From G965261055 sp965261055 [NCBI: Fibrobacteria bacterium] (lineage in GTDB: Bacteria; Fibrobacterota; Fibrobacteria; UBA11236), in the NCBI GenBank assembly GCA_965261055.1, contig OZ253440.1, positions 806,001 through 870,000 on the forward strand: 64,000 bases of DNA, given 5' to 3'. A model generated the notes under the pieces. That model was not told the DNA's origin. It worked only from the letters and a program-made list of their open reading frames with translations, and ran no database searches. Position numbers and translations under genes: made by a program. The stretch's first letter is position 1; the number at the start of each line of letters is the position of its first letter. Below, piece after piece: positions 1-64,000 of this stretch.

Positions 1-42
1 ATAAAACTTATTTAAATCACAATTTTACTACATTTTAGATTC

Positions 43-1302
43 ATGACTGTACTTTCTTCAGATTCTTTAAAAATTGCTCAAAACTCGCGAGATGCTTCTC
101 TTATATTAAGAACATTTACACACGCACAGCGTAATTTTTTTCTGAAAGATTTAGCTTCAGAGCTTCATAAACAACAAGATGTAATTTTGAGTGACAATAA
201 AAAAGATTTAAACCAAGCTCAAAAAAATAAACTTTCTTCAGCAATGATTGATAGACTTTCTCTCACTCCTGAACGCCTTAAGAATATTATTCAAAGTGTT
301 AGAAAAATAAAACAACTTCCCAATCCTTTAAATAAAACCTTAGAAACAAAAAAATCTCCAGAAGGTCTTAAAATTAAACGGACATCAACTCCTATTGGTT
401 CTATATTATTTATTTTTGAGTCTAGACCAAATGTTACCATTGATGGTGCTTCCCTTTGTATCAAGAGTGGAAATTCTGTTATTTTAAAAGGTGGTAAAGA
501 ATGCCTTTATACGAACCAAGCCTTTTACAAATGTATTCAAGCTAGCTTAACTAAAAATAAATTCCCCTTGAATGCCGTTCAACTCATTACAAATATTAAC
601 CATAATTTTATTAAAAATTTATTACAAAATGACAAAAACATTGATTTGGTTATTCCTCGTGGTGGCGAAGGTCTGATTCAATCCGTAGTTAAAAATTCCA
701 AGATACCAGTCATAAAACATTATAAGGGACTTTGTCATATATTCGTTGATGCTTCAGCTAATATTGAGAAATCATCTCATATTTTACTCAATGCAAAAGT
801 ACAGCGACCTGGTGTTTGCAACGCGATGGAGACTCTTCTTCTCCATGAAAAATTGGGTGTAACCAAAATTAAACAATTATTAAAACCTTTATTTAACGCA
901 TCTGTATGTATTATAGGATGCTCTGCAACTCGAAAAATTTTTAATACTATTAAATCCGCAAAAAGTATAGACTGGGATACAGAATACCTCAATCTTGATT
1001 TATCCGTTAAGATTGTTAAAAATTTAGATGCAGCGATTTTCCATATTCAAAAACACGGAACAAACCACACAGAAGCGATTTTATCTGAAGATAAACAATC
1101 TCAAAAAGAATTTATTTCTCGTATTGATAGCTCATCTGTTATGATCAATGCTTCCACCCGTTTTGCTGATGGAAGTGTTTACGGATTAGGTGCCGAAGTA
1201 GGTATTAGCACAGACCGTTTACATGCACGTGGTCCTATGGGAATTGAAAGCCTCACAACTTATCAATGGATTATAACTGGCTCTGGTCACATCCGTCAAT
1301 AA
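43..1302 (+). CDS. proA: Gamma-glutamyl phosphate reductase
   Basis: Cytoplasmic NADPH-dependent reductase that turns gamma-glutamyl phosphate into glutamate semialdehyde, the second step of proline synthesis. The 419-residue length is normal for ProA. The cofactor-region signature ESRPNVTIDGASLCIKSGN is near residues 126-144. The catalytic cysteine is Cys259 in QRPGVCNAMETLL. The C-terminal block FADGSVYGLGAEVGIST, followed by RGPMGIESLT, is the usual ProA ending. No proB (glutamate 5-kinase) lies next to it on the right; anything to the left is outside the window. The ATG at 43 is the first in frame and gives a standard N-terminus. Confidence 0.97.
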   Translation: MTVLSSDSLKIAQNSRDASLILRTFTHAQRNFFLKDLASELHKQQDVILSDNKKDLNQAQKNKLSSAMIDRLSLTPERLKNIIQSVRKIKQLPNPLNKTLETKKSPEGLKIKRTSTPIGSILFIFESRPNVTIDGASLCIKSGNSVILKGGKECLYTNQAFYKCIQASLTKNKFPLNAVQLITNINHNFIKNLLQNDKNIDLVIPRGGEGLIQSVVKNSKIPVIKHYKGLCHIFVDASANIEKSSHILLNAKVQRPGVCNAMETLLLHEKLGVTKIKQLLKPLFNASVCIIGCSATRKIFNTIKSAKSIDWDTEYLNLDLSVKIVKNLDAAIFHIQKHGTNHTEAILSEDKQSQKEFISRIDSSSVMINASTRFADGSVYGLGAEVGISTDRLHARGPMGIESLTTYQWIITGSGHIRQ

Positions 1303-1347
1303 TTTTTTACAACACCTTTATTCACAAATCATTCTATAGGAGAATCC

Positions 1348-2175
1348 ATGCAAGAACAAAACCCAATCAAAGCGAACCTTGTTGCCTTCATTGTTGCGGG
1401 GCTATTAATATTTATAGTTCTAGCTTTATTTCTAAATCCTTTTGTAACTATTAATGCTGGTGAACGAGGTATTCTTCTAAACTTTGGAGCCGTACAAAAT
1501 GAAATCCTCGCTGAAGGTTTACATTTTAAAATCCCTATTATGCAACAGATTGTACCTATTGATATTAAAATTCAAAAACTACAAACAGATTCTGAAGCCT
1601 CAACTAGAGACTTACAAAATACTCGCTTTTCAATTGTAGTAAACTATTCTATTAGCCCAACTAAAGTAAACTGGATTTACCAAAATATAGGTGTGAATTA
1701 TCGTAATCGGATCATTGACCCATCTGTCCAAGAAGTCGTTAAAGCTGTTACCGCAAAATATACTGCAGAACAACTCATTACCCAACGAGATGCTGTAAGC
1801 CAAGAAATTAAAATTTCTTTAAATGATAAACTAACAAAATATCATATCATCGTTAGCAACTTTTCAATTGTAAACTTTAGTTTTTCCGCTCAATTCACTC
1901 AAGCGATTGAAAACAAACAAATAGCTGAACAAAATGCTCTCAAAGCGAAAAGAGATTTACAACGTATTAAAATTGAAGCTCAACAAGAAATTGAACAAGC
2001 AAAAGCGGAAACAGAAGCCCTTCGCCTTAAAGGAAAAGAGGTTACTTCTGCACTGATTCAATTAAAAATCATTGAAGCTCAATTTGAAGCAATTAAGAAA
2101 TGGGACGGAAAGCTACCTCATATCACAACAGAATCTACACCCTTCTTAGACATTAAAAAATACGATTCTAGATAA
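1348..2175 (+). CDS. Prohibitin/HflC-like SPFH (band 7) membrane protein
   Basis: A 275-residue SPFH-domain protein. One N-terminal membrane segment (about residues 10-32) is followed by the band 7 core beginning INAGERGILLNFGAV. Next comes a long charged helical stretch (about 190-235, rich in Glu, Gln, Lys and Ala) expected to form a coiled coil. This is the layout of prohibitins and HflC/HflK, which build ring-shaped membrane scaffolds and modulate FtsH-type proteases. It has a clear AGGAG ribosome binding site 8 bases before the ATG. It is a single gene, not an hflK-hflC pair, and is closer in style to prohibitin. The partner protease is not in the window. The family is secure; the precise role is not. 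Confidence 0.88.
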   Translation: MQEQNPIKANLVAFIVAGLLIFIVLALFLNPFVTINAGERGILLNFGAVQNEILAEGLHFKIPIMQQIVPIDIKIQKLQTDSEASTRDLQNTRFSIVVNYSISPTKVNWIYQNIGVNYRNRIIDPSVQEVVKAVTAKYTAEQLITQRDAVSQEIKISLNDKLTKYHIIVSNFSIVNFSFSAQFTQAIENKQIAEQNALKAKRDLQRIKIEAQQEIEQAKAETEALRLKGKEVTSALIQLKIIEAQFEAIKKWDGKLPHITTESTPFLDIKKYDSR

Positions 2176-2203
2176 AAATACGAGCCTAAACGATAATTTC
2201 TCT

Positions 2204-2608
2204 ATGGCTCAACAATCTTTCTTAGATAAAATCAAATTTGATAGCAACGGTTTAGTGACAGCTGTTGCTGTTGATGTTAAAGATGGCGAAATTGTTATGC
2301 TTGCCTACGTGAATAAAGAAGCATTAACCAAAATTTTGGAAACAAAAATTATGCATTATTGGTCTCGCTCAAGGCAAGAGCTTTGGCTTAAAGGCGATAT
2401 TTCTGGAAATACTCAGAAAGTATGTCGTATTCGTATTGATTGTGATGGTGACGCTCTTCTTTTTGAAATAGAACCTCAAGGCGTTGGAGCCGCTTGCCAC
2501 GATGGTTATCGTTCTTGCTTTTATCGCGAATTTACAAAAGAAAATTCTTGGGAAATTATTCCTAACGAAAAACCTCTTTTTGATCCTAAAGAAATTTACA
2601 AAAAATAA
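2204..2608 (+). CDS. hisI: Phosphoribosyl-AMP cyclohydrolase
   Basis: Third step of histidine synthesis: opens the purine ring of phosphoribosyl-AMP in the cytoplasm. The 134 residues carry the family's metal-site motif CDGDALLFEIE and the downstream GAACHDGYRSCFY block with its conserved His and Cys residues. MLAYVNKEAL and HYWSRSRQELWLKG are also typical. There is no C-terminal HisE (pyrophosphohydrolase) domain, so hisE must be a separate gene if present. No other his gene is nearby, so it stands outside any his operon here. It begins 28 bases after the prohibitin-like gene and is probably cotranscribed with it. Confidence 0.95.
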   Translation: MAQQSFLDKIKFDSNGLVTAVAVDVKDGEIVMLAYVNKEALTKILETKIMHYWSRSRQELWLKGDISGNTQKVCRIRIDCDGDALLFEIEPQGVGAACHDGYRSCFYREFTKENSWEIIPNEKPLFDPKEIYKK

Positions 2609-2648
2609 GATTAGCAATATTCAAATACCATTTTAGCATCTCTAATTT

Positions 2649-3507
2649 ATGCCTTTCACATTATATGCCCCATTATTTTGAACCAAATTTACAAAAAATC
2701 AATAATTCTTAAAAACATTACCATTAAAAATTTGACTTCAAAAGAAAATGCATTGCTTATCCCGAATAACAAAGTTATTCTCGTTAGTAGAGTATTATCT
2801 GTGATGTTATTGATATCACAGTCACGAAAAATAAAACTAAATACATAGAAGGTTTTGTAAACAAAATACAACCAACCTTAAAGCCAAGTCTTTCTACATA
2901 CATCATTTAAAATGTGTGGATATAGCAACACCTTAGCTACGAACAACAACTTTTACTAAAACAACAACAGGTTAGTGACAACTTTGCAAAAAAAAAAAGC
3001 AAAAAATTAAGCTTGGTAGGCTACTATATTTTCCCCTTACACTTTAATAAAATTTTCTCATTCTCAGTAAAAGAATTCATCTACAGCCAGATTCATCAAA
3101 TGCCATTCGTTTAGGATCTCAAAAGTACGCCTTAGAACAAAATTTATCTTGTTATGATTTAAAACGAGAAAGTGCTTATCTAAGCCTAACAATTAAAACT
3201 TCATCTACAGATACAATTATGATTCTTTTACAAATTGACCTCTCCTTTAGAAAGAAGGAAAACCTAACTGTATTATTTTGTACTTACCTAAAACAGGTTT
3301 AATACCCGAAATCATTGAAATTTTAATTAAAGTAAGTGCGTCTAAGGTTCTTTATATTGGTTGTAACCTACATCTCAAGCAAGAGATGTTTCTAGTTTAT
3401 CACCCAATTACAATATCGTATCTGCACAACCCATAGATATGTTTCCAGATACACATCATATTGAAAATGTAGTTTTACTACAAAAAAATTCTTTTTTATT
3501 AGATTGA
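2649..3507 (+). pseudogene. Decayed TrmA/RlmD-family RNA (uracil-5-)-methyltransferase
   Basis: No long frame survives, but successive reading frames on the plus strand give the pieces of a TrmA-family enzyme in order. First is a TRAM-like start (ITIKNLTSK..., then GDVIDITVTKNKTKYIEGFV near 2795-2860). Then come Gln/Lys-rich remnants matching the helix before the catalytic core, SNAIRLGSQKYAL near 3095-3135, and VLYIGCN near 3340-3365 (counterpart of the catalytic VSCNP motif). It ends ARDVSSLSPNYNIVSAQPID then MFPDTHHIENVVLLQ (3382-3485), the characteristic C-terminus of RumA/RlmD. Many frameshifts and a shortfall of over 100 codons against the family's usual length show it is dead. Its end overlaps the 3' end of rarA by 9 bases. 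Confidence 0.8.
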
Positions 3508-4830
3508 TGAGTTCGGTTGCTTTAAAAACTGCAACCAATCTTTAATTTTTTTTTCATAACCTTCGTCCGATGGTTTGTAAAACTTTTCGTATTTAAGATG
3601 ATTAGGAAGATACTGTTGCTCAACCCAATGCTTAGAATAATCATGGGGATATTTGTATGACTCCTCATTTTTTGGAAAAGACGATCTTGAATAATCTTTT
3701 AAATGAGCTGGAACTTCGTTTGTCATTGAACGCTGTTCAACAATTTTAAGTGCTTCAAAATAATTTTTTGTGCTATTACTTTTAGCCGTTACACTTAAAT
3801 ACAAACAAGCATGAGCCAAATGATACTGACCTTCTGGTAAACCAATATGATCAAAAGCTTGAAAGCAAGACATAACAACTTTAATTGCGTTAGAATCCGC
3901 CAAACCAACATCTTCACTGGCAAGGATCATCATTCGTCGAAAAATAAAACGAGGATCCTCTCCAGCATGAATCATTTTTGCTAACCAATACAAAGAGGCG
4001 TCTGGATCTGAACCTCGTATAGACTTAATAAAAGCAGAAATAACATCGTAATGCTGATCTCCATTTTTATCGTAATTAACTTGTTTACTTTGCACCGTCT
4101 GTTCAATATAAGATAACTTGATTTTAATATCATCTTTTTTTAAAAAACGCACTGCAAGCTCTAAAGTATTTAAAGCAATTCTAGCATCTCCCGAAGCCAT
4201 TTCAATCAAATATTCTAAAGCATCCTCTTCAAAAGCAACACAAGATCCTATGTCTAACCCTTTTGATTTATCATGTAATGCTTTTTCTAGCATTCTTTGC
4301 AAATCAGAGCGTTCTAATAATTTAAATTGAAAAACCTGGCACCTAGATAATAAAGCTTTATTCACTGCAAAATAAGGGTTTTCAGTAGTTGCTCCTATTA
4401 AAATAATTAATCCGTTTTCAACAAAAGGCAATAAAGAATCTTGTTGAGCTTTATTAAAACGATGTAATTCATCAATAAACAAAATATGCTTTCTTTGTAT
4501 ACTTTGAGACCGATTAGCTGATTTAATCACTTCTCGTATTTCTTTAACTCCTGCAAAAACAGCATTAATTTGTGAAAAATCTGAATTCGTTTCTTGAGAG
4601 ATAATCCTAGCTAATGAAGTTTTACCAATTCCCGAAGGTCCATGAAAAATCATTGAAAAAATTTGATCACTCTCAATACTTTTTCTTAAGACACCTTCCA
4701 TCCCTAAGAAATGTTCTTGCCCAAAAAAGTCATTCAAACAAGAAGGACGCATACGAACAGCTAAGGGCTTTGAATTATTACTCTCATCAAGTGAAAATAA
4801 TGAGTTTTCTTCTGATTCAAATAGATCCAT
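3499..4830 (-). CDS. rarA: Replication-associated recombination protein A (MgsA/RarA, AAA+ ATPase)
   Basis: AAA+ ATPase of the RarA/Mgs1/WRNIP1 family, related to clamp-loader subunits, acting at stalled replication forks. The 443-residue protein has Walker A GPSGIGKT (64-71), Walker B ILFIDELHRF (Asp120-Glu121) and sensor 1 GATTENPYF. The C-terminal half holds the RarA-specific tetramerisation region, including RGSDPDASLYWLAKMIHAGEDP. The last section (SYKYPHDYSKHWVEQQYLP) is the conserved family ending. It starts 1 base after the stop of ctaB on the same strand, so the two are probably one transcript. Confidence 0.96.
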   Translation of the reverse strand: MDLFESEENSLFSLDESNNSKPLAVRMRPSCLNDFFGQEHFLGMEGVLRKSIESDQIFSMIFHGPSGIGKTSLARIISQETNSDFSQINAVFAGVKEIREVIKSANRSQSIQRKHILFIDELHRFNKAQQDSLLPFVENGLIILIGATTENPYFAVNKALLSRCQVFQFKLLERSDLQRMLEKALHDKSKGLDIGSCVAFEEDALEYLIEMASGDARIALNTLELAVRFLKKDDIKIKLSYIEQTVQSKQVNYDKNGDQHYDVISAFIKSIRGSDPDASLYWLAKMIHAGEDPRFIFRRMMILASEDVGLADSNAIKVVMSCFQAFDHIGLPEGQYHLAHACLYLSVTAKSNSTKNYFEALKIVEQRSMTNEVPAHLKDYSRSSFPKNEESYKYPHDYSKHWVEQQYLPNHLKYEKFYKPSDEGYEKKIKDWLQFLKQPNSSI

Positions 4831-4831
4831 T

Positions 4832-5731
4832 TTACTTAAAAAAAGGATTAGCTAGAAATACCATAATCACAGGCAAATAAAGTAATGAAAATAAAAATAC
4901 AGATAAAGCTGCCTTTTCCGTTCGACGAATGTAGAGCAACACCGCTTTATTCAAAAAAAGTATCCCTATAACCAGAGCTGCTAAAAGGTATGTCCAGTGA
5001 GCTGTACCCAAAGTAAAGGGAAGAACACTTACAACAATTAAAATTAAAATTTGTATAATCATTTGCCGAAAAGTCAAACCACCACTAGAATCTTTTGACG
5101 AAAGCATCACAAATTTAGCCTTTGCGTAATCTTCTCTATATATCCAATCCAAAGCTAAAAAATGTGGTATTTGCCAAAAAAAGAAAATAAAGAAAATAAC
5201 CAAGCCATCTAAGGTAACTTGACTTTGAACAGTAAGCCAGCCCATGATAGGAGGTAAAGCTCCAGGAACTCCACCTATTAAAGTACTCAATGTTGTCACT
5301 TTTTTTAATGGCGTGTAAATCAATACATATGAAACTAAAATACATAAACCAATCAATGTAACCGCAAAATTAATATTTAACCATAAAATAACTATTCCTA
5401 AAATTCCACAAAACAGACCATAAACAAGTGCTCCTAAAATTGTAATTTGTCCCAAGGGTAGTGGTCTAGCTTTGGTGCGATCCATTAAAGCATCTTGCTT
5501 AACTTCTAAAACTTGATTCAGAGAAAAACAACTCGTACAAATAAACAAAGTACCTAACATTAAATAACCAAATTGAGCCCAATCTATTGTACCTTGATTT
5601 AACGCATAAAAATACCCAAAAGCAACAGATAGTAAATTAAAACGAGTCATTTTAAACTTTGATAAATACCAAAAAACTGAAAATTTGTGAATCATGTAAA
5701 TCATAAGTCTAAAAGTAAAAATTAACAACAA
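4832..5731 (-). CDS. ctaB: Protoheme IX farnesyltransferase (heme O synthase)
   Basis: Polytopic inner-membrane UbiA-family prenyltransferase that adds farnesyl to heme B to give heme O for heme-copper oxidases, so the organism probably respires oxygen. The first prenyl-diphosphate site reads NQVLEVKQDALMDRTKARPL, with Glu in place of the first Asp of the usual D-x3-D. The second site region includes DWIYREDYAKAKFVML. About eight to nine hydrophobic segments are visible. The frame opens at 5731, but the start is probably one of the later Met codons (residue 11 or 14) just before HKFSVFWYLSKFK, because the family normally begins close to that block. Downstream partner: rarA. Confidence 0.93.
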   Translation of the reverse strand: MLLIFTFRLMIYMIHKFSVFWYLSKFKMTRFNLLSVAFGYFYALNQGTIDWAQFGYLMLGTLFICTSCFSLNQVLEVKQDALMDRTKARPLPLGQITILGALVYGLFCGILGIVILWLNINFAVTLIGLCILVSYVLIYTPLKKVTTLSTLIGGVPGALPPIMGWLTVQSQVTLDGLVIFFIFFFWQIPHFLALDWIYREDYAKAKFVMLSSKDSSGGLTFRQMIIQILILIVVSVLPFTLGTAHWTYLLAALVIGILFLNKAVLLYIRRTEKAALSVFLFSLLYLPVIMVFLANPFFK

Positions 5732-5794
5732 TAAAAATTAAAATAGTTATTCATATTATTGAATAACTCTAGTGATATTTGATAATTTTGTTTC

Positions 5795-7459
5795 ATGATA
5801 AACTATACAACTTCCAAAGATTTTATTCGAACACAAATTGACTTTGATTTAAAAAACAAAAAACACTCTCATATTATCACCCGTTTCCCCCCTGAACCCA
5901 ATGGTTATTTACACATCGGTCACGCAAAATCTATCTGCTTAAATTTTGGAATCTCTAAAGAATACCCCAATTCTTCTTGCAATTTAAGATTTGATGATAC
6001 AAACCCAGAAAAAGAAGAAACTCATTTTGTTGATGCCATTAAAAAAGATTTGAAATGGCTGAATGTCAAATGGAAAAACTTACATTTTTCATCAAACTAT
6101 TTTGACAAACTCTACCTGTCGGCAATTAAACTTATCAAAATGGGCAAAGCCTTTATTTGTGACCTTTCTATTGATGAAATTCGAGACTTTCGTGGTACAC
6201 TTTCCGAACCAGGAAGCGATAGTCCTTATCGCAACCGCTCTATAGAAGAAAATCTTTCTCTGTTTGGAAAAATGAAAAAAGGAGACTTTAAAGATGGCTT
6301 TTGTTGTTTAAGAGCAAAAATTGATATGACATCTGGAAATATTAATATGCGTGACCCTGTCTTGTATCGTATTCGTAAAGTGAATCATCCTAATTGTTCA
6401 ATACCTTGGAATATTTATCCTACGTATGATTATACACACTGCATCTCAGATGCAATTGAAAAAATAACTCATTCGCTTTGTACACTTGAATTTGAGGATC
6501 ACCGTCCTCTTTATAATTGGATTTTGGAAACACTTGAATTTGAAAAACCACTCCCCCAACAAATTGAATTTGCTAGACTAAATATGACCTACTGTTTAAT
6601 GAGTAAACGAAAATTATCTCAACTTGTCGATCAAAAATTTGTAGAAAATTGGTCTGATCCCAGAATGCCTACTTTATCTGGATTATGTCGCAGAGGCTAT
6701 ACAGCCTCTTCAATTCACACTTTTTGTCAAAAAATTGGCTTAGCTAAACGCAATAGTATAGTTGACATTCAACTTCTCGAATCTTGTATTCGCCAAGAGC
6801 TCAATCAAGTCGCTAATCGTATGATGGCAGTGCTCGATCCAGTCAAAGTCATTATTCAAAATTACCTCAAAGATAAAACCGAAAAACTTGAAGCTCGTAA
6901 TAATCCAGAAAATTTAGAATCAGGTACTCGATTCTTAACTTTTTCTAAAGAAATTTATATTGATCGCAGTGATTTTTTAGAAGATGCTCCTAAGAAATTT
7001 TTTCGGTTGAGTCCTGGCCATGAAGTACGCTTACGCTACGGCTATCTTATCAAATGCGAATCTTTTAAGAAAGATTCCGATGGAAATATTATTGAAATTT
7101 ACTGTTCCTATGATCCTAAAAGTAAAGGTGGGAAATCTTCCGATGGTAGACGCGTTAAAGGAATTATCCATTGGGTGGACGCTCAAGAACATAATACAAC
7201 CTCTGTTTATTTGTATGACCACCTATTTAATGTTAAAAATCCTGGTTCTTTTAAAGATTTGGGAAGCATTATAAACTCTTCTTCTCTAATTGTAAAACAA
7301 GCTAAAATTGAGAAACATTTAAGCCAAATGAAACAAGGAGAAAGGGTGCAGTTTGAACGTATAGGTTATTTTTATGTAGATAGGATAGAAAATGAACAAC
7401 CAGTTTTTCACCGCATTGTTAATTTAAAAGATACTTGGTCTAAATTACAAAAAAAGTAA
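5795..7459 (+). CDS. glnS: Glutaminyl-tRNA synthetase
   Basis: Class I aminoacyl-tRNA synthetase charging tRNA-Gln. The 554 residues are the normal bacterial GlnS length. The HIGH signature lies in PPEPNGYLHIGHAKS (His40-His43) and the KMSKS equivalent is MSKRK at 269-273. The tRNA-binding beta-barrel domains follow, with EIYIDRSDF and LSPGHEVRLRYGYLIKC. Having GlnS implies direct glutaminylation, not only the Glu-tRNA amidotransferase route. The gene is convergent with the DUF445 gene, leaving one base between the stops. Confidence 0.97.
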   Translation: MINYTTSKDFIRTQIDFDLKNKKHSHIITRFPPEPNGYLHIGHAKSICLNFGISKEYPNSSCNLRFDDTNPEKEETHFVDAIKKDLKWLNVKWKNLHFSSNYFDKLYLSAIKLIKMGKAFICDLSIDEIRDFRGTLSEPGSDSPYRNRSIEENLSLFGKMKKGDFKDGFCCLRAKIDMTSGNINMRDPVLYRIRKVNHPNCSIPWNIYPTYDYTHCISDAIEKITHSLCTLEFEDHRPLYNWILETLEFEKPLPQQIEFARLNMTYCLMSKRKLSQLVDQKFVENWSDPRMPTLSGLCRRGYTASSIHTFCQKIGLAKRNSIVDIQLLESCIRQELNQVANRMMAVLDPVKVIIQNYLKDKTEKLEARNNPENLESGTRFLTFSKEIYIDRSDFLEDAPKKFFRLSPGHEVRLRYGYLIKCESFKKDSDGNIIEIYCSYDPKSKGGKSSDGRRVKGIIHWVDAQEHNTTSVYLYDHLFNVKNPGSFKDLGSIINSSSLIVKQAKIEKHLSQMKQGERVQFERIGYFYVDRIENEQPVFHRIVNLKDTWSKLQKK

Positions 7460-7460
7460 T

Positions 7461-8075
7461 TTAACTAAAAACTACAAAAATGACTGTTTGAATAATTCCT
7501 ATTAAGAAACCGATGATAGCTCCTAACCTCTGAATTAAAACAATTTCGTTCTTAGCAATATTTTTAACCATTTTTTCTAAGCGTTCCAAATCAAATTCTA
7601 AAATATTTTTTTCTACAATCTGTTGGACATTCAATTTAGATTGAGCTATTTTTTGAATATGTTCTATCAAATTCTGAGGATCTTTTGAAAAAAGTTCAGC
7701 AGCTTTATCTCTTAACCCACCTAAACTTTCAGAATTAACAAACATTTTAATCATAGGGCTAGCATCTAATATTTCATCTATTTTTTCATCCCATTTTTTA
7801 CTAATATAATGCTTTATTACATCTGAAACATCTTCGGGCTGTATCCAATTAACCAAATCTTTCTCAGTAAAAAATTCTTGAGCAATCTCCCTTGAAATTC
7901 TCTCAGCAATTTGAACATGTCTCTTAGGAACTAATCCCCACAATTTAAAACCCAAAATAGAAATAGGTTTTACAGGTCGAAATAACATTTGAATTGCTAA
8001 AAAATTAGTCAACCATCCAATCACTCCAGACAAAAGTGGTATTAAAATTATAAATAAAATATTAATATATTCCAT
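7461..8075 (-). CDS. DUF445 family membrane protein
   Basis: A 204-residue protein with the DUF445/YheB family layout. The N-terminal membrane segment contains GWLTNFLAIQMLFRPVKP, followed by GLVPKRHVQIAERIS. A charged helical middle follows, with a second hydrophobic segment at the C-terminus (AIIGFLIGIIQTVIFVVF). The family's biochemical role is unknown. This one is at the short end of the family, with a single copy of the central region. It is preceded on the same strand by the broken UPF0104 gene, 24 bases away, so the pair may once have been an operon. Confidence 0.85.
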   Translation of the reverse strand: MEYINILFIILIPLLSGVIGWLTNFLAIQMLFRPVKPISILGFKLWGLVPKRHVQIAERISREIAQEFFTEKDLVNWIQPEDVSDVIKHYISKKWDEKIDEILDASPMIKMFVNSESLGGLRDKAAELFSKDPQNLIEHIQKIAQSKLNVQQIVEKNILEFDLERLEKMVKNIAKNEIVLIQRLGAIIGFLIGIIQTVIFVVFS

Positions 8076-8099
8076 ACTTACTTTTTTTAAGTTTCATCA

Positions 8100-9046
8100 C
8101 TATTGTTTAATCTTTTTTGTTTTAAACAAGTATAGTAACAACACTAAAACAAAACCAATTAAGATTGATGGCAATACTACAACATAGAAAAGCATTGCCA
8201 TCGAAACGCAATCAACACTGCTAACTCCTACTAAACTTGTAAAAAGTAAAATATTAACACCTTCTCTCACTCCAATATTAAAAAAAGTAAGAGGAAATAT
8301 GTGAATCATCCCAATTAAAGGGGTAAAAATCAATAATGCAGAAAAAGGAATTGGTAAATTCAATGATTTAACAATAAAATATATTGATAAAATTTGAAAC
8401 ACCTGAATTAGCACAGTTATAATTATAGTTTGCTTAAAATGTTTTCTCCAATTATCAAGAATCTTTACCCATTTTTGGAAAAACAATATTTTTTTCAAAA
8501 ATGAAATTTTCTTTAGATAACTCCAGAACAGAAGACCTAAAATAGAAACGATCATACAAATAGACATTGGTAAAATAAAGTAGAGGAAAAGGAGTCATGT
8601 AATCATGAAACCAAATCATAGATATCCAAAAAATAACTTGAATCGTCATGAAACCAAAAACTCTACCTATTACTAAAGATTGAGCAGAATCAAATTGAGA
8701 TTTTATTTGTTTCCCAAGAATAGTTGACCTTACAACATCACCACCAAAACTGGAGGGCAAAAACAAACTAGCAAAAGCACCTATATAGATTAACTTTAAA
8801 AAAAGCCATAAAGAAGGTAGAGGACGCCTAGATAGCAATATCCTCCATCTCCAAGCTTGTAGAAAATTTATCACAACAGTTTGCACTAAAATTGATAAAA
8901 ACAAAAACCATAAAGAAGTGTTTTTAATCGTTTCCCAAACTTGAGGAAAAGGGATAAAAATTAAAAATGATCCATAGAATAACTAGAGTCAAAACTAACT
9001 TAAACAGTTTTGATTTTAGCACCAAAATAATTTTATTTAAAAACAT
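8100..9046 (-). pseudogene. Frameshifted UPF0104 / lysylphosphatidylglycerol synthase-type transmembrane protein
   Basis: Three overlapping frames on the minus strand together make one polytopic protein of about 310 residues of the UPF0104/AglD flippase-like family. The N-terminal piece starts at an ATG at 9046 (MFLNKIILVLKSKLFKLV). A frame change near 8965 leads into WETIKNTSLW and the family's QAWRWRILLS motif. That frame contains FLPSSFGGDVVRS, equivalent to the family's conserved PGGxGD-type loop. A second frame change near 8570 leads into the C-terminal piece with FFNIGVREGVNILLF. At least two frameshifts are needed, so a functional product is unlikely unless the sequence is in error. 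Confidence 0.78.
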
Positions 9047-9145
9047 AAATTTCTAAAGCGTCAATATTAAATTGAAAGCAAAATATAACTTAAATCAAAT
9101 AAAGCTGAATCTATTTAATTTGTTTAATTATTACATTTATACAAA

Positions 9146-9724
9146 ATGACTTATTTTTTAAAAAAAATCCCTTTTATTCTTTCCACAATTTTAAAAACTC
9201 TTTTCTTTAAAAAAATTTTAACATCCTTCATGCAGCTATGGATTTCTAGCCTAAGAATTAATTTTAACTGTTCCACTCCCTGCTTAAACAATACCCTTAT
9301 TGCAGTTTGGCATACTGATCTGTTAATTGCAATTGCAACTTTCCAAAAGCAACATTTTCATATTATGGTTTCTGCCAGCCAAGACGGCGATTTTTTAACC
9401 AATATTTGCAAAAACAGAGGCTACACAATACATCGTGGTAGCACAAGTAGAAGAGCATTAAGTGGTATTCGAAGTATGATAAAATCAACATCAACCGATA
9501 ACACTCAAAAACGATTTTGTATGACTCTGGATGGTCCTAAGGGACCTGCGTATAAAGTTTCAAAAGGGGCACATTGGCTAAGTCAAAAGTTAAATGTTCC
9601 CGCATTTATTATGAAAACTTCTTGCTCTTTCTATTTTCGTTTACCAACTTGGGACAAGACTATTATCCCATTACCTTTTTCAAGAATAGAAGTAAGCTTA
9701 ATAAATTATTTTCTACATTTGTGA
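9146..9724 (+). CDS. DUF374 lysophospholipid acyltransferase family protein
   Basis: A 192-residue member of the DUF374 branch of the glycerolipid/lipid A acyltransferase fold, likely inner-membrane associated and acting in lipid or LPS acylation. Visible family blocks: VWHTDLLIAIA (the catalytic His region), SASQDGDFLTNI, RGSTSRRAL, LDGPKGPAYKVSKGA and the C-terminal TWDKTIIPLPFSRIEV. An N-terminal hydrophobic, Lys-rich stretch probably anchors it. The substrate cannot be told from the sequence. It is followed 26 bases later by the GH2-like gene on the same strand. Confidence 0.85.
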   Translation: MTYFLKKIPFILSTILKTLFFKKILTSFMQLWISSLRINFNCSTPCLNNTLIAVWHTDLLIAIATFQKQHFHIMVSASQDGDFLTNICKNRGYTIHRGSTSRRALSGIRSMIKSTSTDNTQKRFCMTLDGPKGPAYKVSKGAHWLSQKLNVPAFIMKTSCSFYFRLPTWDKTIIPLPFSRIEVSLINYFLHL

Positions 9725-9750
9725 AAGATTCACATTAAAAATAGTTTTTT

Positions 9751-12471
9751 ATGCACTTTCATATAAATTTTAAAGACAATTGGAGCTTTTGTCTAGACCC
9801 TGAAAATATTGGTGAAGAAACTCGTTTATTCTCAAAACTGCCTAAAAAAGCTCAAAAAATTGAACTTCCTCATATTTGGCAAACATCTGATCCCCAAAAA
9901 GATTGTAGCATTGGCTATTACTATAAAAAATTTAAATTACCTCAAGATCAGCCGTACAAAAAATTCATTCTTCATTTCGAATCTGTTTATCACTTTTTAA
10001 AACTTTGGATTAATGAAAAATTAGTAGGTGAACATTTAGGAGGTAATGTACCTTTTGAATTTGATATCAGCTCTTATGTTTCTCTGACAAATGAGAATTT
10101 AATCTCTATAAAAGTAGAACGCCCTAATCACGAAAACATTCTAGAAAAATTATCTCTCAAAGAAATTCCTGTTGGCTCTTTAAATAATAGTCATTTGTTT
10201 TTTGGAATAAACGGCAATGTTCAACTTGCTGCAAGTTCTATACCTGCTGTCAAAAAAGTAGAATGCTACCCTGACTATGAAGGCAACATCATTACTATAG
10301 ATACTCAATTTTGGGCTCCCAAAAATCAAAAATTAGAAGTTTTATATAATATTACTGACCCTTCAGGAAAAACCGATAGTCTACCTAAAATTTTAGAAAG
10401 CTCCAAAGAAAACCCAAAACATCTTATTTCTTTCAACATTACAAATGCAGAAGAATGGAATTTAGAAAACCCAAAACTTTACGGATTAGAAATTAAGCTC
10501 ACAAATGGATCTTCCGTTAAAACAACTTTTGGCCTTCGTAGAGTTGAAATTGAAAAATCTATGATACGCCTAAATCATAAAAACCAACCTTTTAAAGGTG
10601 TACAGTTTAAGCAAAAATTTCCATTTACTTTTACGATTCCTCATTTCAAACAAGATTTGAAAAAAGAACTCACTCTTTTAAAACAAAGTGGATTTAACTT
10701 AATCCGCTCTGGCAGTCTCCCTTTAAATCATAAAGTATTAGATTTATGTGATTCTTTGGGAATCATGGTCATCCAAGAAACAACTTGCTTCACTCAAAAG
10801 TCAAGCAAAAAAGGTTTTTATTGGATTAAACAACATATTGAAAGCATTATAAAAGAATATGGTAACCACCCATCTATTGTTGTCTGGGGAATGGGTAGTG
10901 ATAACGCTTCCATGGCTCTAGAAAATGGTAATAAATTAATTAAATTTACTTCTCAAATTGATCCTTTTCGCCCCATTATCTCTAATTTCAATTCCGTTTT
11001 TCTTGACAGCAATAATGCTGAAGAAATTGATAAAGGAAAAATCTATTCCCCAACTGATATGGAAATATATCAGTTTGAATCACACCGCTTTTATTTAGCC
11101 TTCCCTTTACGAACAAAAACAGAAAACTTTCTACGCTACTATTGCTCTTATAAAGACTCTAAAGAAGTTAAAGATGGAGTTCACGGTCGTAAATCATTTT
11201 GGGAAAAATACAATTACATTAAAAGTAATCTTGACGGCAAAATTTTAATAGGTGGTCTCGGTGTCGGTATTCCAAATAAAACCAGTTCTCTATTAGAGAA
11301 AAAGCATTTTAAACTGTTTAAAAACACCAATCTCTATAAAAACCTAAAAAACTACGAGAATAGCATTTCAACTTTTATTAAAAAAACAGGCTTATGGAAA
11401 AAACCTGAAGATTTTTTTGAACAATGCAAAAATTTATTAGAAGAAAACACTCTTGCAGAACTCTCTATCATTGCCTCTAATACACAAATTTCTGGATATA
11501 TGTTTGAATCTTGGACAGATGAAGATCATTTATATAAAGGTTTAACCGATTGGGATCGAAACCCAAAATCTCTATTAAATACCGTTGCTGATTTTAATAA
11601 TAATCCGAAAATCCTACCTCAAATTGTAAGTAGAACACCTTATTTTGGAAGTCACTTTAGTTTAGATTTAGCTCTACTCGTCAGTGAATATGAAAAGTAT
11701 GTGCCTACCGTTGACATCTTGAATAAAAAAAATAAAATTGTTAATTCTAAAAAATTACCTCCTCAAAAAGGCTACAAAACAGTTGAAGTGATTAAAGGCA
11801 TCACTTTACCTCTTAAAAAGGAATTAGGTTTATTAACTTGCCGTATTACTTTAACAAGTAAACAAGAAACCTTCAAAAGAGATTTTCCTTTTCTAGTCCC
11901 TCCCGCCATCGATATTGACCGAGTTTTAAGCAAAATTGATTACCAAGGGATATCCACTCCTTTTATTCAGATTCAAAATAATCCGAAGTCTAAGACTATT
12001 ATTATAAATCAGATTGAAAACCTAAATAAATCTGAATTAGTTCCTCTTTTTGGCAGAGCTAAACAAGGTGCAACTCTTATATTAAGCCCTCTCAAAATAA
12101 AAAGTGTTAATATTTTGAATGATTTAAAAGTTTTACCTTGTCAAATCAAACTTAATTACTGTGCTTGGGCTGAAGGTGGAAGTTATCATATTGCGAATGA
12201 TCGTTCTTTTTTCAAAAACTTTCAAAAACCAATTTTAGGCTCACTCTACGCAGATATTTTACCTCAATGGAGCTTTGATTCTTTACCACAAACCAAAACT
12301 TACGCAAGCTGTCTAAATCTTTTGAAAGATAAAATCCAAGAAAATCAAACTTTAGCAACACTTCCGTTTGGAAAAGGAAAGATTGTATTTTGCCAGTTTG
12401 ACATTTTTGATGAACTTGGTCAGAATGCTTTAATTGATTACTTCTTTAGCCATTTAATACAGAAAATTTAA
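9751..12471 (+). CDS. Glycoside hydrolase family 2-like protein, catalytic glutamates replaced
   Basis: A 906-residue protein with the GH2 domain order. There is an N-terminal jelly-roll sugar-binding domain (LPHIWQ, then GYYYKKFKLP and WINEKLVGEHLGGNVPFEFD), an immunoglobulin-like domain ending TTFGLRRVEI, and a TIM-barrel region (GNHPSIVVWG, later SGYMFESWTDEDHLYKGLTD), then a long C-terminal extension. No signal peptide is visible, so it is probably cytoplasmic. The acid/base position, normally Asn-Glu after the W-x-x-G stretch, reads GSD (Asp384). The expected nucleophile Glu reads Leu503 in LIGGLGVGIP. It may therefore be non-catalytic or belong to a divergent branch. It ends 3 bases before glyQS. 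Confidence 0.75.
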   Translation: MHFHINFKDNWSFCLDPENIGEETRLFSKLPKKAQKIELPHIWQTSDPQKDCSIGYYYKKFKLPQDQPYKKFILHFESVYHFLKLWINEKLVGEHLGGNVPFEFDISSYVSLTNENLISIKVERPNHENILEKLSLKEIPVGSLNNSHLFFGINGNVQLAASSIPAVKKVECYPDYEGNIITIDTQFWAPKNQKLEVLYNITDPSGKTDSLPKILESSKENPKHLISFNITNAEEWNLENPKLYGLEIKLTNGSSVKTTFGLRRVEIEKSMIRLNHKNQPFKGVQFKQKFPFTFTIPHFKQDLKKELTLLKQSGFNLIRSGSLPLNHKVLDLCDSLGIMVIQETTCFTQKSSKKGFYWIKQHIESIIKEYGNHPSIVVWGMGSDNASMALENGNKLIKFTSQIDPFRPIISNFNSVFLDSNNAEEIDKGKIYSPTDMEIYQFESHRFYLAFPLRTKTENFLRYYCSYKDSKEVKDGVHGRKSFWEKYNYIKSNLDGKILIGGLGVGIPNKTSSLLEKKHFKLFKNTNLYKNLKNYENSISTFIKKTGLWKKPEDFFEQCKNLLEENTLAELSIIASNTQISGYMFESWTDEDHLYKGLTDWDRNPKSLLNTVADFNNNPKILPQIVSRTPYFGSHFSLDLALLVSEYEKYVPTVDILNKKNKIVNSKKLPPQKGYKTVEVIKGITLPLKKELGLLTCRITLTSKQETFKRDFPFLVPPAIDIDRVLSKIDYQGISTPFIQIQNNPKSKTIIINQIENLNKSELVPLFGRAKQGATLILSPLKIKSVNILNDLKVLPCQIKLNYCAWAEGGSYHIANDRSFFKNFQKPILGSLYADILPQWSFDSLPQTKTYASCLNLLKDKIQENQTLATLPFGKGKIVFCQFDIFDELGQNALIDYFFSHLIQKI

Positions 12472-12474
12472 TCC

Positions 12475-15400
12475 ATGTACTTCCAAGATTTAGTTTTAAA
12501 TCTTCAACAATATTGGACTAAACAAGGTTGCCTTTTAGCTCAGCCTTATGATTTAGAGAAAGGTGCTGGAACATTTAATCCAGCTACCTTTCTTCGTTCT
12601 CTTGGACCAGAGCCCTTTTCATCCGTTTATATCGAACCTTGTCGCCGTCCTACCGATGGTCGTTACGGAAAAAATCCTTTAAGGCTACAACACTATTATC
12701 AACTACAAGTAATTTTAAAACCTAGTCCCGATAACATTATAGATCTTTATCTTGATTCTCTTCGAGCGATAGGAATTGCTCCCGAAGAACATGATATTCG
12801 TTTTGTACACGATGATTGGGAAACGACGGCACTAGGAGCTTGGGGTTTAGGTTGGGAAGTTTGGTTTGATGGAACAGAAGTAACGCAATTCACATATTTT
12901 CAACAAATCGGTGGTATTGAGCTTAGTCTAATACCTGGTGAAATTACTTATGGCTTAGAACGTATTTGCATGTTCTTGCAAAAAGTTGATAATGTTTTTG
13001 ATCTTAAGTATAATGAGTCTTTAACTTATGGTGATATTTATCACCAGAACGAAATTCAATTTTCAAAACACAATTTTGAAATAGCTCCTATTGATTTGTA
13101 TCTAGAACTATTTCAAAAGAATTCAAAATTAGCTCAAGATCTATGTGAACAACAATTACCAATTCCTGCCCTCGACTATGTTATTAAGGCTAGCCATTGT
13201 TTTAATATTTTAGATGCTCGAAATGCAATTTCTGTAAGAGAGAGACAAGACTATATTTTACAAATTCGCACATTAGCTCAACAAGTTTCTTTGAGTTGGT
13301 TAGATAGTCGAAAAGCACTAAACTACCCTTTACTCAAAAACCATACGATTCAAGAAAATATCTCTACACATAAAAGAGTATCTCCAAATACTACAAAAAA
13401 AAACGGTTCTTTTTTGTTAGAGATTGGTGTAGAAGAAATGCCAGCACAAATCTTTCCTTCTTTACATAAGCAACTCCCTGAACTATGGAAAAAATATATT
13501 ACACCTTTAAATCTAAAATTTTCTAAACCTAAATTTTATAGCACTCCTCGCAGAATTTCTATCCTAACAGACTCAGTAAATTTACAACAAAAAAATACAA
13601 GTTCAGAATTAAAAGGCCCTCCTTTAAATATTGCTCAAGATAAAAATGGAGAGTGGACTCAAATTGCTAAAGGTTTTGTTAAAAAAAATCAACAAATATT
13701 AAATGATGTTATCATCAAAAAAATAGGTAAATTTGATTACTTAACCTTGAATATCCAAAATCAAGGACAAACCGCTTTTGATTTGCTTAAAGAAGAATTA
13801 CCTCTAATGCTTAGTAAAATTCATTGGTACAATACAATGCGTTGGGGGCAAGGAAATCAAACTCCATTTGTAAGACCTATCCGTTGGATCGTTGCAATGA
13901 TTGATGAATCTGTTATTCCTCTTTCTTTCTGTGGAATTGAGAGCAACAATAAAAGCTATGGTCATCGATTTTTATCACCTCAACCCTTTGTCGTTTCAGT
14001 ATCAAATTACGAACGAGACTTATTCGAAAAATTTGTTATCGTAAACCAACACCAACGTAAAGATTTACTACACGAAAAATTGACTAAAACAGCTCAAAAG
14101 CAAAATTTAAGCTTACTTCAAGATTCAGAACTCCTAGAAGAGGTAAATCAACTTATTGAATACCCATTTCCTGTCTTAGGACATTTTGAAAAAAAGTATC
14201 TAAATTTACCTCAAGCCGTTATCATTTCTGAAATGAAAGAACATCAAAAATACTTTGCCGTTCAGGAAAAATCTAAAGAACTAGCTCCTAATTTTATTGC
14301 TGTTTCTAACATGAACTTCTCAAGTTTTGACTCAGTCAGTCACGGTTTTTCTAATGTTTTAAACTCAAGGCTTTTCGATGGTGATTTTTTTCTTAAAGAA
14401 GACTCTAAACAGCCTTTAGCAACTTTCTCTTCAAATCTTTCTCAAATGACTTTCGTTTCTAAAATGGGTTCAATGAAAGATAAAGTTGATCGCATAACAA
14501 CAATCGCAGTCAATCTAGCAAAAAAACTAAATTTGCCAACAGAAACAATTGATTCCATTTTAGTAGCTTCATCTTTGTGTAAAAACGATCTAACATCTAA
14601 AATGGTTTTTGAATTTCCAAATTTACAAGGAACTATTGGTAGGCACTACGCACAAAATGAAGATTATTCAAACTCAGTTTGTACCGCTATTGAAGAACAT
14701 TACTTACCTAAAGATGCTACCGACAACTTACCTTCCAAAATAGAAGGCTCAATTATAGGAATTGCAGATAGATTGGATACGATCCTAAGTCTCTTCCTAA
14801 TTAACAAAAAACCAACAGGCTCTACCGATCCTTACGCATTGAGAAGAAGCTGTATTGCTTGTTTACATTTACTCATTCAAAATAAAATCAATCTTTCTTT
14901 GTCTGAATTATTTTCAATTGTTTTAGAGCAGAATACCTTGACAATTGATAACGAAAAAATTTCTGAAATCACTACTTTTTTCAATCAAAGATTTAAACAT
15001 ATTTTACTAACAAATGATCGCAAATGGTTACAAGATTCTCTATCTCACCATCAAGTAGAGGCTTTTTTAGTAGCTACAACACCATGGGAAAATATTTCTC
15101 AAACAATACAACGAATTCAAGCCATTTCTCAATTTTCAACACAAACTTTAAAAAACTTGACTGTGGCTATTAAAAGAATTTCTAATCTTTTAGAAAATCA
15201 TAAAGAACCTCTAACTGGTGAATGTGATCAATCTCTTTTTTCTGAAAAAGCCGAACAAGAAATCTTCAATACCCTAACAGAAAAACAAAATCTTTTTGAA
15301 GAGTCTATTAAGAATTCACTCTATTCCGAATCCTTAAAACAACTTATTAATTTGGAAACTAAGATTCATAAACTATTTGAAGAAGTTATAATTAACCATT

Positions 15401-15492
15401 CTGATCCTAAAATAAAAACAAATCGTTTAAAGCTAATTCAAAAAATACATCATATGAGTTTACTTCTGTTAGATTTCAACTCCCTTCAATAA
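12475..15492 (+). CDS. glyQS: Glycyl-tRNA synthetase, fused alpha and beta subunits
   Basis: Class II synthetase charging tRNA-Gly. The first ~290 residues are a complete alpha subunit (Gly[30 protein letters not shown], then [19 protein letters not shown]). A short linker of about 20 residues follows, then the beta subunit (Gly[45 protein letters not shown]), ending with the anticodon-binding region. Most bacteria keep the two subunits as separate genes; single-chain forms are known from Chlamydiae and a few other groups. The frame is continuous over 1005 codons with no sign of error at the junction. It starts 3 bases after the GH2-like gene. Confidence 0.96.
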
Positions 15493-15929
15493 AACTCCAA
15501 TTTAGCTCTGCCAAAACGATGTTATATTATGCTTTCTAAACGTGTAGAATCACATCAAAACACATCACTTTAATTACTAAAAATTATTCAAAAACACCTT
15601 AATACGCATTTTCAAGAACCATTAAGCACGTCATGCGATAAAGTCTTTTGATACGATGAATGAATTTTGTCCAAACTTTTCTAAAAATTCTATTTTAGCT
15701 TTAAAATGTGAGACAGGAACAAGTAGTATTTTCTTATCAAAAAATAACCCCTCCACTTCAAATCATTGCTACAGACGGATCAATTTATAGATTAAATAAA
15801 GCTAAGTAAAAATTAAAAAACAAGTCCTTCTACCTCTAAATCAGTTTTATTTTTACAAACAGACTTATTTCGTTTTTGGAGGTAACTCTATCAACAAAAA
15901 TTTAAATTCCAAAAACATTTTTTATCCTA
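15493..15929. other. Stop-riddled intergenic stretch, possible unidentified relic
   Basis: No intact gene lies here. Short plus-strand fragments look protein-like (for example LQIIATDGSIYRLNKAK near 15750-15805), but each is bounded by stops within a few dozen codons and I cannot assign a family. The minus strand could hold the eroded remainder of the SDR gene next to it, yet no family motif is readable. Most likely decayed coding DNA. Confidence 0.4.
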
Positions 15930-16484
15930 CTCTAACTCTTGGTTTAAATTCAGCTCCAGAACGCAATAAAATTAATATAATATGATATCCTATTTTTAAA
16001 TGAAAACTTGTAACAACAGTAAATTGTTTTTTAATTTGCTTGTTGAAAACGCTTAGCGTAATTAAAATCACCACAACTAGGATACATTGTATCATAAAAA
16101 TAATGAAGTTAATCAAACTTTTCACCATAGATGTAACAATTTCTTGATGATTTCAATTTCTTAGTTCGTGATTTAGGCGAAGCTAATAATTTAGGAGCAA
16201 CAAAAATACCCGTTTCTCTTGCAATTCTAATTCCTGTATTTTCCCGAGCATAATTATCTCGCTCCATCTATTTTCTTTTTGCTACTTTTTTAGCATCTTT
16301 TCGCCTAAGGCCTAGCTTTATCTTGATTTAGTCTTGAAAGTAAACCTGTCAATTTCATTAATCCTATTCTCTTTTCTTTAGGCAAGCTCCATAATTCATG
16401 AGTATTCTTTAATAGATACTCTAATGTAGAAATACATTCATTTAGCTTTCCTACATCCAATTGATGATTATTTATTTCTTCCAT
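15930..16484 (-). pseudogene. Decayed short-chain dehydrogenase with N-terminal cysteine-rich extension
   Basis: Consecutive minus-strand frames spell the start of an SDR oxidoreductase subfamily that carries a long N-terminal extension. It begins MEEINNHQLDVGKLNECIST at 16484, then LPKEKRIGLMKLTGLLSRLN, and stops at 16305. After a stop and frame change come ARENTGIRIARETGIFVAPK (from about 16265) and the CY-x-x-G and CPSCGDFNYAKRFQQAN-like zinc-finger-style blocks (about 16060-16140). Last is the Rossmann start with KIGYHIILILLRSGAE (about 15950-16000), which normally continues into a TTRFP motif. The rest of the dehydrogenase is missing or unreadable. At least three lesions; clearly non-functional. 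Family assignment rests on remembered motif order. Confidence 0.65.
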
Positions 16485-16655
16485 AGGATTGAATAGTGAC
16501 TCTCTAAAGAATAGCATGCAAAAGCATGCAAAAATATAGATTAAAAACAAATGCCTATTTATGGTTAAAATAATTCTTTAAAATTGTCCTATTCTATTAA
16601 AAGGACTTATTATAAATTTTCACTAGCTAAAGTATTGATTTCTATATTTCAAACT

Positions 16656-17153
16656 ATGGATACCAGTGTTATATTGGCTTTAGGTAGTAATTTAGGCGAT
16701 CGTTCTCAATATATTAAACACGCATTAGATGAGATTAAAACCATTTCTAAATCTATCTTAAATTACTCCCATATCTATGAGACATCTCCATTAGGCCCTA
16801 AACCTCAAAACAATTATCTAAATCAATGTATCTCTTTTGAAACAAATTTAACTCCACTTGAGTTATTAAATTTCTGTAAGCAAACAGAAATTAAATTAGG
16901 TAGACAATCTCGTTCTCATTGGAATTCTCGCGAAATTGATCTTGATATTTTAGTTTATGGACAAGAGAGCATCTCTCTTCCTAACTTACAGATTCCACAC
17001 TGTGAAATTCTAAATCGAATTTTTGTTTTGAAACCATTAACAGACATTGCTACTAATTTAATTCTACCTAATCAAAAAAAAAGTATTTCAGAGCTATTAA
17101 ATACTCTTTTTCCAAATCACAAAGATTTACCTCTTATTGTTTGTAACTCCTAA
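16656..17153 (+). CDS. folK: 2-amino-4-hydroxy-6-hydroxymethyldihydropteridine pyrophosphokinase (HPPK)
   Basis: Cytoplasmic folate-pathway enzyme transferring pyrophosphate from ATP to hydroxymethyl-dihydropterin. From the ATG at 16656 the 165-residue product begins MDTSVILALGSNLGDR, the usual HPPK start. An in-frame ATG at 16584 would add 24 residues with no family counterpart and is rejected. Key blocks: ETSPLGPKPQNNYLNQC, LGRQSRSHWNSREIDLDIL (pterin/ATP-binding loop and metal-binding Asp pair) and LQIPHCEILNRIFVLKPL. It is followed 5 bases later by a deoxynucleoside kinase gene, an arrangement seen in several bacterial groups. Confidence 0.95.
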   Translation: MDTSVILALGSNLGDRSQYIKHALDEIKTISKSILNYSHIYETSPLGPKPQNNYLNQCISFETNLTPLELLNFCKQTEIKLGRQSRSHWNSREIDLDILVYGQESISLPNLQIPHCEILNRIFVLKPLTDIATNLILPNQKKSISELLNTLFPNHKDLPLIVCNS

Positions 17154-17158
17154 AGAAC

Positions 17159-17818
17159 ATGTCTTATCAACTACCTAAACATATTCGTCACCTATGTATT
17201 GAAGGCGTTATTGGTTCTGGAAAAACATCTTTATCGACATGCTTAGCAGAACATCTGCACTGTGATTTATTGTTAGAAGATTTTACTTCTAATCCGTTTT
17301 TAGAAAAGTTTTACAAAAATCAGAAAAACTATGCTTTTCAAACTCAGATTATGTTCTTGCTCTCTCGTTATAAACAACTTTCAGAAAACTTTACTCAACA
17401 AGATTTATTTAAAACACAAATTATTTCAGATTACATCTTAGAGAAAGACAACATTTTCGCAAACATCAACTTAAGTGAACACGAACTCAAACTGTATTAT
17501 GATATAGCTAATCTTGTTAATCCAACAGTGTCTAATCCTGATTATGTCATCTATCTACAAACAGACCCTGATGTTTTACTGGAAAGAATTCAATACCGCA
17601 AACGGTTTTTCGAGAAGGAGATAACCCTTTCTTATATTAAAGAGATTTGTGAGCATTATAACTCTTTCTTTGCCTATTATTCAAAATCCCCTTTATTGAT
17701 TATAAACACAAATGATATTGATTTTGTAAATCATCCTAAAGATTTAGATTTACTTTTATCAACGATTTGCAAAGCTCCAGATGGAGTCAATTACTTTTCT
17801 CCCTCTAGTCAAGTTTAA
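17159..17818 (+). CDS. Deoxynucleoside kinase (dGK/dCK family)
   Basis: A 219-residue P-loop kinase of the deoxynucleoside kinase family, which phosphorylates salvaged deoxynucleosides. P-loop GVIGSGKT is at residues 16-23. The SDYILEKD block matches the family's (D/E)R-type active-site segment, though the usual Arg is not obvious. The lid region RIQYRKRFFE is present. The specific base preference cannot be read from the sequence. It is cotranscribed with folK and ends just before a bidirectional terminator. Confidence 0.85.
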   Translation: MSYQLPKHIRHLCIEGVIGSGKTSLSTCLAEHLHCDLLLEDFTSNPFLEKFYKNQKNYAFQTQIMFLLSRYKQLSENFTQQDLFKTQIISDYILEKDNIFANINLSEHELKLYYDIANLVNPTVSNPDYVIYLQTDPDVLLERIQYRKRFFEKEITLSYIKEICEHYNSFFAYYSKSPLLIINTNDIDFVNHPKDLDLLLSTICKAPDGVNYFSPSSQV

Positions 17819-17851
17819 AATCCTTTTTCTACTTTCTTACAAAGTTTATAC

Positions 17852-17884
17852 AAAAAAAGCCTTCTAATAAGAAGGCTTTTTTTA
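17852..17884. terminator. Bidirectional rho-independent terminator
   Basis: A perfect inverted repeat AAAAAAAGCCTTC / GAAGGCTTTTTTT with a short TAATAA-type loop sits between two convergent genes (the kinase ending at 17818 and the lipoprotein ending at 17902). The A-run on one side and T-run on the other let it work in both directions. Confidence 0.92.
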
Positions 17885-17901
17885 TGTAATTTTAAAAGAA
17901 A

Positions 17902-18801
17902 TTATTTTGTAATTGCATTTCCTTCTCGATCTTGTAAACCATTCCGAATCCAATCACCTAATGTTTGTCTTTGAATATCTGTCAATCCACCACGTACAGG
18001 CATTTGAGATCCAAAATCAGTTCCACTAATACGACCCCATAATACACTTTTTGCTGTATCACCAACAACGATACGATAGACGCCTTCTTCAGCAGAAGCA
18101 CCTGATTTTACATAAGAGGGTTCGCCCAATAGATTGCTAATTTCACCAAAATAAGGTGCTTTACCATTTACATTTTTAGTTGTAGCTCCTGTGCCTTGGT
18201 CGCCAATATTAAATCCAGAATGACAACTACATGTATTTTGAAAAATACTTACAACTGAATCTGGATAAAGAGTATCTAAATCATTATACAGAATATTAAT
18301 CACTCCAGAAACAACTGAACTCACTTTAGAAGCATCACCCAATGCAGAAGAATCTCCGTAAAAAGCATAGTAATATCTTGGTGCTGTTCTGTCTGTAACT
18401 AAATCAGCTGCACCTAAATCTCTACTACGCTCCGTATTACAAGTAATACTCCCTCTAGAATAAAAACCATTAGCTTCTGATGCTCCTCCAGTAACAACCT
18501 TATTTAAGATTTTTACTTGTGTCATATTCGCCATTTCAGTAGCACTTGTAAACAAATAGAAACGATTGTTATCTCCATCACACTCAAAACTGGTGTCTGT
18601 GTGTTGTGGCCTAAAGAGAAACGCTGTAACTGTAGCACGGCTCGCTTTAATAGTAACATCAACAGACAAACTATCACTCATTGCAGGAGGATCTATTGCA
18701 GGAGGATCTACGTCATTTGATAATCCACAGTCTAGAAATACTAAAACAAGAATTCCTAAAAGACCTACTAAAAATAACTTCTTTGTTTTAAAATAATTCA
18801 T
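17902..18801 (-). CDS. Putative lipoprotein with degenerate cytochrome c-like C-terminus
   Basis: A 299-residue exported protein. An N-terminal hydrophobic signal ends at Cys25 (VFLDC), an imperfect lipobox with Asp at -1. A short DPPAI-type repeat follows (33-40), then an unassigned beta-rich middle. The C-terminal ~110 residues resemble a mono-heme cytochrome c module: IFQNTCSCHSGF (Cys191, Cys193, His194) and a distal MPVRGGLTDIQRQTLGDWI segment that could supply the axial Met. The spacing is C-x-C-H in place of the normal C-x-x-C-H, so heme attachment is doubtful. A strong GGAG site precedes the ATG. Function unknown. Confidence 0.7.
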   Translation of the reverse strand: MNYFKTKKLFLVGLLGILVLVFLDCGLSNDVDPPAIDPPAMSDSLSVDVTIKASRATVTAFLFRPQHTDTSFECDGDNNRFYLFTSATEMANMTQVKILNKVVTGGASEANGFYSRGSITCNTERSRDLGAADLVTDRTAPRYYYAFYGDSSALGDASKVSSVVSGVINILYNDLDTLYPDSVVSIFQNTCSCHSGFNIGDQGTGATTKNVNGKAPYFGEISNLLGEPSYVKSGASAEEGVYRIVVGDTAKSVLWGRISGTDFGSQMPVRGGLTDIQRQTLGDWIRNGLQDREGNAITK

Positions 18802-18966
18802 TCATTCTCCTCTGTTTAACTGAACCTAGAGACAATGTAATAACAAAAATCTTTTTTTTCAATAAAAACTCTTTAAAAGTAAACTAAGCTAAATCAACTT
18901 ATTTTTAAGTCATTTAATATAAGTAAATTACATCTAATTTAGAGGTGTCACTCGCCACCAAAGTAT

Positions 18967-19899
18967 TTACAGATTCATTTTTTTAAATTCAAAAGCTCTT
19001 TCTATCATTTGTTTAACTAAAAAATCTAAGTTCTCATCCGTTTTTTCAAAATAATGAACTATAAAATCATCTTTAACATCATCACTCTCTAATTCACTTC
19101 TTAATCCCAAAGAAAATCGCATTTTGTATATATTGTCTTTCAAAACCTCAACAAAAGCTGCCATTGGTATTTGGCAACCGCCCCCTAAAGCTTTCATAAA
19201 TTGTCGCTCTGCTTTAATACACTCTTCAGTTGGCTTATGATTTAATAATTGTAAAGCTTCTCTCAAAACAGTATCATTTTTACGACATTCTAAAGCTAAA
19301 GCACCTTGACCAATTGCTGGAACCATTTGATCTAAAGTTAAATACTCTGCAAAAGGAACTTCTAAATTTAATCTGTTCACACCTGCTACAGCTAATAAAA
19401 TAGCATCAAAGTGAGAGGTTTTTAGTTTTTCAACACGTGTTGGTAAATTTCCTCGTAAAACTTTAAACTGTAAATCTGGTCTCATTTTTTTGATTTGCAT
19501 AATACGACGAGGAGAACTTGTACCTACCGTAGCATTTTCTGGTAGTTCTTTTAAAGATTGCCCCAAAGTGATTAACAAATCATGAGGCTCTTCTCTTTCT
19601 GGAAAAGCCGTTAACACTAAATCTTGAGGATTCTGCTCTGGAACATCTTTGAGAGAATGGACAACAAGATCGATTCTTTTGTCCAATAAAGCATTCTGTA
19701 ATTCTTTTACAAAGATACCCCAATTTTTAAAATCTGTTAAAACCGTTTTTTGATCTAAATCACCTAATGTTTTAATAATCTGAAATTCAATTTCGCACTC
19801 TGGATATTGATCTTGAATTTTTTTTATAACCCAATGTGTTTGTGTTGTAGCTAATAAGCTCCCTCGACTACCAACCACAATTTTAACAGGATGTTTCAT
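18967..19899 (-). CDS. hemC: Porphobilinogen deaminase (hydroxymethylbilane synthase)
   Basis: Cytoplasmic heme-pathway enzyme joining four porphobilinogen units. The 310 residues include the opening VGSRGSLLATTQ, the catalytic Asp85 in HSLKDVP, the substrate-binding GTSSPRR and LRGNLPTRVEKL blocks, and Cys242 in ALGGGCQIP, which holds the dipyrromethane cofactor. It lies 4 bases after the SufU-TusA gene on the same strand, so the two are cotranscribed. Confidence 0.97.
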   Translation of the reverse strand: MKHPVKIVVGSRGSLLATTQTHWVIKKIQDQYPECEIEFQIIKTLGDLDQKTVLTDFKNWGIFVKELQNALLDKRIDLVVHSLKDVPEQNPQDLVLTAFPEREEPHDLLITLGQSLKELPENATVGTSSPRRIMQIKKMRPDLQFKVLRGNLPTRVEKLKTSHFDAILLAVAGVNRLNLEVPFAEYLTLDQMVPAIGQGALALECRKNDTVLREALQLLNHKPTEECIKAERQFMKALGGGCQIPMAAFVEVLKDNIYKMRFSLGLRSELESDDVKDDFIVHYFEKTDENLDFLVKQMIERAFEFKKMNL

Positions 19900-19903
19900 C
19901 TAT

Positions 19904-20623
19904 TTAAAATTTTTGTACAATTACTTTGTGTTGATCGTTTATTTTAGTTTGAGACAATATTGTATGGTGCTCCATTTTCAAAGATTCTGAAACATTACGA
20001 ACAGGATCCCCATCATCCAAAATTAATGCCAGAACCGAATTAGATTCCATTGTAGACAATTTAACTTTGGCTTTTACAAAGTTAATAGGACATTTAACGC
20101 CTGTTAAATCTAAAAACTCATCAATAACGATTCCATAAGTTTTAGAATTATCAAGACTAGGATTTGAAGCATCCTCTGTAGATGTAACAGAATCTTTTTC
20201 TAAAGCACCCACTAAAGCATGCCAAGACAAATTAGCACATTTAACACGAGATGAAAATTCCTTTACTCCTTCAAAAAGTTTAAGTTTACCTAAACTTGTT
20301 TCCTGTTCTTCTAAATTAAGATTTCCTTTAGTCATTGCTCCAAATTCTTCAAAACAAACTTTAAGTTGTTCTACAGTTTTACCTTTAGCATATTCTGTCA
20401 TCATAGAACTACTCGCTTGAGAAATAGCACAACCTGAACCATCAAAAGAGATGTCTTCCACTTTATTTTCTTTGTTTAAAATCAAAAAAAGCTTAATGTA
20501 ATCTCCGCATAAAGGATTCCTACCTTCACATTCATGTGTAGCCTGAGTCATTTTTCTAAAATTTCTAGGGTTTTTATTATGGTCTAAAATGACCCGTTGA
20601 TACAATTCTTCATTATAAGACAT
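19904..20623 (-). CDS. SufU/IscU-type Fe-S scaffold fused to a TusA (SirA-like) domain
   Basis: Residues 1-145 are a U-type iron-sulfur cluster scaffold: LYQRVILDHNKNPRNF, ligand Cys39 in PLCGD, Cys65 in GSGCAISQASSSMM and Cys129 in SRVKCANLSW. A Ser/Asp-rich linker (about 146-166) leads to a TusA-like domain (170-239) with the sulfur-carrier Cys178 in DLTGVKCPINFVKAK. The fusion links cluster assembly with persulfide transfer in one chain. The gap between the first and later Cys ligands has the SufU-type insertion. It is the first gene of a pair with hemC, starting 56 bases after the lipoprotein gene. Confidence 0.9.
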   Translation of the reverse strand: MSYNEELYQRVILDHNKNPRNFRKMTQATHECEGRNPLCGDYIKLFLILNKENKVEDISFDGSGCAISQASSSMMTEYAKGKTVEQLKVCFEEFGAMTKGNLNLEEQETSLGKLKLFEGVKEFSSRVKCANLSWHALVGALEKDSVTSTEDASNPSLDNSKTYGIVIDEFLDLTGVKCPINFVKAKVKLSTMESNSVLALILDDGDPVRNVSESLKMEHHTILSQTKINDQHKVIVQKF

Positions 20624-20679
20624 AATAAAAATGTAGCAAACTTTAGCACCTCAAATCCACTACAATTCAAAATTGATTT

Positions 20680-21750
20680 TTATAAAGTTACTTCAACAAG
20701 AAAATATTTAAAATTAGAACCTAAAACCCTTGCAAAGCCAACTGTTTCTGAAACAGGATAGTAACTTGAAATAGAACCACCCAATTCTTCTTCTGTTTGA
20801 ATCACTGTAGTTTCTAAGGTTTCTAAATCAACCCGTTCAATACCTCCTCTGGTATCAGTATATGTTGTGCTAGACAAATAAAGATATTTTCCTTGCTGAA
20901 TTCCACTAATAGGATTTTTAAATTTCAAATTAATCATTGACTGCGTCGCATTATATAATGGAATAACAACAATTTTACTTGTGTCCAATGCCTTAAAACC
21001 AGTCAACCTTTGAATGCTCACAAACAATTTATTAGAATAATGAGCTAGTGTCCGTGCATTTGAACTACTTTGCCCTTCTATTAAAACAGACGACAATCCT
21101 ATTTTAGTCTTAACAATAGTATTATTGGTATTATCAAACACAATTAAAGTATCAAATCCATAAAGAGCCACATAAGTTTTTGACTCAACCACTCTAACAT
21201 CTTGGGGGTTACTCTTCAAACCTAAATTTTGATTTAGAAAAACAGATTCTGAATTTAATATACCCCCTGTAAAACCTGTTATAACACCTAAGCTTCTTTC
21301 TAATAAAAAAACTTTTTTATCCTGTTTTATTAAATCGTGGTCTTGATGTACTGTTTTATAATCACGAGAAACAACAACCTGAGATTTAGTGTTAATTAAA
21401 GATAAAGAACCTACTTTGTAATCAGAGTTACCAATAATTAACAAAGAATCTTCAAGAATAACTGCACTACGAGAAGGTAAACGACTAATCTCCCAAAAGC
21501 CCAAAATTGAATCTCTATTAGTATTATAGGAATAAACCCCAAAATTAGTCGAATCAACATTTCCTATGTAAAGAATAGAATCTAGACCCACAACAAAAGA
21601 AACATTCTGTAAGTCACTTAAGGTTAAAGCTGTGCTTCTTAAATCAAATTTAGGAGGCGATATATTTTCTACCATACCTTCATCAAAAATGTTACATGAT
21701 ACAAGAAATAGTGTTGTAACTAAAATTGAAATTATTGTTGTTTTCTTCAT
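20680..21750 (-). CDS. Beta-propeller-like surface lipoprotein, probable BtuG-type corrinoid-binding partner
   Basis: A 356-residue lipoprotein: the signal MKKTTIISILVTTLFLVSC gives a good lipobox with Cys19. The rest is made of repeated short beta-strand blocks (DSILYIGNVDSTNFGVYSYN, DSLLIIGNSDYKVGSLSLIN, KTYVALYGFDTLIVFDNTNN), the pattern of a YncE/quinoprotein-type beta-propeller. It lies 27 bases downstream of a TonB-dependent receptor in a locus governed by a cobalamin riboswitch. In Bacteroides, BtuG is a beta-propeller lipoprotein that hands B12 to its BtuB receptor. A similar job here is inferred from fold pattern and context, not from direct sequence recognition. Confidence 0.7.
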   Translation of the reverse strand: MKKTTIISILVTTLFLVSCNIFDEGMVENISPPKFDLRSTALTLSDLQNVSFVVGLDSILYIGNVDSTNFGVYSYNTNRDSILGFWEISRLPSRSAVILEDSLLIIGNSDYKVGSLSLINTKSQVVVSRDYKTVHQDHDLIKQDKKVFLLERSLGVITGFTGGILNSESVFLNQNLGLKSNPQDVRVVESKTYVALYGFDTLIVFDNTNNTIVKTKIGLSSVLIEGQSSSNARTLAHYSNKLFVSIQRLTGFKALDTSKIVVIPLYNATQSMINLKFKNPISGIQQGKYLYLSSTTYTDTRGGIERVDLETLETTVIQTEEELGGSISSYYPVSETVGFARVLGSNFKYFLVEVTL

Positions 21751-21777
21751 ATTTTCCTTTGTATTAAAAAAAATTAT

Positions 21778-23772
21778 TTAGACATAAAATGTAAGTCCTA
21801 AAAAAAAGCTTCTACCTGAATTAGGTTGATAACGAAAGTCGTTATAAATAACATTAGTTAAATTATAAATACTCCCTTGGACATAGAAGTTATCATATTT
21901 AAGATTTACGAAACTAGACCATAACAAAGATCCTTCATTGTGTTGGTCTGAAAAATTTGTCTGTCCTTCAAAATAAGTACTCCTGTAATTCAAAGTAAGT
22001 GAAGTTTTCAATCTTGGAAAACCGAACCAAGTCAAATCAGCATGATGCTTCCAGCGATGTGAAAAAGCTGGAACATTTCCAAAAAATGGAGAGGTAGGAT
22101 CGTTAATGACACTTCGCAAATATGTTGTTGTTGTTTTTAATCTCCAAGCAAGTAACATTGAGTACCGAGATAAAGATGGAATCCAATTTGTAGAAAATTC
22201 AAAACCTCGACTAATATAAGAGAATTGATTTTCGTAACGACTATAACGCTCATTTAAAAACACTAGTTCTATGGGATTCTGATAACGATAAATAAAAACT
22301 GACAATCTAGACTGCGTCCAAGTTAAAAATTTTGTTTGAAGTTGCAACAAATGTGTCTTAGCCGTTTGCAGATTTAAGTTTTTTAAAACTGTATGATTAT
22401 CACCTAAAAATTCATCCAAACTAGGAGACTTTTGTTCAAATCTATATTGAGTTAAAACTCTAATCCAATTGTTTTGATATTGTTCACTGATATTGAAATG
22501 ATATGAAAACTTATTCTGAGAAAAAGCATGTACATTCTTTGTAATTAATTCAACAGAGTCCGATTTTAAGTAATAACCTGTATAATTAAGTTTGATTTGC
22601 GTTTTAAACTTAAACCAATTCCAAATTATTTTTTTACCAAAAGAACCTAACCACATTTCCGCATTAGGCGGAGCAACAAAAGAATTTCTAGGTATTAAAT
22701 TTAAATCTTTAATTTTTTCATATTCCAAGAGCAATCCCAATTGAAAAATAAAAGGTTCAATTTTAAATTGAACTTTAGAATCTCCTTGTAAGGTCCAAAG
22801 TTCTCTTGCCAATTCAAATCGATAAACGCCGTCTTTGCCATTAGGATCTTTAAAGTCTTCTTGACTAAAACTATGCATTAACTTCGTAATAAAAAACTGA
22901 ATTTTAGAGTTTTTAAAATGATTTTTAATTTGTGTTTCAATAGAATATTTTGTAACAATAGAAAATGATGTCTCTTCATCTATTCCTGGAAAATGTCGAC
23001 GATATCCCTGTAAATTCAAACTTGTTTTACAACGAGTTTGAGAATTCAAGTTATAAAATAATTGCCCTTGAACAAAAACATTATAATACTGATTATTAGA
23101 ACGGTAGTCAATAGCATCGTCTTCATTGTTAAATGCTGTATTTTGATTATTTAGATAAGGGAAATTATTTTTAGCCAATTCACTAACTCCAAAAATATTG
23201 TACTGAAGTCCTTTAAAATTTTCTTTTAAATAAGCCGAAAATTGATATTGAGAAAAGCTTCCAATTTTAGCAGACGCACCTAATTCAGATTCTTTAGAAT
23301 CATCTTTTTCAAAATAAGCTGTATACAAATAAATAGATAACAAGCCACTATAAAATAAACTCGGATTTTTTAAACCAAAAGCATCTATTTCTATTCTAGA
23401 AATAAGTTGTATTGGTATTTTACTTACATCTACAGAAGTATTAGCTTGGTTATTTAAAAGAACATCATCTAAAAAGAATAAAATTTGTTCAGATTTTCCA
23501 CCTCTAAAAGATAAAGAACTAAAGGCACCTAAACCTGACTGTTTTCGAACAGATAAACCTGGTATTTCTTGAAGTAATTCATCTAAGCTAATTTGTCTTT
23601 GTACTTTATTTTGTGGAATCCTTAAAACTTGATTATTGTCATTTTCTAAAATCACAAATTCAGGTAAAAGGTATCCTCCACTCTGTTCTCCGAAGCAAGG
23701 AATCCAACTAAGATAAAAACAAAAAATACTAATTTTAAATAAAAAACCTGTATTTTCTTGCGTGGTTATCAT
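21778..23772 (-). CDS. TonB-dependent outer-membrane receptor, probable corrinoid (BtuB-like) transporter
   Basis: A 664-residue outer-membrane receptor. It has an N-terminal signal sequence (hydrophobic about 10-28), then a plug domain with ISLDELLQEIPGLSVRKQSG, SSLSFRGGKSEQILFFLDDV and a run ending RIEID. A long barrel of alternating aromatic strands closes with GLTFYV, the usual terminal aromatic residue pattern. Its ATG overlaps the stop of the adenosyltransferase gene (ATGA), giving translational coupling. Riboswitch control and the adenosyltransferase neighbour make a corrinoid the likely cargo. The barrel itself does not prove the substrate. Confidence 0.88.
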   Translation of the reverse strand: MITTQENTGFLFKISIFCFYLSWIPCFGEQSGGYLLPEFVILENDNNQVLRIPQNKVQRQISLDELLQEIPGLSVRKQSGLGAFSSLSFRGGKSEQILFFLDDVLLNNQANTSVDVSKIPIQLISRIEIDAFGLKNPSLFYSGLLSIYLYTAYFEKDDSKESELGASAKIGSFSQYQFSAYLKENFKGLQYNIFGVSELAKNNFPYLNNQNTAFNNEDDAIDYRSNNQYYNVFVQGQLFYNLNSQTRCKTSLNLQGYRRHFPGIDEETSFSIVTKYSIETQIKNHFKNSKIQFFITKLMHSFSQEDFKDPNGKDGVYRFELARELWTLQGDSKVQFKIEPFIFQLGLLLEYEKIKDLNLIPRNSFVAPPNAEMWLGSFGKKIIWNWFKFKTQIKLNYTGYYLKSDSVELITKNVHAFSQNKFSYHFNISEQYQNNWIRVLTQYRFEQKSPSLDEFLGDNHTVLKNLNLQTAKTHLLQLQTKFLTWTQSRLSVFIYRYQNPIELVFLNERYSRYENQFSYISRGFEFSTNWIPSLSRYSMLLAWRLKTTTTYLRSVINDPTSPFFGNVPAFSHRWKHHADLTWFGFPRLKTSLTLNYRSTYFEGQTNFSDQHNEGSLLWSSFVNLKYDNFYVQGSIYNLTNVIYNDFRYQPNSGRSFFLGLTFYV

Positions 23773-24338
23773 TCCTTATAACCATTATCCCATAAGTATT
23801 CTGGCTTTTTTTCCAGAGATGAAACCAAACGGGCTAATACAAAAAAAACATCACTTAAACGGTTTACATAAGCTAAATAAATTTGATGCATTTTGTTTTC
23901 TTTAGACCAAGCAACAACATTTCGTTCAACACGACGACACTGAACACGACATAAATGACTATGACAATTCATAAAATTACCTCCTGCTAATATAAATGAT
24001 TTTAAAGGTGTCAACTCAACTGAATCAATCATTACTTCAAGCTCTTTAACTTGCTCTTGAGTTATAACAGCAGGCTTTTCTGTATCCGCAATAGCATAAC
24101 CTAAATCAAACAAACAGTTTTGTATTTTTTTTAAAAGACTAGTCCAAGCATTTAGTTCTTTGAATTGAGTGTGTTCTTCTAAATAGGTTCTTAAAAAACC
24201 CATTTGCACTCCTAATTCCTCAAACTCACCGTAAAGATGTATCAATGGATTATCTTTAGATGTAAGTTTTCCTGAGACGGTTTGTGTTTGACCGCCATCA
24301 CCAATTTTCGTGTAAACACGATGTATGCGTATTGCCAT
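23769..24338 (-). CDS. Cob(I)alamin adenosyltransferase, PduO type
   Basis: ATP:cob(I)alamin adenosyltransferase (ATR/PduO family), making adenosylcobalamin from imported corrinoid in the cytoplasm. The 189 residues carry the ATP-binding start VYTKIGDGGQTQTVSGKLTSK and the helix-bundle motifs CRVQCRRVERNVV and YVNRLSDVFFVLAR. The family's DEL after the Gly-rich start reads EEL here (GEFEELG), a mild change. It is the first gene downstream of the cobalamin riboswitch and overlaps the TonB receptor by 4 bases. No de novo corrin-ring genes are seen nearby, so it probably serves salvage. Confidence 0.92.
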   Translation of the reverse strand: MAIRIHRVYTKIGDGGQTQTVSGKLTSKDNPLIHLYGEFEELGVQMGFLRTYLEEHTQFKELNAWTSLLKKIQNCLFDLGYAIADTEKPAVITQEQVKELEVMIDSVELTPLKSFILAGGNFMNCHSHLCRVQCRRVERNVVAWSKENKMHQIYLAYVNRLSDVFFVLARLVSSLEKKPEYLWDNGYKE

Positions 24339-24374
24339 ATTTTTCCTAGTTCCGTAGGGGGTTTAATATCATTA

Positions 24375-24535
24375 AGTATATAAAGAATATCCTGGCTCTA
24401 GCTATACACTTTTCTCCTTCCCATAATTCAGCATTTGATACCAAAAAACAGTGGCTTTTGAAAAGTAAAACTATTACAGTGACGGACTCGCCTTCGAATT
24501 TCACGAAGTTCCTCCTTACACAATCATATTTAAAT
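24375..24535 (-). promoter_or_regulatory. Cobalamin riboswitch
   Basis: Read on the minus strand, the leader of the adenosyltransferase operon contains the ordered B12-element blocks. First is a GGAGGAACTTCGTGAAATTC stretch (counterpart of GGGAA..GGTGAAA-TCC), then GTCACTGTAAT, GCCACTG and GGGAAGG, then AGCCAGGATA (B12-box end). A CCTA/TAGG pair close to the start codon could hide the ribosome binding site when ligand is bound (inference). It explains the absence of a gene at 24339-24604 and governs corrinoid uptake and adenosylation. Confidence 0.85.
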
Positions 24536-24604
24536 AAAATAAACTATCCAGTCAAGCATAAAAGTGTTTTAATTCAGAAACATTTTATTCTACATTGTCG
24601 ACCT

Positions 24605-26407
24605 ATGCAAAAATCTATCCGTAACATAGCCATCATAGCCCATGTCGACCACGGTAAAACCACTTTGGTTGATCAACTCATGAAATACTGTCAAATCTTT
24701 CGAAGCAACCAAGAAGTAGAAAATTGTTTTCTTGATAGTAACGATCAAGAAAGAGAAAGGGGCATCACTATTCTGTCCAAAAATATTTCTTTGAGCTACA
24801 AAAACACTAAAATCAATCTGATTGATACTCCTGGGCATGCTGACTTTGCTGGAGAAGTTGAACGCGTTTTAAGTATGGCAGATGGTTGCTTATTATTGAT
24901 TGACTCTCACGATGGTGTAATGCCTCAAACACGCTTTGTTCTTAAGAAAGCCTTATTGGAAAATCTAAAACCAATCATAGTCATAAACAAAATGGATCGT
25001 TCAGATAAACGACCTAAAGAAGCATTAGACACCGTTTATGATTTATTTATGGAGCTTGATGTTAACAATGAAGAATTAGACTTCCCTATTTTATACTCTT
25101 CTGGAAGAGGTGGCTGGGCTAGCTTGGAAGAAGTTGAGTCGGGTGAGAATTTAGAGCCACTTATGGAAAGTATTTTAAATCATATTCCAGAACCTAAGGT
25201 TAACTTAGGTTCAACTCAAATTCAATTTACTTCTTTTGAATTTTCAGATTATGTTGGTCGTATCGGAATAGGCCGTTTAAACCGTGGTCCTCTTAATAAA
25301 AAAGATCCTTGTGTTCTCATTAAAAATGATGATGGAACAAGTTCACCTGCCAAAATTAAAGCATTATATGTTTTTGAAGGCTTAGGCAAAAAAGAAGTTG
25401 AGGAAGTTCAACCAGGTGATTTATGTGCAATTGTTGGTCTTGATAATTTAGGTATTGGAGATACTCTAGCTGATGCAAATGATCCTATAGCTATGCCTAG
25501 TATCAAAGTAGAAGAACCTACAATGAGTATGTCTTTCTTTGTAAATGATTCTCCTTTCTTTGGTAAAGAAGGAAAGTATGTAACAAGCCGTCACATACAC
25601 GACTATTTAGCAAAAGCTAAAGAACAAGATCTTTCTTTACACGTTCAAAACAATGAAAATAGTTTTACTGTTTTTGGACGAGGTATTCTACACCTATCCG
25701 TTCTTGTTGAAAACATGCGTCGTGAAAAGTACGAACTTGCAGTCGGTCAACCTCAAGTCATTTATAAAACCATTGATGGTTCTATTCATGAACCTTTTGA
25801 AGAACTCATTATTGAAGTTAATAAAAAGCATGCTGGAAAGGTTATTGAAGAAATCTCTTTAAGAAAAGGGATGCTCAAAAACATTGAATACACAAATGAA
25901 TCACAAATTCAGAATTTTGAAATACCTTCTCGGGGAATTATTGGTCTTCGTAGTTTTTTACTTAATACTTGTTCTGGTAATATTATTATGACACATAGTT
26001 TCTTAGACTATCGTCCTAAAGAAGCCAAAATACCAACACGCCTTAATGGCGTTATCATTTCAATGGATCAAGGACAAGTTGTTCCTTACGCTGTTGCAAA
26101 CTTACAAGAAAGAGGAACATTCTTTGTTTCCCCTGGCGATGTAACATATGTTGGTCAAATTGTTGGGGAAAATGCCAAAGCAGGTGATATAGAAGTTAAT
26201 ATTCAAAAAGAGAAAAAACTCAGTAATATGAGAGCTTCAGGTTCAGATAAAAGCTTAAAATTTGCTCCAGCTAAAATTCTTACCTTAGAAGAGTCTTTAG
26301 AATTTATTCAAGAAGATGAAATTGTAGAAGTAACACCTAAATCTATTCGATTGAGAAAAAAGATCTTAGATGCGGGTAAACGCAAGCGATCCGAAAATAA
26401 AATTTAA
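24605..26407 (+). CDS. typA: Ribosome-associated GTPase TypA/BipA
   Basis: Translational GTPase of the elongation factor family, involved in ribosome assembly and stress adaptation. From ATG 24605 the protein is 600 residues, the normal size, and begins MQKSIRNIAIIAHVDHGKTT (G1 loop 12-20). The DTPGHADF and NKMDR loops and the BipA-specific C-terminal domain follow (GQVVPYAVANLQERG, LSNMRASGSDK). The open frame runs back to an ATG at 24458, but that stretch is the opposite-strand cobalamin riboswitch and adds residues without family match, so the shorter start is chosen. Confidence 0.96.
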   Translation: MQKSIRNIAIIAHVDHGKTTLVDQLMKYCQIFRSNQEVENCFLDSNDQERERGITILSKNISLSYKNTKINLIDTPGHADFAGEVERVLSMADGCLLLIDSHDGVMPQTRFVLKKALLENLKPIIVINKMDRSDKRPKEALDTVYDLFMELDVNNEELDFPILYSSGRGGWASLEEVESGENLEPLMESILNHIPEPKVNLGSTQIQFTSFEFSDYVGRIGIGRLNRGPLNKKDPCVLIKNDDGTSSPAKIKALYVFEGLGKKEVEEVQPGDLCAIVGLDNLGIGDTLADANDPIAMPSIKVEEPTMSMSFFVNDSPFFGKEGKYVTSRHIHDYLAKAKEQDLSLHVQNNENSFTVFGRGILHLSVLVENMRREKYELAVGQPQVIYKTIDGSIHEPFEELIIEVNKKHAGKVIEEISLRKGMLKNIEYTNESQIQNFEIPSRGIIGLRSFLLNTCSGNIIMTHSFLDYRPKEAKIPTRLNGVIISMDQGQVVPYAVANLQERGTFFVSPGDVTYVGQIVGENAKAGDIEVNIQKEKKLSNMRASGSDKSLKFAPAKILTLEESLEFIQEDEIVEVTPKSIRLRKKILDAGKRKRSENKI

Positions 26408-26619
26408 AATTCCCGTTTTAGCTCACAAATAAGCCTTCAACGGATCAATCTTTCTGTAATTCAGTACATATGATATCGTAAAGAATCCAAAAAAACAACT
26501 ACATTGTACTAATTTTATGCTTTCGTTATTTTTATGTAACCCTTTTATTGAATTTTCTAAAACACTCCACAAACTGTAACGACAGTGGCTATTATAAGTT
26601 GAATTAGAGATCACTTACA

Positions 26620-26905
26620 AATGTTTTTTAAACGACAAGAACGAGAAATTCAACGGATAAAAAAATGTCATCGTTTAAAATACTCAAAAATTTTGATTAC
26701 ACCAAAGCTAATTCTTTGAGTATAGAAGCTCGTCAAAAACTACCACAACACAACCCTTTGACTTTAAAAAAAGCTAAAAATATCCCTAGTGTCAGTGTCC
26801 TGCCAATATTTCAGCTTTAACGTTTTATTTAAGGAAAAGAGCGGTTTATAGATACCAAAAAACTCAATAAAGAACTCTTAAAATACAGTGTAGAAATTTT
26901 TTAGA
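26620..26905 (+). pseudogene. mnmG: C-terminal remnant of mnmG (gidA)
   Basis: A plus-strand frame from about 26620 reads MFFKRQEREIQRIKKCHRLK, then NFDYTKANSLSIEARQKL, HNPLTLKKAKNIPSVSV. These match, in order, the MnmG C-terminal blocks (Y-x-x-Y-x-x-x-Q, then P-x-x-x-D-Y and L-S-x-E-A-R-x-K-L, then P-x-T-L-G-Q-A-x-x-I-x-G-V). The key GQA is already eroded to KKA, stops follow, and the FAD-binding two thirds are absent. The 26408-26619 stretch before it is AT-rich with no readable gene. It is a dead fragment of the tRNA U34-modification enzyme. Confidence 0.72.
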
Positions 26906-26926
26906 ATCAATGGTTATGATTACAAA

Positions 26927-29900
26927 CTATTCCGTCACCTCAACACCGAAAATTTCTATCTCATAAAAAGCAAGATTGCCTACCTTAAAGGTTGTCACCA
27001 CTTTATTAAAAACAGTTGATGGACTTGGAATCACTATAGTATTTTGTGTTGCATTTCTAATTGTATCTATTTGAACAACAGTAGTATCATTCATAAATGT
27101 GACTGTACTACGATTCACAGTAGAATAATACTGGTTATGACCATAAAAGGTATAAAAACCCTTATGATAAGTTTTAGAAAAATGATGGGTAATCGTTGCA
27201 CCATTCTGATTACCAATTGTTACTTGATACGCTTTAGAAGCACTAGCATCTGTTGTCTTATCGCCATCAGAAATGGCTGCTATTTGTTGTGCTTCTGTGC
27301 TATAATCGGTATTCGAAGCTAAAAAAAAGGCTGTTATTGTATGAGTAATAGAATCACCTGTTCCCACAGAATCCGCTATCCCTGTTGAAATGTCTTCTAA
27401 TCCTATCAATTCATCTCCAAAAATCTCTATCTCATAAAAATGAGTCGAAAGTTTCGGAAAGGTTGTCACCACCTTATTAAAAATAGTGGATGGATTTGGA
27501 GTCACTGTAATATCCTTTGTTGCATTTGTAATTGTCACTGTTTCAACAACCTGATCATTAAACATAAACGATACAGTAATACCATTTGTCCTATAAATAG
27601 CATTATGGGCGTCACTACCATAAAAGATATAAACACCCTTATTAGAAGCCTTAGAAAAATGATGGGTAATCGTGCCATATTTGGCATTAAGGAATACTTG
27701 ATACGGTTTAGAACTACTAGCCTTAGTTGTTTTATCGCCATCAGATACGGCTCTTACTTGTTGTGCTGCTGTCTCATAATTGGTATTGAAAAGTGAACCA
27801 AAAGCTCCAGAAGGAGTGTAAGAAATAGAATCACCTGTTCCCATAGAATCCGCTATCCCTGTTGAAATGTTTTTTAATACTGTGATTATAGCAGTCGCTG
27901 TTTTAGTAGGATCTACTGTAGAAGTCGCGGTGATGGTTGCCGTGCCTAGTGTTAATGCTGTAATTTCACCAGTAGAATTGACGGTTACTACAACGGCATC
28001 ACTTGTTGTCCAAGTCACTGTTTCTCCTGCTCCACCCTCTACTTGTACTGTCGCTGTTAATTGATCGCTGAATCCGATGCCAATATTAGATGTTGTTTTG
28101 TCAAGAGAGACACTTATTACTCCGAATGCTTCCACTGTTACGACTACTGTGTCTTTAAAATTACCGTCTGTTGTTGTAACGATAATATTTGCGGTGCCTG
28201 CTAATACACCTGTGATAACACCGTTTAAATCTACTGTTGCTATATTCGCATCACCTGTTGTCCAACTCACTGACTTGTCCGTTGCATCACTAGGAACTAC
28301 CGTCGCCACGGCTGTCGCTGTTGCATTTTCTGATACTGTCAAACTATCCTCTAAAGTCACTCCTGTTACTGATACTGCTATTACTGTAATCTCTAACTCT
28401 GCTGTTTTACTAATGTCTGCTGTAGAAGTCGCTGTTATTATTGCGGTTCCTTCTGATATCCCCGTGACTTCACCACTAGAATTGACGGTCGCTATACCAG
28501 CATCACTTGTTGTCCAACTCACTGTCGTTGCGGTTCCACTCGTTGCCGATACGGCTGCTGAAAATTGAAGAACTTCACCTTGTGCAAGATAATTTTTTGC
28601 AACATAAGAGGTGTCAGGAATTAGTTTTATCAAATAAATGCCTCCTACTGGGGTTATCGCTTCCAATCCCAAAATCTCTATCTCATAAAAAGAAACATCA
28701 TCGTCACCCCCAACGGTTGTCACCACCTTATTAAAAGCAGTTAATGGATCAGGAGTCACTGTGATATCCTTTGTCGCACCCCAAATTGTAACTGTTTCAA
28801 TAACGATATTACCATTCATAAACTGTACTGTACTACCATTCATAGCAGCAATTGGAGCTCTTCTATTAGTACCGTAATAGGTATAAACACCCTTTTGATA
28901 AATCTTAGAAAGATGATGGGTAATTGTGGCACCCCTCTGATTATCAGCAATGTGTACTTGAGAGGCTACATCATCATGACTTTTAGTTGTTTTATCGCCA
29001 TCAGAGATCGCTGCTTCTTGTTGCCATATTGTGTTATAGAGATAGGACTCCAGTGACTGATGTCTAGGAATAATCACAAAACGTGATATTGTATGAGAAA
29101 TAGTAGCCCCTATTGAAAGATTTTCTAATACTGTGACGACTACTGTTGCTGTTTCCCCTTGGTCTGTTGTCGTTACGGTGATTGTGGCTGTACCTACCGA
29201 TACTCCTGTGATAATACCGTTTGAATCAACTGTCGCTATATTCGCATTACTCGTTGTCCAACTCACTGCCTTATTTGAAGCATTACTAGGAACTACTGCT
29301 GCCCATACTCTTTCAGTTCCATTTTCTCCTACTGTCGCAACACTCTTGTTTAAAGTCACTCCTGTTACCGATACGACTACTACTGTAATCTCTAACTCTG
29401 CTGTTTTACTTGGATCTGCTGTAGAGGTCGCGGTGATTGTGGCTGTTCCTAATCTTAATCCGATGACTTCACCACTAGAATTAACACTCGCTACCGAAGA
29501 ATTACTACTTGACCAAGTCACTGTCGTTGCGACTCCACTTGCCGCTGATGCAACTGCTGATAATTGAAGCGTATCTCCTATTTCAAAATTATCACCATAA
29601 GAGGCGGGAGCAGTTAGTATTACAGAATAAACTCCTCCTACTGGGGCTATCGCTTCCAATCCCAAAATCTCTATCTCATAAAAACCAAGGTCGTCAGTCT
29701 CAAAGGTTGTCACCACCTTATTAAAAGCAGTTGATGGATTTGGAGTCACTGTGGCACTAGATCCACTAGCACCTGAAATTGGAATCACTTCAACAACGAT
29801 ACTATCATTCATAAATGTGACTGTACTACCATTTATTTCATGAGAAAAATGAGAATAATATCTGTAAACACCCTTTTGATAAGTCTTTGAAAAATGATGG

Positions 29901-32740
29901 GTAATCGTTCTACCCCTCTGATTAGGAGAAATGTATACTTGAAAGTCTACCTCTGCATTAGCATTTGTTGTTTTATCGCCATCAGATATCGCTGCTATTT
30001 GATCTGCTATGGAAATATCCACAGCAAAGAAAGCTACTGTATAAGTAATAGAATCACCTGTTCCCATAGAATCTGCTATTCCTGTTGAAATATCTTTTAA
30101 TACTGTGACGACTACTGTTGCTGTTTCCCCTTGGTCTGTTGTCGTTACTGTGATTGTTGCTGTGCCTATTGATACTCCTGTTATTACACCGTTCGTATCA
30201 ACTGTCGCTATATTCGCATTACTCGTTGTCCAACTCACTAACTTGTCCGTTGCATCACTAGGAGTTACTGTCGCCCATACTCTTTCAGTTCCATTTTCTC
30301 CTACTGTCACAACACTCTTGTCTAAAGTCACTCCTGTTACCGATATCGGTATTGCTGTGACTGTCACCGTTACTGTATCTGCTTTTGAATCATCTACTGT
30401 AGAGGTCACTATTATTTTCGCTTCTCCTACTAATACACCTGTTACTAAACCTTCTGATACAGTCGCTATTAATTCATCACTACTTGACCATCTCACTGTT
30501 TGTGATGCTCCACCCACTACTATTACTGCCACTGTTAATTGTTCGCTACTCCCTACTTCAATACTTGATGTCGCTTTATTCAAAGAGACACTCCTTACCG
30601 CTAGTGCCGCTGTGACTGTCACCGTTACGGTGTCTGCTTTTGAATTATCTACTGTAGAGATCGCTATTATTTTCGCTTCTCCTGCTGATACACCTGTTAC
30701 TACTCCCTCTGATACCGTCGCTATTAGTTCATGAAGACTTGTCCAACTCACTGTTTGTGATGCTCCACCCACTACTATTACTGTCACTGTTAATTGTTCG
30801 CTACTCCCTACTTCAATACTTGATGTCGCTTTATTCAAAGTGACACTCGTTACCGATGGTACCGCTGTGACTGTTACCGTTACGGTGTCTGCTTTAGAAT
30901 TATCTACTGTAGAGGTCGCTATTATTTTCGCTTCTCCTACTGATACACCTGTTACTAAACCTTCTGATACAGTCGCTATTAGTTCATGAAGACTTGTCCA
31001 ACTCACTGTTTGTGATGCTCCACCCACTACTATTACTGCTACTGTTAATTGTTCGCTACTCCCTACTTCAATACTTGATGTCGCTTTATTCAAAGTGACA
31101 CTCGTTACCGATGGGGTTACATTTACTGCCGCCGCTGTGACTGTCACCGTTACTGTATCTGTTTTTGAATCATCTACTGTAGAGGTCGCTATTATTTTCG
31201 CTTCTCCTGCTGATACACCTGTTACTACTCCCTCTGATACCGTCGCTATTAGTTCATGAAGACTTGACCATCTCACTGTTTGTGATGCTCCACCCACTAC
31301 TATTACTGTCACTGTTAATTGTTCGCTACTCCCTACTTCAATACTTGATGTCGCTTTATTCAAAGTGACACTCGTTACCGATGGTACCGCTGTGACTGTT
31401 ACCGTTACGGTGTCTGCTTTAGAATTATCTACTGTAGAGGTCGCTATTATTTTTGTTTCTCCTACTGATACTCCTGTTACTAAACCTTCTGATACAGTCG
31501 CTACACTCGCATCACTCGTTGTCCAACTCACTGCTTGTGATGCTCCACCCACTACTATCACTGCAACTGTTAATTGTTCGCTACTCCCTACTTCAACACT
31601 TGAGGTCGCTTTATTCAAAGAGACACTCCTTACCGCTAGTGCCGCTGTGACTGTCACCGTTACGGTGTCTGCTTTTGAATTATCTACTGTAGAGGTCGCT
31701 ATGATTTTCGCTTCTCCTGCTGATACACCTGTTACTACTCCCTCTGATACCGTCGCTACAGTCGCATCACTTGTTGTCCAACTCACTGTTTGTGATGCTC
31801 CACCCACTACTATTACTGTCACTGTTAATTGTTCGCTACTCCCTACTTCAATACTTGAGGTGGATTCGCTCAAAGAGACACTCCTTACCGCTGGTGCGGG
31901 GGCTACTGTTACTGATACTGTTGTTCTGTGAGATCCGTCTGTTGTCGTTACGGTGATTGTTGCTGTGCCAACTCCTACTGCTGTTATAACACCACTTTGA
32001 TTTACGGTCGCTACTTGACCATTACTTGTTGACCATGTCACTGTTTTTTCGGTCGCATCGGTTGGTAATACTGTCGCTACTACTGTTGCCGCTCCCTCTA
32101 CTATTAAACTCACTGTAGATTCATCAACACTCACACCCGTTACACTTACTGATTCTGCTGTTACTATTACGGCTACTGTGTCTGTGTACCCTCCGTCTGT
32201 TGTCGTTACGGTGATCGTTGCGGTTCCTACTGAATCTCCTGTTATTACACCGTTTAAATCTACTGTCGCTATTGCTTCATTACTACTTGACCATGTCAAT
32301 GCTGGGTTGCTTGCATCAGTTGGTAATACGGTCACTTCTACCGGTAATGTATCTCCCACTACTAAATTGACTGTATCACTACCAACACTCACACTACTTA
32401 CATCAACTGATTCTGCTGTTACTGTTACCGATACTGTGTCTGTGTACCCTCCGTCTGCTGTCGTTACGGTGATCGTTGCGGTTCCTACTGAATTTCCTGT
32501 TATGATACCGTTTAAATCTACTGTCGCTATTGCAGTATCATTACTTGACCATATCACTGTTTTATTTGTCGCATCGGTTGGTAATACGGTCACTTCTACT
32601 ATTGATACACTTCCCACTATGAGATTGACTGTAGCACTACCAACAAACACACGACTTACTGGAATTGGTGTTGAATCGTCAAAAAGGTTGCAATTGAAAA
32701 CGGATAATGTTAGCAATATAAATGTAAATAACTTAATCAT
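26927..32740 (-). CDS. Giant Big_2-repeat surface lipoprotein with four C-terminal-type beta-sandwich domains
   Basis: A 1937-residue lipoprotein. The chosen ATG at 32740 has GGGGAG before it and opens MIKLFTFILLTLSVFNC, a lipoprotein signal with Cys17; the frame open to 32860 has no such start. About 15 bacterial Ig-like (Big_2) repeats of ~85 residues follow, each with a W(S/T)xS/D-x-IATV core and GVxTGVSxGxAxI. Repeats 4-9 are nearly identical. Four copies of another ~135-residue module are interspersed from mid-protein and close the C-terminus: STGIADS-x-GTGDSI, SDGDKTT, ITHHFSK-x-x-x-KG-Y, F-NKVVTTF and a final FYEIEI-x-G. That module looks like a galactose-binding-type beta-sandwich, which is inference. 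Likely an outer-surface adhesin or polysaccharide-binding protein. Confidence 0.85.
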   Translation of the reverse strand: MIKLFTFILLTLSVFNCNLFDDSTPIPVSRVFVGSATVNLIVGSVSIVEVTVLPTDATNKTVIWSSNDTAIATVDLNGIITGNSVGTATITVTTADGGYTDTVSVTVTAESVDVSSVSVGSDTVNLVVGDTLPVEVTVLPTDASNPALTWSSSNEAIATVDLNGVITGDSVGTATITVTTTDGGYTDTVAVIVTAESVSVTGVSVDESTVSLIVEGAATVVATVLPTDATEKTVTWSTSNGQVATVNQSGVITAVGVGTATITVTTTDGSHRTTVSVTVAPAPAVRSVSLSESTSSIEVGSSEQLTVTVIVVGGASQTVSWTTSDATVATVSEGVVTGVSAGEAKIIATSTVDNSKADTVTVTVTAALAVRSVSLNKATSSVEVGSSEQLTVAVIVVGGASQAVSWTTSDASVATVSEGLVTGVSVGETKIIATSTVDNSKADTVTVTVTAVPSVTSVTLNKATSSIEVGSSEQLTVTVIVVGGASQTVRWSSLHELIATVSEGVVTGVSAGEAKIIATSTVDDSKTDTVTVTVTAAAVNVTPSVTSVTLNKATSSIEVGSSEQLTVAVIVVGGASQTVSWTSLHELIATVSEGLVTGVSVGEAKIIATSTVDNSKADTVTVTVTAVPSVTSVTLNKATSSIEVGSSEQLTVTVIVVGGASQTVSWTSLHELIATVSEGVVTGVSAGEAKIIAISTVDNSKADTVTVTVTAALAVRSVSLNKATSSIEVGSSEQLTVAVIVVGGASQTVRWSSSDELIATVSEGLVTGVLVGEAKIIVTSTVDDSKADTVTVTVTAIPISVTGVTLDKSVVTVGENGTERVWATVTPSDATDKLVSWTTSNANIATVDTNGVITGVSIGTATITVTTTDQGETATVVVTVLKDISTGIADSMGTGDSITYTVAFFAVDISIADQIAAISDGDKTTNANAEVDFQVYISPNQRGRTITHHFSKTYQKGVYRYYSHFSHEINGSTVTFMNDSIVVEVIPISGASGSSATVTPNPSTAFNKVVTTFETDDLGFYEIEILGLEAIAPVGGVYSVILTAPASYGDNFEIGDTLQLSAVASAASGVATTVTWSSSNSSVASVNSSGEVIGLRLGTATITATSTADPSKTAELEITVVVVSVTGVTLNKSVATVGENGTERVWAAVVPSNASNKAVSWTTSNANIATVDSNGIITGVSVGTATITVTTTDQGETATVVVTVLENLSIGATISHTISRFVIIPRHQSLESYLYNTIWQQEAAISDGDKTTKSHDDVASQVHIADNQRGATITHHLSKIYQKGVYTYYGTNRRAPIAAMNGSTVQFMNGNIVIETVTIWGATKDITVTPDPLTAFNKVVTTVGGDDDVSFYEIEILGLEAITPVGGIYLIKLIPDTSYVAKNYLAQGEVLQFSAAVSATSGTATTVSWTTSDAGIATVNSSGEVTGISEGTAIITATSTADISKTAELEITVIAVSVTGVTLEDSLTVSENATATAVATVVPSDATDKSVSWTTGDANIATVDLNGVITGVLAGTANIIVTTTDGNFKDTVVVTVEAFGVISVSLDKTTSNIGIGFSDQLTATVQVEGGAGETVTWTTSDAVVVTVNSTGEITALTLGTATITATSTVDPTKTATAIITVLKNISTGIADSMGTGDSISYTPSGAFGSLFNTNYETAAQQVRAVSDGDKTTKASSSKPYQVFLNAKYGTITHHFSKASNKGVYIFYGSDAHNAIYRTNGITVSFMFNDQVVETVTITNATKDITVTPNPSTIFNKVVTTFPKLSTHFYEIEIFGDELIGLEDISTGIADSVGTGDSITHTITAFFLASNTDYSTEAQQIAAISDGDKTTDASASKAYQVTIGNQNGATITHHFSKTYHKGFYTFYGHNQYYSTVNRSTVTFMNDTTVVQIDTIRNATQNTIVIPSPSTVFNKVVTTFKVGNLAFYEIEIFGVEVTE
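30354..31890. repeat. Six tandem ~255-bp repeats inside the giant Big_2 gene
   Basis: The marker GCTGTGACTGT(C/T)ACCGTTAC recurs at about 30354, 30610, 30865, 31133, 31388 and 31643. Spacing is ~255 bases (85 codons) except one of ~268, which carries a 4-codon insertion. Units are near-identical, so copy number could change by recombination or slippage. Confidence 0.9.
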
Positions 32741-32779
32741 AGAAATCTCCCCTGTATGGGTAAAACCCTGTATGGGTAA

Positions 32780-32814
32780 ATAATAACAATATTCTATAAC
32801 TCTAGCAAGTATAA
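32780..32814 (-). promoter_or_regulatory. Probable promoter of the giant Big_2 gene
   Basis: On the minus strand, TTGCTA (32803-32808) and TATTAT (32780-32785) are separated by 17 bases, a good sigma-70-type pair 40 bases before the ATG. The 28-base block 32787-32814 is shared, with few changes, with the block upstream of the next Big_2 lipoprotein gene (35148-35175). Between the promoter and the start lies a direct repeat of CCCTGTATGGGTAAA. Confidence 0.6.
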
Positions 32815-33147
32815 TAAGAAAAAAGAAAAAAAAGACTACATTCCTCATTACTTTAATCATTTTTAATCATTAGTAATATAGACTATAACTACATAGTCTT
32901 TACATGATTTTCGTAACAATATTTAAAACTGCATCAATTATAAATCACCGTAACGATCTATTCTATAAAAAAATTCATTTTCCAAAAACCGCTTATACTT
33001 TTTAAATCATTTGTACTTAAGGTAAATATTGAAATATTGAAATATTGCTCGTTTTTTGTTCTTTAAAACACTATCACTTTTTCAGTTAACTTGAGAACAG
33101 AATGTTCATCTTGCGTCAATTCCAACTGGTCACACAAAAGGTTACAC
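32815..33147. other. Intergenic region, no gene seen
   Basis: AT-rich spacer. From about 32971 onward it is the first copy of a sequence found again from 35191 (the downstream part of the 2.2-kb tandem duplication), including a run of GAAATATT repeats. I see no coding frame. Confidence 0.6.
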
Positions 33148-33174
33148 AAAAAAAGAACCCTTTAGGGCTCTTTT
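33148..33174 (-). terminator. Rho-independent terminator after Big_2 lipoprotein copy A
   Basis: Read on the minus strand, GAGCCCTAAAGGGTTC folds into a short hairpin followed by a run of seven T. It sits 40 bases beyond the stop at 33216, and an identical copy lies at 35367-35393. Confidence 0.82.
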
Positions 33175-33215
33175 AATCTTTTAATCTTAATCATTAAGAT
33201 AATTATATTTTACTG

Positions 33216-35090
33216 TTATAATACTGGAGCTCCCAATATTTCTATCTCACGAAACCTTTGCCACTTCCCATCAAAAGTAAGCTTCACTTCATCAAATTGA
33301 ATATCTTTGTCTGGAGCAAATGGGACATTCTGCTCAGTATTCGTACGTGTAATCCTACTAATTGTGATCGATTCCTGTACAACTCCTTTCAAAATAAAAT
33401 CAAGAGTAGAACCATCTACCTGATTACTGCCAAAGCTATTATAATATATAAAAATACCATCAGTATAAGTTGTATCCAAAGTAAATGTTATCGTCTCTCC
33501 GCCAGCATTCCTTATTGATACTTGTCTGTCATTATCCAGACTCGGATCATCAGGATGCTTACCAGTGGTCAATGTATTACCATCTGTTATACGAGCTATA
33601 TTCTCAGCATCGGTACCTACAGAAATCCAATTACCCGCAACTAGCGTTGTGGTTACAGATAAATCTGAAATTAATTCTGGTCTAGATCTCACAAGAATTG
33701 GTCTTTCTGCATACTTCGTAGCATCAAAAACAGAGGTGACCCGAATTATTACTTCTCCTCCTGTTATTCCCCTCACTACTCCAATACTATCAACTGTAGC
33801 TATACTACTATCACTTGAAGACCATACAACAGAATCTGTTGCCCCATCTACAGTAGCTATTTGATGGCTAAAATCTGGATCACTCTGCCTACCAAAATTA
33901 TAAATAGTATCTAATCTTGACTCAATAGTTATAGATGTTATCGCTGGGATAATCTCTCTTAAAACTGTGACTGGTACAGTGACAATAAATTCACCTACTG
34001 CTACATTTATTTCTATCGCACCCTGTGATAAAAAGGTGACCAAGCCGCTTTCATCTACTGAAGCTGTCGTAGTATCTGTCGACGTATAAGTCACTGTACC
34101 AGCGGTATGCTCTAGCGGTGATACCCTTACAGTTAACTGCTGTGGAGAACCACTTATCGCATTGCCTACTAAAACTTGTGGAATAACTGATAAACCTGTC
34201 ACTGATACTGGAACGTTGTTCACTATAATAGCTATACTATCTAATTCTTCTGGTGTTACTATAGAGGTTGCCTTAATCGTGACCTCTCCTACTGATATAC
34301 CTGTAACAATCCCTGAATTATTAACAGTAGCTATAGATGTATCTGAAGAGCTCCAAGTTAATAACGTAGATGCTCCTCTCTCTTCTGTAACTGTTGCTGT
34401 TAAAGTTAATCTTCCTCCTACTTCAATATTAGAGGAGGAGGGGGAATCTATCCTCACTGATGTTACTTCAGCTGCCATTCGATCTAGAGAAACTGTAATT
34501 GTTCTACTACCTGACTTAGTGTTATCAAATGTAGATGTCGCTGTAATCATTCCTGATCCTGATCCAACACCTGTCACTAAACCTGTAGCACTAACTGTTA
34601 AAACACTCGGCAAAGCACTCGTTGACCATTCTACACTTTCTGATGCTCCCGAAATAACGTCAACAATAGATCGCAACTGTGTCCTTCCAGCAATTGATAT
34701 AGTATCACTACCACCAACTGAAATTACTTCAACGCTTGTCACCGATGGTAATGCTTCTACTGTAATCTCGGATTCAGAAAAAATTGTATCTGTAACTGTC
34801 GATATTGCCTTAATCTGTACAGAACCAACTGCTTTCCCAACTACAACTCCACTACTATCAACCGTTGCTATACTTGTATCAGAAGAATACCAGACAACTG
34901 TAGTATCTGCATTTCCTGTAACAGTCACCGTTGCTGTTAATGTTGTACTCGACCCTTGTTGAATTGTCACAGATTTTAGATTCAATTCTATAAAATCCAC
35001 TGAAATTGGTGTTGCAACTGTCGGTGGAGCATCTCCACAGTTGACAATAAGAATCACTATCAGTAATGTAAATAAATTTAAGATACCCAT
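33216..35090 (-). CDS. Big_2-repeat surface lipoprotein, copy A
   Basis: A 624-residue lipoprotein from ATG 35090 (GAGGAG site upstream), with signal MGILNLFTLLIVILIVNC and Cys18. The open frame extends 20 codons further up but lacks a signal there. It contains five to six Big_2-type repeats (WYSSDTSIATVDSSGVVVG, WSSSDTSIATVNNSGIVTG) in place of the giant's fifteen. One C-terminal ~150-residue module (RITDGNTLTTGKHPDD, ITFTLDTTYTDGIFIYYN, DEVKLTFDGKWQRFREIEIL) is a distant relative of the giant protein's end module. Together with copy B and the giant it forms a family of exported, probably surface-bound binding proteins. Confidence 0.87.
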   Translation of the reverse strand: MGILNLFTLLIVILIVNCGDAPPTVATPISVDFIELNLKSVTIQQGSSTTLTATVTVTGNADTTVVWYSSDTSIATVDSSGVVVGKAVGSVQIKAISTVTDTIFSESEITVEALPSVTSVEVISVGGSDTISIAGRTQLRSIVDVISGASESVEWSTSALPSVLTVSATGLVTGVGSGSGMITATSTFDNTKSGSRTITVSLDRMAAEVTSVRIDSPSSSNIEVGGRLTLTATVTEERGASTLLTWSSSDTSIATVNNSGIVTGISVGEVTIKATSIVTPEELDSIAIIVNNVPVSVTGLSVIPQVLVGNAISGSPQQLTVRVSPLEHTAGTVTYTSTDTTTASVDESGLVTFLSQGAIEINVAVGEFIVTVPVTVLREIIPAITSITIESRLDTIYNFGRQSDPDFSHQIATVDGATDSVVWSSSDSSIATVDSIGVVRGITGGEVIIRVTSVFDATKYAERPILVRSRPELISDLSVTTTLVAGNWISVGTDAENIARITDGNTLTTGKHPDDPSLDNDRQVSIRNAGGETITFTLDTTYTDGIFIYYNSFGSNQVDGSTLDFILKGVVQESITISRITRTNTEQNVPFAPDKDIQFDEVKLTFDGKWQRFREIEILGAPVL

Positions 35091-35147
35091 ATAAATTCTC
35101 CTCTTTATAAATGCGTCAAAAATTTCCTTTATATTAAAAAGAACTAG

Positions 35148-35175
35148 CAATATTCTATAGCTCTGTCAAGTATAA
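35148..35175 (-). promoter_or_regulatory. Shared promoter-like block upstream of Big_2 copy A
   Basis: Minus-strand block containing TTGACA (35164-35169), matching 32787-32814 at nearly every position (TTATACTTG, then GAG-TATAGAATATTG). The expected -10 position (TAGTTC) is poor, so it may be bound by a regulator, or transcription may start elsewhere. Absent upstream of copy B. Confidence 0.45.
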
Positions 35176-35366
35176 AAATGAAAAATACTAAATTCATTTT
35201 CCAAAAACCGCTTATACTTTTTAAATCATTTGTACTTAAGGTAAATATTGAAATATTGAAATATTGCTCGTTTTTTGTTCTTTAAAACACTATCACTTTT
35301 TCAGTTAACTTGAGAACAGAATGTTCATCTTGCGTCAATTCCAACTGGTCACACAAAAGGTTACAC

Positions 35367-35393
35367 AAAAAAAGAACCCTTTAGGGCTCTTTT
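35367..35393 (-). terminator. Rho-independent terminator after Big_2 lipoprotein copy B
   Basis: Same hairpin and T-run as at 33148-33174, 36 bases beyond the stop at 35429. It would also insulate copy A's upstream region from read-through. Confidence 0.82.
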
Positions 35394-35428
35394 AATCTTT
35401 TAATCATTAAGATAATTATATTTTACTG

Positions 35429-37276
35429 TTATAATACTAGACGTCCCCGTATTTCTATCTCACGAAGCCTTTGCCAATTCCCATCAAAAGTAAGCTTCAC
35501 TTCATCAAATTGAATATCTTTGTCTGGAGTAAATGGAACATTCTGCTTAGGATGCGTATCCATAATCCCACTAATTGTGATCGATTCCTGTACAACTCCT
35601 TTCAAAATAAAATCAAGAGTAGAACCATCTACCTGATTACTGCCAAAGCCATTATAGTATGTAAAAATACCATCAGTATAAGTTGTATCCAAAGTAAATG
35701 TTATCGTCTTTCCAGTAGCATTCTTCATTGTTACTTGTGAACCATTATTCAAATTCGGATCATCAGGATGCTTACCAGTGTTCAATGTGTTACCATCTGT
35801 TATACGAGCTATATTCTCGGCATCGGTACCTACAGAAGTCCAATTACCCCCAACTAGCGTTGAGGTTACAGATAAATCTGAAATTAATTTTGGTATATAT
35901 TTCACAACAATTAGTTTTTCTGCATACTTCGTAGAATCAAAAACAGAGGTGACCCGAATTATTGCTGTTCCCTCTGTTATTCCCCTCACAAATCCAATAC
36001 TATCAACTGTAACTATACTACTATCACTTAAAGACCATACAACAGAATCTGGTGCTCCATCTACAGTAGCTATTTCATAGCTAAAATCTAGAGTAGAGTC
36101 CCTATCAGAAGTATAAATAGTATCTAATCTTGACTCAATAATTATAGATGTTATCGCTGGGATAATCTCTCTTAAAACTGTGACTGGTACAGTGACAATA
36201 AATTCACCTACTGCTACATTTATTTCTATCGCACCCTGTGATAAAAAGGTGACCAAGCCGCTTTCATCTACTGAAGCTGTCGTAGTATCTGTCGACGTAT
36301 AAGTCACTGTACCAGCGGTATGGTCTAGCGGTGATACCGTTACAGTTAACTGCTGTGGAGAACCACTTATCGCATTGCCTACTAAAACTTGTGGAATAAC
36401 TGATAAACCTGTCACTGATACTGGAACGTTGTTCACTATAATAGCTATACTATCTAATTCTTCTGGTGTTACTATAGAGGTTGCCTTAATCGTGACCTCT
36501 CCTACTGATATACCTGTAACAATCCCTGAATTAACAGTAGCTATAGATGTATCTAAAGAGCTCCAAATTAATAACGTAGATGCTCCTCTCTCTTCTGTAA
36601 CTGTTGCTGTTAAAGTTAATCTTCCTCCTACTTCAATATTAGAGGAGGAGGGGGAATCTATCCTCACTGATGTTACTTCAGCTGCCATTCGATCTAGAGA
36701 AACTGTAATTGTTCTACTACCTGACTTAGTGTTATCAAATGTAGATGTCGCTGTAATCATTCCTGATCCTGATCCAACACCTGTCACTAAACCTGTAGCA
36801 CTAACTGTTAAAACACTCGGCAAAGCATTCGTTGACCATTCTACACTTTCTGATGCTCCCGAAATAACGTCAACAATAGATCGCAACTGTGTCCTTCCAG
36901 CAATTGATATAGTATCACTACCACCAACTGAAATTACTTCAACGCTTGTCACCGATGGTAATGCTTCTACTGTAATCTCGGATTCAGAAAAAATTGTATC
37001 TGTAACTGTCGATATTGCCTTAATCTGTACAGAACCAACTGCTTTCCCAACTACAACTCCACTACTATCAACCGTTGCTATACTTGTATCAGAAGAATAC
37101 CAGACAACTGTAGTATCTGCATTTCCTGTAACAGTCACCGTTGCTGTTAATGTTGTACTCGACCCTTGTTGAATTGTCACAGATTTTAGATTCAATTCTA
37201 TAAAATCCACTGAAATTGGTGTTGCAACTGTCGGCGGAGCATCTCCACAGTTGACAATAAAAATCACTATCAGCAA
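35429..37276 (-). CDS. Big_2-repeat lipoprotein, copy B, start codon apparently lost
   Basis: A 615-codon frame nearly identical to copy A, with the same Big_2 repeats and end module. Where copy A has GAATTTATATGGGTATC, this copy has GAATTCCTAGGTATC, so the ATG is gone although the GAGGAG site and the following signal-peptide codons remain. The first alternative is a TTG at 37276, which leaves only nine residues before the lipobox Cys, too short for export. The promoter-like block seen before copy A is missing too. The frame has stayed open, so the damage is recent, or the copy serves as a recombination donor. Confidence 0.7.
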   Translation of the reverse strand: MLIVIFIVNCGDAPPTVATPISVDFIELNLKSVTIQQGSSTTLTATVTVTGNADTTVVWYSSDTSIATVDSSGVVVGKAVGSVQIKAISTVTDTIFSESEITVEALPSVTSVEVISVGGSDTISIAGRTQLRSIVDVISGASESVEWSTNALPSVLTVSATGLVTGVGSGSGMITATSTFDNTKSGSRTITVSLDRMAAEVTSVRIDSPSSSNIEVGGRLTLTATVTEERGASTLLIWSSLDTSIATVNSGIVTGISVGEVTIKATSIVTPEELDSIAIIVNNVPVSVTGLSVIPQVLVGNAISGSPQQLTVTVSPLDHTAGTVTYTSTDTTTASVDESGLVTFLSQGAIEINVAVGEFIVTVPVTVLREIIPAITSIIIESRLDTIYTSDRDSTLDFSYEIATVDGAPDSVVWSLSDSSIVTVDSIGFVRGITEGTAIIRVTSVFDSTKYAEKLIVVKYIPKLISDLSVTSTLVGGNWTSVGTDAENIARITDGNTLNTGKHPDDPNLNNGSQVTMKNATGKTITFTLDTTYTDGIFTYYNGFGSNQVDGSTLDFILKGVVQESITISGIMDTHPKQNVPFTPDKDIQFDEVKLTFDGNWQRLREIEIRGRLVL

Positions 37277-37940
37277 TGTAAATAAATTTAAGATACCTAG
37301 GAATTCTCCTCTTTTTACAGACTCACAAAACTTCTTCTAAGAATCTGATAGGAGATAATTTATAAAAAAAAGAAACTATCAAAATAGATTTTATCTTTTT
37401 TTACAAAAAAACCCTTCAGAGCTATTTTTAAAAGCACTTATAGTTAAGGAAAAACAACAAAAACCAAGAGGTTTCTGTTGTTAATATAGAGATATTGAAA
37501 AAGATCTGCATAATCACTTTGAAAATAGGTAAGAATGGGTAAAAGCTACTTTAGATAATATTACACAGAGAATAGAAAATGTTCAAATGAAAGTTTTCTA
37601 ATTGAAAACTCATCTATATAATCTCCAAGTAATCTCCAAGATTTTCCCTTTTTATCCCTTGTAATTTTTTATCCCTTGTAATTTTTATATAAAAGGATCT
37701 AAGTTCTTCTGATTCAAAACCTTTCTACTCTTTATAGCCTATTTGTTGTGAATCTATCAGCTATTCACCACAAAAAATAATTTTTTAATCATTTTTAAAG
37801 CTATCTATTTTTAGATAATCACTTAAAAAGATTCTTTTTTCGTAAATAATTAGATATTCTTTTTAATTATTTTTTAACTTCACAATGATGCTCAATTCAT
37901 TATTTAAATCTATTAACTCTCATACCAAAGCCTATTTCTA
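37277..37940. other. Intergenic region, no gene seen
   Basis: About 660 bases of AT-rich DNA. It has short direct repeats (TAATCTCCAAG twice near 37618-37640; TTTATCCCTTGTAATTTTT twice near 37660-37690) and several hairpin-prone stretches, but no frame with protein-like content. It separates the Big_2 cluster from the UbiA gene. Confidence 0.6.
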
Positions 37941-38846
37941 ATGTTTAAGCAAAGTCTTCTTCAATATCTATCTTTTTTAAGATTCCCTAGTATCTTTAGC
38001 TCCTGCTCTAATGTATTTTTAGGGTATGTCTTATTTGCTAAAGAATTTCACTTTTCAACTCTCTGTTTAGGACTCATGGCAGCAGCTTGCTCTATCTTAG
38101 CTGGAATGGGATTAAACGATATAGCAGATATCAAAGTAGATGCAAAAGAAAGACCTACTCGCCCACTGCCTTCTAAAAAAATCTCTCTTCCAAAAGCTTG
38201 GCTGACTTGTATTTTGCTATTTATCATTTCTTTGACTCTGTATTATAATGCAAACCCTCAAAGCCTTATCTTCTTTTCCTTACTATGGATCTCAATTATA
38301 AGTTACAATTTTTATTTTAAAAATACAAGATTAGGTTTCGTTCCTATGGGACTCTGTCGTGGATTTAATCTACTAATAGGAATGAGTCTAGCTGGAATTA
38401 GTTTTTTTGATTTACAAACCCTTTCATTTTCATCTTGGATTCCTATTTTTTCACTTACCTTCTATGTTAGCTTAATCACATTTTTGGCAAAGGACGAAGT
38501 AAGTGGAAATAAGCCTTGGAAAGTCGCTTTTTTTTCTTGTGGATTAGCGATATGGATCATTCTCTGGATAATCATATTCAGTACACAAACTCATATTTTA
38601 TCTTCAATTCTAGGTATCATCGTAATAGCTTGGTATGGATTTAAGATTAAACCGTTACTCACTAATCTTATTCGTAAACCCGAATCAAGTATAAACAATC
38701 AAAAAATAATTGGGTTTTACTTATGGCTCATACCTTTAGTTGATTGCCTTGCTTTAATACAAAACAACTCTTTACTTTTAATTTTATTCCCAATAACCTG
38801 TCTATTTTTATCAAAATATACAAGACAATGGTTTCATTTAACCTAA
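37941..38846 (+). CDS. UbiA-family prenyltransferase
   Basis: A 301-residue polytopic membrane enzyme of the UbiA superfamily, about nine membrane helices. The first aspartate-rich site is NDIADIKVDAKERPTRPLPS, a full N-D-x-x-D-x-x-x-D motif. The second site, expected around residues 190-200, contains FLAKDEVSGNKPWK. The opening LRFPSIFSSCSNVFLGYVLF resembles EboC-type members, but no ebo or quinone genes are adjacent, so the acceptor is unknown. It is a different enzyme from the heme O synthase at 4832. Confidence 0.83.
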   Translation: MFKQSLLQYLSFLRFPSIFSSCSNVFLGYVLFAKEFHFSTLCLGLMAAACSILAGMGLNDIADIKVDAKERPTRPLPSKKISLPKAWLTCILLFIISLTLYYNANPQSLIFFSLLWISIISYNFYFKNTRLGFVPMGLCRGFNLLIGMSLAGISFFDLQTLSFSSWIPIFSLTFYVSLITFLAKDEVSGNKPWKVAFFSCGLAIWIILWIIIFSTQTHILSSILGIIVIAWYGFKIKPLLTNLIRKPESSINNQKIIGFYLWLIPLVDCLALIQNNSLLLILFPITCLFLSKYTRQWFHLT

Positions 38847-38858
38847 AGAATTTAGGTT

Positions 38859-39671
38859 CTAGAAAAAACTAAATGTCTTTGTGATTTTAACAAGCTTTGC
38901 TTGAATCGAACCTACAGGTATTTCCGTTTTCATCTTTACGGGAATTTTATTAGAGTCAGCTGTTATCCAAATATTTAGAGTACCCTTTGTATTAAAAAGA
39001 CCTACACCCTTAATACGAGGTTCAATCACAAATGCCTCAAAACGACCTATAGGAACTTTTACAAATTCCTTTCGATGACAAATAATTTCTAATGGATATT
39101 GCTTTGAACCTGAAACAACATTAATACTCACTGTATCACCTACTTTAAAATCAATCATACGCATAAAATAAAATGAAGATAAAATATCGTGTGTAAATTG
39201 AGGTATATGAAAAGTAGTATCTTGAATAGGCTTTTTAAGTCTTTCCGTTTTTGTATATACTTTCTTATTTTTCTGATCAAAGCGAATCAAAATATTAGAA
39301 TGATAACTCCCTTCATGTATTCTTTTTTCGTAACGTAAAGGATAAAAACCTTTTTTATCTATAATTGAAAAAATAGTATCTTGGACTGGATAGAAGCTTT
39401 GAAATAATTTATTACACCAAGCTCTAGAACGAATTATCAAAAGACTATCATCATCTGTCTGCAATAATTCTAACATTGCTTGCCCAGCATTAATAAAGCC
39501 CCAATCTATATCAAACAATAATTCTTCTGTAGGTTTTAAACTATTCTGATAAATTCTTAATGCTTTCTGATCTTTCAAGTAAGGTTTAAAAGCTTCTTGT
39601 ATTTCAACAATTTGAGAGAAAACCATCATAGAAAGAAATAAACCTAAACTATAAATTATTTTTGAATACAT
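38859..39671 (-). CDS. DUF3108 domain-containing exported protein
   Basis: A 270-residue protein with an N-terminal signal (IIYSLGLFLSMMVFSQ) and a DUF3108 domain. Its blocks are LLFDIDWGFINAGQAMLELL, FYPVQDTIFSIIDKKGFYPL, HDILSSFYFMR and GTLNIWITADSNKIPVKM. The family is periplasmic or outer-membrane associated with unknown function. Its start overlaps the end of the tsaC-like gene by 16 bases, so it is the last gene of the purD-purE-tsaC operon. Confidence 0.87.
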   Translation of the reverse strand: MYSKIIYSLGLFLSMMVFSQIVEIQEAFKPYLKDQKALRIYQNSLKPTEELLFDIDWGFINAGQAMLELLQTDDDSLLIIRSRAWCNKLFQSFYPVQDTIFSIIDKKGFYPLRYEKRIHEGSYHSNILIRFDQKNKKVYTKTERLKKPIQDTTFHIPQFTHDILSSFYFMRMIDFKVGDTVSINVVSGSKQYPLEIICHRKEFVKVPIGRFEAFVIEPRIKGVGLFNTKGTLNIWITADSNKIPVKMKTEIPVGSIQAKLVKITKTFSFF

Positions 39672-40279
39672 AATTCCTTTAGTTTTTGTAATAACTCTGC
39701 CTTAGTTTCTAAACCTTCTCTGATCACAAACCACGGTTTATCTATATTTTTAGAGTCCCAATTCAAAATAGCAGAAGAAAACACATTTTGCAAAGGACTC
39801 GGATTAGAGCACATTAAATTGATTTGGTTTTCAAAATCTTCTTTTAATTTATCCCAATCAGGTGTATATATACAACCTGATTTGTTCGCAGAAGTTGAGA
39901 CTAAAAAACCATCCCAAACAGAAAATAAATTAGTTAACCAAGTTGTAAAAGGAACTCGAATTGCTACTTTATTATCCAAAGTGAAATTAGAAAAAAATTT
40001 AGGATTTAAAGGTTCTAGCAAAATTGTATAAGATCCTGGCCAAAGATTTTTAAGAATATGAATAATAGGTTCTACTATAAAATATTTTCTTACCTGCTCC
40101 AAAGACGATGCTAATAAAATAAAAGGCTTTTCAGGTTTTCGTTGTTTGATATCAAAAACTCTCTGTACAGCTTCTACACAAAAAGCATTACAACCCAAAC
40201 CATAAATAGTATCGGTTGGGTATAAAATAACTCCACCATCTTTTAAAGTTTGTGCTATTTGAGAAGAATGATGTTCCAC
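39656..40279 (-). CDS. L-threonylcarbamoyladenylate synthase (Sua5/YciO/YrdC family)
   Basis: A 207-residue YrdC-fold enzyme expected to make threonylcarbamoyl-AMP for the t6A37 modification of ANN-decoding tRNAs. Its start GGVILYPTDTIYGLGCNAF is the family hallmark. KQRKPEKPFILL (nucleotide and threonine binding), VAIRVPF and LVSTSANKSG follow. It lacks the extra Sua5 C-terminal domain, so it is TsaC-like in length. Whether it is TsaC proper or YciO cannot be settled without alignment. It sits 10 bases downstream of purE. Confidence 0.88.
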   Translation of the reverse strand: MEHHSSQIAQTLKDGGVILYPTDTIYGLGCNAFCVEAVQRVFDIKQRKPEKPFILLASSLEQVRKYFIVEPIIHILKNLWPGSYTILLEPLNPKFFSNFTLDNKVAIRVPFTTWLTNLFSVWDGFLVSTSANKSGCIYTPDWDKLKEDFENQINLMCSNPSPLQNVFSSAILNWDSKNIDKPWFVIREGLETKAELLQKLKELCIQK

Positions 40280-40289
40280 AAAAAATGAT

Positions 40290-40751
40290 CTAAAGATCGC
40301 CTAAACTTTTTCTGTAATCTTTTAATTTTTGTTTAATCTCATCATTGATCAATGATAAAATATGAACTGCTAAAAATCCTGCATTTTTACCATTTCCAAT
40401 TCCAACTGTTGCTACAGGAATCCCTGAAGGCATTTGAACAATACTATATAAAGCATCTTGACCGTTTAAAGGACCTCCATCACCTGGAACACCAATAACT
40501 GGTAAAATTGAATGAGCTGCGACGACACCTGGTAAAGCTGCAGCTAAACCAGCAACCGCTATTAAAACCTTCATTCCTTTTGATTCAGCAGCCTCTACAA
40601 ACTGCACGCATTTTTTAGGTGTTCTATGAGCAGAAAGGACTTGATATTCCCAAGTAACCCCAAAATCATCTAGTACTGATGTAATTTTATCAATACTTGG
40701 CTTGTCTGAAGCACTTCCTGATAAAATTCCAACAAGAATGTTCTCTTTCAT
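40290..40751 (-). CDS. purE: N5-carboxyaminoimidazole ribonucleotide mutase / AIR carboxylase
   Basis: De novo purine step producing carboxyaminoimidazole ribonucleotide. The 153 residues include the opening GILSGSASDKPSI, the catalytic-region SAHRTPKK and the end SIVQMPSGIPVATVGIGNGK. The usual GGAAHLPG block reads AGLAAALPG and the following loop reads PGDGGPLNGQDAL, so the conserved His of that block is Ala here. That may mark a divergent class. It lies between purD and the tsaC-like gene on the same strand. Confidence 0.92.
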   Translation of the reverse strand: MKENILVGILSGSASDKPSIDKITSVLDDFGVTWEYQVLSAHRTPKKCVQFVEAAESKGMKVLIAVAGLAAALPGVVAAHSILPVIGVPGDGGPLNGQDALYSIVQMPSGIPVATVGIGNGKNAGFLAVHILSLINDEIKQKLKDYRKSLGDL

Positions 40752-40770
40752 AATTTTCCTTTTTTAATAA

Positions 40771-42042
40771 TTAAATTTTATCTAAACCTTTTTGAGCAAT
40801 ATCTTTTCGATAATACATATTTTTAAAGTAAACTGTTTCAGGTATTTTATATACTAAATCAACAGCCTCTTTCAAAGTGTCCGCTTGCGAAACTAATCCT
40901 AAAACTCTTCCTCCATTAGAAACAATCTCTTGATCTTTAGTTGTTGTTCCCGCATGTATAACATGCGTGTTAACTGGAAGAATATTACTAAGACCATAAA
41001 TAACCTCACCTTTTTTATAATCTTCTGGATAACCCTCTGCAGACAAAACAACAATTACAGAAGATTGATTCTTTGAATTTTTTACTTCAAAATTTTTCAA
41101 TTGTCCCTGTACTGCTTTTCCAATTAATTCTACAAAATCACCATCATAATTAGGTAATATAACTTGAGTCTCTGGATCACCAAAACGACAGTTGTACTCA
41201 ACAACCTTGCTTCCGTCTTTCGTAACCATAACACCAACATATAAAACGCCAGTATACGGACAGCCTTCTGCAACCATACCTTTCAATGTAGGTTCTATAA
41301 TATTTTTACGAATTTCTTGTAGAACCTTTGAAGTAATAATTGGAGTTGGAGAATAAGCACCCATTCCACCTGTATTCAAACCTTGATCGCCTTCCCCTAT
41401 TCGTTTATAATCTTGAGCGGAATCTAACAAAACATAATTTTCGCCATCACAAATTGCAAAAAGAGAAGCTTCTATACCTTCCATAAATTCTTCTATTACA
41501 ATCTCAGAGCTCGCTTCTCCAAATTGACCTGAAAACATGTCTTCTATCGTCTTTTGAGCTAACTTAATTGTTCCACAAACAACAGCTCCTTTCCCAGCTG
41601 CTAAACCACTTGCTTTAACAACAATAGGAATAGATTGATGCTTTAGATAACTTAAAGCTTCTTTTTGATTTGTAAAATTTTTAAAACTAGCCGTAGGAAT
41701 TCTGTATTTCTTCATAAAATTCTTACTGAAAGCTTTACTCCCTTCTAAACGAGCGGCTAATGCTGTTGGCCCAAAAATAAGAAAACCATTTTTTTGAAAC
41801 AAATCCACGATTCCATTAACCAATGGCACCTCTGGACCTACAATTGTATATGTTGGCTTCTCCTCTTGAGCTAATTTTAGTAAATTATCAAAATCCTCTA
41901 CTAAAGTATTTTTACACTCCCCCAGACTCTCCATTCCTGGGTTACCTGGTGCAATTATAATTTGAGGGTTTTGCAAAGACTGAGATAATTTCAAAGCAAT
42001 AGCGTGTTCACGACCGCCTGAACCAATAAGTAAAATTTTCAT
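40771..42042 (-). CDS. purD: Phosphoribosylamine-glycine ligase (GAR synthetase)
   Basis: ATP-grasp enzyme of purine synthesis joining glycine to phosphoribosylamine. The 423 residues begin MKILLIGSGGREHAIALKL. They carry IVVKASGLAAGKGAVV (ATP-binding), IEEFMEGIEASLFAICDG, DYKRIGEGDQGLNTGGMGAY and VEYNCRFGDPETQ, all standard PurD blocks. First gene of a four-gene purD-purE-tsaC-DUF3108 transcript. Confidence 0.97.
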   Translation of the reverse strand: MKILLIGSGGREHAIALKLSQSLQNPQIIIAPGNPGMESLGECKNTLVEDFDNLLKLAQEEKPTYTIVGPEVPLVNGIVDLFQKNGFLIFGPTALAARLEGSKAFSKNFMKKYRIPTASFKNFTNQKEALSYLKHQSIPIVVKASGLAAGKGAVVCGTIKLAQKTIEDMFSGQFGEASSEIVIEEFMEGIEASLFAICDGENYVLLDSAQDYKRIGEGDQGLNTGGMGAYSPTPIITSKVLQEIRKNIIEPTLKGMVAEGCPYTGVLYVGVMVTKDGSKVVEYNCRFGDPETQVILPNYDGDFVELIGKAVQGQLKNFEVKNSKNQSSVIVVLSAEGYPEDYKKGEVIYGLSNILPVNTHVIHAGTTTKDQEIVSNGGRVLGLVSQADTLKEAVDLVYKIPETVYFKNMYYRKDIAQKGLDKI

Positions 42043-42193
42043 ATCCTAAAATTAAAAATTAATACAAGTTTTAAAAACATAAATTAAATTATTATTGTTT
42101 TATTTAAAATAATTACATCTTTCTTAGATTATTGTTGTAGTTATCTAAACTAAATAAATCTTTTCTTTACCTTTTACTTTATAACGACTATAA

Positions 42194-42228
42194 TAAAAAA
42201 GGAGTCTTAAAAGTGGCCTCCTTTTTAT
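42194..42228 (-). terminator. Terminator after the dead Big_2 gene
   Basis: AAAAAGGAG / CTCCTTTTT inverted repeat with a ~13-base loop, about 40 bases beyond the stop of the Big_2 pseudogene. The symmetrical A/T flanks could act in either direction. Confidence 0.7.
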
Positions 42229-42268
42229 TAGATAATATCATGACTTACTATTTATTTATAGTTTTAAG

Positions 42269-43042
42269 TTACAGTCTCAATAATCTCCATTTCATTAAAA
42301 TTCTGTGTATTTTCACAAAAGTAAAAACAACTTCATCAAGTTGAACCAGTGATTCTAAAGTGAACTCCTCCTTAGTAACACCAAAAATTGTAAACCTTTT
42401 CTACTTGACTCCCGCCAATCTAAAATTAACAGTGGGGCATTAATCCAATCTCCACCAGAATTAATACAATTATAAAATATGAATTGACCTTCATCATAAG
42501 CTCTATTAAATTTAAATGTCATATTCTTTGTAACATAATTCATACCACTAATAAAAAACACCTGACCACTAGGCCATTAGTGAAATTACTATCTACTACA
42601 CGATCTAAGTTTTGGGCAGTATTTCCATTACCATTCCAATTCGTCATATTTGTTATTAATGTAATTTGTTATTAATGTAAATACACTTGGCATTGGGGTA
42701 ATCACAAATGGTGGATTTTTTCTGACTGTAAGTTAATACTATCAAGCTTCGTTCCACCAAGATCAGAAGTTGATTTAATCTTACCCATACCTGATCCAAC
42801 ACTCGTTATCAAACCTGTATTACTCACTGTTGTAAGTAATACATCACTTGTACTCCAAATTAATGAATATGAGATCCACCCTCAACAACAACACTAGATT
42901 GCAATTGTAAAGTGGAATCGATATAAAGTGTATCACTAATTTCAATAACATTTACAGATTTTATAGATAAAACAAACCCTAAAAGTCAATGTACAATCAG
43001 TCATTAAAAACAATGAAAAAAACACACTAATAATTTAAACAT
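42269..43042 (-). pseudogene. Decayed Big_2 lipoprotein (third member of the copy A/B family)
   Basis: Minus-strand fragments reproduce the layout of copies A and B in miniature. A signal-like start MFKLLVCFFHCF at 43042 breaks by frameshift. A Big_2 unit follows: VIEISDTLYIDSTLQLQSSV, then LIWSTSDVLLTTVSNTGLIT and GSGMGKIKSTS, about 42740-42950. Then come broken pieces of the C-terminal module ending FNEMEIIETVT with a stop at 42269-42271. Several frameshifts and the loss of most repeats show it is dead. Confidence 0.75.
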
Positions 43043-43186
43043 ACAACCTCAAATAGATAATCTTTATGTAAATGAGCAAGGATAAAAAATTATTTTAAAA
43101 CTTTATTAATTAAGTAAAAGACCATTGTTATAAATCATACACAGATCTATAATATTTAGACATTATAGTACAAAATAATATTAAAA

Positions 43187-43912
43187 TTACTTGATAGCTA
43201 AAAAAGTTCCAAAATTTAAATACTGACAAAGATTGCTTATTTTTGAAAAGCCAGCAGTCTGCAACATTTTTTCTAAGCTTAAATAAGTAAGAGGTTCTAA
43301 AACATTCTCTAGAGATTCTCTTTTTTGAGCTATCTCCAGCTCAGAATAGCCCTGTTTTCGTTTGAAATCAAAATAAATTTGAGTGAACCAATTTTCAATT
43401 TTATCATCAGATTGCTGTAATTTTTCAGAAAAAATAAACAAACTTCCTTGAGGAAGAGCATCGTATATTTTTTGTATTAAAAATTCCTTTTGAACGTAAG
43501 GAATAAATTGTAAAGTATAATGCATTATGAAAATCTCTACATTTTTAAATTCCATTGTTAGAATATCATTCTGACTAATTTTAATATCACCTTGTAATCG
43601 ATAATTCGACAAATTTTCTTCACACTTCTGAACCATAAATTTAGAAGAATCAACACCTACTATTTTTAAATTAGGATTCTTAATATGCTTAGCAAGAGTA
43701 TAAATACTCCTTCCAATAGAACATCCTAGATCAAGGATAATACCTTTAAATTGATAGTGTTTAGAAATTATTTCAGCAGTTAATGTCTGAGTTTCTTTGT
43801 ACATTGGAATTGAACGAAAAACCATATCATCAAAAACCTGCACAACTTTTTGGTCAAATGAAAATGTTGAAACCTTATCTAATTTTTCCTTAAAAACATC
43901 ATCCTTTTTCAT
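43187..43912 (-). CDS. cmoA: Carboxy-S-adenosyl-L-methionine synthase
   Basis: SAM-binding enzyme that makes carboxy-SAM from SAM and prephenate for the cmo5U34 modification of tRNA wobble uridines. The 241 residues follow E. coli CmoA almost block by block: TFSFDQKVVQVFDDMVFRSI, ILDLGCSIGRSIYTLAKHI, MHYTLQFIPYVQKEFLI and the diagnostic FDFKRKQGYSELEIAQKRES then LENVLEPL. The CmoB partner is not in the window. It begins 12 bases after the phosphohexomutase gene on the same strand. Confidence 0.93.
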   Translation of the reverse strand: MKKDDVFKEKLDKVSTFSFDQKVVQVFDDMVFRSIPMYKETQTLTAEIISKHYQFKGIILDLGCSIGRSIYTLAKHIKNPNLKIVGVDSSKFMVQKCEENLSNYRLQGDIKISQNDILTMEFKNVEIFIMHYTLQFIPYVQKEFLIQKIYDALPQGSLFIFSEKLQQSDDKIENWFTQIYFDFKRKQGYSELEIAQKRESLENVLEPLTYLSLEKMLQTAGFSKISNLCQYLNFGTFLAIK

Positions 43913-43924
43913 CTGTACTGCTTT

Positions 43925-45280
43925 TTAAATCTCTTTTACTTTTTGTATCAAATGATTAACTTCACCTTCAGTTTTAGCTTCTATATAAATCCTTACAATA
44001 GGCTCTGTGTTTGATTTTCGAATATGTATCCACTTATTCTCCCAACTTAAATGTAGCCCATCTTCAATATTGATAATAGCATCGGAAAAATGATTTTTTA
44101 TTTTCAAAATCCACTCTTTAAAATTAGAATCTACAGGTATCCGATATTTTCCAATAATATATTTTGGTATAGAGGAGTAAACCCATTCACTCAATGTTTT
44201 TTCTTCTTTAACAAAAGCTTGCAAAAGTAGAGCTACAGCTAAAACCCCATCACGACCGTAATGTAATTCAGGTAAAATAACACCTCCATTACCTTCTCCG
44301 CCTATAAAACTTTTCTTCAATTTCATCATTTCAATAACATGTGACTCTCCTACAGGAGATTGAAAAAAATCAACTTTGTTTCTCTTAGCTATTTCTCGAT
44401 TAGAGAAACTAGTTGATAAATTAACAACGACTGGACTTTTTTTATTCTTCAAAATAAAATCAACCACCAAAGCAAGTGTATTTTCCTCACCAATTGCTTG
44501 TCCTTTTTCATCAACCAATGCACAACGATCTCCGTCAGGATCTGTCGCAAAACCTAATGCACAATTATTTTCCAAAACCAATTCTTTTAAATCTTTTAAA
44601 TTCTCTTCCGTAGGCTCTGCTCCTCTTGGAAACAAACCATTTGGCGTAGTATGTACTTCAAAAACAGAACATCCCAAAGAATGTAACAAATTAGGTATGA
44701 TTTTATACCCAGCTCCATTTACAGCGTCATAAGCAACTCTTATTTTTTGTTTTTCTATTTGCTTTTGATTAATATAAGGTAAAGCTAATATTGCATCAAT
44801 ATGAACATTATCTGAGTCTTTAAAAGAAGTTGGTATTTTAAAATCTAAATATGATTTCCACACAAAATTTTCAGAATCTACTATTTCAAACAACCTTTGA
44901 ATTGCTTCTTGGTTTAAAAAAATACCTTCTTGATCCAAAAATTTAAGAGCATTCCATTCTATTGAATTATGCGATGCCGTAATAATAATACCACCATTAG
45001 CCTCACAATGCGAAACCATCATCTCAACTGTAGGTGTCGTACAAATATCTAAGATAATAACATCAACGCCCATAGAACAAAGAACATTTCCCACTAAATT
45101 TTGAATAACTAGACCAGTAGGACGACTATCTCTACCAATAACAATTTTTTTAGCTTGTATCGTTTGTACAAAAGCATTAACATATTTAGATACAACTAAA
45201 GGAGTCAAAGAAGTCCCAACAATTCCACGAATTCCAGAAATGGATCGCATTAATATTTGATTTTTTTTATCTTGTTTCAT
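43925..45280 (-). CDS. Phosphoglucosamine mutase / phosphomannomutase family
   Basis: A 451-residue alpha-D-phosphohexomutase. SGIRGIVGTSLTP is the N-terminal block. The phosphoserine is Ser103 in TASHNSIEWNALKF, the metal loop is DPDGDRCALV, the sugar-binding loop is GGEGNGGVI, and the phosphate-binding loop is RKSNTEPIVRIY. The loop composition fits phosphoglucosamine mutase (GlmM role, glucosamine-6-P to glucosamine-1-P for cell-wall synthesis) better than a glucose enzyme, but substrate is inferred. The divergent neighbour 20 bases away is the dsbD gene. Confidence 0.88.
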   Translation of the reverse strand: MKQDKKNQILMRSISGIRGIVGTSLTPLVVSKYVNAFVQTIQAKKIVIGRDSRPTGLVIQNLVGNVLCSMGVDVIILDICTTPTVEMMVSHCEANGGIIITASHNSIEWNALKFLDQEGIFLNQEAIQRLFEIVDSENFVWKSYLDFKIPTSFKDSDNVHIDAILALPYINQKQIEKQKIRVAYDAVNGAGYKIIPNLLHSLGCSVFEVHTTPNGLFPRGAEPTEENLKDLKELVLENNCALGFATDPDGDRCALVDEKGQAIGEENTLALVVDFILKNKKSPVVVNLSTSFSNREIAKRNKVDFFQSPVGESHVIEMMKLKKSFIGGEGNGGVILPELHYGRDGVLAVALLLQAFVKEEKTLSEWVYSSIPKYIIGKYRIPVDSNFKEWILKIKNHFSDAIINIEDGLHLSWENKWIHIRKSNTEPIVRIYIEAKTEGEVNHLIQKVKEI

Positions 45281-45300
45281 TGTACTTTTAAATTTTTCAT

Positions 45301-46956
45301 ATGAAATTCAAAATTTACATTTTCTGTATTTTAATATTAAGCATTTTTTCACATAGCCAAGAAAAATTAAATGCTCTATCCAACTACAACCTCTCTTTCA
45401 TTGAAAAACAAGATAGTATCTTTATAACACTAAATTTGGTTTTGAAGCCAGACTGGTTTATTTATAGTGGTCATCCTGATGAACTTAAATCTTCCAATCC
45501 TACAAAAGTAGATTGGAGTTCTTCAAATTTAGAAATGATTCAAACTCAATTTCCTAAGGCAGAAAAAAAATGGATAGCATCACTAAATAAAACCGTTCTC
45601 GTTTACAGTGAATCCATTCAGATTACAGCAAAAGCAATTAAAAAGCAAACTCCATTTCAGATCAAAGCTCTAATATCTTATCAAAGTTGCAGTGATAAAA
45701 TTTGCTTAAGGCCTCAAACAATAACTGTTTCACCACAAAACCAAATTCTAATAAAAGAAAATTCTTCCCCCAAACAATCTTTTAGACAAAACCCCTTGTC
45801 TTTTGACAAACCCTTTTGGATTCTTATTTTTGTCTTATTCTTAGGTGGACTTATCCTAAATCTAACACCTTGTGTTTATCCTCTCATAACAATCTCAGTT
45901 GGTTTATTCGGTTCCCAAACAACAGCGTTAAATAAAAGAGTTTTACACAGTTTCTTCTATGTATTTGGTATAATGGTTTCCTTCTCTGTATTAGGTGTTT
46001 TAACTTCTTTTTCGGGAAAACTTTTTGGATCTGCTTTGCAATCCCCTATTTCTCAAATTCTTATTTCTATTGTCTTTTTGATACTAGCACTATCCTGCTT
46101 TGGTTTATTTGAAATTCGACTCCCCCACAAATGGATGAATCATTTATACTCAAGTTCTTCTTCTAAAAAAACTCCTTTCTTATTTCATTTTTCTGCTGGT
46201 CTTTTTTCTGGTATTCTAGCCGCACCCTGTATAGGCCCTTTTGTCTTAGCTTTAGTCGTTTATACAGCGGAACAAGCTAATGTATTAAAAGGCTTATGGA
46301 CGTTTTCAATCTTAGCTTTCGGTTTAGGATTCCCATATATTATTCTAGCAGCTCTTTTCACTTTGACTGGAAAGCTTCCTAAAACAGGAGAATGGCTTTC
46401 TCATATTAAGATTGGATTTGGCTTTATTTTAATTTTATTAAGTTTTTATTATTTAAAAGGTTTCTTTTCTGAAACTCTATATAACATCATTTTAATCTTT
46501 ATTTATTTTTCTTTACTTTTATATATCGTTTTTTTTCTGTGTAAAAAAGAAGCTTCTCTCTTTTTTACCTTATTTAAAACAATTTTAATTTTTGTCTGTT
46601 TAGCCTTCATTCTATACAATGCTTACCAAAAATTTGGTAAAGCTCAATCTAATCTACCTTGGAAAAACTATTCTCATAAAGAAATACAAAGAGCAAAAAA
46701 TAATAACAAAATTGTTTTAATTGATTTTGAAAGTCATATTTGGTGCATAGCCTGTATAAAAATGGAAGAACAAACTTACTCAACATCCATTGCAAATACA
46801 TTTTTAAAAGACTTTGTTCTCCTAAAAGTAAATGTAGATCATCATCCTAAAGCTGATTCCTTAATTAAACTTTATGAAGTTCAAGGAATTCCTACAGTCA
46901 TTCTAGAAAAAAGGCATTCAGAAGTCAAACCATATTGTAGGTTTTTACGAAGCTAA
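45301..46956 (+). CDS. dsbD: Thiol:disulfide interchange protein DsbD, C-terminal frameshift
   Basis: Inner-membrane electron carrier bringing reducing power from thioredoxin to the periplasm. It has a signal peptide (ending SIFSHSQ) and an N-terminal DsbD-alpha domain with a Cys pair (SCSDKICLRPQ). An eight-helix core has NLTPCVYPLITISVGLFG and AAPCIGPFVLAL. The thioredoxin-like gamma domain has WCIAC (Cys482, Cys485). Near 46905 the frame slips: the present frame ends KPYCRFLRS at 46956, whereas the neighbouring frame continues VGFYEAKEFIQRIQHELGN to a stop at 47003-47005, which looks like the original C-terminus. Only the last ~30 residues are affected, so activity may survive. Confidence 0.85.
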   Translation: MKFKIYIFCILILSIFSHSQEKLNALSNYNLSFIEKQDSIFITLNLVLKPDWFIYSGHPDELKSSNPTKVDWSSSNLEMIQTQFPKAEKKWIASLNKTVLVYSESIQITAKAIKKQTPFQIKALISYQSCSDKICLRPQTITVSPQNQILIKENSSPKQSFRQNPLSFDKPFWILIFVLFLGGLILNLTPCVYPLITISVGLFGSQTTALNKRVLHSFFYVFGIMVSFSVLGVLTSFSGKLFGSALQSPISQILISIVFLILALSCFGLFEIRLPHKWMNHLYSSSSSKKTPFLFHFSAGLFSGILAAPCIGPFVLALVVYTAEQANVLKGLWTFSILAFGLGFPYIILAALFTLTGKLPKTGEWLSHIKIGFGFILILLSFYYLKGFFSETLYNIILIFIYFSLLLYIVFFLCKKEASLFFTLFKTILIFVCLAFILYNAYQKFGKAQSNLPWKNYSHKEIQRAKNNNKIVLIDFESHIWCIACIKMEEQTYSTSIANTFLKDFVLLKVNVDHHPKADSLIKLYEVQGIPTVILEKRHSEVKPYCRFLRS

Positions 46957-47021
46957 AGAATTTATCCAACGCATTCAACATGAATTAGGAAATCTGGAAA
47001 AATAATATACAATCAACCCAA

Positions 47022-48329
47022 CTAAAGTTGGAACAAACAACCTTCTAAATCAAATTCATGGGCTTGATCAATTTTAACTTTCTGAAAACTACCAACAACA
47101 GCACCTTCTCCTTGGATACAAACACTGTTATCCACGCCATAAGCATCAGCTTGTGTTCTCCCTAAATATTGATAATTTTCGTTCTTAACTTGTTCATCAA
47201 TAATCACTGTTTGAATGGAGTTTATTTTCTTTTGGTTGTAATCTAATGATATATCTTGTTGTAAATTCATAAGCTTGTCTAAACGCTCCCGAATAACATC
47301 TTCATCAACTTTCGGGTTTTTAAGCTCATCTGCAGCAAATGTTCCATCTTCATCTGAATAAGCAAAAGCTCCTAAACGATGAAAACGAACATCTTCAACA
47401 AAATTCATAAGTTCTTTAAAGTCATCTTCCGTCTCCCCAGGATACCCAATAAGCATTGTTGTTCTCAAAGAAATATCAGGAACAAAAGATTGTATTTTTT
47501 GCATTAAACTCTTTAACTGTTTAGCATTATAACCTCTTCGCATAGATTGTAAAACACTGCTACTAGCATGCTGAATAGGCATATCTAAGTAACTACAAAC
47601 TCTTGTTTCCTTCATGATTTTTAAAAGTTTATCATCAATAAAAGCAGGATAAGCATACATCAAACGGAACCAAGGAATATCTGTATTTTCTAATAAAGCT
47701 CTTAATAATTCACTTAAAGTATTGTTCTTCCCTTTTTCTCTACCATAATAGGTTAAATCTTGAGCGATTAAAGAGACTTCCAATACACCTTGTGATTGTA
47801 GTATTTGAGCATCTTTAACAATTTTGGAAATAGAAAAGCTCCTTTGTTTACCCCTCATGCCTGGTATAGCACAAAAACCGCAAATACGATCACATCCTTC
47901 GGCTATTTTAAGGTAAGCATGATGAGAAAAATTCTCTAAAAAAACTCTTTTATCTGCATTCAAGCAAGATTTCGCTGCCTTTTTTCCTTGAATCAATTCT
48001 ACAATTTTACCTGCACTATAAGTTCCAATGAAATGATCGACTTCAGGTATTGCCTTTTGCAAATCTTTTTTGTAACGCTGTGAAAGACAGCCAGCAACAA
48101 TTAATTTTTGTTGCTCTTTTTTTTGAGATACAAATGTCAGAATTTCTTGAATAGACTCTTCTTTCGCCACATCAATAAAACCACAGGTATTAATAAGAAC
48201 ATAATCTGCTTGTGGATTATTGGGCTCTAAATAACATCCAGCTTCTTGTAACTCAGTTAAAATACTTTCACTATCCACTTGATTTTTGGAGCAACCCAAA
48301 TTAACTAAGTGAATACTAGGCTCAGACAT
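47022..48329 (-). CDS. rimO: Ribosomal protein S12 methylthiotransferase
   Basis: Radical-SAM methylthiotransferase modifying Asp89 of ribosomal protein S12. N-terminal UPF0004 domain with cluster ligands Cys13 (NLGCSKNQVDSE), Cys49 and Cys81. Radical-SAM motif Cys146-x3-Cys150-x2-Cys153 (EGCDRICGFCAIPGMRGKQ). A C-terminal TRAM domain starts around residue 370. SKNQVDSE and AIPGMRG separate RimO from MiaB. 435 residues is a normal length. Confidence 0.95.
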   Translation of the reverse strand: MSEPSIHLVNLGCSKNQVDSESILTELQEAGCYLEPNNPQADYVLINTCGFIDVAKEESIQEILTFVSQKKEQQKLIVAGCLSQRYKKDLQKAIPEVDHFIGTYSAGKIVELIQGKKAAKSCLNADKRVFLENFSHHAYLKIAEGCDRICGFCAIPGMRGKQRSFSISKIVKDAQILQSQGVLEVSLIAQDLTYYGREKGKNNTLSELLRALLENTDIPWFRLMYAYPAFIDDKLLKIMKETRVCSYLDMPIQHASSSVLQSMRRGYNAKQLKSLMQKIQSFVPDISLRTTMLIGYPGETEDDFKELMNFVEDVRFHRLGAFAYSDEDGTFAADELKNPKVDEDVIRERLDKLMNLQQDISLDYNQKKINSIQTVIIDEQVKNENYQYLGRTQADAYGVDNSVCIQGEGAVVGSFQKVKIDQAHEFDLEGCLFQL

Positions 48330-48349
48330 AAATTTTTAACCCAAAAAAG

Positions 48350-48383
48350 TTAAGGTTTTTGATATAATAACCAAAAACCTTAA
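48350..48383 (-). terminator. Rho-independent terminator after the SPOR lipoprotein gene
   Basis: Perfect 12-base inverted repeat TTAAGGTTTTTG / CAAAAACCTTAA with a 10-base loop. On the minus strand it is followed by CTTTTTT. It lies 26 bases beyond the SPOR gene stop and separates it from rimO. Confidence 0.85.
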
Positions 48384-48408
48384 ATAACATTACAATATTT
48401 AAGACAAA

Positions 48409-48876
48409 CTATTTAATAACATCAATCCAATAATAATACTCACCTAAGTGAATTTTTGAGAAAGTTTCTGAATCAGTCTTTGTTCCAAAAGGTCCAATAC
48501 GCACACGATAGTATAAATTATCATTTAGATCTGATGTTGGCTTTGAAATTTTTTTAATGAAAGTTGGGATATCTCTATTTTCTAAAACAAATTTTAATTT
48601 CTTTGCAAAAGACAATTTTTTAAACAAACCAACTTGAACAACAAATTGACCATTTGGATCATGATATTTTTGATAATCATCAATAGCATTTTCTCCAAGC
48701 GTTGATGATCCTTCCTGATCTAATTTTTCTACTACTTCAGTTTCAGCAACCTGAGAGCTATCACTAGGAACTTCATCAAAAAGATGCTCTACTTCTTCGC
48801 CATTTTTCTTTGAACAACTCAACAGAAAAAGCATTGCCATAAGTATTATTGATAATAAAATTGTTTCTTGTTTCAT
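48409..48876 (-). CDS. SPOR-domain lipoprotein
   Basis: A 155-residue protein from the ATG at 48876, which has a GGAGG site 7 bases before it; a TTG 12 bases further up is rejected. The signal MKQETILLSIILMAMLFLLSC gives a lipobox (FLLSC, Cys21). An acidic linker follows, then a SPOR domain (about 80-155) with FVVQVGLFKKLSFAKKLKFV and YYRVRIGPFGTKTDSETF. SPOR domains bind denuded septal glycan, so a role in cell division or envelope maintenance is likely. Confidence 0.88.
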   Translation of the reverse strand: MKQETILLSIILMAMLFLLSCSKKNGEEVEHLFDEVPSDSSQVAETEVVEKLDQEGSSTLGENAIDDYQKYHDPNGQFVVQVGLFKKLSFAKKLKFVLENRDIPTFIKKISKPTSDLNDNLYYRVRIGPFGTKTDSETFSKIHLGEYYYWIDVIK

Positions 48877-48967
48877 AGGTACCTCCAACGGAGAAAACGA
48901 TAGAAAAAATCAAACTGAAACTCAAAGATTAATTGACATCTAATCTAAGAATATTATTCTCATGTTC

Positions 48968-50788
48968 CTACTGTTTTTCTTGATGCTTTATTTGAATATT
49001 GGTTAATTCTTTTCTTGTTTCTACAATTTTTTCTTTCAAAGATTTAATGTTTTCATAAGAAAAAACCTTATCTTGAGTGATTTTTTCAGATAAATCTAAA
49101 CCTTTAAATAAATTTACAATATAATTATTTATCTCATTCACTTGTTTAAGGTTTGTGTAATCACAATTCTTGATTAAAGTTACACAATGATCCAAATACA
49201 TTTGTATTTCTTTCGCAAACATATGAGGACGCTCTTCAACATTAACTAGGCACTCTCCTTGACCATAAATATGCATCATCATTTCTAGTAAACTGTATTC
49301 TCGGTCAAACCAAGCAACATTTGGACCTGGACAAATAGATTGTGGAGCTTTATTTTCATCAATTAAGCCTAAGTTAATTAAAGCCCCATTCCCAAGATGA
49401 TCACAAATACAAGTTTTAACGAATGCCTTTTCTTGTAAATCTTGTTTTTGTTCTTGATTTAATGAAGTGTTCTCTATCTCTTCCAATTTTTGTTTTTGGT
49501 ATTCACGAGAAGCTGTACAAATTTCTCTTTCAGTATATTCTAGATTAGAAACTAAAAACTTTTTAGGACAAGGTGACCCTGGTATACCTTTGTCTACTCT
49601 ATTTCTTGTCCACTTTTCAGAACCCGTGTTCTTCATATTATTAAATACAACGCCCAATGGAGAGACATCACTTAAATAAAGATCTTCAGGCTTAGCTTTT
49701 GCTAATTGATTACGAGTTGTTTGATCAATACAAGTTGCTTCAGGAACAAGTAGAAAAGGACTAGCCCAACCTGTTCCATCCATTCCGTAAACTTGATGCA
49801 TGCGATTAGATTCACCAATATGCCCTAATCCACCTTGTACTGTTAAACGAGGCTTCATGTCTTCACCTACATAATCTAAATCATGCTTGTCATAATAAGA
49901 ATGTACAATAGGAATTGTATTTTGAGAAATATTATTACGATTAGATGAAAATTCTTCTAAAAGCTGTGGTAATAAAAAACCATTAGAAGCAAAAGCATGT
50001 CCACCACAGTTTAAACCTGACTCTATACGATATTCATAAATTTCAAGCCCTTTACGAGCTAAAAATTTACCTTGAATAATTGTAGAACGATAGTCGCTTA
50101 CCTTAAGTATGATTTTCTTCTTAATGATTCCCCTAGAATTTCGATAAAAATCTTTAAACTGACTTGCATAACTAAATAGTTTTTGATTAATTCCAGCAGA
50201 AAATACAATACAAGAGTGCAATTTACTCATTGCATAACCTCTAAGAGCAGACTGAGCATCACTAAATTCTTGTGATAAAAGCTCGCCTTTTTTGTTATAA
50301 TTAATCTTATCAAGCTTTACCATAATATTAACATCAATAGAGCCTGGTCTCATTCCTTGAGTCAATTCTTTCTCTAAAGTAAGTTTTTCTTGATGATTTG
50401 TGTTTTGGCAATAACTGAAATATTTTTCTTTTAACGGCGTTCCATTCGGTAGCATCTCAAAATATTTAATCTTTTCACTCCCTTCTTCAAATAGAAAATT
50501 TTTGATGTGATTAAATTTAATTTCAACAACATCATGTACCATATTCAAATAAGCTGTAATCCGTTTTGCTCTTCCATCCTCTACACTACGAGGGATACTT
50601 TCAAAGGGTAAATCAAAATTTTTGCAATAATATTTTCGAATAGGCTCCAGTAGTAAATCATCAACCAAGGAAATAACAGAAGAAATGCCGTATGGTGCAA
50701 CACGAATAGGAGAATCTATAGAATGCCCTGATCCCATTACTGGAATATGAGCTGTATGTACTGGATTTTCAAAATTAGGATAAATCAT
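48968..50788 (-). CDS. Large conserved protein of unknown function, possibly TIM-barrel/nitronate-monooxygenase-like
   Basis: A 606-residue, soluble-looking protein with no signal peptide or membrane segment. It has strongly patterned blocks that look conserved: the opening FENPVHTAHIPVMGSGHSID, PYGISSVISLVDDLLLEPIR, RPGSIDVNIMVKLD, GLNCGGHAFASNGFLLPQLL, then TVQGGLGHIGESNRMHQVYG, GTGWASPFLLVPEAT and GSPCPKKFLVSN. The Gly-rich turns and order loosely recall FMN-dependent TIM barrels. Several Cys (SPCPKK, REICTAS, KTCICDHLGNG, SICPGPN) could bind a metal or cluster. I recall similar full-length proteins in other bacteria, annotated only as hypothetical. It is monocistronic. Confidence 0.6.
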   Translation of the reverse strand: MIYPNFENPVHTAHIPVMGSGHSIDSPIRVAPYGISSVISLVDDLLLEPIRKYYCKNFDLPFESIPRSVEDGRAKRITAYLNMVHDVVEIKFNHIKNFLFEEGSEKIKYFEMLPNGTPLKEKYFSYCQNTNHQEKLTLEKELTQGMRPGSIDVNIMVKLDKINYNKKGELLSQEFSDAQSALRGYAMSKLHSCIVFSAGINQKLFSYASQFKDFYRNSRGIIKKKIILKVSDYRSTIIQGKFLARKGLEIYEYRIESGLNCGGHAFASNGFLLPQLLEEFSSNRNNISQNTIPIVHSYYDKHDLDYVGEDMKPRLTVQGGLGHIGESNRMHQVYGMDGTGWASPFLLVPEATCIDQTTRNQLAKAKPEDLYLSDVSPLGVVFNNMKNTGSEKWTRNRVDKGIPGSPCPKKFLVSNLEYTEREICTASREYQKQKLEEIENTSLNQEQKQDLQEKAFVKTCICDHLGNGALINLGLIDENKAPQSICPGPNVAWFDREYSLLEMMMHIYGQGECLVNVEERPHMFAKEIQMYLDHCVTLIKNCDYTNLKQVNEINNYIVNLFKGLDLSEKITQDKVFSYENIKSLKEKIVETRKELTNIQIKHQEKQ

Positions 50789-51094
50789 GCAGAAAAATTA
50801 CTATTTAGCAACCAAAAATACAACCAGTTCTAGGCTGAACGGTTAAAATATATGGATAAAAGGTATTTGATTTGAACCTAAAAAATAGTCGGTTTAACCA
50901 CAATTCAACTAACTTTTAGTTTTTTTAGATAATTGCATCCAATGAATACTTTCATTTTCAATCCCAATATAATTAAAATTTCTCTGTAACTGTATTTAAA
51001 TTAAAACCCTATTTAATAATTTCGTTAAATATAATGATAATATTTTTATTTTATTTCACCTTGTACGTAACTTATACTTATGTTTTTAAATTTT
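50789..51094. other. Intergenic region, no gene seen
   Basis: AT-rich spacer between the conserved unknown gene and the first restriction-modification remnant. No coding frame, clear promoter or terminator stands out. Confidence 0.5.
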
Positions 51095-52215
51095 TTATTT
51101 AAAATGGATTTTTATAGATTTTACGAGGGCTACAGAAAGTAAAGTTGGTATAGCATTCCCAATTTGTAAATTTTTTGCACTTCTTGAACCATAAAAAATA
51201 TAATGATCTGGAAAACATTGTATTCTTCCTCCTTCTCTTATAGTTAAAGCTCTAGAAGCCTTTGGATCAATACACCTTGATGAAGATGGTGTACCTAAAT
51301 TTCTTGTAATTGTTGTACTTGGCTTATTCCACCAAAGCTTACAGTAAATATTTGCAAAACTACTTTTAGACCTTAGATCTTCTGGTAAATCTTGAGAAGA
51401 GCTTCCATCAGGAAGATTTTTCATAATTCTCACTAATTTCTCATTATTTTTAGAGGTATTATCATCACTAATTTTTTTTGTGGAGTATTTCTTCGCATCA
51501 TCTTTTGAAATTCATTTACTAGTTCACTTAAATACTCAAAAGATGTTTCCCCATTTTTTATAAAAGGTAAATCACTAATTGCATCTGCTAAAGTTACATA
51601 AGGTTTTAAATCTTGATATAAAAAGGTAATATTATTATCATTTGGATTATAATATGTGGCTACAGGATAATTAAATTTCTTATTTAATTTTGTGCCAAAA
51701 ATAATAATTCTTTCACGAATTTGAGGAACTCCATAATCAGCTAAATTTAATATTTCGTATTTAACCCTATAACTTAGAGTCTCAAAAAGAGAAATGATTT
51801 TCTTTAGTAACTCTCCTTTTTGCATAAAAAAGTCCTTTCACATTTTCAAACAAAAATACTTTTGGCTTTATCTCCTTGAGAATCCTATAATATTTTTGAA
51901 ACAATTCTCCTCTTGGATCACTAATTAATCTTTTACATACTGTTGAATATGCTTGGCAGGTCCATAATAATTAAATTGATTTCCCCTCTTTTTATGCCTA
52001 AATCTTGTTTTAAATCATCAATTTTAAAATCTTTAATATCCTTATTGTACATTTTTACTTTTGAATAATTTAAACTATATACCATTGCCATATCTTCTAA
52101 AATTTCATTCGCTACTATAATATCAAAAAAATCATCATAGAAAAATCCATAGCTTAGTCCTCCAACTCCTGCAAATAAGTCAATAATTTTATTTTTTATT
52201 CCTATTAATCAAAAC
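51095..52215 (-). pseudogene. Decayed DNA (cytosine-5)-methyltransferase
   Basis: Pieces of a C5 methyltransferase in correct order over several minus-strand frames. Motif I is KNKIIDLFAGVGGLSYGFF (about 52135-52195). The PCQ region survives out of frame near 51950-51975 (CQAYSTV). Motif VIII-like DYGVPQIRERIIIFGTK is near 51685-51755. A 130-codon open piece spans 51433-51825. The C-terminal 112-codon piece (51095-51433) has the motif IX/X blocks TITRNLGTP and GNAIPTLLSVALVKS. At least three frameshifts. It belongs with the endonuclease relic just upstream. Confidence 0.85.
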
Positions 52216-52267
52216 ATAAATCCTTAAATTTTGGTGGAGTTTTTGTTAATTTCTATACAAAGTAGTT

Positions 52268-52993
52268 TTAATCTATATTAAAAACTGTTTGCCCTTCCAT
52301 CTCTTGTCTAGTAATCCAATAAACATTATTCTCTTCTATGTCTTCAATTTTTACAAAAGCAACTGGTCCGTTAAATAAGTCAAAATACATTGCAAACGAA
52401 AGTATTTGATTTCTTAAATACAATTTTTGAGCTTCTAAAACTTTATGTTATTTAATATCATTAACTCCCCGAAACTCTGATTGCACATCTAATCTAATTT
52501 TTTTGTTGTTTTTAAGATTTATTTCTAAATCTGCTTTAGGTGTCCTTTTGAAAATCTCAATATTTCCTAAATCATCGTCTCCAATTAAATTAATAGCATC
52601 AATCTCTATTTCAAAAATAACTGATAACGCTTTTTAAAAATAATTTGAAACTATAAAACCTCTCATCCAAGAAAAATAAACTTGTTCTGGTCTTCTCCCT
52701 TGATTGTTTAATTTAGAAATTATCTCATTATTTCTTAGTTTCAAGTAAACATCTCTAATATATTTGTTCTTAAATTTTTCTATGTCATTATATTCGAAAG
52801 AACGGTAAATTAGTCTATTTAATTTTTCTATTATAATCCCTAACCTTTCATTAAGTAAAATTATGTAATTAAAATCTATACCAAGTGCAATATCCTTTCC
52901 AGCTAAAAAGGATTTAATTTCTTGTTGATTCTTGAACTCAAGTTTTTTGCGGTATTCTTTGAAATACTCTTTATCTGTATTCATAATTCCCAA
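52268..52993 (-). pseudogene. Nonsense-split restriction endonuclease relic
   Basis: One minus-strand frame from ATG 52993 reads through two in-frame stops: TAA at 52634-52636, after WMRGFIVSNYF, and TAA after RGVNDIK near 52450. It ends FNID at 52268. Between the stops, PKADLEINLKNNKKIRLDVQ has the spacing of a PD-(D/E)xK nuclease core (Asp...Glu-x-x, then Asp-x-Gln). The partner methyltransferase relic lies directly downstream. Target specificity is unknown. Ochre recoding is not credible because neighbouring genes use TAA as a normal stop. Confidence 0.7.
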
Positions 52994-53378
52994 AATATGC
53001 TAGTGTTATTCAAAAAAATACTCTTAATTTTCCAATATATAATAAATACAGTAATTCAAAAATATATTTATGCGTTTGTTAATTATTTAGGCATTAAGAA
53101 TTAAACTAGCGGTACCTTTTTTGGATGAAATCCGAACTTTTTTTTGAAGATAACCCAGAGTAACAACTATAGGAATAAAGGCGAATGCCTTTACTCTCAA
53201 AAGAGCAAAAATTCCTTCCCTAACCTCCTTCCTTTTTACCCTTTTGAATAAGGAGTGTTTGCAAAGCAAACACATAAAAAGAAAAGAGGAAATAATAAAA
53301 AATATAGTTGTAATTCATTATATTTATTCTATCATATATTGGAAGATTTTAAAAACATATTTTCTAAATTGAGACATT
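52994..53378. other. Intergenic region between the two restriction-modification loci
   Basis: No gene is visible. It contains the palindrome at 53255-53273. The only long frames lack protein-like composition. Presumed module boundary. Confidence 0.5.
53255..53273. repeat. Perfect palindrome left of the second restriction-modification module
   Basis: GTGTTTGC-AAA-GCAAACAC: an 8-base perfect stem with a 3-base loop. It is the same design as the two palindromes at 55296-55349 on the other side of the module. Confidence 0.8.
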
Positions 53379-54359
53379 ATGAAAAATAAAGATTTAAAAT
53401 TTATTGATTTTTGTGCTGGAATTGGTGGCGGACGAATTGCTTTAGAAAATTTAGGAATGAAATGTATTGGATTTTCTGAAATTGATAAAAATGCTGAAAA
53501 AACATATAAAGCTTTTTTTGGTCAAGATGAAGCTAATTATGGAGATTTAATAAAAATAAATTCTAATAATTTACCATATTTTGATTTAATGATTGCTGGT
53601 TTCCCATGTCAAACTTTTTCTATTATTGGAAAACGACAAGGAATGAAAGATGATCGAGGACAAATTATTTATAGCCTAATAGATATAATGAAAACAAAAA
53701 ATCTAAAATATTTTATTTTAGAGAATGTTAAAGGATTATTAAATCATAATGATGGTTCGTCAATGAAAGTTATTTTGGATGCATTAGACAAAACAGGGTA
53801 TAAAGTATTTTGGAAATTAACAAGTAGCTTATATCACGGTGTTCCACAAATGAGAGAAAGGATTTATTTTGTTGGAATTAGAAAAGATTTAGTAAAAGAT
53901 GAAAGTACATTTAAATTTCCAAAAGAAATTAAAAAACCAGAATTAAATAAATATTTGCTAAATACTGATGAGCTTGAGCTTGATGACAAAAAAAGAACTT
54001 ATGAAACTTTTTTAAGCTATTTAGAAAATAAGTACAATAAAGATAAATTTTCAATTAAAAATTTACTAAAAGAAGATTTTTTGGTAATAGACACAAGGCA
54101 ATCTGATTTGCGTTTATATCGTGGCAAAGTGCCAACTTTACGGAAAGGAAGGAATGGAATTTTATATGTTAGGAATGGTAAATTTAGAAAATTATCTGGC
54201 AGCGAGTCTTTATTATTACAGGGGTTTCCCAAAAAATTAATAAATAAAGTTAAAGGCAGAACAGCCGATGTGTCTTTATTGGGTCAAGCTGGAAATGCAA
54301 TGACGGTAAATGTAGCGAGAGATTTTGGCAAAAGCCTTTTAAATTATATAAACAAATAA
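53379..54359 (+). CDS. DNA (cytosine-5)-methyltransferase, intact
   Basis: A 326-residue type II C5 methyltransferase with all key motifs. Motif I is FIDFCAGIGGGRIALENLG; motif IV is GFPCQTFS with the catalytic Cys; motif VI is ENVKGLL; motif VIII is QMRERIYFVGIRK. A variable target-recognition region spans about 190-255, and motifs IX-X include KVPTLRKGRNG and GQAGNAMTVNVA. The AT-rich, Lys/Asn-heavy codon usage with G-rich plus strand differs from nearby housekeeping genes, suggesting horizontal acquisition. Its restriction partner, 4 bases downstream, is broken, so it now acts as an orphan methylase if expressed. Confidence 0.95.
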   Translation: MKNKDLKFIDFCAGIGGGRIALENLGMKCIGFSEIDKNAEKTYKAFFGQDEANYGDLIKINSNNLPYFDLMIAGFPCQTFSIIGKRQGMKDDRGQIIYSLIDIMKTKNLKYFILENVKGLLNHNDGSSMKVILDALDKTGYKVFWKLTSSLYHGVPQMRERIYFVGIRKDLVKDESTFKFPKEIKKPELNKYLLNTDELELDDKKRTYETFLSYLENKYNKDKFSIKNLLKEDFLVIDTRQSDLRLYRGKVPTLRKGRNGILYVRNGKFRKLSGSESLLLQGFPKKLINKVKGRTADVSLLGQAGNAMTVNVARDFGKSLLNYINK

Positions 54360-54363
54360 TTTT

Positions 54364-55129
54364 ATGGAAAATAGAGATTTAGTAAAATTAGGATCAAAAA
54401 CAGCTAAAAGCGGATTTAGAAATGAACAAGATGTTATTAACAGATTTAATGATTGGAAAAATGATGAAATTGCTAAAAATTGGCTGAGTGCTATGAAGTA
54501 TGATGTTTCTATGATTGAATATGTCAAAGCATCAAAAGTACGAGGACAATATAAGGCAGACATTCAAGTTAAAATAAGAATTGTAATCAAATTGAAATCC
54601 CAAGAAGATTTGCAAAATTTACAAGTAAAGCTTGTAAGTAATTCACAAGGATTTAATCAAGTTGATAAAAGGTGGATTAATAAATATGTAGAACTGTGGA
54701 ATATTCCAAATGATATAACAAAAATTTTAAAACTTTTCACCGGAGAAACAAAACCAATACAAAAAAATTTAAAAGATTCTAGGCGAATGTTATTAACTGA
54801 ATTGAGTAAAAGCAAGCAAGAAAAAGGTTTTAGGGTTTTTTGAGAAAAATAAAATTTTAATTGTTTCTGATTTACTAAAAGGTAGAGGTGAGTTTTCTGC
54901 TGATTGGGTTTTGGTGATATTGAAAGTAAATGGAAAAACTGATTGGGTTTTAAAATCAATAAATGAAGTAATGAATATTTTTGGTGGTGACGAAATTAGA
55001 ATAACAAATCAAGGAAGCTTAAAAATTGGGAAAATAGGAATGTAAAGGAAGGGTGGAGATAATGGACGAGATACGGCAAAAATGCTTCAATTTAAAATAA
55101 ACCCTGTTGAGCTTTTTGATAATAAATAG
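54364..55129 (+). pseudogene. Type II restriction endonuclease broken by frameshift and nonsense mutation
   Basis: The first 159 codons (54364-54843) read MENRDLVKLGSKTAKSGFRN and so on. A frame slip in a run of six T (54836-54841) ends that frame. The next frame continues FFEKNKILIVSDLLKGRGEF, SADWVLVILKVNGKTDWVLK and ITNQGSLKIGKIGM to TAA at 55043-55045. It then reads on as RKGGDNGRDTAKMLQFKINP to the real end at 55129. The TAA most simply arose from CAA (Gln). The RKGGDNGRDTAKMLQFK ending and the paired methyltransferase mark it as a type II nuclease; the specific family is not certain. Two independent lesions. Confidence 0.82.
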
Positions 55130-55295
55130 AATATGAATAATCCTTTTGATTTAAAAAATAATAATAATCGTTGCAAACTTTATAAAAGACAGTAAACAGG
55201 CTAAAATTATCGCTTCCAAAGAAAACCCAGAACAAAGTTTGGATTTTCTAAAAAAGATTGGTTCAAGCTTCCATCTGCAAAAGGATTTCTTTTAA

Positions 55296-55349
55296 GCCAC
55301 GCTTTGCGTGGCAAATTGTGGAAAAATTAGGCTTTGCGATGCAAAGCCT
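55296..55349. repeat. Two perfect palindromes right of the second restriction-modification module
   Basis: GCCACGC-TTT-GCGTGGC (55296-55312) and AGGCTTTGC-GAT-GCAAAGCCT (55329-55349): 7- and 9-base perfect stems with 3-base loops, 16 bases apart and just before the tRNA gene. The second is followed by TTTAATT and could also terminate transcription. Confidence 0.8.
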
Positions 55350-55361
55350 TTAATTGTAAAA

Positions 55362-55448
55362 TGGCGGAGAGGGTGGGATTTGAACCCACGCATCGAAAAA
55401 CGATGACGGTTTAGCAAACCGCTCCTTTAACCACTCAGGCACCTCTCC
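55362..55448 (-). tRNA. tRNA-Ser (anticodon GCU)
   Basis: On the minus strand the 5' acceptor GGAGAGG pairs with CCTCTCC before the discriminator G and an encoded CCA (55362-55364). The D-arm is TGCCTGAGTGGTTAAAGG. The anticodon stem-loop CGGTTTGCTAAACCG presents GCT, which reads AGC/AGU. The variable arm (TCATCGTTTTTCGATG) is long, as in class II tRNAs, and GGTTCAAATCC is the T-loop. All features agree with Ser. It borders the palindromes at the end of the restriction-modification island. Confidence 0.96.
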
Positions 55449-55642
55449 ACAGTTTAGCGACCTAAATAGTAACTTTAATTGACAAAGACTTCAAGCATTC
55501 TATATTTTCTAAAATGAAAAAATTAATGGTTCTAAACAAACAAAAAATGGACTTCAATCATATTCCTTTTTCTTTTAAACAATTTATATAACAATACATT
55601 TGAATAATTACACACTAGAAATTTATATTAATTGACTCTACA

Positions 55643-56506
55643 ATGAATAAAACTACATTCCCTCAAAATTCTTTTAAAAAACTCCTTGAAATTGGATTAT
55701 TAGAAGACTTAGGTTCAACAGGTGATATTACTTCTCTAGCTTGTCTTTCACCTTCTAAACAAAGCTTAGCTCAAATTATAGCTAAACAAGATGGTCTTAT
55801 TTGTGGACTACCTGTCATTGAATCTGTTTTACAAGAAATGGAAATTGAATATAGAGTAAAATTATATGTAAAAGAAGGAGACTTTGTCCATTTAAACCAA
55901 ACTATAGCCTCCATAGAATCTAGCACACATAACTTACTTGTTTGTGAACGTACAATTTTAAATTTTATGCAAAATTTAAGTGGCATTTCTACAGCAACAT
56001 ATCGTATTATTCAAGCATTACAAAACTCTTCAATTAAAGTTTTAGATACACGTAAAATTTTATCAGGTTATCGTAAACTACATAAGTATGCTGTACTTGT
56101 AGGAGGAGGTTGTAATCACCGTTCTGGATTATACGATCAGATTTTAATTAAAGAGAACCATTTGTCTGCTTTAGATAACGACATTAATTTAGCCATTCAA
56201 AAAAGCCTTGATTATGTTCAAGGAAAACTTAAAATAGAAGTAGAAGTTCAAAATCAAAGTCAATTAGAAAACATTTCTAACAAGAATATAGATCAAATTA
56301 TGTTAGATAATATGAATGTAAAACAAATGCAGACGGCCATTCACTGGATACGAAAAAATTTGCCTCGTACAAAAATTGAAGCAAGTGGTAACCTATCTTT
56401 AAAATCTATCCCTAAAATCAATCATTTAGATTTAGACTTTATTTCTATCGGAAGCATTACACATAGCACAACCGCTTTTGATCTTTCTATGATCATTAAC
56501 AAATGA
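55643..56506 (+). CDS. nadC: Nicotinate-nucleotide pyrophosphorylase (quinolinate phosphoribosyltransferase)
   Basis: NAD de novo step that converts quinolinate and PRPP to nicotinate mononucleotide. The 287 residues include LLEDLGSTGDITSLACL, the fold hallmark RTILNFMQNLSGISTATY, and KYAVLVGGGCNHRSGLYDQI then LIKENHL. The DTRKTTPGLR block common in the family reads DTRKILSGYRKL here. The conserved C-terminal IEASGNLSL is present. Its stop overlaps the coaX start by 4 bases (ATGA). Confidence 0.95.
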   Translation: MNKTTFPQNSFKKLLEIGLLEDLGSTGDITSLACLSPSKQSLAQIIAKQDGLICGLPVIESVLQEMEIEYRVKLYVKEGDFVHLNQTIASIESSTHNLLVCERTILNFMQNLSGISTATYRIIQALQNSSIKVLDTRKILSGYRKLHKYAVLVGGGCNHRSGLYDQILIKENHLSALDNDINLAIQKSLDYVQGKLKIEVEVQNQSQLENISNKNIDQIMLDNMNVKQMQTAIHWIRKNLPRTKIEASGNLSLKSIPKINHLDLDFISIGSITHSTTAFDLSMIINK

Positions 56507-57276
56507 ACAACCAAGCTCTTTTAATTGACATTGGAAACACATCTATCCACTTTGGATTATCAAAAGATAATAAAATTATTCAAGAATGGAAAATAGACAC
56601 TCAAAAAGATTTATGCAAATCACAACTTTTATCCTTACCCATTTTAAAAGAATTACAAACACATTCATTTCAAACCATCGGTTTTGCTTCTGTTGTCCCA
56701 GAAATAACAGTTGTATGGGGAAAAATTTTAAAAATCACTTTCTCTATTCCCATATACATTGTTAATTTTCAAACTTGTTCTCCTTTTTTTGATTTAAAAT
56801 ACGACAATCCAAAAGAAATTGGTGCCGATAGACTGTGTAACATTTTATCTTGTCAAAGACTAAATTTAAAAGAAGTGATTATCATTGATTTTGGAACAGC
56901 AACCACTTTTGATATTTACTATGATAAAACCTACTGGGGAGGAATCATCTGTCTAGGAATTACCTCTTCCTTAAATACGCTTTATAAAAAAGCCTCCATG
57001 CTTAAAAAAGTCGACCTTCGTTGGAACCCAAAAGTCACAGGTCAAAATACAGCTGATGCTATTAGCAATGGAATCTTATATGGCTCTATTGGTCAAATTG
57101 AGTATCTATTAAAAAAAATTAAGCTAGAACATGCACTAAAAAAACCTGAAATCATTTTAACAGGAGGACTTTCGTCTATTATTCAAAAGCAGCTTTCCGA
57201 AGGTCAAGTGCACCCTCATTTTACTTTACTCGGTATTAATTATTTAATAAAAAAAATACAACAAAAGACTTTTTAA
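56503..57276 (+). CDS. coaX: Type III pantothenate kinase
   Basis: First committed step of coenzyme A synthesis, by the CoaX-type ASKHA-fold kinase. The 257 residues show the phosphate-1 loop LLIDIGNTSIHFGL, the PKEIGADRLCNIL region, the phosphate-2 loop IIIDFGTATTFDIYY, and GGIICLGI followed by LTGGLSS (adenosine-binding region). Translationally coupled to nadC. Confidence 0.94.
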   Translation: MNNQALLIDIGNTSIHFGLSKDNKIIQEWKIDTQKDLCKSQLLSLPILKELQTHSFQTIGFASVVPEITVVWGKILKITFSIPIYIVNFQTCSPFFDLKYDNPKEIGADRLCNILSCQRLNLKEVIIIDFGTATTFDIYYDKTYWGGIICLGITSSLNTLYKKASMLKKVDLRWNPKVTGQNTADAISNGILYGSIGQIEYLLKKIKLEHALKKPEIILTGGLSSIIQKQLSEGQVHPHFTLLGINYLIKKIQQKTF

Positions 57277-57300
57277 ACAGATTATTCTATCTTTTGGAAC

Positions 57301-58260
57301 GTGATAAACCGTACAATTACTAATGCCCAAAACCTTCAAGGCGTCTTTCCAGCCTTATTTACACCATTATGTTCTGATAGCTCTAAGTTTTTAAATAATC
57401 AAATTGATTATGAAAAAGCTAAAAGCATGATAGATAGCCTTATTGAAAAAGGTATTAATGGTCTTGTTCCCATGGGAACAACTGGACAAAGTGCTACTGT
57501 TTCTACTCAACAACATTTAGACTTTATTCGTTTTACGATTGATTATGTTGATGATCGTGTTCCAATTATTGCTGGAGCTGGATCAAATAGTACCCGTGAA
57601 TCCATTGAAATGATTAATCTACTTCAAAAAGAAGTTGGTAATCTTACTTGCCTTTGTGTCACAGGCTACTACAACAATCCTCCTATAGAAGGTATTATCC
57701 GCCACTTTGAATCCATTGTAAATGAAAGTGGTGTAAATATTATCTTGTACAATGTTCCTAGTCGCACTCAAAGTTATATTACTCCTGAAGCAATTATTGA
57801 GCTTGCCAAAATTCCAGAAATCATCGGATTAAAACAAGCTGTTAATTTTAGAACAGATAAAAATTATCAAAATGATACCAATAAAATCATTGAAAATACT
57901 CAAAAATTTTCTTTGTTAAGTGGAGAAGATGATAGTCTTTATACAATGCTTCATTTAGGAGGAAAAGGAATTATTACAGCTACAGGAAATATTCCAGAGG
58001 CTGCGGCTTTGTTCCTTTCCATTATTGATTTTTTCTCAAAAAATAATCTTGATGAAGCTCAAAAAACACAGGAACTGGTTAACACTTTTGTCAAAATGTG
58101 TTTTATCGCTAAAAATCCCATTCCATTAGCATCATTCTTTAATTCTCCTGTTTACTTACCTTTAATTAATTTAGAAGAAATGGAAGGTGGAGAGGCTATG
58201 CATCAACAAATTTTAGACTTTATCAAAACGGGTGCTCCAAGTCTATCCCAATATCATTAA
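57301..58260 (+). CDS. dapA: 4-hydroxy-tetrahydrodipicolinate synthase
   Basis: Lysine/diaminopimelate pathway aldolase, TIM-barrel DapA family. 319 residues, slightly long. GTG start at 57301. Key blocks: GVFPALFTPL at the N-terminus, GTTGQSATVS (usual GTTGES, with Gln for Glu), the catalytic Tyr in ILYNVPSRT, and the Schiff-base Lys in IIGLKQAV. The Arg of NVPSRT favours DapA over N-acetylneuraminate lyase, which matters because the next gene is a sodium symporter of the class that can carry sialic acid. It is 24 bases after coaX. Confidence 0.9.
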   Translation: MINRTITNAQNLQGVFPALFTPLCSDSSKFLNNQIDYEKAKSMIDSLIEKGINGLVPMGTTGQSATVSTQQHLDFIRFTIDYVDDRVPIIAGAGSNSTRESIEMINLLQKEVGNLTCLCVTGYYNNPPIEGIIRHFESIVNESGVNIILYNVPSRTQSYITPEAIIELAKIPEIIGLKQAVNFRTDKNYQNDTNKIIENTQKFSLLSGEDDSLYTMLHLGGKGIITATGNIPEAAALFLSIIDFFSKNNLDEAQKTQELVNTFVKMCFIAKNPIPLASFFNSPVYLPLINLEEMEGGEAMHQQILDFIKTGAPSLSQYH

Positions 58261-58291
58261 AAATAATCTTTAATTTTAAACTCGTTCTCCT

Positions 58292-59755
58292 ATGAATTCT
58301 ACTTTTTTAATTTATAGTTTTACAATTACCGCTTATATTGCAATCACAATTCTAATCGGTATTAAAATCAAAAATTCAGGTTTTAATAACCTACGAGAAT
58401 GGGCTCTTGAGAAATCAACCGTTGGATGGTTTGGACTAGCAATGACTGCCTTCGCTACCCTTTATTCTGCCTTCACCTATGTAGGAATGCCAGGTTATTA
58501 TCACAAACATGGAATAGGGACTCTTTTAATTATTACGCTTCCTTGTTGTACTCTTACTTGCCTACTATTTTATATCGTTGGTTTAAGGATGGTTAAAATT
58601 AACCATGAACACAAAGCTGTGACACCTTTTGAAATTTTTATAATCAAGGTCAAAAATACTGGGATCCCAAAATGGTTTTTAGGAGCCTGTATTCTCGCTC
58701 TCATTTTTTTCAATTTTCCTTACATTATTATACAAATTGCTGGAGTAAGCAAAGTATTATCTTCTCTCTCAAATGATACAATTTCTTATCCTATTGCAGC
58801 TTTTTTTATGTTGGTCTCAATCTATATTTATGCTGACTTTGGCGGAATGAAAGGGATTATCATTACGGATATTTTCCAAGGAATTTATGGAATTGTAATG
58901 ATTAGTATCTTATCTTTTTTCTTCCTTCAAACCGAGTGGGACGGTAGTTTAACTAAACTCTTTCTATCCTTAAAACGAAATCATCCTGAACATATGACCC
59001 TTCCTGGAACTAAAGGTTTATTTACCCCTGGTTTTATTATCACTCAATTTTTCGTGATTGGATCTTTATCCATTGCAATGATTCAAATGTTCTCTAGAAC
59101 ACTTCTTTTTAAAACCAAATCACATGTTGCTAAAACATCTGCTCTTTTATTTGTTAGCTCTATACTCATTGGTTTCTTCGCTATAATTATAGGTCTAGGA
59201 GCCCTTGAAGCTTACCCTACATTAGTGGATAGTGACCTCGCCATTGTTGAGGTTATTAAACATTCTCCTCTTACACTCCTTTTTGGAGATATTATTGGAG
59301 CTTTATTCTTAATTGGGATATTAGCTGGTGCTATGTCCACAGCTGACTCTGTCTTATTTTCGTTAGGAACTGTTTTTGTTGTAAATGGTGTCCAAAGCTT
59401 TAAAAAACAAAAAATTTCCGAAAAACAACAAAAAAAAATTATCAAAATTTTCATTCTCGTTTTTCTAACGATATCTTACCTTATTGCTCTACAACCACCA
59501 ACCCTTATTCTCGATTTATCATTAGTCGGTCTTTCAGGTGTATCAATCCTAGCTCCTAGTTTCTTATTTCTTCTATGGAAAAAGGTTCCTCAAAATATTT
59601 TAGTTATAGGCTTAACATTAGGTTATTCCTCTTTTGTCATCGTACAATGGATTATACCATCTTCTAACCTATTTGGATTAGGTTCTGGAGCTTATGGAAT
59701 GGGGCTTAATACTTTAGTTCTACTCGGATGGATGTCAAAAAAACATCTATCCTAA
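58292..59755 (+). CDS. Sodium:solute symporter (SSS family)
   Basis: A 487-residue inner-membrane transporter with about 13 hydrophobic helices. The sodium-site region is typical: FATLYSAFTYVGMPG near residue 55 and ILAGAMSTADSVLFSLGTV near 345. GFNNLREWALEKSTVGWFG matches the family's N-terminal loop. The substrate cannot be assigned: proline, pantothenate, sugars and sialic acid transporters share this fold. It is 31 bases after dapA and probably the last gene of the nadC-coaX-dapA transcript; the coaX neighbour makes pantothenate one possibility. Confidence 0.87.
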   Translation: MNSTFLIYSFTITAYIAITILIGIKIKNSGFNNLREWALEKSTVGWFGLAMTAFATLYSAFTYVGMPGYYHKHGIGTLLIITLPCCTLTCLLFYIVGLRMVKINHEHKAVTPFEIFIIKVKNTGIPKWFLGACILALIFFNFPYIIIQIAGVSKVLSSLSNDTISYPIAAFFMLVSIYIYADFGGMKGIIITDIFQGIYGIVMISILSFFFLQTEWDGSLTKLFLSLKRNHPEHMTLPGTKGLFTPGFIITQFFVIGSLSIAMIQMFSRTLLFKTKSHVAKTSALLFVSSILIGFFAIIIGLGALEAYPTLVDSDLAIVEVIKHSPLTLLFGDIIGALFLIGILAGAMSTADSVLFSLGTVFVVNGVQSFKKQKISEKQQKKIIKIFILVFLTISYLIALQPPTLILDLSLVGLSGVSILAPSFLFLLWKKVPQNILVIGLTLGYSSFVIVQWIIPSSNLFGLGSGAYGMGLNTLVLLGWMSKKHLS

Positions 59756-59794
59756 AAGATTAACAGAAAAATGAAGCTTTGTAATTTATAAATT

Positions 59795-62275
59795 CTATAT
59801 CCTTTTCTTAAACTTACTGAAACTTTTTTTGCGTTCAGGAAAAGCAAATGAAATCTTGCCTTTGTTAGATAATAATAAAAATGCATCAAATTTACGTTTA
59901 GTTTTGTTAGATATAAAACCCCCTATTAAATCACTCTTGCCATCTGTTAGCATTTTGGACATGTTTTCAGGAGTAATTGTTTGCCCCAAAATTACTTTTG
60001 AAATTTTAAGACCATCTTTCGCTTTCTTCTCATCCTCTTCATAATAAGAAGTAGAAACATAACCCATATCCCCTTCATAAACCTTCGTTTGATCAACTGG
60101 GGATAATCCTACACAGTTCATTGTGGAAAAGTCAGACTTTTCATCTGATTCATCAAAAATAAACTCTATTTTATTTTCTTTAGTCAAAGTCAAAATAGCA
60201 GAAAAAGCTTTTCTAGACTTACTAATAAAATCAGAAAAAGGTCCTATTTTACGGCTTTTTAAAAGCTCTTGGACTTCTTCAACTTTTAATAAACGCCCAC
60301 CCAAATAGCGACGAATCCTAACACTTTTCTCCTGATTCTCATAATAACTTAAACTTTGATAAAAATCTTGATCTTCAAAATTAAAAACTTTACTTCTAAG
60401 ACTTTCTTTTTCATCATCAAAAGACTTAATTTTAGAAACAATGTTAGATGTAAACTCACTAATTTCTTGCATAAATTGTTCACGATTTATTGTTCCATCT
60501 TGAATCTGCTGGAGCTTGCTTTCCCAACGACCTGTCATTTCGGGAGATAATAATTCTTGTAACTCCATGGCTTGCAAAGTTTCTATCAATTCAAATGATT
60601 TAGATGTAGGAACGAGTTCTTTTAAATTTCTAGAAACATATTTATCGTTTATCAAACCCTCTATAATAGATGCTCTTGTAGCTGGGGTTCCTAACCCACC
60701 TTCCTTCATCACTTCTTTAAGTTCAGCATCTTCTACTAAACGACCCGCAAATTCAAGCATGGTTAAAAGAGTTGATTCTGTAAAACGAGCAGGAGGCTTT
60801 GTTTGATTATCTAAAACAGTAATATCATCAAGCTTAACAACTTCTTTATCTTGTAGAGGTGCTAAAGTAGATTCTTCTAATTGATTTCCATAAATCTCTT
60901 TCCAACCAGCAAAATCTAAAACTTTACCCTCAGTTTTAAATTGATGTTCATCTACTTTAGTAATACGAGTTGTATTCAAATATTTAGCTGCAGGATAAAA
61001 CACAGCACAAAAACGCTGAACAATCATATCGTAAATCTTTTGTTCTGTTTCAGATAAAACTTTAGGAGAAACATCTGTCGGGATAACAGCGTGATGATCC
61101 GTCACTTTTTTATCGTTAAAAACTTTAGGAATAAATACAACCCATTTCTCTTTCAAAGCTTTGTCAGCAAATCTACCCCATTTACCATGACTTAAGTTTT
61201 TCAACACAGATTCAACAGTACCTAAATAATCGCTTGGTAAATAACGAGCTCCTGTACGAGGATATGTAATCACCTTATGTTTCTCATACAAACCTTGCAT
61301 AATATCCAAAGTCATTTTTGCAGAAAACCCAAAACGCGAATTAGCTTCCCTTTGAAGACTTGTTAAATCATAAAGAATTGGACTATTTTGTTGTGTTGGC
61401 TTTGTCACTTCTTCTACAGTAATGTTTTTAACAGCCTTTACTTCCTTAGTAATTTGAGTTACTTTATCTAACTGCCAAATACGTTCTACTTTTTGATGCG
61501 GCTCTTCTTTATCTTTTTTAAATTCGGTATCAAACCATTTTGCTTCATATTGACCAGCTACACAATTCAAAAGGATTGAGATTTCCCAATACCTTTTAGA
61601 CTTAAAATTGTTACGCTCCATTTCTCTAGCAACAATCATAGATAAAGTTGGAGTTTGTACACGACCACAAGGGGTTAAAAAAAACCCACCAAAGCGAGAC
61701 TTCCAACCAGTAAGAGCTCTAGAACTATTAATGCCAACTAACCAATCAGATTCAGAACGAGATAAAGCTGCCGACTCTAAATTCTTCATTTCGGCATCAC
61801 CACGGATATTTTGAAAACCAACTTGAATTGATTTTTTGGTCATACTCTGTAACCAAAGTCGCTTTAATTCAATTTTTTCTTTTCTTTTAGAAATATCAAC
61901 ATACTGTAAAATATAACGAAAAATAAGTTCACCCTCTCGACCCGCGTCACAAGCATTAATAATACAAGAAACATCTTTTCGTTGAATCAATTTTTTAAGT
62001 ACTGCCAACTGAGACTGGGTGTATTTATTCTTTTTAAGAAGAAATTCTTTTGGAAGAATAGGTAAAATATCTAGAGACCATGACTTATAATTCTCATCCA
62101 TTTCTGGTGGAGAACAAATTGCCAACAAATGACCAACAGCATAACTCACGATATAAGAAGAACTTTCATAATAATTTTTATGATTTGAAAATGTTTCGTT
62201 CATTGCTTCAACCAAGTCTCTAGCAACACTTGGTTTCTCTGCAATAATGAGTTGTTTTGAACTTTTAATAGACAT
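59795..62275 (-). CDS. topB: DNA topoisomerase III
   Basis: Type IA topoisomerase relaxing or decatenating DNA via a single-strand break. The 826 residues have a Toprim domain (LIIAEKPSVARDLV; acidic triad region CDAGREGELIFR at 109-120). The catalytic Tyr338 is in VITYPRTGARYLPSD, where the usual Asp/Asn-Ser after YPRT is Gly-Ala. GGLGTPATRASIIEGL follows. C-terminal repeats (SRKIGPFSDFISKSRKAFSA, GGFISNKTKRKFDAFLLL) are the family's Toprim-associated tail modules. It lies 3 bases after the PTS IIA-like gene. Confidence 0.95.
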   Translation of the reverse strand: MSIKSSKQLIIAEKPSVARDLVEAMNETFSNHKNYYESSSYIVSYAVGHLLAICSPPEMDENYKSWSLDILPILPKEFLLKKNKYTQSQLAVLKKLIQRKDVSCIINACDAGREGELIFRYILQYVDISKRKEKIELKRLWLQSMTKKSIQVGFQNIRGDAEMKNLESAALSRSESDWLVGINSSRALTGWKSRFGGFFLTPCGRVQTPTLSMIVAREMERNNFKSKRYWEISILLNCVAGQYEAKWFDTEFKKDKEEPHQKVERIWQLDKVTQITKEVKAVKNITVEEVTKPTQQNSPILYDLTSLQREANSRFGFSAKMTLDIMQGLYEKHKVITYPRTGARYLPSDYLGTVESVLKNLSHGKWGRFADKALKEKWVVFIPKVFNDKKVTDHHAVIPTDVSPKVLSETEQKIYDMIVQRFCAVFYPAAKYLNTTRITKVDEHQFKTEGKVLDFAGWKEIYGNQLEESTLAPLQDKEVVKLDDITVLDNQTKPPARFTESTLLTMLEFAGRLVEDAELKEVMKEGGLGTPATRASIIEGLINDKYVSRNLKELVPTSKSFELIETLQAMELQELLSPEMTGRWESKLQQIQDGTINREQFMQEISEFTSNIVSKIKSFDDEKESLRSKVFNFEDQDFYQSLSYYENQEKSVRIRRYLGGRLLKVEEVQELLKSRKIGPFSDFISKSRKAFSAILTLTKENKIEFIFDESDEKSDFSTMNCVGLSPVDQTKVYEGDMGYVSTSYYEEDEKKAKDGLKISKVILGQTITPENMSKMLTDGKSDLIGGFISNKTKRKFDAFLLLSNKGKISFAFPERKKSFSKFKKRI

Positions 62276-62278
62276 AAT

Positions 62279-62746
62279 TTAACTTTTCAGCGTCATCTCT
62301 TCTTCTTTCAAAATATTAAAAAAATCTTCTTTAGAATTACTACCCACTAAACCTTCCCTAATATCAGCACTAGACATCATCCTAGAAATAAAAGATAAGA
62401 GTCGTATATGGTGACCTGTAAGATTAAGAGGAGATACAATCAAAAAAATTAAATTAACTAGTTTTTTATCAATAGAGTTAAATTCAATAGGCTCTTTCAT
62501 TGTCATTGCAAATACATAAATTTTATCAATAAAATCAACCTTCGCATGAGGAATTGCGACTCCTAAACCAATCCCTGTAGACATCTTTTCTTCTCTAGTA
62601 TAAACTGCCTCTAACATTTTTTTCTCAACATCTAAACCATGTTGATTACACAGAGAATAGGTCATTTCTTTGATTACCTCTTTCTTATCTTTTATTACTG
62701 ATTGTATTACCACATCATCAATAGTAAAGCCTTTTTCTAGTAACAT
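62279..62746 (-). CDS. PTS EIIA-like (PtsN/fructose-type) regulatory protein
   Basis: A 155-residue PTS EIIA type-2 domain. The phospho-accepting His67 is in GIGLGVAIPHAKV, after REEKMST, as in PtsN and fructose EIIA. KKLVNLIFLIVSPLN and HIRLLSFISRMM complete the fold. No EIIB/EIIC transporter is linked, so a regulatory (nitrogen-PTS-like) role is more likely than sugar transport. It is the first gene of a pair with topB, 3 bases apart. Confidence 0.88.
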   Translation of the reverse strand: MLLEKGFTIDDVVIQSVIKDKKEVIKEMTYSLCNQHGLDVEKKMLEAVYTREEKMSTGIGLGVAIPHAKVDFIDKIYVFAMTMKEPIEFNSIDKKLVNLIFLIVSPLNLTGHHIRLLSFISRMMSSADIREGLVGSNSKEDFFNILKEEEMTLKS

Positions 62747-62897
62747 ATTTTTTCCTGTATTATAACTTTTAACAAAAAATATAATTTATAATTCCAATCC
62801 TAAAGAATAATTAAAAATAGAAAAAAATATTTTTCTAAAATTTGCATTTTCGAAAAAAGGACAGAATTAAATCAAGAAATTTGACTGATATTTGATC

Positions 62898-63235
62898 TTA
62901 TTTTAAAACTGTTACTTTCCATAAATTTGAATATAAACTGTCTTCATACATCATAGTCACCTTAGTAACAGTTCTCTCCAACCGAAACCCCTTGAATGAT
63001 TACAAAAACGCATCTCCTTCAAAGGTTCCTTTGATACTATCAATTACAGTAATAGATGGATTACTGGACACCAACTCAAAATTTCCAGAGATTTCCCCAC
63101 CGAACGTGACTAAGATAACTGTATCATTCACTAAAATAGTTTTATATCTCCAAAATTATAATTCCAGAATAATAACCACAACACAAAGAATCTACTACAA
63201 TTTCATTTTTAAAATTATATACAATGATGAGTAAT
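62898..63235 (-). pseudogene. Relic of a small exported protein
   Basis: A minus-strand hydrophobic, signal-like stretch (IFLLLIIVYNF near 63200-63230) without a usable ATG is followed, after frame changes, by LVNDTVILVTFGGEISGNFE, LVSSNPSITVIDSIKGTFEG, then MMYEDSLYSNLWKVTVLK and a stop at 62898-62900. The beta-rich text is exported-protein-like, but I do not recognise a family. It has at least one internal stop and one frameshift. Confidence 0.5.
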
Positions 63236-63297
63236 AAAAATATCTTATGAAAAAAGGACAATTAAAGTCGATTTATAACTTAAAATTGGAATCAATC

Positions 63298-64000
63298 TTA
63301 AGCAACAGTATCAACCCAATCTTGCACTGTTCTTTTTTTTGAAGACTTCAGATAAAATCTTATTGTTTCCTTTAATTCCGAAACGGGAACTTGACCTAGC
63401 ACTAAAGGTTTTTCACCTAAAAAACCATAAGTCAACTTCGCACCTAAAAGAGGCGATACAATACGAGAAACTTTACCAAAATCACCCATAGACATTAAAC
63501 ATGTCAAACTTTGACAAGTTAAATTTTGAAAAGCGATCGCTTCAACAAAATTAAGGAGTAATAAAAGCTCTCTTTCATCTCTACAAAATACAACTATTTT
63601 TGTAACATTAGGAGAGTATTTTTGCATTCTTTGGTACAGATTCTGATACTCTTCTGTTGAGTAATCTCTATTAAATTGATGGTGTGAACAAACATAAATA
63701 ATCTTGTTCTCTTTGATTTTTTCACTTAATTTTAAGTATAAATCAATCTCTTCTAGTTCAATATCAACCCAGTCAACTAAAGGGAGAGCTTTTTCAAAAT
63801 ACTCTCGCCTAGAGTACTCGATTAACCACTCTCCACCATCTTCTTTTAAGCGTATCGTAAATAAAATTTTTATGTGATTTAAACACAAATCTTTAAACTT
63901 TTTAGAAAAAGCCTTTAAAGCCTCTATCATCAAAATACTAGGAAATGTATCTCCTCGAAATTCAACGACATCACAATCTTCTAAATGTTCTTTTACAGAT
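63298..64000 (-). CDS. aroD: Type I 3-dehydroquinate dehydratase (partial, runs off window)
   Basis: Shikimate-pathway dehydratase. The frame is open to the window edge: the 67 bases beyond the first candidate start read VKEHLEDCDVVEFRGDTFPS, matching the start of the type I barrel, so the true start lies past 64000. Blocks: FTIRLKEDGGEW, VDWVDIELEE, the catalytic His in IYVCSHHQFN, the Schiff-base Lys in NVTKIVVF, MSMGDFGKVSRIVSPLLGAK, and GQVPVSELK at the end. It may be the N-terminal half of nothing larger, since the stop falls right after the normal end. Confidence 0.88.
   Translation of the reverse strand, partial: SVKEHLEDCDVVEFRGDTFPSILMIEALKAFSKKFKDLCLNHIKILFTIRLKEDGGEWLIEYSRREYFEKALPLVDWVDIELEEIDLYLKLSEKIKENKIIYVCSHHQFNRDYSTEEYQNLYQRMQKYSPNVTKIVVFCRDERELLLLLNFVEAIAFQNLTCQSLTCLMSMGDFGKVSRIVSPLLGAKLTYGFLGEKPLVLGQVPVSELKETIRFYLKSSKKRTVQDWVDTVA

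What the first reader, a model, noticed from the sequence alone, without database searches (positions are those of the whole stretch)
26927..32740. Giant Big_2 lipoprotein with a repeated, unrecognised C-terminal-type module
The ~135-residue module occurs four times in this protein and in divergent form at the ends of two neighbours. Its invariant core runs from SDGDKTT through ITHHFSK, G-Y-x-YY and NKVVTTF to EIEI-x-G. I cannot match it to a named domain, though the pattern suggests a discoidin-like beta-sandwich that binds a glycan or similar ligand. Alternation with 15 Ig-like spacers suggests a long surface stalk with several binding heads.
Basis: partly seen in the sequence, partly recalled or inferred. 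Interest (0 to 1): 0.65.

Follow-up and report, generated by a model that had tools for sequence, protein, structure and literature searches.

The report
Surface stalk with variable lectin-like heads
A bacterium encodes a very long, probably surface-anchored protein made of 15 stalk domains and four copies of a head domain predicted to fold like known sugar-binding modules, and two neighbouring copies of a related gene keep almost the same stalk but have diverged at the head end, which suggests that this end is the part being varied.

Summary
ORF 26927-32860(-), probably starting at 32740, has 15 Big_2 domains and four copies of a ~150-residue module, laid out Big x10, M1, Big x2, M2, Big x3, M3, M4. 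Two neighbours each have 5 Big_2 domains and one divergent module at the C-terminus. No Pfam, NCBIfam or PHROGs model takes the module; the best is DUF7402, E 0.0039, below cut-off. An AlphaFold2 model (pLDDT 80, pTM 0.81) is a beta-sandwich matching F-type lectin, CBM32 and F5/8-C (discoidin) domains (Foldseek E 1.7e-6, VIA Z 13). The fold guess is supported; ligand binding is untested.

Beyond the finding: the two neighbours are a recent tandem duplication, about 99% identical in the stalk and without substitutions after the stop codon, while the last Ig domain plus module differ by 10% (72 of 80 substitutions, dN/dS 1.83). One copy lacks a usual start codon. This resembles Leptospira ligA/ligB. 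One probable distant relative (two copies) lies in a phage contig. Best reading: a fibrillar adhesin with divergent discoidin/CBM32-like heads whose tips diversify. New variant of a known kind; organism unknown.

The parts
26927..32740 (-). Giant protein G from the likely start ATG, 1937 residues: Big x10, M1, Big x2, M2, Big x3, M3, M4
   Evidence: ORF itself runs to 32860
32423..32665 (-). Big_2 domain 1 of 15 in G (the others follow down to 27881)
30104..32665 (-). Stalk block of ten Big_2 domains
29657..30097 (-). Module M1
29132..29629 (-). Two Big_2 domains between M1 and M2
28661..29131 (-). Module M2
27881..28630 (-). Three Big_2 domains between M2 and M3
27401..27871 (-). Module M3
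26930..27397 (-). Module M4, C-terminal; the one whose structure was predicted
33216..35090 (-). Neighbour gene B from the likely ATG: five Big_2 domains plus one module (ORF listed from 35150)
33219..33695 (-). Module of B
35429..37276 (-). Neighbour gene C: five Big_2 domains plus one module; no ATG, GTG or TTG in frame before a TTG that lies nine codons ahead of the cysteine
35432..35908 (-). Module of C
33219..33950 (-). Divergent stretch of B against C (codons 401-644: last Ig domain plus module); substitutions run from 33928 to 33226; the C counterpart is 35432-36163
33151..33174 (-). Terminator-like hairpin after B; the identical hairpin after C is 35370-35393
   Evidence: consensus scan

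Best explanation
The locus encodes fibrillar adhesins. An N-terminal lipoprotein-type anchor holds a stalk of Big_2 Ig domains, and the repeated module is a head of the galactose-binding-like (discoidin / CBM32 / F-type-lectin) fold that contacts a ligand, most likely a glycan, through variable loops on a conserved beta-sandwich with a buried cation site. In the giant, four heads sit beyond ten Ig domains and could bind multivalently. In the duplicated neighbours the last Ig domain plus head has been exchanged, or kept apart while the rest was made uniform by recombination, and has diversified, so what varies is the tip. Shown: repeats, mosaic divergence. Predicted: fold. Inferred: surface exposure, anchor, cation site, ligand class, purpose of the variation.
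For: Fold: AlphaFold2 pLDDT 80.4, pTM 0.81; lectinolysin lectin domain E 1.7e-6, CBM32 and fucose-binding modules below; Z 13.2, rmsd 2.9 over 132 residues. The weaker model of the B module (pLDDT 64.4) finds the same families. Frame and loops: 52% of 65 strand positions against 19% of 78 loop positions invariant among M1-M4; D-G-[D/N] and E-I-E-I kept in 6 of 6. Stalk: 15 Big_2. Tip variation: 72 of 80 B/C substitutions fall in the last Ig plus module, 8 in 1118 nt of stalk, 0 in about 240 nt after the stop codon (tail 1.3e-24 before correcting for choosing the stretch); dN/dS 1.83 in it (bootstrap p 0.0125); 51 of 58 changed codons nonsynonymous against 79% expected (p 0.03). Precedents: Ig-stalk adhesin with a fucosylated-glycan-binding CBM (PMC12077191 abstract and passages).
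Against: No binding datum. Non-lectins share the fold with equal scores (top VIA row is BIRC6, Z 13.3). The Trp after the D-G loop is absent in 6 of 6 and the F-type lectin fucose motif in 6 of 6. dN/dS in the module alone is 1.39 and not significant (bootstrap p 0.16); the excess is carried by the last Ig (3.29, p 0.01). Residue -1 before the presumed lipid-bearing cysteine is Asn in G, B and C, not the usual Gly/Ala/Ser (recalled). Organism and habitat unknown.
Confidence: 0.58

Rival explanations
1. The modules are structural or cohesive units (spacers, caps or self-association points in a surface layer or matrix) and bind no foreign ligand.
For: The fold also serves protein-protein contacts (SUN, APC10, BIRC6 among the matches); M3 and M4 stand in tandem and M1 and M2 within the chain rather than only at the tip.
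Against: Loops vary much more than strands, and the B/C tips diverge with excess amino acid change, which is not expected of a plain spacer.
Confidence: 0.22
2. The B/C difference has no functional meaning: C is a decaying duplicate without a start codon, or an older pair of which gene conversion by chance made only the stalk and the 3' flank uniform.
For: C has no usual start codon near its ribosome-binding-like site; synonymous changes are concentrated in the same stretch (about 10 of 12, p 0.001), so recombination or an older age of that stretch must be involved; dN/dS in the module alone is not significant.
Against: C keeps an open frame over 615 codons; the divergent stretch begins within a few codons of a domain start and ends just before the stop codon; dN/dS over the stretch exceeds 1. 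Plain decay would not be confined to one stretch.
Confidence: 0.35
3. The tips are diversified by a diversity-generating retroelement or another targeted mutator.
For: [quoted passage not shown]
Against: The differences are not adenine-biased: 35 of 72 involve A, about what two random bases would give with A at 32%; 43 of 72 are transitions. I saw no reverse transcriptase among the ORFs of 130 aa or more whose translations I read by eye; no profile search for one was run.
Confidence: 0.03

Closest known systems
F5/8 type C (discoidin, PF00754) and CBM32 modules
   Same: Predicted fold, full-length collinear match; D-G loop near the N-terminal side and E-I-E at the end.
   Different: No sequence match at the Pfam cut-off; the Trp following the D-G loop is absent in 6 of 6 modules but present in 16 of 29 family members compared.
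F-type lectins (lectinolysin lectin domain)
   Same: Best PDB match by Foldseek.
   Different: Fucose motif HX24RXDX4(R/K) absent in 6 of 6; cation motif h2DGx only in part (motifs from passages of PMC5712786).
DUF7402 (PF24135)
   Same: Only Pfam family touching a module (17.7 bits, E 0.0039); hhalign to eight matches of that family collinear over 86 columns but weak (probability 9%; 34% with the two phage copies added).
   Different: Below the 27-bit cut-off; 1 of 6 modules only.
Leptospira LigA/LigB
   Same: Tandem genes for Big_2 proteins with near-identical proximal parts and unique distal parts; gene conversion proposed there (passages of PMC7821625).
   Different: Lig proteins as described in those passages are Ig domains with, in some, a C-terminal extension containing putative Big_5 domains; here the variable end is one Ig plus a discoidin-like module, the 3' flank is also identical, and the upstream regions of B and C differ. 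No sequence comparison with Lig was run.
Ig-stalk RTX adhesins with CBM heads (AhLap, MpIBP)
   Same: Ig-like extender domains carrying a carbohydrate-binding module; the AhLap module binds fucosylated glycans (abstract and passages of PMC12077191).
   Different: Type-I-secreted RTX proteins with CBMs projecting from split domains; here heads are in line, four per chain, on a lipoprotein-like protein.
Module pair in IMG/VR phage contig L089
   Same: Two copies with the same end (FREIEI) and collinear alignment (27 and 19 bits).
   Different: 25-34% identity in the best local matches; without the pattern that selected it the support is weak; no Pfam hit.

Membership tests
F5/8 type C / CBM32 (PF00754) | Galactose-binding-like beta-sandwich fold | tested here: met
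   By prediction only; weaker for the B module
F5/8 type C / CBM32 (PF00754) | Score above the Pfam gathering cut-off | tested here: not met
   PF00754 not among hits for 6 of 6 modules at E up to 10 nor for the three whole proteins at E up to 1
F5/8 type C / CBM32 (PF00754) | D-[GN]-x-x-x-T-x-W loop | tested here: not met
   D[GN]xxxT in 5 of 6 modules, with the W in 0 of 6; in 29 PF00754/PF24135 matches used as yardstick 19 and 16
F5/8 type C / CBM32 (PF00754) | Binding of a sugar or lipid ligand | not testable with these tools
   -
F-type lectin | Fucose motif HX24RXDX4(R/K) | tested here: not met
   0 of 6, spacing relaxed; motif
F-type lectin | Cation motif h2DGx and the Glu near the C-terminus | tested here: inconclusive
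   D-G-[D/N] and the E of E-I-E in 6 of 6, but the residue before D is Ser or Thr, not V/A/I; geometry not measured
DUF7402 (PF24135) | Score above the gathering cut-off (27 bits) | tested here: not met
   17.7 bits in 1 of 6
Fibrillar adhesin | Large length and repeated stalk domains | tested here: met
   1937 aa, 15 Big_2; definition from passages of PMC9210967
Fibrillar adhesin | Cell-surface anchor | tested here: inconclusive
   Hydrophobic N-terminus ending in N-C in G, B and C by reading the sequence; no signal-peptide predictor available; -1 residue unusual
Fibrillar adhesin | Adhesive domain | tested here: inconclusive
   Lectin-like fold, binding untested
Leptospira Lig proteins (likeness of arrangement) | Tandem Big_2 genes, near-identical proximal part, divergent distal part | tested here: met
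Leptospira Lig proteins (likeness of arrangement) | Sequence relationship to Lig beyond Big_2 | not tested
   no Lig sequence was fetched

The most novel reading that the evidence does not exclude
C is a silent storage copy and B (perhaps others) an expressed locus: recombination within the uniform stalk and the identical 3' flank swaps a whole 'last Ig plus head' cassette, giving a tip-switching system for a glycan-binding adhesin built on the discoidin fold, analogous to antigenic variation with silent cassettes.
Probability: 0.14. Interest if true: 0.75.

Novelty: new variant of a known kind. Interest (0 to 1): 0.46.

Why it matters
The module is a sequence family that the three libraries scanned do not recognise although it is predicted to fold like well-studied lectins, so annotation would miss such adhesin heads. 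The tandem pair is a clean natural experiment: one stalk, two tips, with the boundary near a domain edge and at the stop codon. If strains show the tips moving, it would be a concrete system for studying how a bacterium varies what it sticks to.

Tried and rejected
Family libraries: Pfam, NCBIfam and PHROGs on the six modules gave only sub-threshold hits; a PDB sequence search with the profile gave nothing below E 0.08. Two Pfam hits on the giant above cut-off, PF01702 TGT (28.7 bits, residues 497-564) and PF21461 HL_N-beta (39.7 bits, 108-147), lie in stretches held by Big_2 repeats; I reject them as repeat matches. PF02089 (17.2 bits, below its 26.8, residues 1772-1824 in M3) I reject as chance.

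Relatives: genome-contig scan with the six-module alignment A1, 78 pattern matches, 0 confirmed. Viral contigs with A1, 74 matches, 0 confirmed; with M4 alone, 5 and 0. Phages and plasmids by tblastn with M4: no match; phages with the B module: no match at E 1. The genome search with A1: 0 of 4, 0 of 387, 0 of 194, 0 of 296 genomes (sets overlap); with A3: 0 of 296 and 0 of 288. There was no positive control and the window's phylum is unknown, so these zeros say little. A2 (same six sequences, B first) found one relative, 1 of 74 matches; searches from that relative returned its own contig only (14 and 81 matches), and no phage record matched its protein. Without the pattern that selected it: BLASTP E 6e-5 (V1-B, against six sequences), hhalign probability 30%, hmmsearch 8.1 bits for V2 but 2.4 for V1, the best of 384 scored shuffles being 5.6. 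I call it probable, not certain.

Organism: fused GlyQS 44-45% identical to a Verrucomicrobia and a Lentisphaeria MAG; TypA at best 58% in 59 genomes of that phylum and 56% in 60 of the Spirochaetes group. Not placed.

Profile-profile comparison with family matches: weak. Against the 29 pooled matches A1 scored 17.7; 40 column-shuffled controls reached 16.7 at most; the reversed alignment 12.8; against the 21 PF00754 matches alone 13.1, nothing; against the 8 PF24135 matches 23.5, for which no shuffles were run. My first version used wrong strands for many loci and was discarded. Of the 56 loci brought I used 29.

Spacer dN/dS was printed only for the 21 of 105 pairs with nucleotide identity above 0.7: 0.22-1.49, median 0.56, against 0.80-1.08 for the six module pairs; ranges overlap and pairs are not independent, so I do not lean on it.

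Promoters: the sigma-70 scan showed no excess (41 found, 39.6 in shuffles). It lists a site upstream of C (37382-37355) and one upstream of G but none at the TTGACA stretch that B and G share by alignment, so a missing promoter for C is not shown.

Full report
What is there. On the minus strand, 26927-32860 is one open frame. The ATG at 32740 follows GGGGAG and is the likely start, giving 1937 residues. Pfam assigns 15 Big_2 domains, and a model built from the protein itself places them ten, two and three in a row. Between and after these stand four modules of about 150 residues: M1 29657-30097, M2 28661-29131, M3 27401-27871, M4 26930-27397. Two genes upstream on the same strand, B (33216-35090) and C (ORF 35429-37276), have five Big_2 domains and one divergent module each. 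The six modules share 23 invariant columns; B and C share 28-35% identity with M1-M4.

What the module is. Of three libraries, only Pfam DUF7402 comes near (1 of 6 modules, E 0.0039, 17.7 bits against a cut-off of 27). The AlphaFold2 model of M4 from the six-sequence alignment has pLDDT 80.4 and pTM 0.81. Its best Foldseek matches among solved structures are the lectin domain of lectinolysin (E 1.7e-6), CBM32 modules and pneumococcal fucose-binding modules; 89 matches have E up to 0.001. VIA-align gives Z about 13 over 132-136 residues both for these lectins and for a domain of BIRC6, and about 12 for SUN domains, so the fold is clear and the function is not. Among predicted viral structures 18 match at E up to 0.001, several further down annotated as F5/8 type C or discoidin. 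The model of the B module is weaker (pLDDT 64.4, residues 1-32 and 38-57 mostly below 50) but finds the same families. Sequence membership is not: PF00754 does not hit, its Trp is missing in 6 of 6, and the F-type lectin fucose motif is missing in 6 of 6 (motifs from passages of PMC5712786). The D-G-[D/N] loop and the terminal E-I-E, which correspond in order to the cation site described for F-type lectins, are kept in 6 of 6, but the residue before the Asp is Ser or Thr rather than V/A/I, and whether a cation site forms was not measured. Among M1-M4, 52% of 65 strand positions and 19% of 78 loop positions are invariant: a fixed frame with variable loops.

The neighbours. B and C are a tandem duplication of about 2.2 kb. 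Substitutions between them number 8 in 1118 nt of stalk (plus one 3-nt gap), 72 in the 732 nt that follow, and 0 in about 240 nt after the stop codon, where there is one 6-nt gap. The substitutions of the divergent stretch run from 33928, a few codons inside the fifth Ig domain (which starts at 33941), to 33226, just before the stop. The chance of 72 of 80 falling there is about 1e-24 before correcting for choosing the stretch (which took 245 nt for the 3' flank). Synonymous changes are concentrated there too (about 10 of 12; p 0.001), so recombination, conversion of the flanks, or local mutation must be involved, not selection alone. Over the stretch dN/dS is 1.83 (bootstrap p 0.0125), and 51 of 58 changed codons are nonsynonymous against 79% expected when the same changes are placed at random (p 0.03). 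By part, dN/dS is 3.29 in the last Ig (p 0.01) and 1.39, not significant (p 0.16), in the module. Changes are not adenine-biased. C has no ATG, GTG or TTG in its frame near the ribosome-binding-like site; the first is a TTG nine codons before the cysteine. By alignment it also lacks an upstream stretch that B and G share, but the promoter scan does not set C apart. It may be a silent copy or a young pseudogene. B and C end in the same terminator-like hairpin.

A relative. One IMG/VR contig (L089, 7.7 kb) has a phage portal gene (Phage_portal_3, E 7e-33) and, downstream, a 714-residue protein with two copies of a related module, 63% identical to each other (hmmsearch 27 and 19 bits, hhalign probability 96%). 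Because the contig was selected by a pattern from the module's end, I repeated the test without that end: BLASTP E 6e-5 for V1 against B, hhalign probability 30%, hmmsearch 8.1 bits for V2 but only 2.4 for V1, inside the range of shuffles (maximum 5.6). It is a probable distant relative. Its place after the portal suggests a virion structural protein, which would fit a binding role; this is inference.

How it probably works. The layout is that of a fibrillar adhesin: anchor, stalk, adhesive region (definition from passages of PMC9210967). Ig stalks carrying carbohydrate-binding modules are known in RTX adhesins, and one was shown to bind fucosylated glycans (PMC12077191, abstract and passages). 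The tandem pair with constant proximal and variable distal part is like Leptospira ligA/ligB, for which gene conversion has been proposed (PMC7821625, passages). I put the fold at about 0.93, ligand binding at about 0.7, glycan as the ligand at about 0.5, and functional tip exchange at about 0.3 (my estimates). Rivals are a structural or cohesive use of the module and a plain decaying or half-converted duplicate.

Novelty. A head domain missing from the three libraries scanned, in a known fold, on a known type of stalk, with a notable mosaic pair: a new variant of a known kind. Paper searches for DUF7402 (0 papers), for Big_2 with discoidin (0) or F5/8 C (10 of 28 listed), for CBM32 with Ig-like adhesins (12 of 19 listed) and for fibrillar adhesins with diversifying selection (2) showed no description of this combination in the listings seen; the library is partial.

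Limits. The organism is unknown, no genome is held, and no strain comparison was possible. An assembly error is unlikely to make the mosaic, because the outer flanks of B and C differ, but reads were not available.

Noticed in passing
L089 2326-4470: Phage-contig protein of 714 aa with two copies of a related module, 63% identical to each other, no Pfam hit; portal gene upstream.
   Followed up: partly
12475-15492 +: GlyQ and GlyS fused in one 1005-aa protein; full-length relatives at 44-45% only in a Verrucomicrobia and a Lentisphaeria MAG among the 28 loci found.
   Followed up: partly
24365-24563 -: Cobalamin riboswitch (Rfam, E 1.1e-7) just upstream of genes 23769-24338 and a TonB-type receptor 21778-23772 with weak B12-receptor matches.
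   Followed up: no
53379-54843 +: C5 cytosine methylase followed by an R.HinP1I-type endonuclease; a second, partial methylase ORF at 51433-51825 (-).
   Followed up: no
8100-8904 -: Two overlapping ORFs (8100-8567, 8455-8904), the first matching the C-terminal half of an LPG-synthase-type membrane family: a possible frameshift in one gene.
   Followed up: no
19904-20623 -: By reading only: an IscU/NifU-like N-terminal part followed by what looks like a TusA-like C-terminal part in one protein; not run against any library.
   Followed up: no
48968-50788 -: 606-aa protein without a Pfam match at E 0.001.
   Followed up: no
26927-32860 -: Pfam PF01702 (tRNA-ribosyltransferase) and PF21461 score above their cut-offs on Big_2 repeat stretches: an example of curated cut-offs failing on repeats.
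   Followed up: partly
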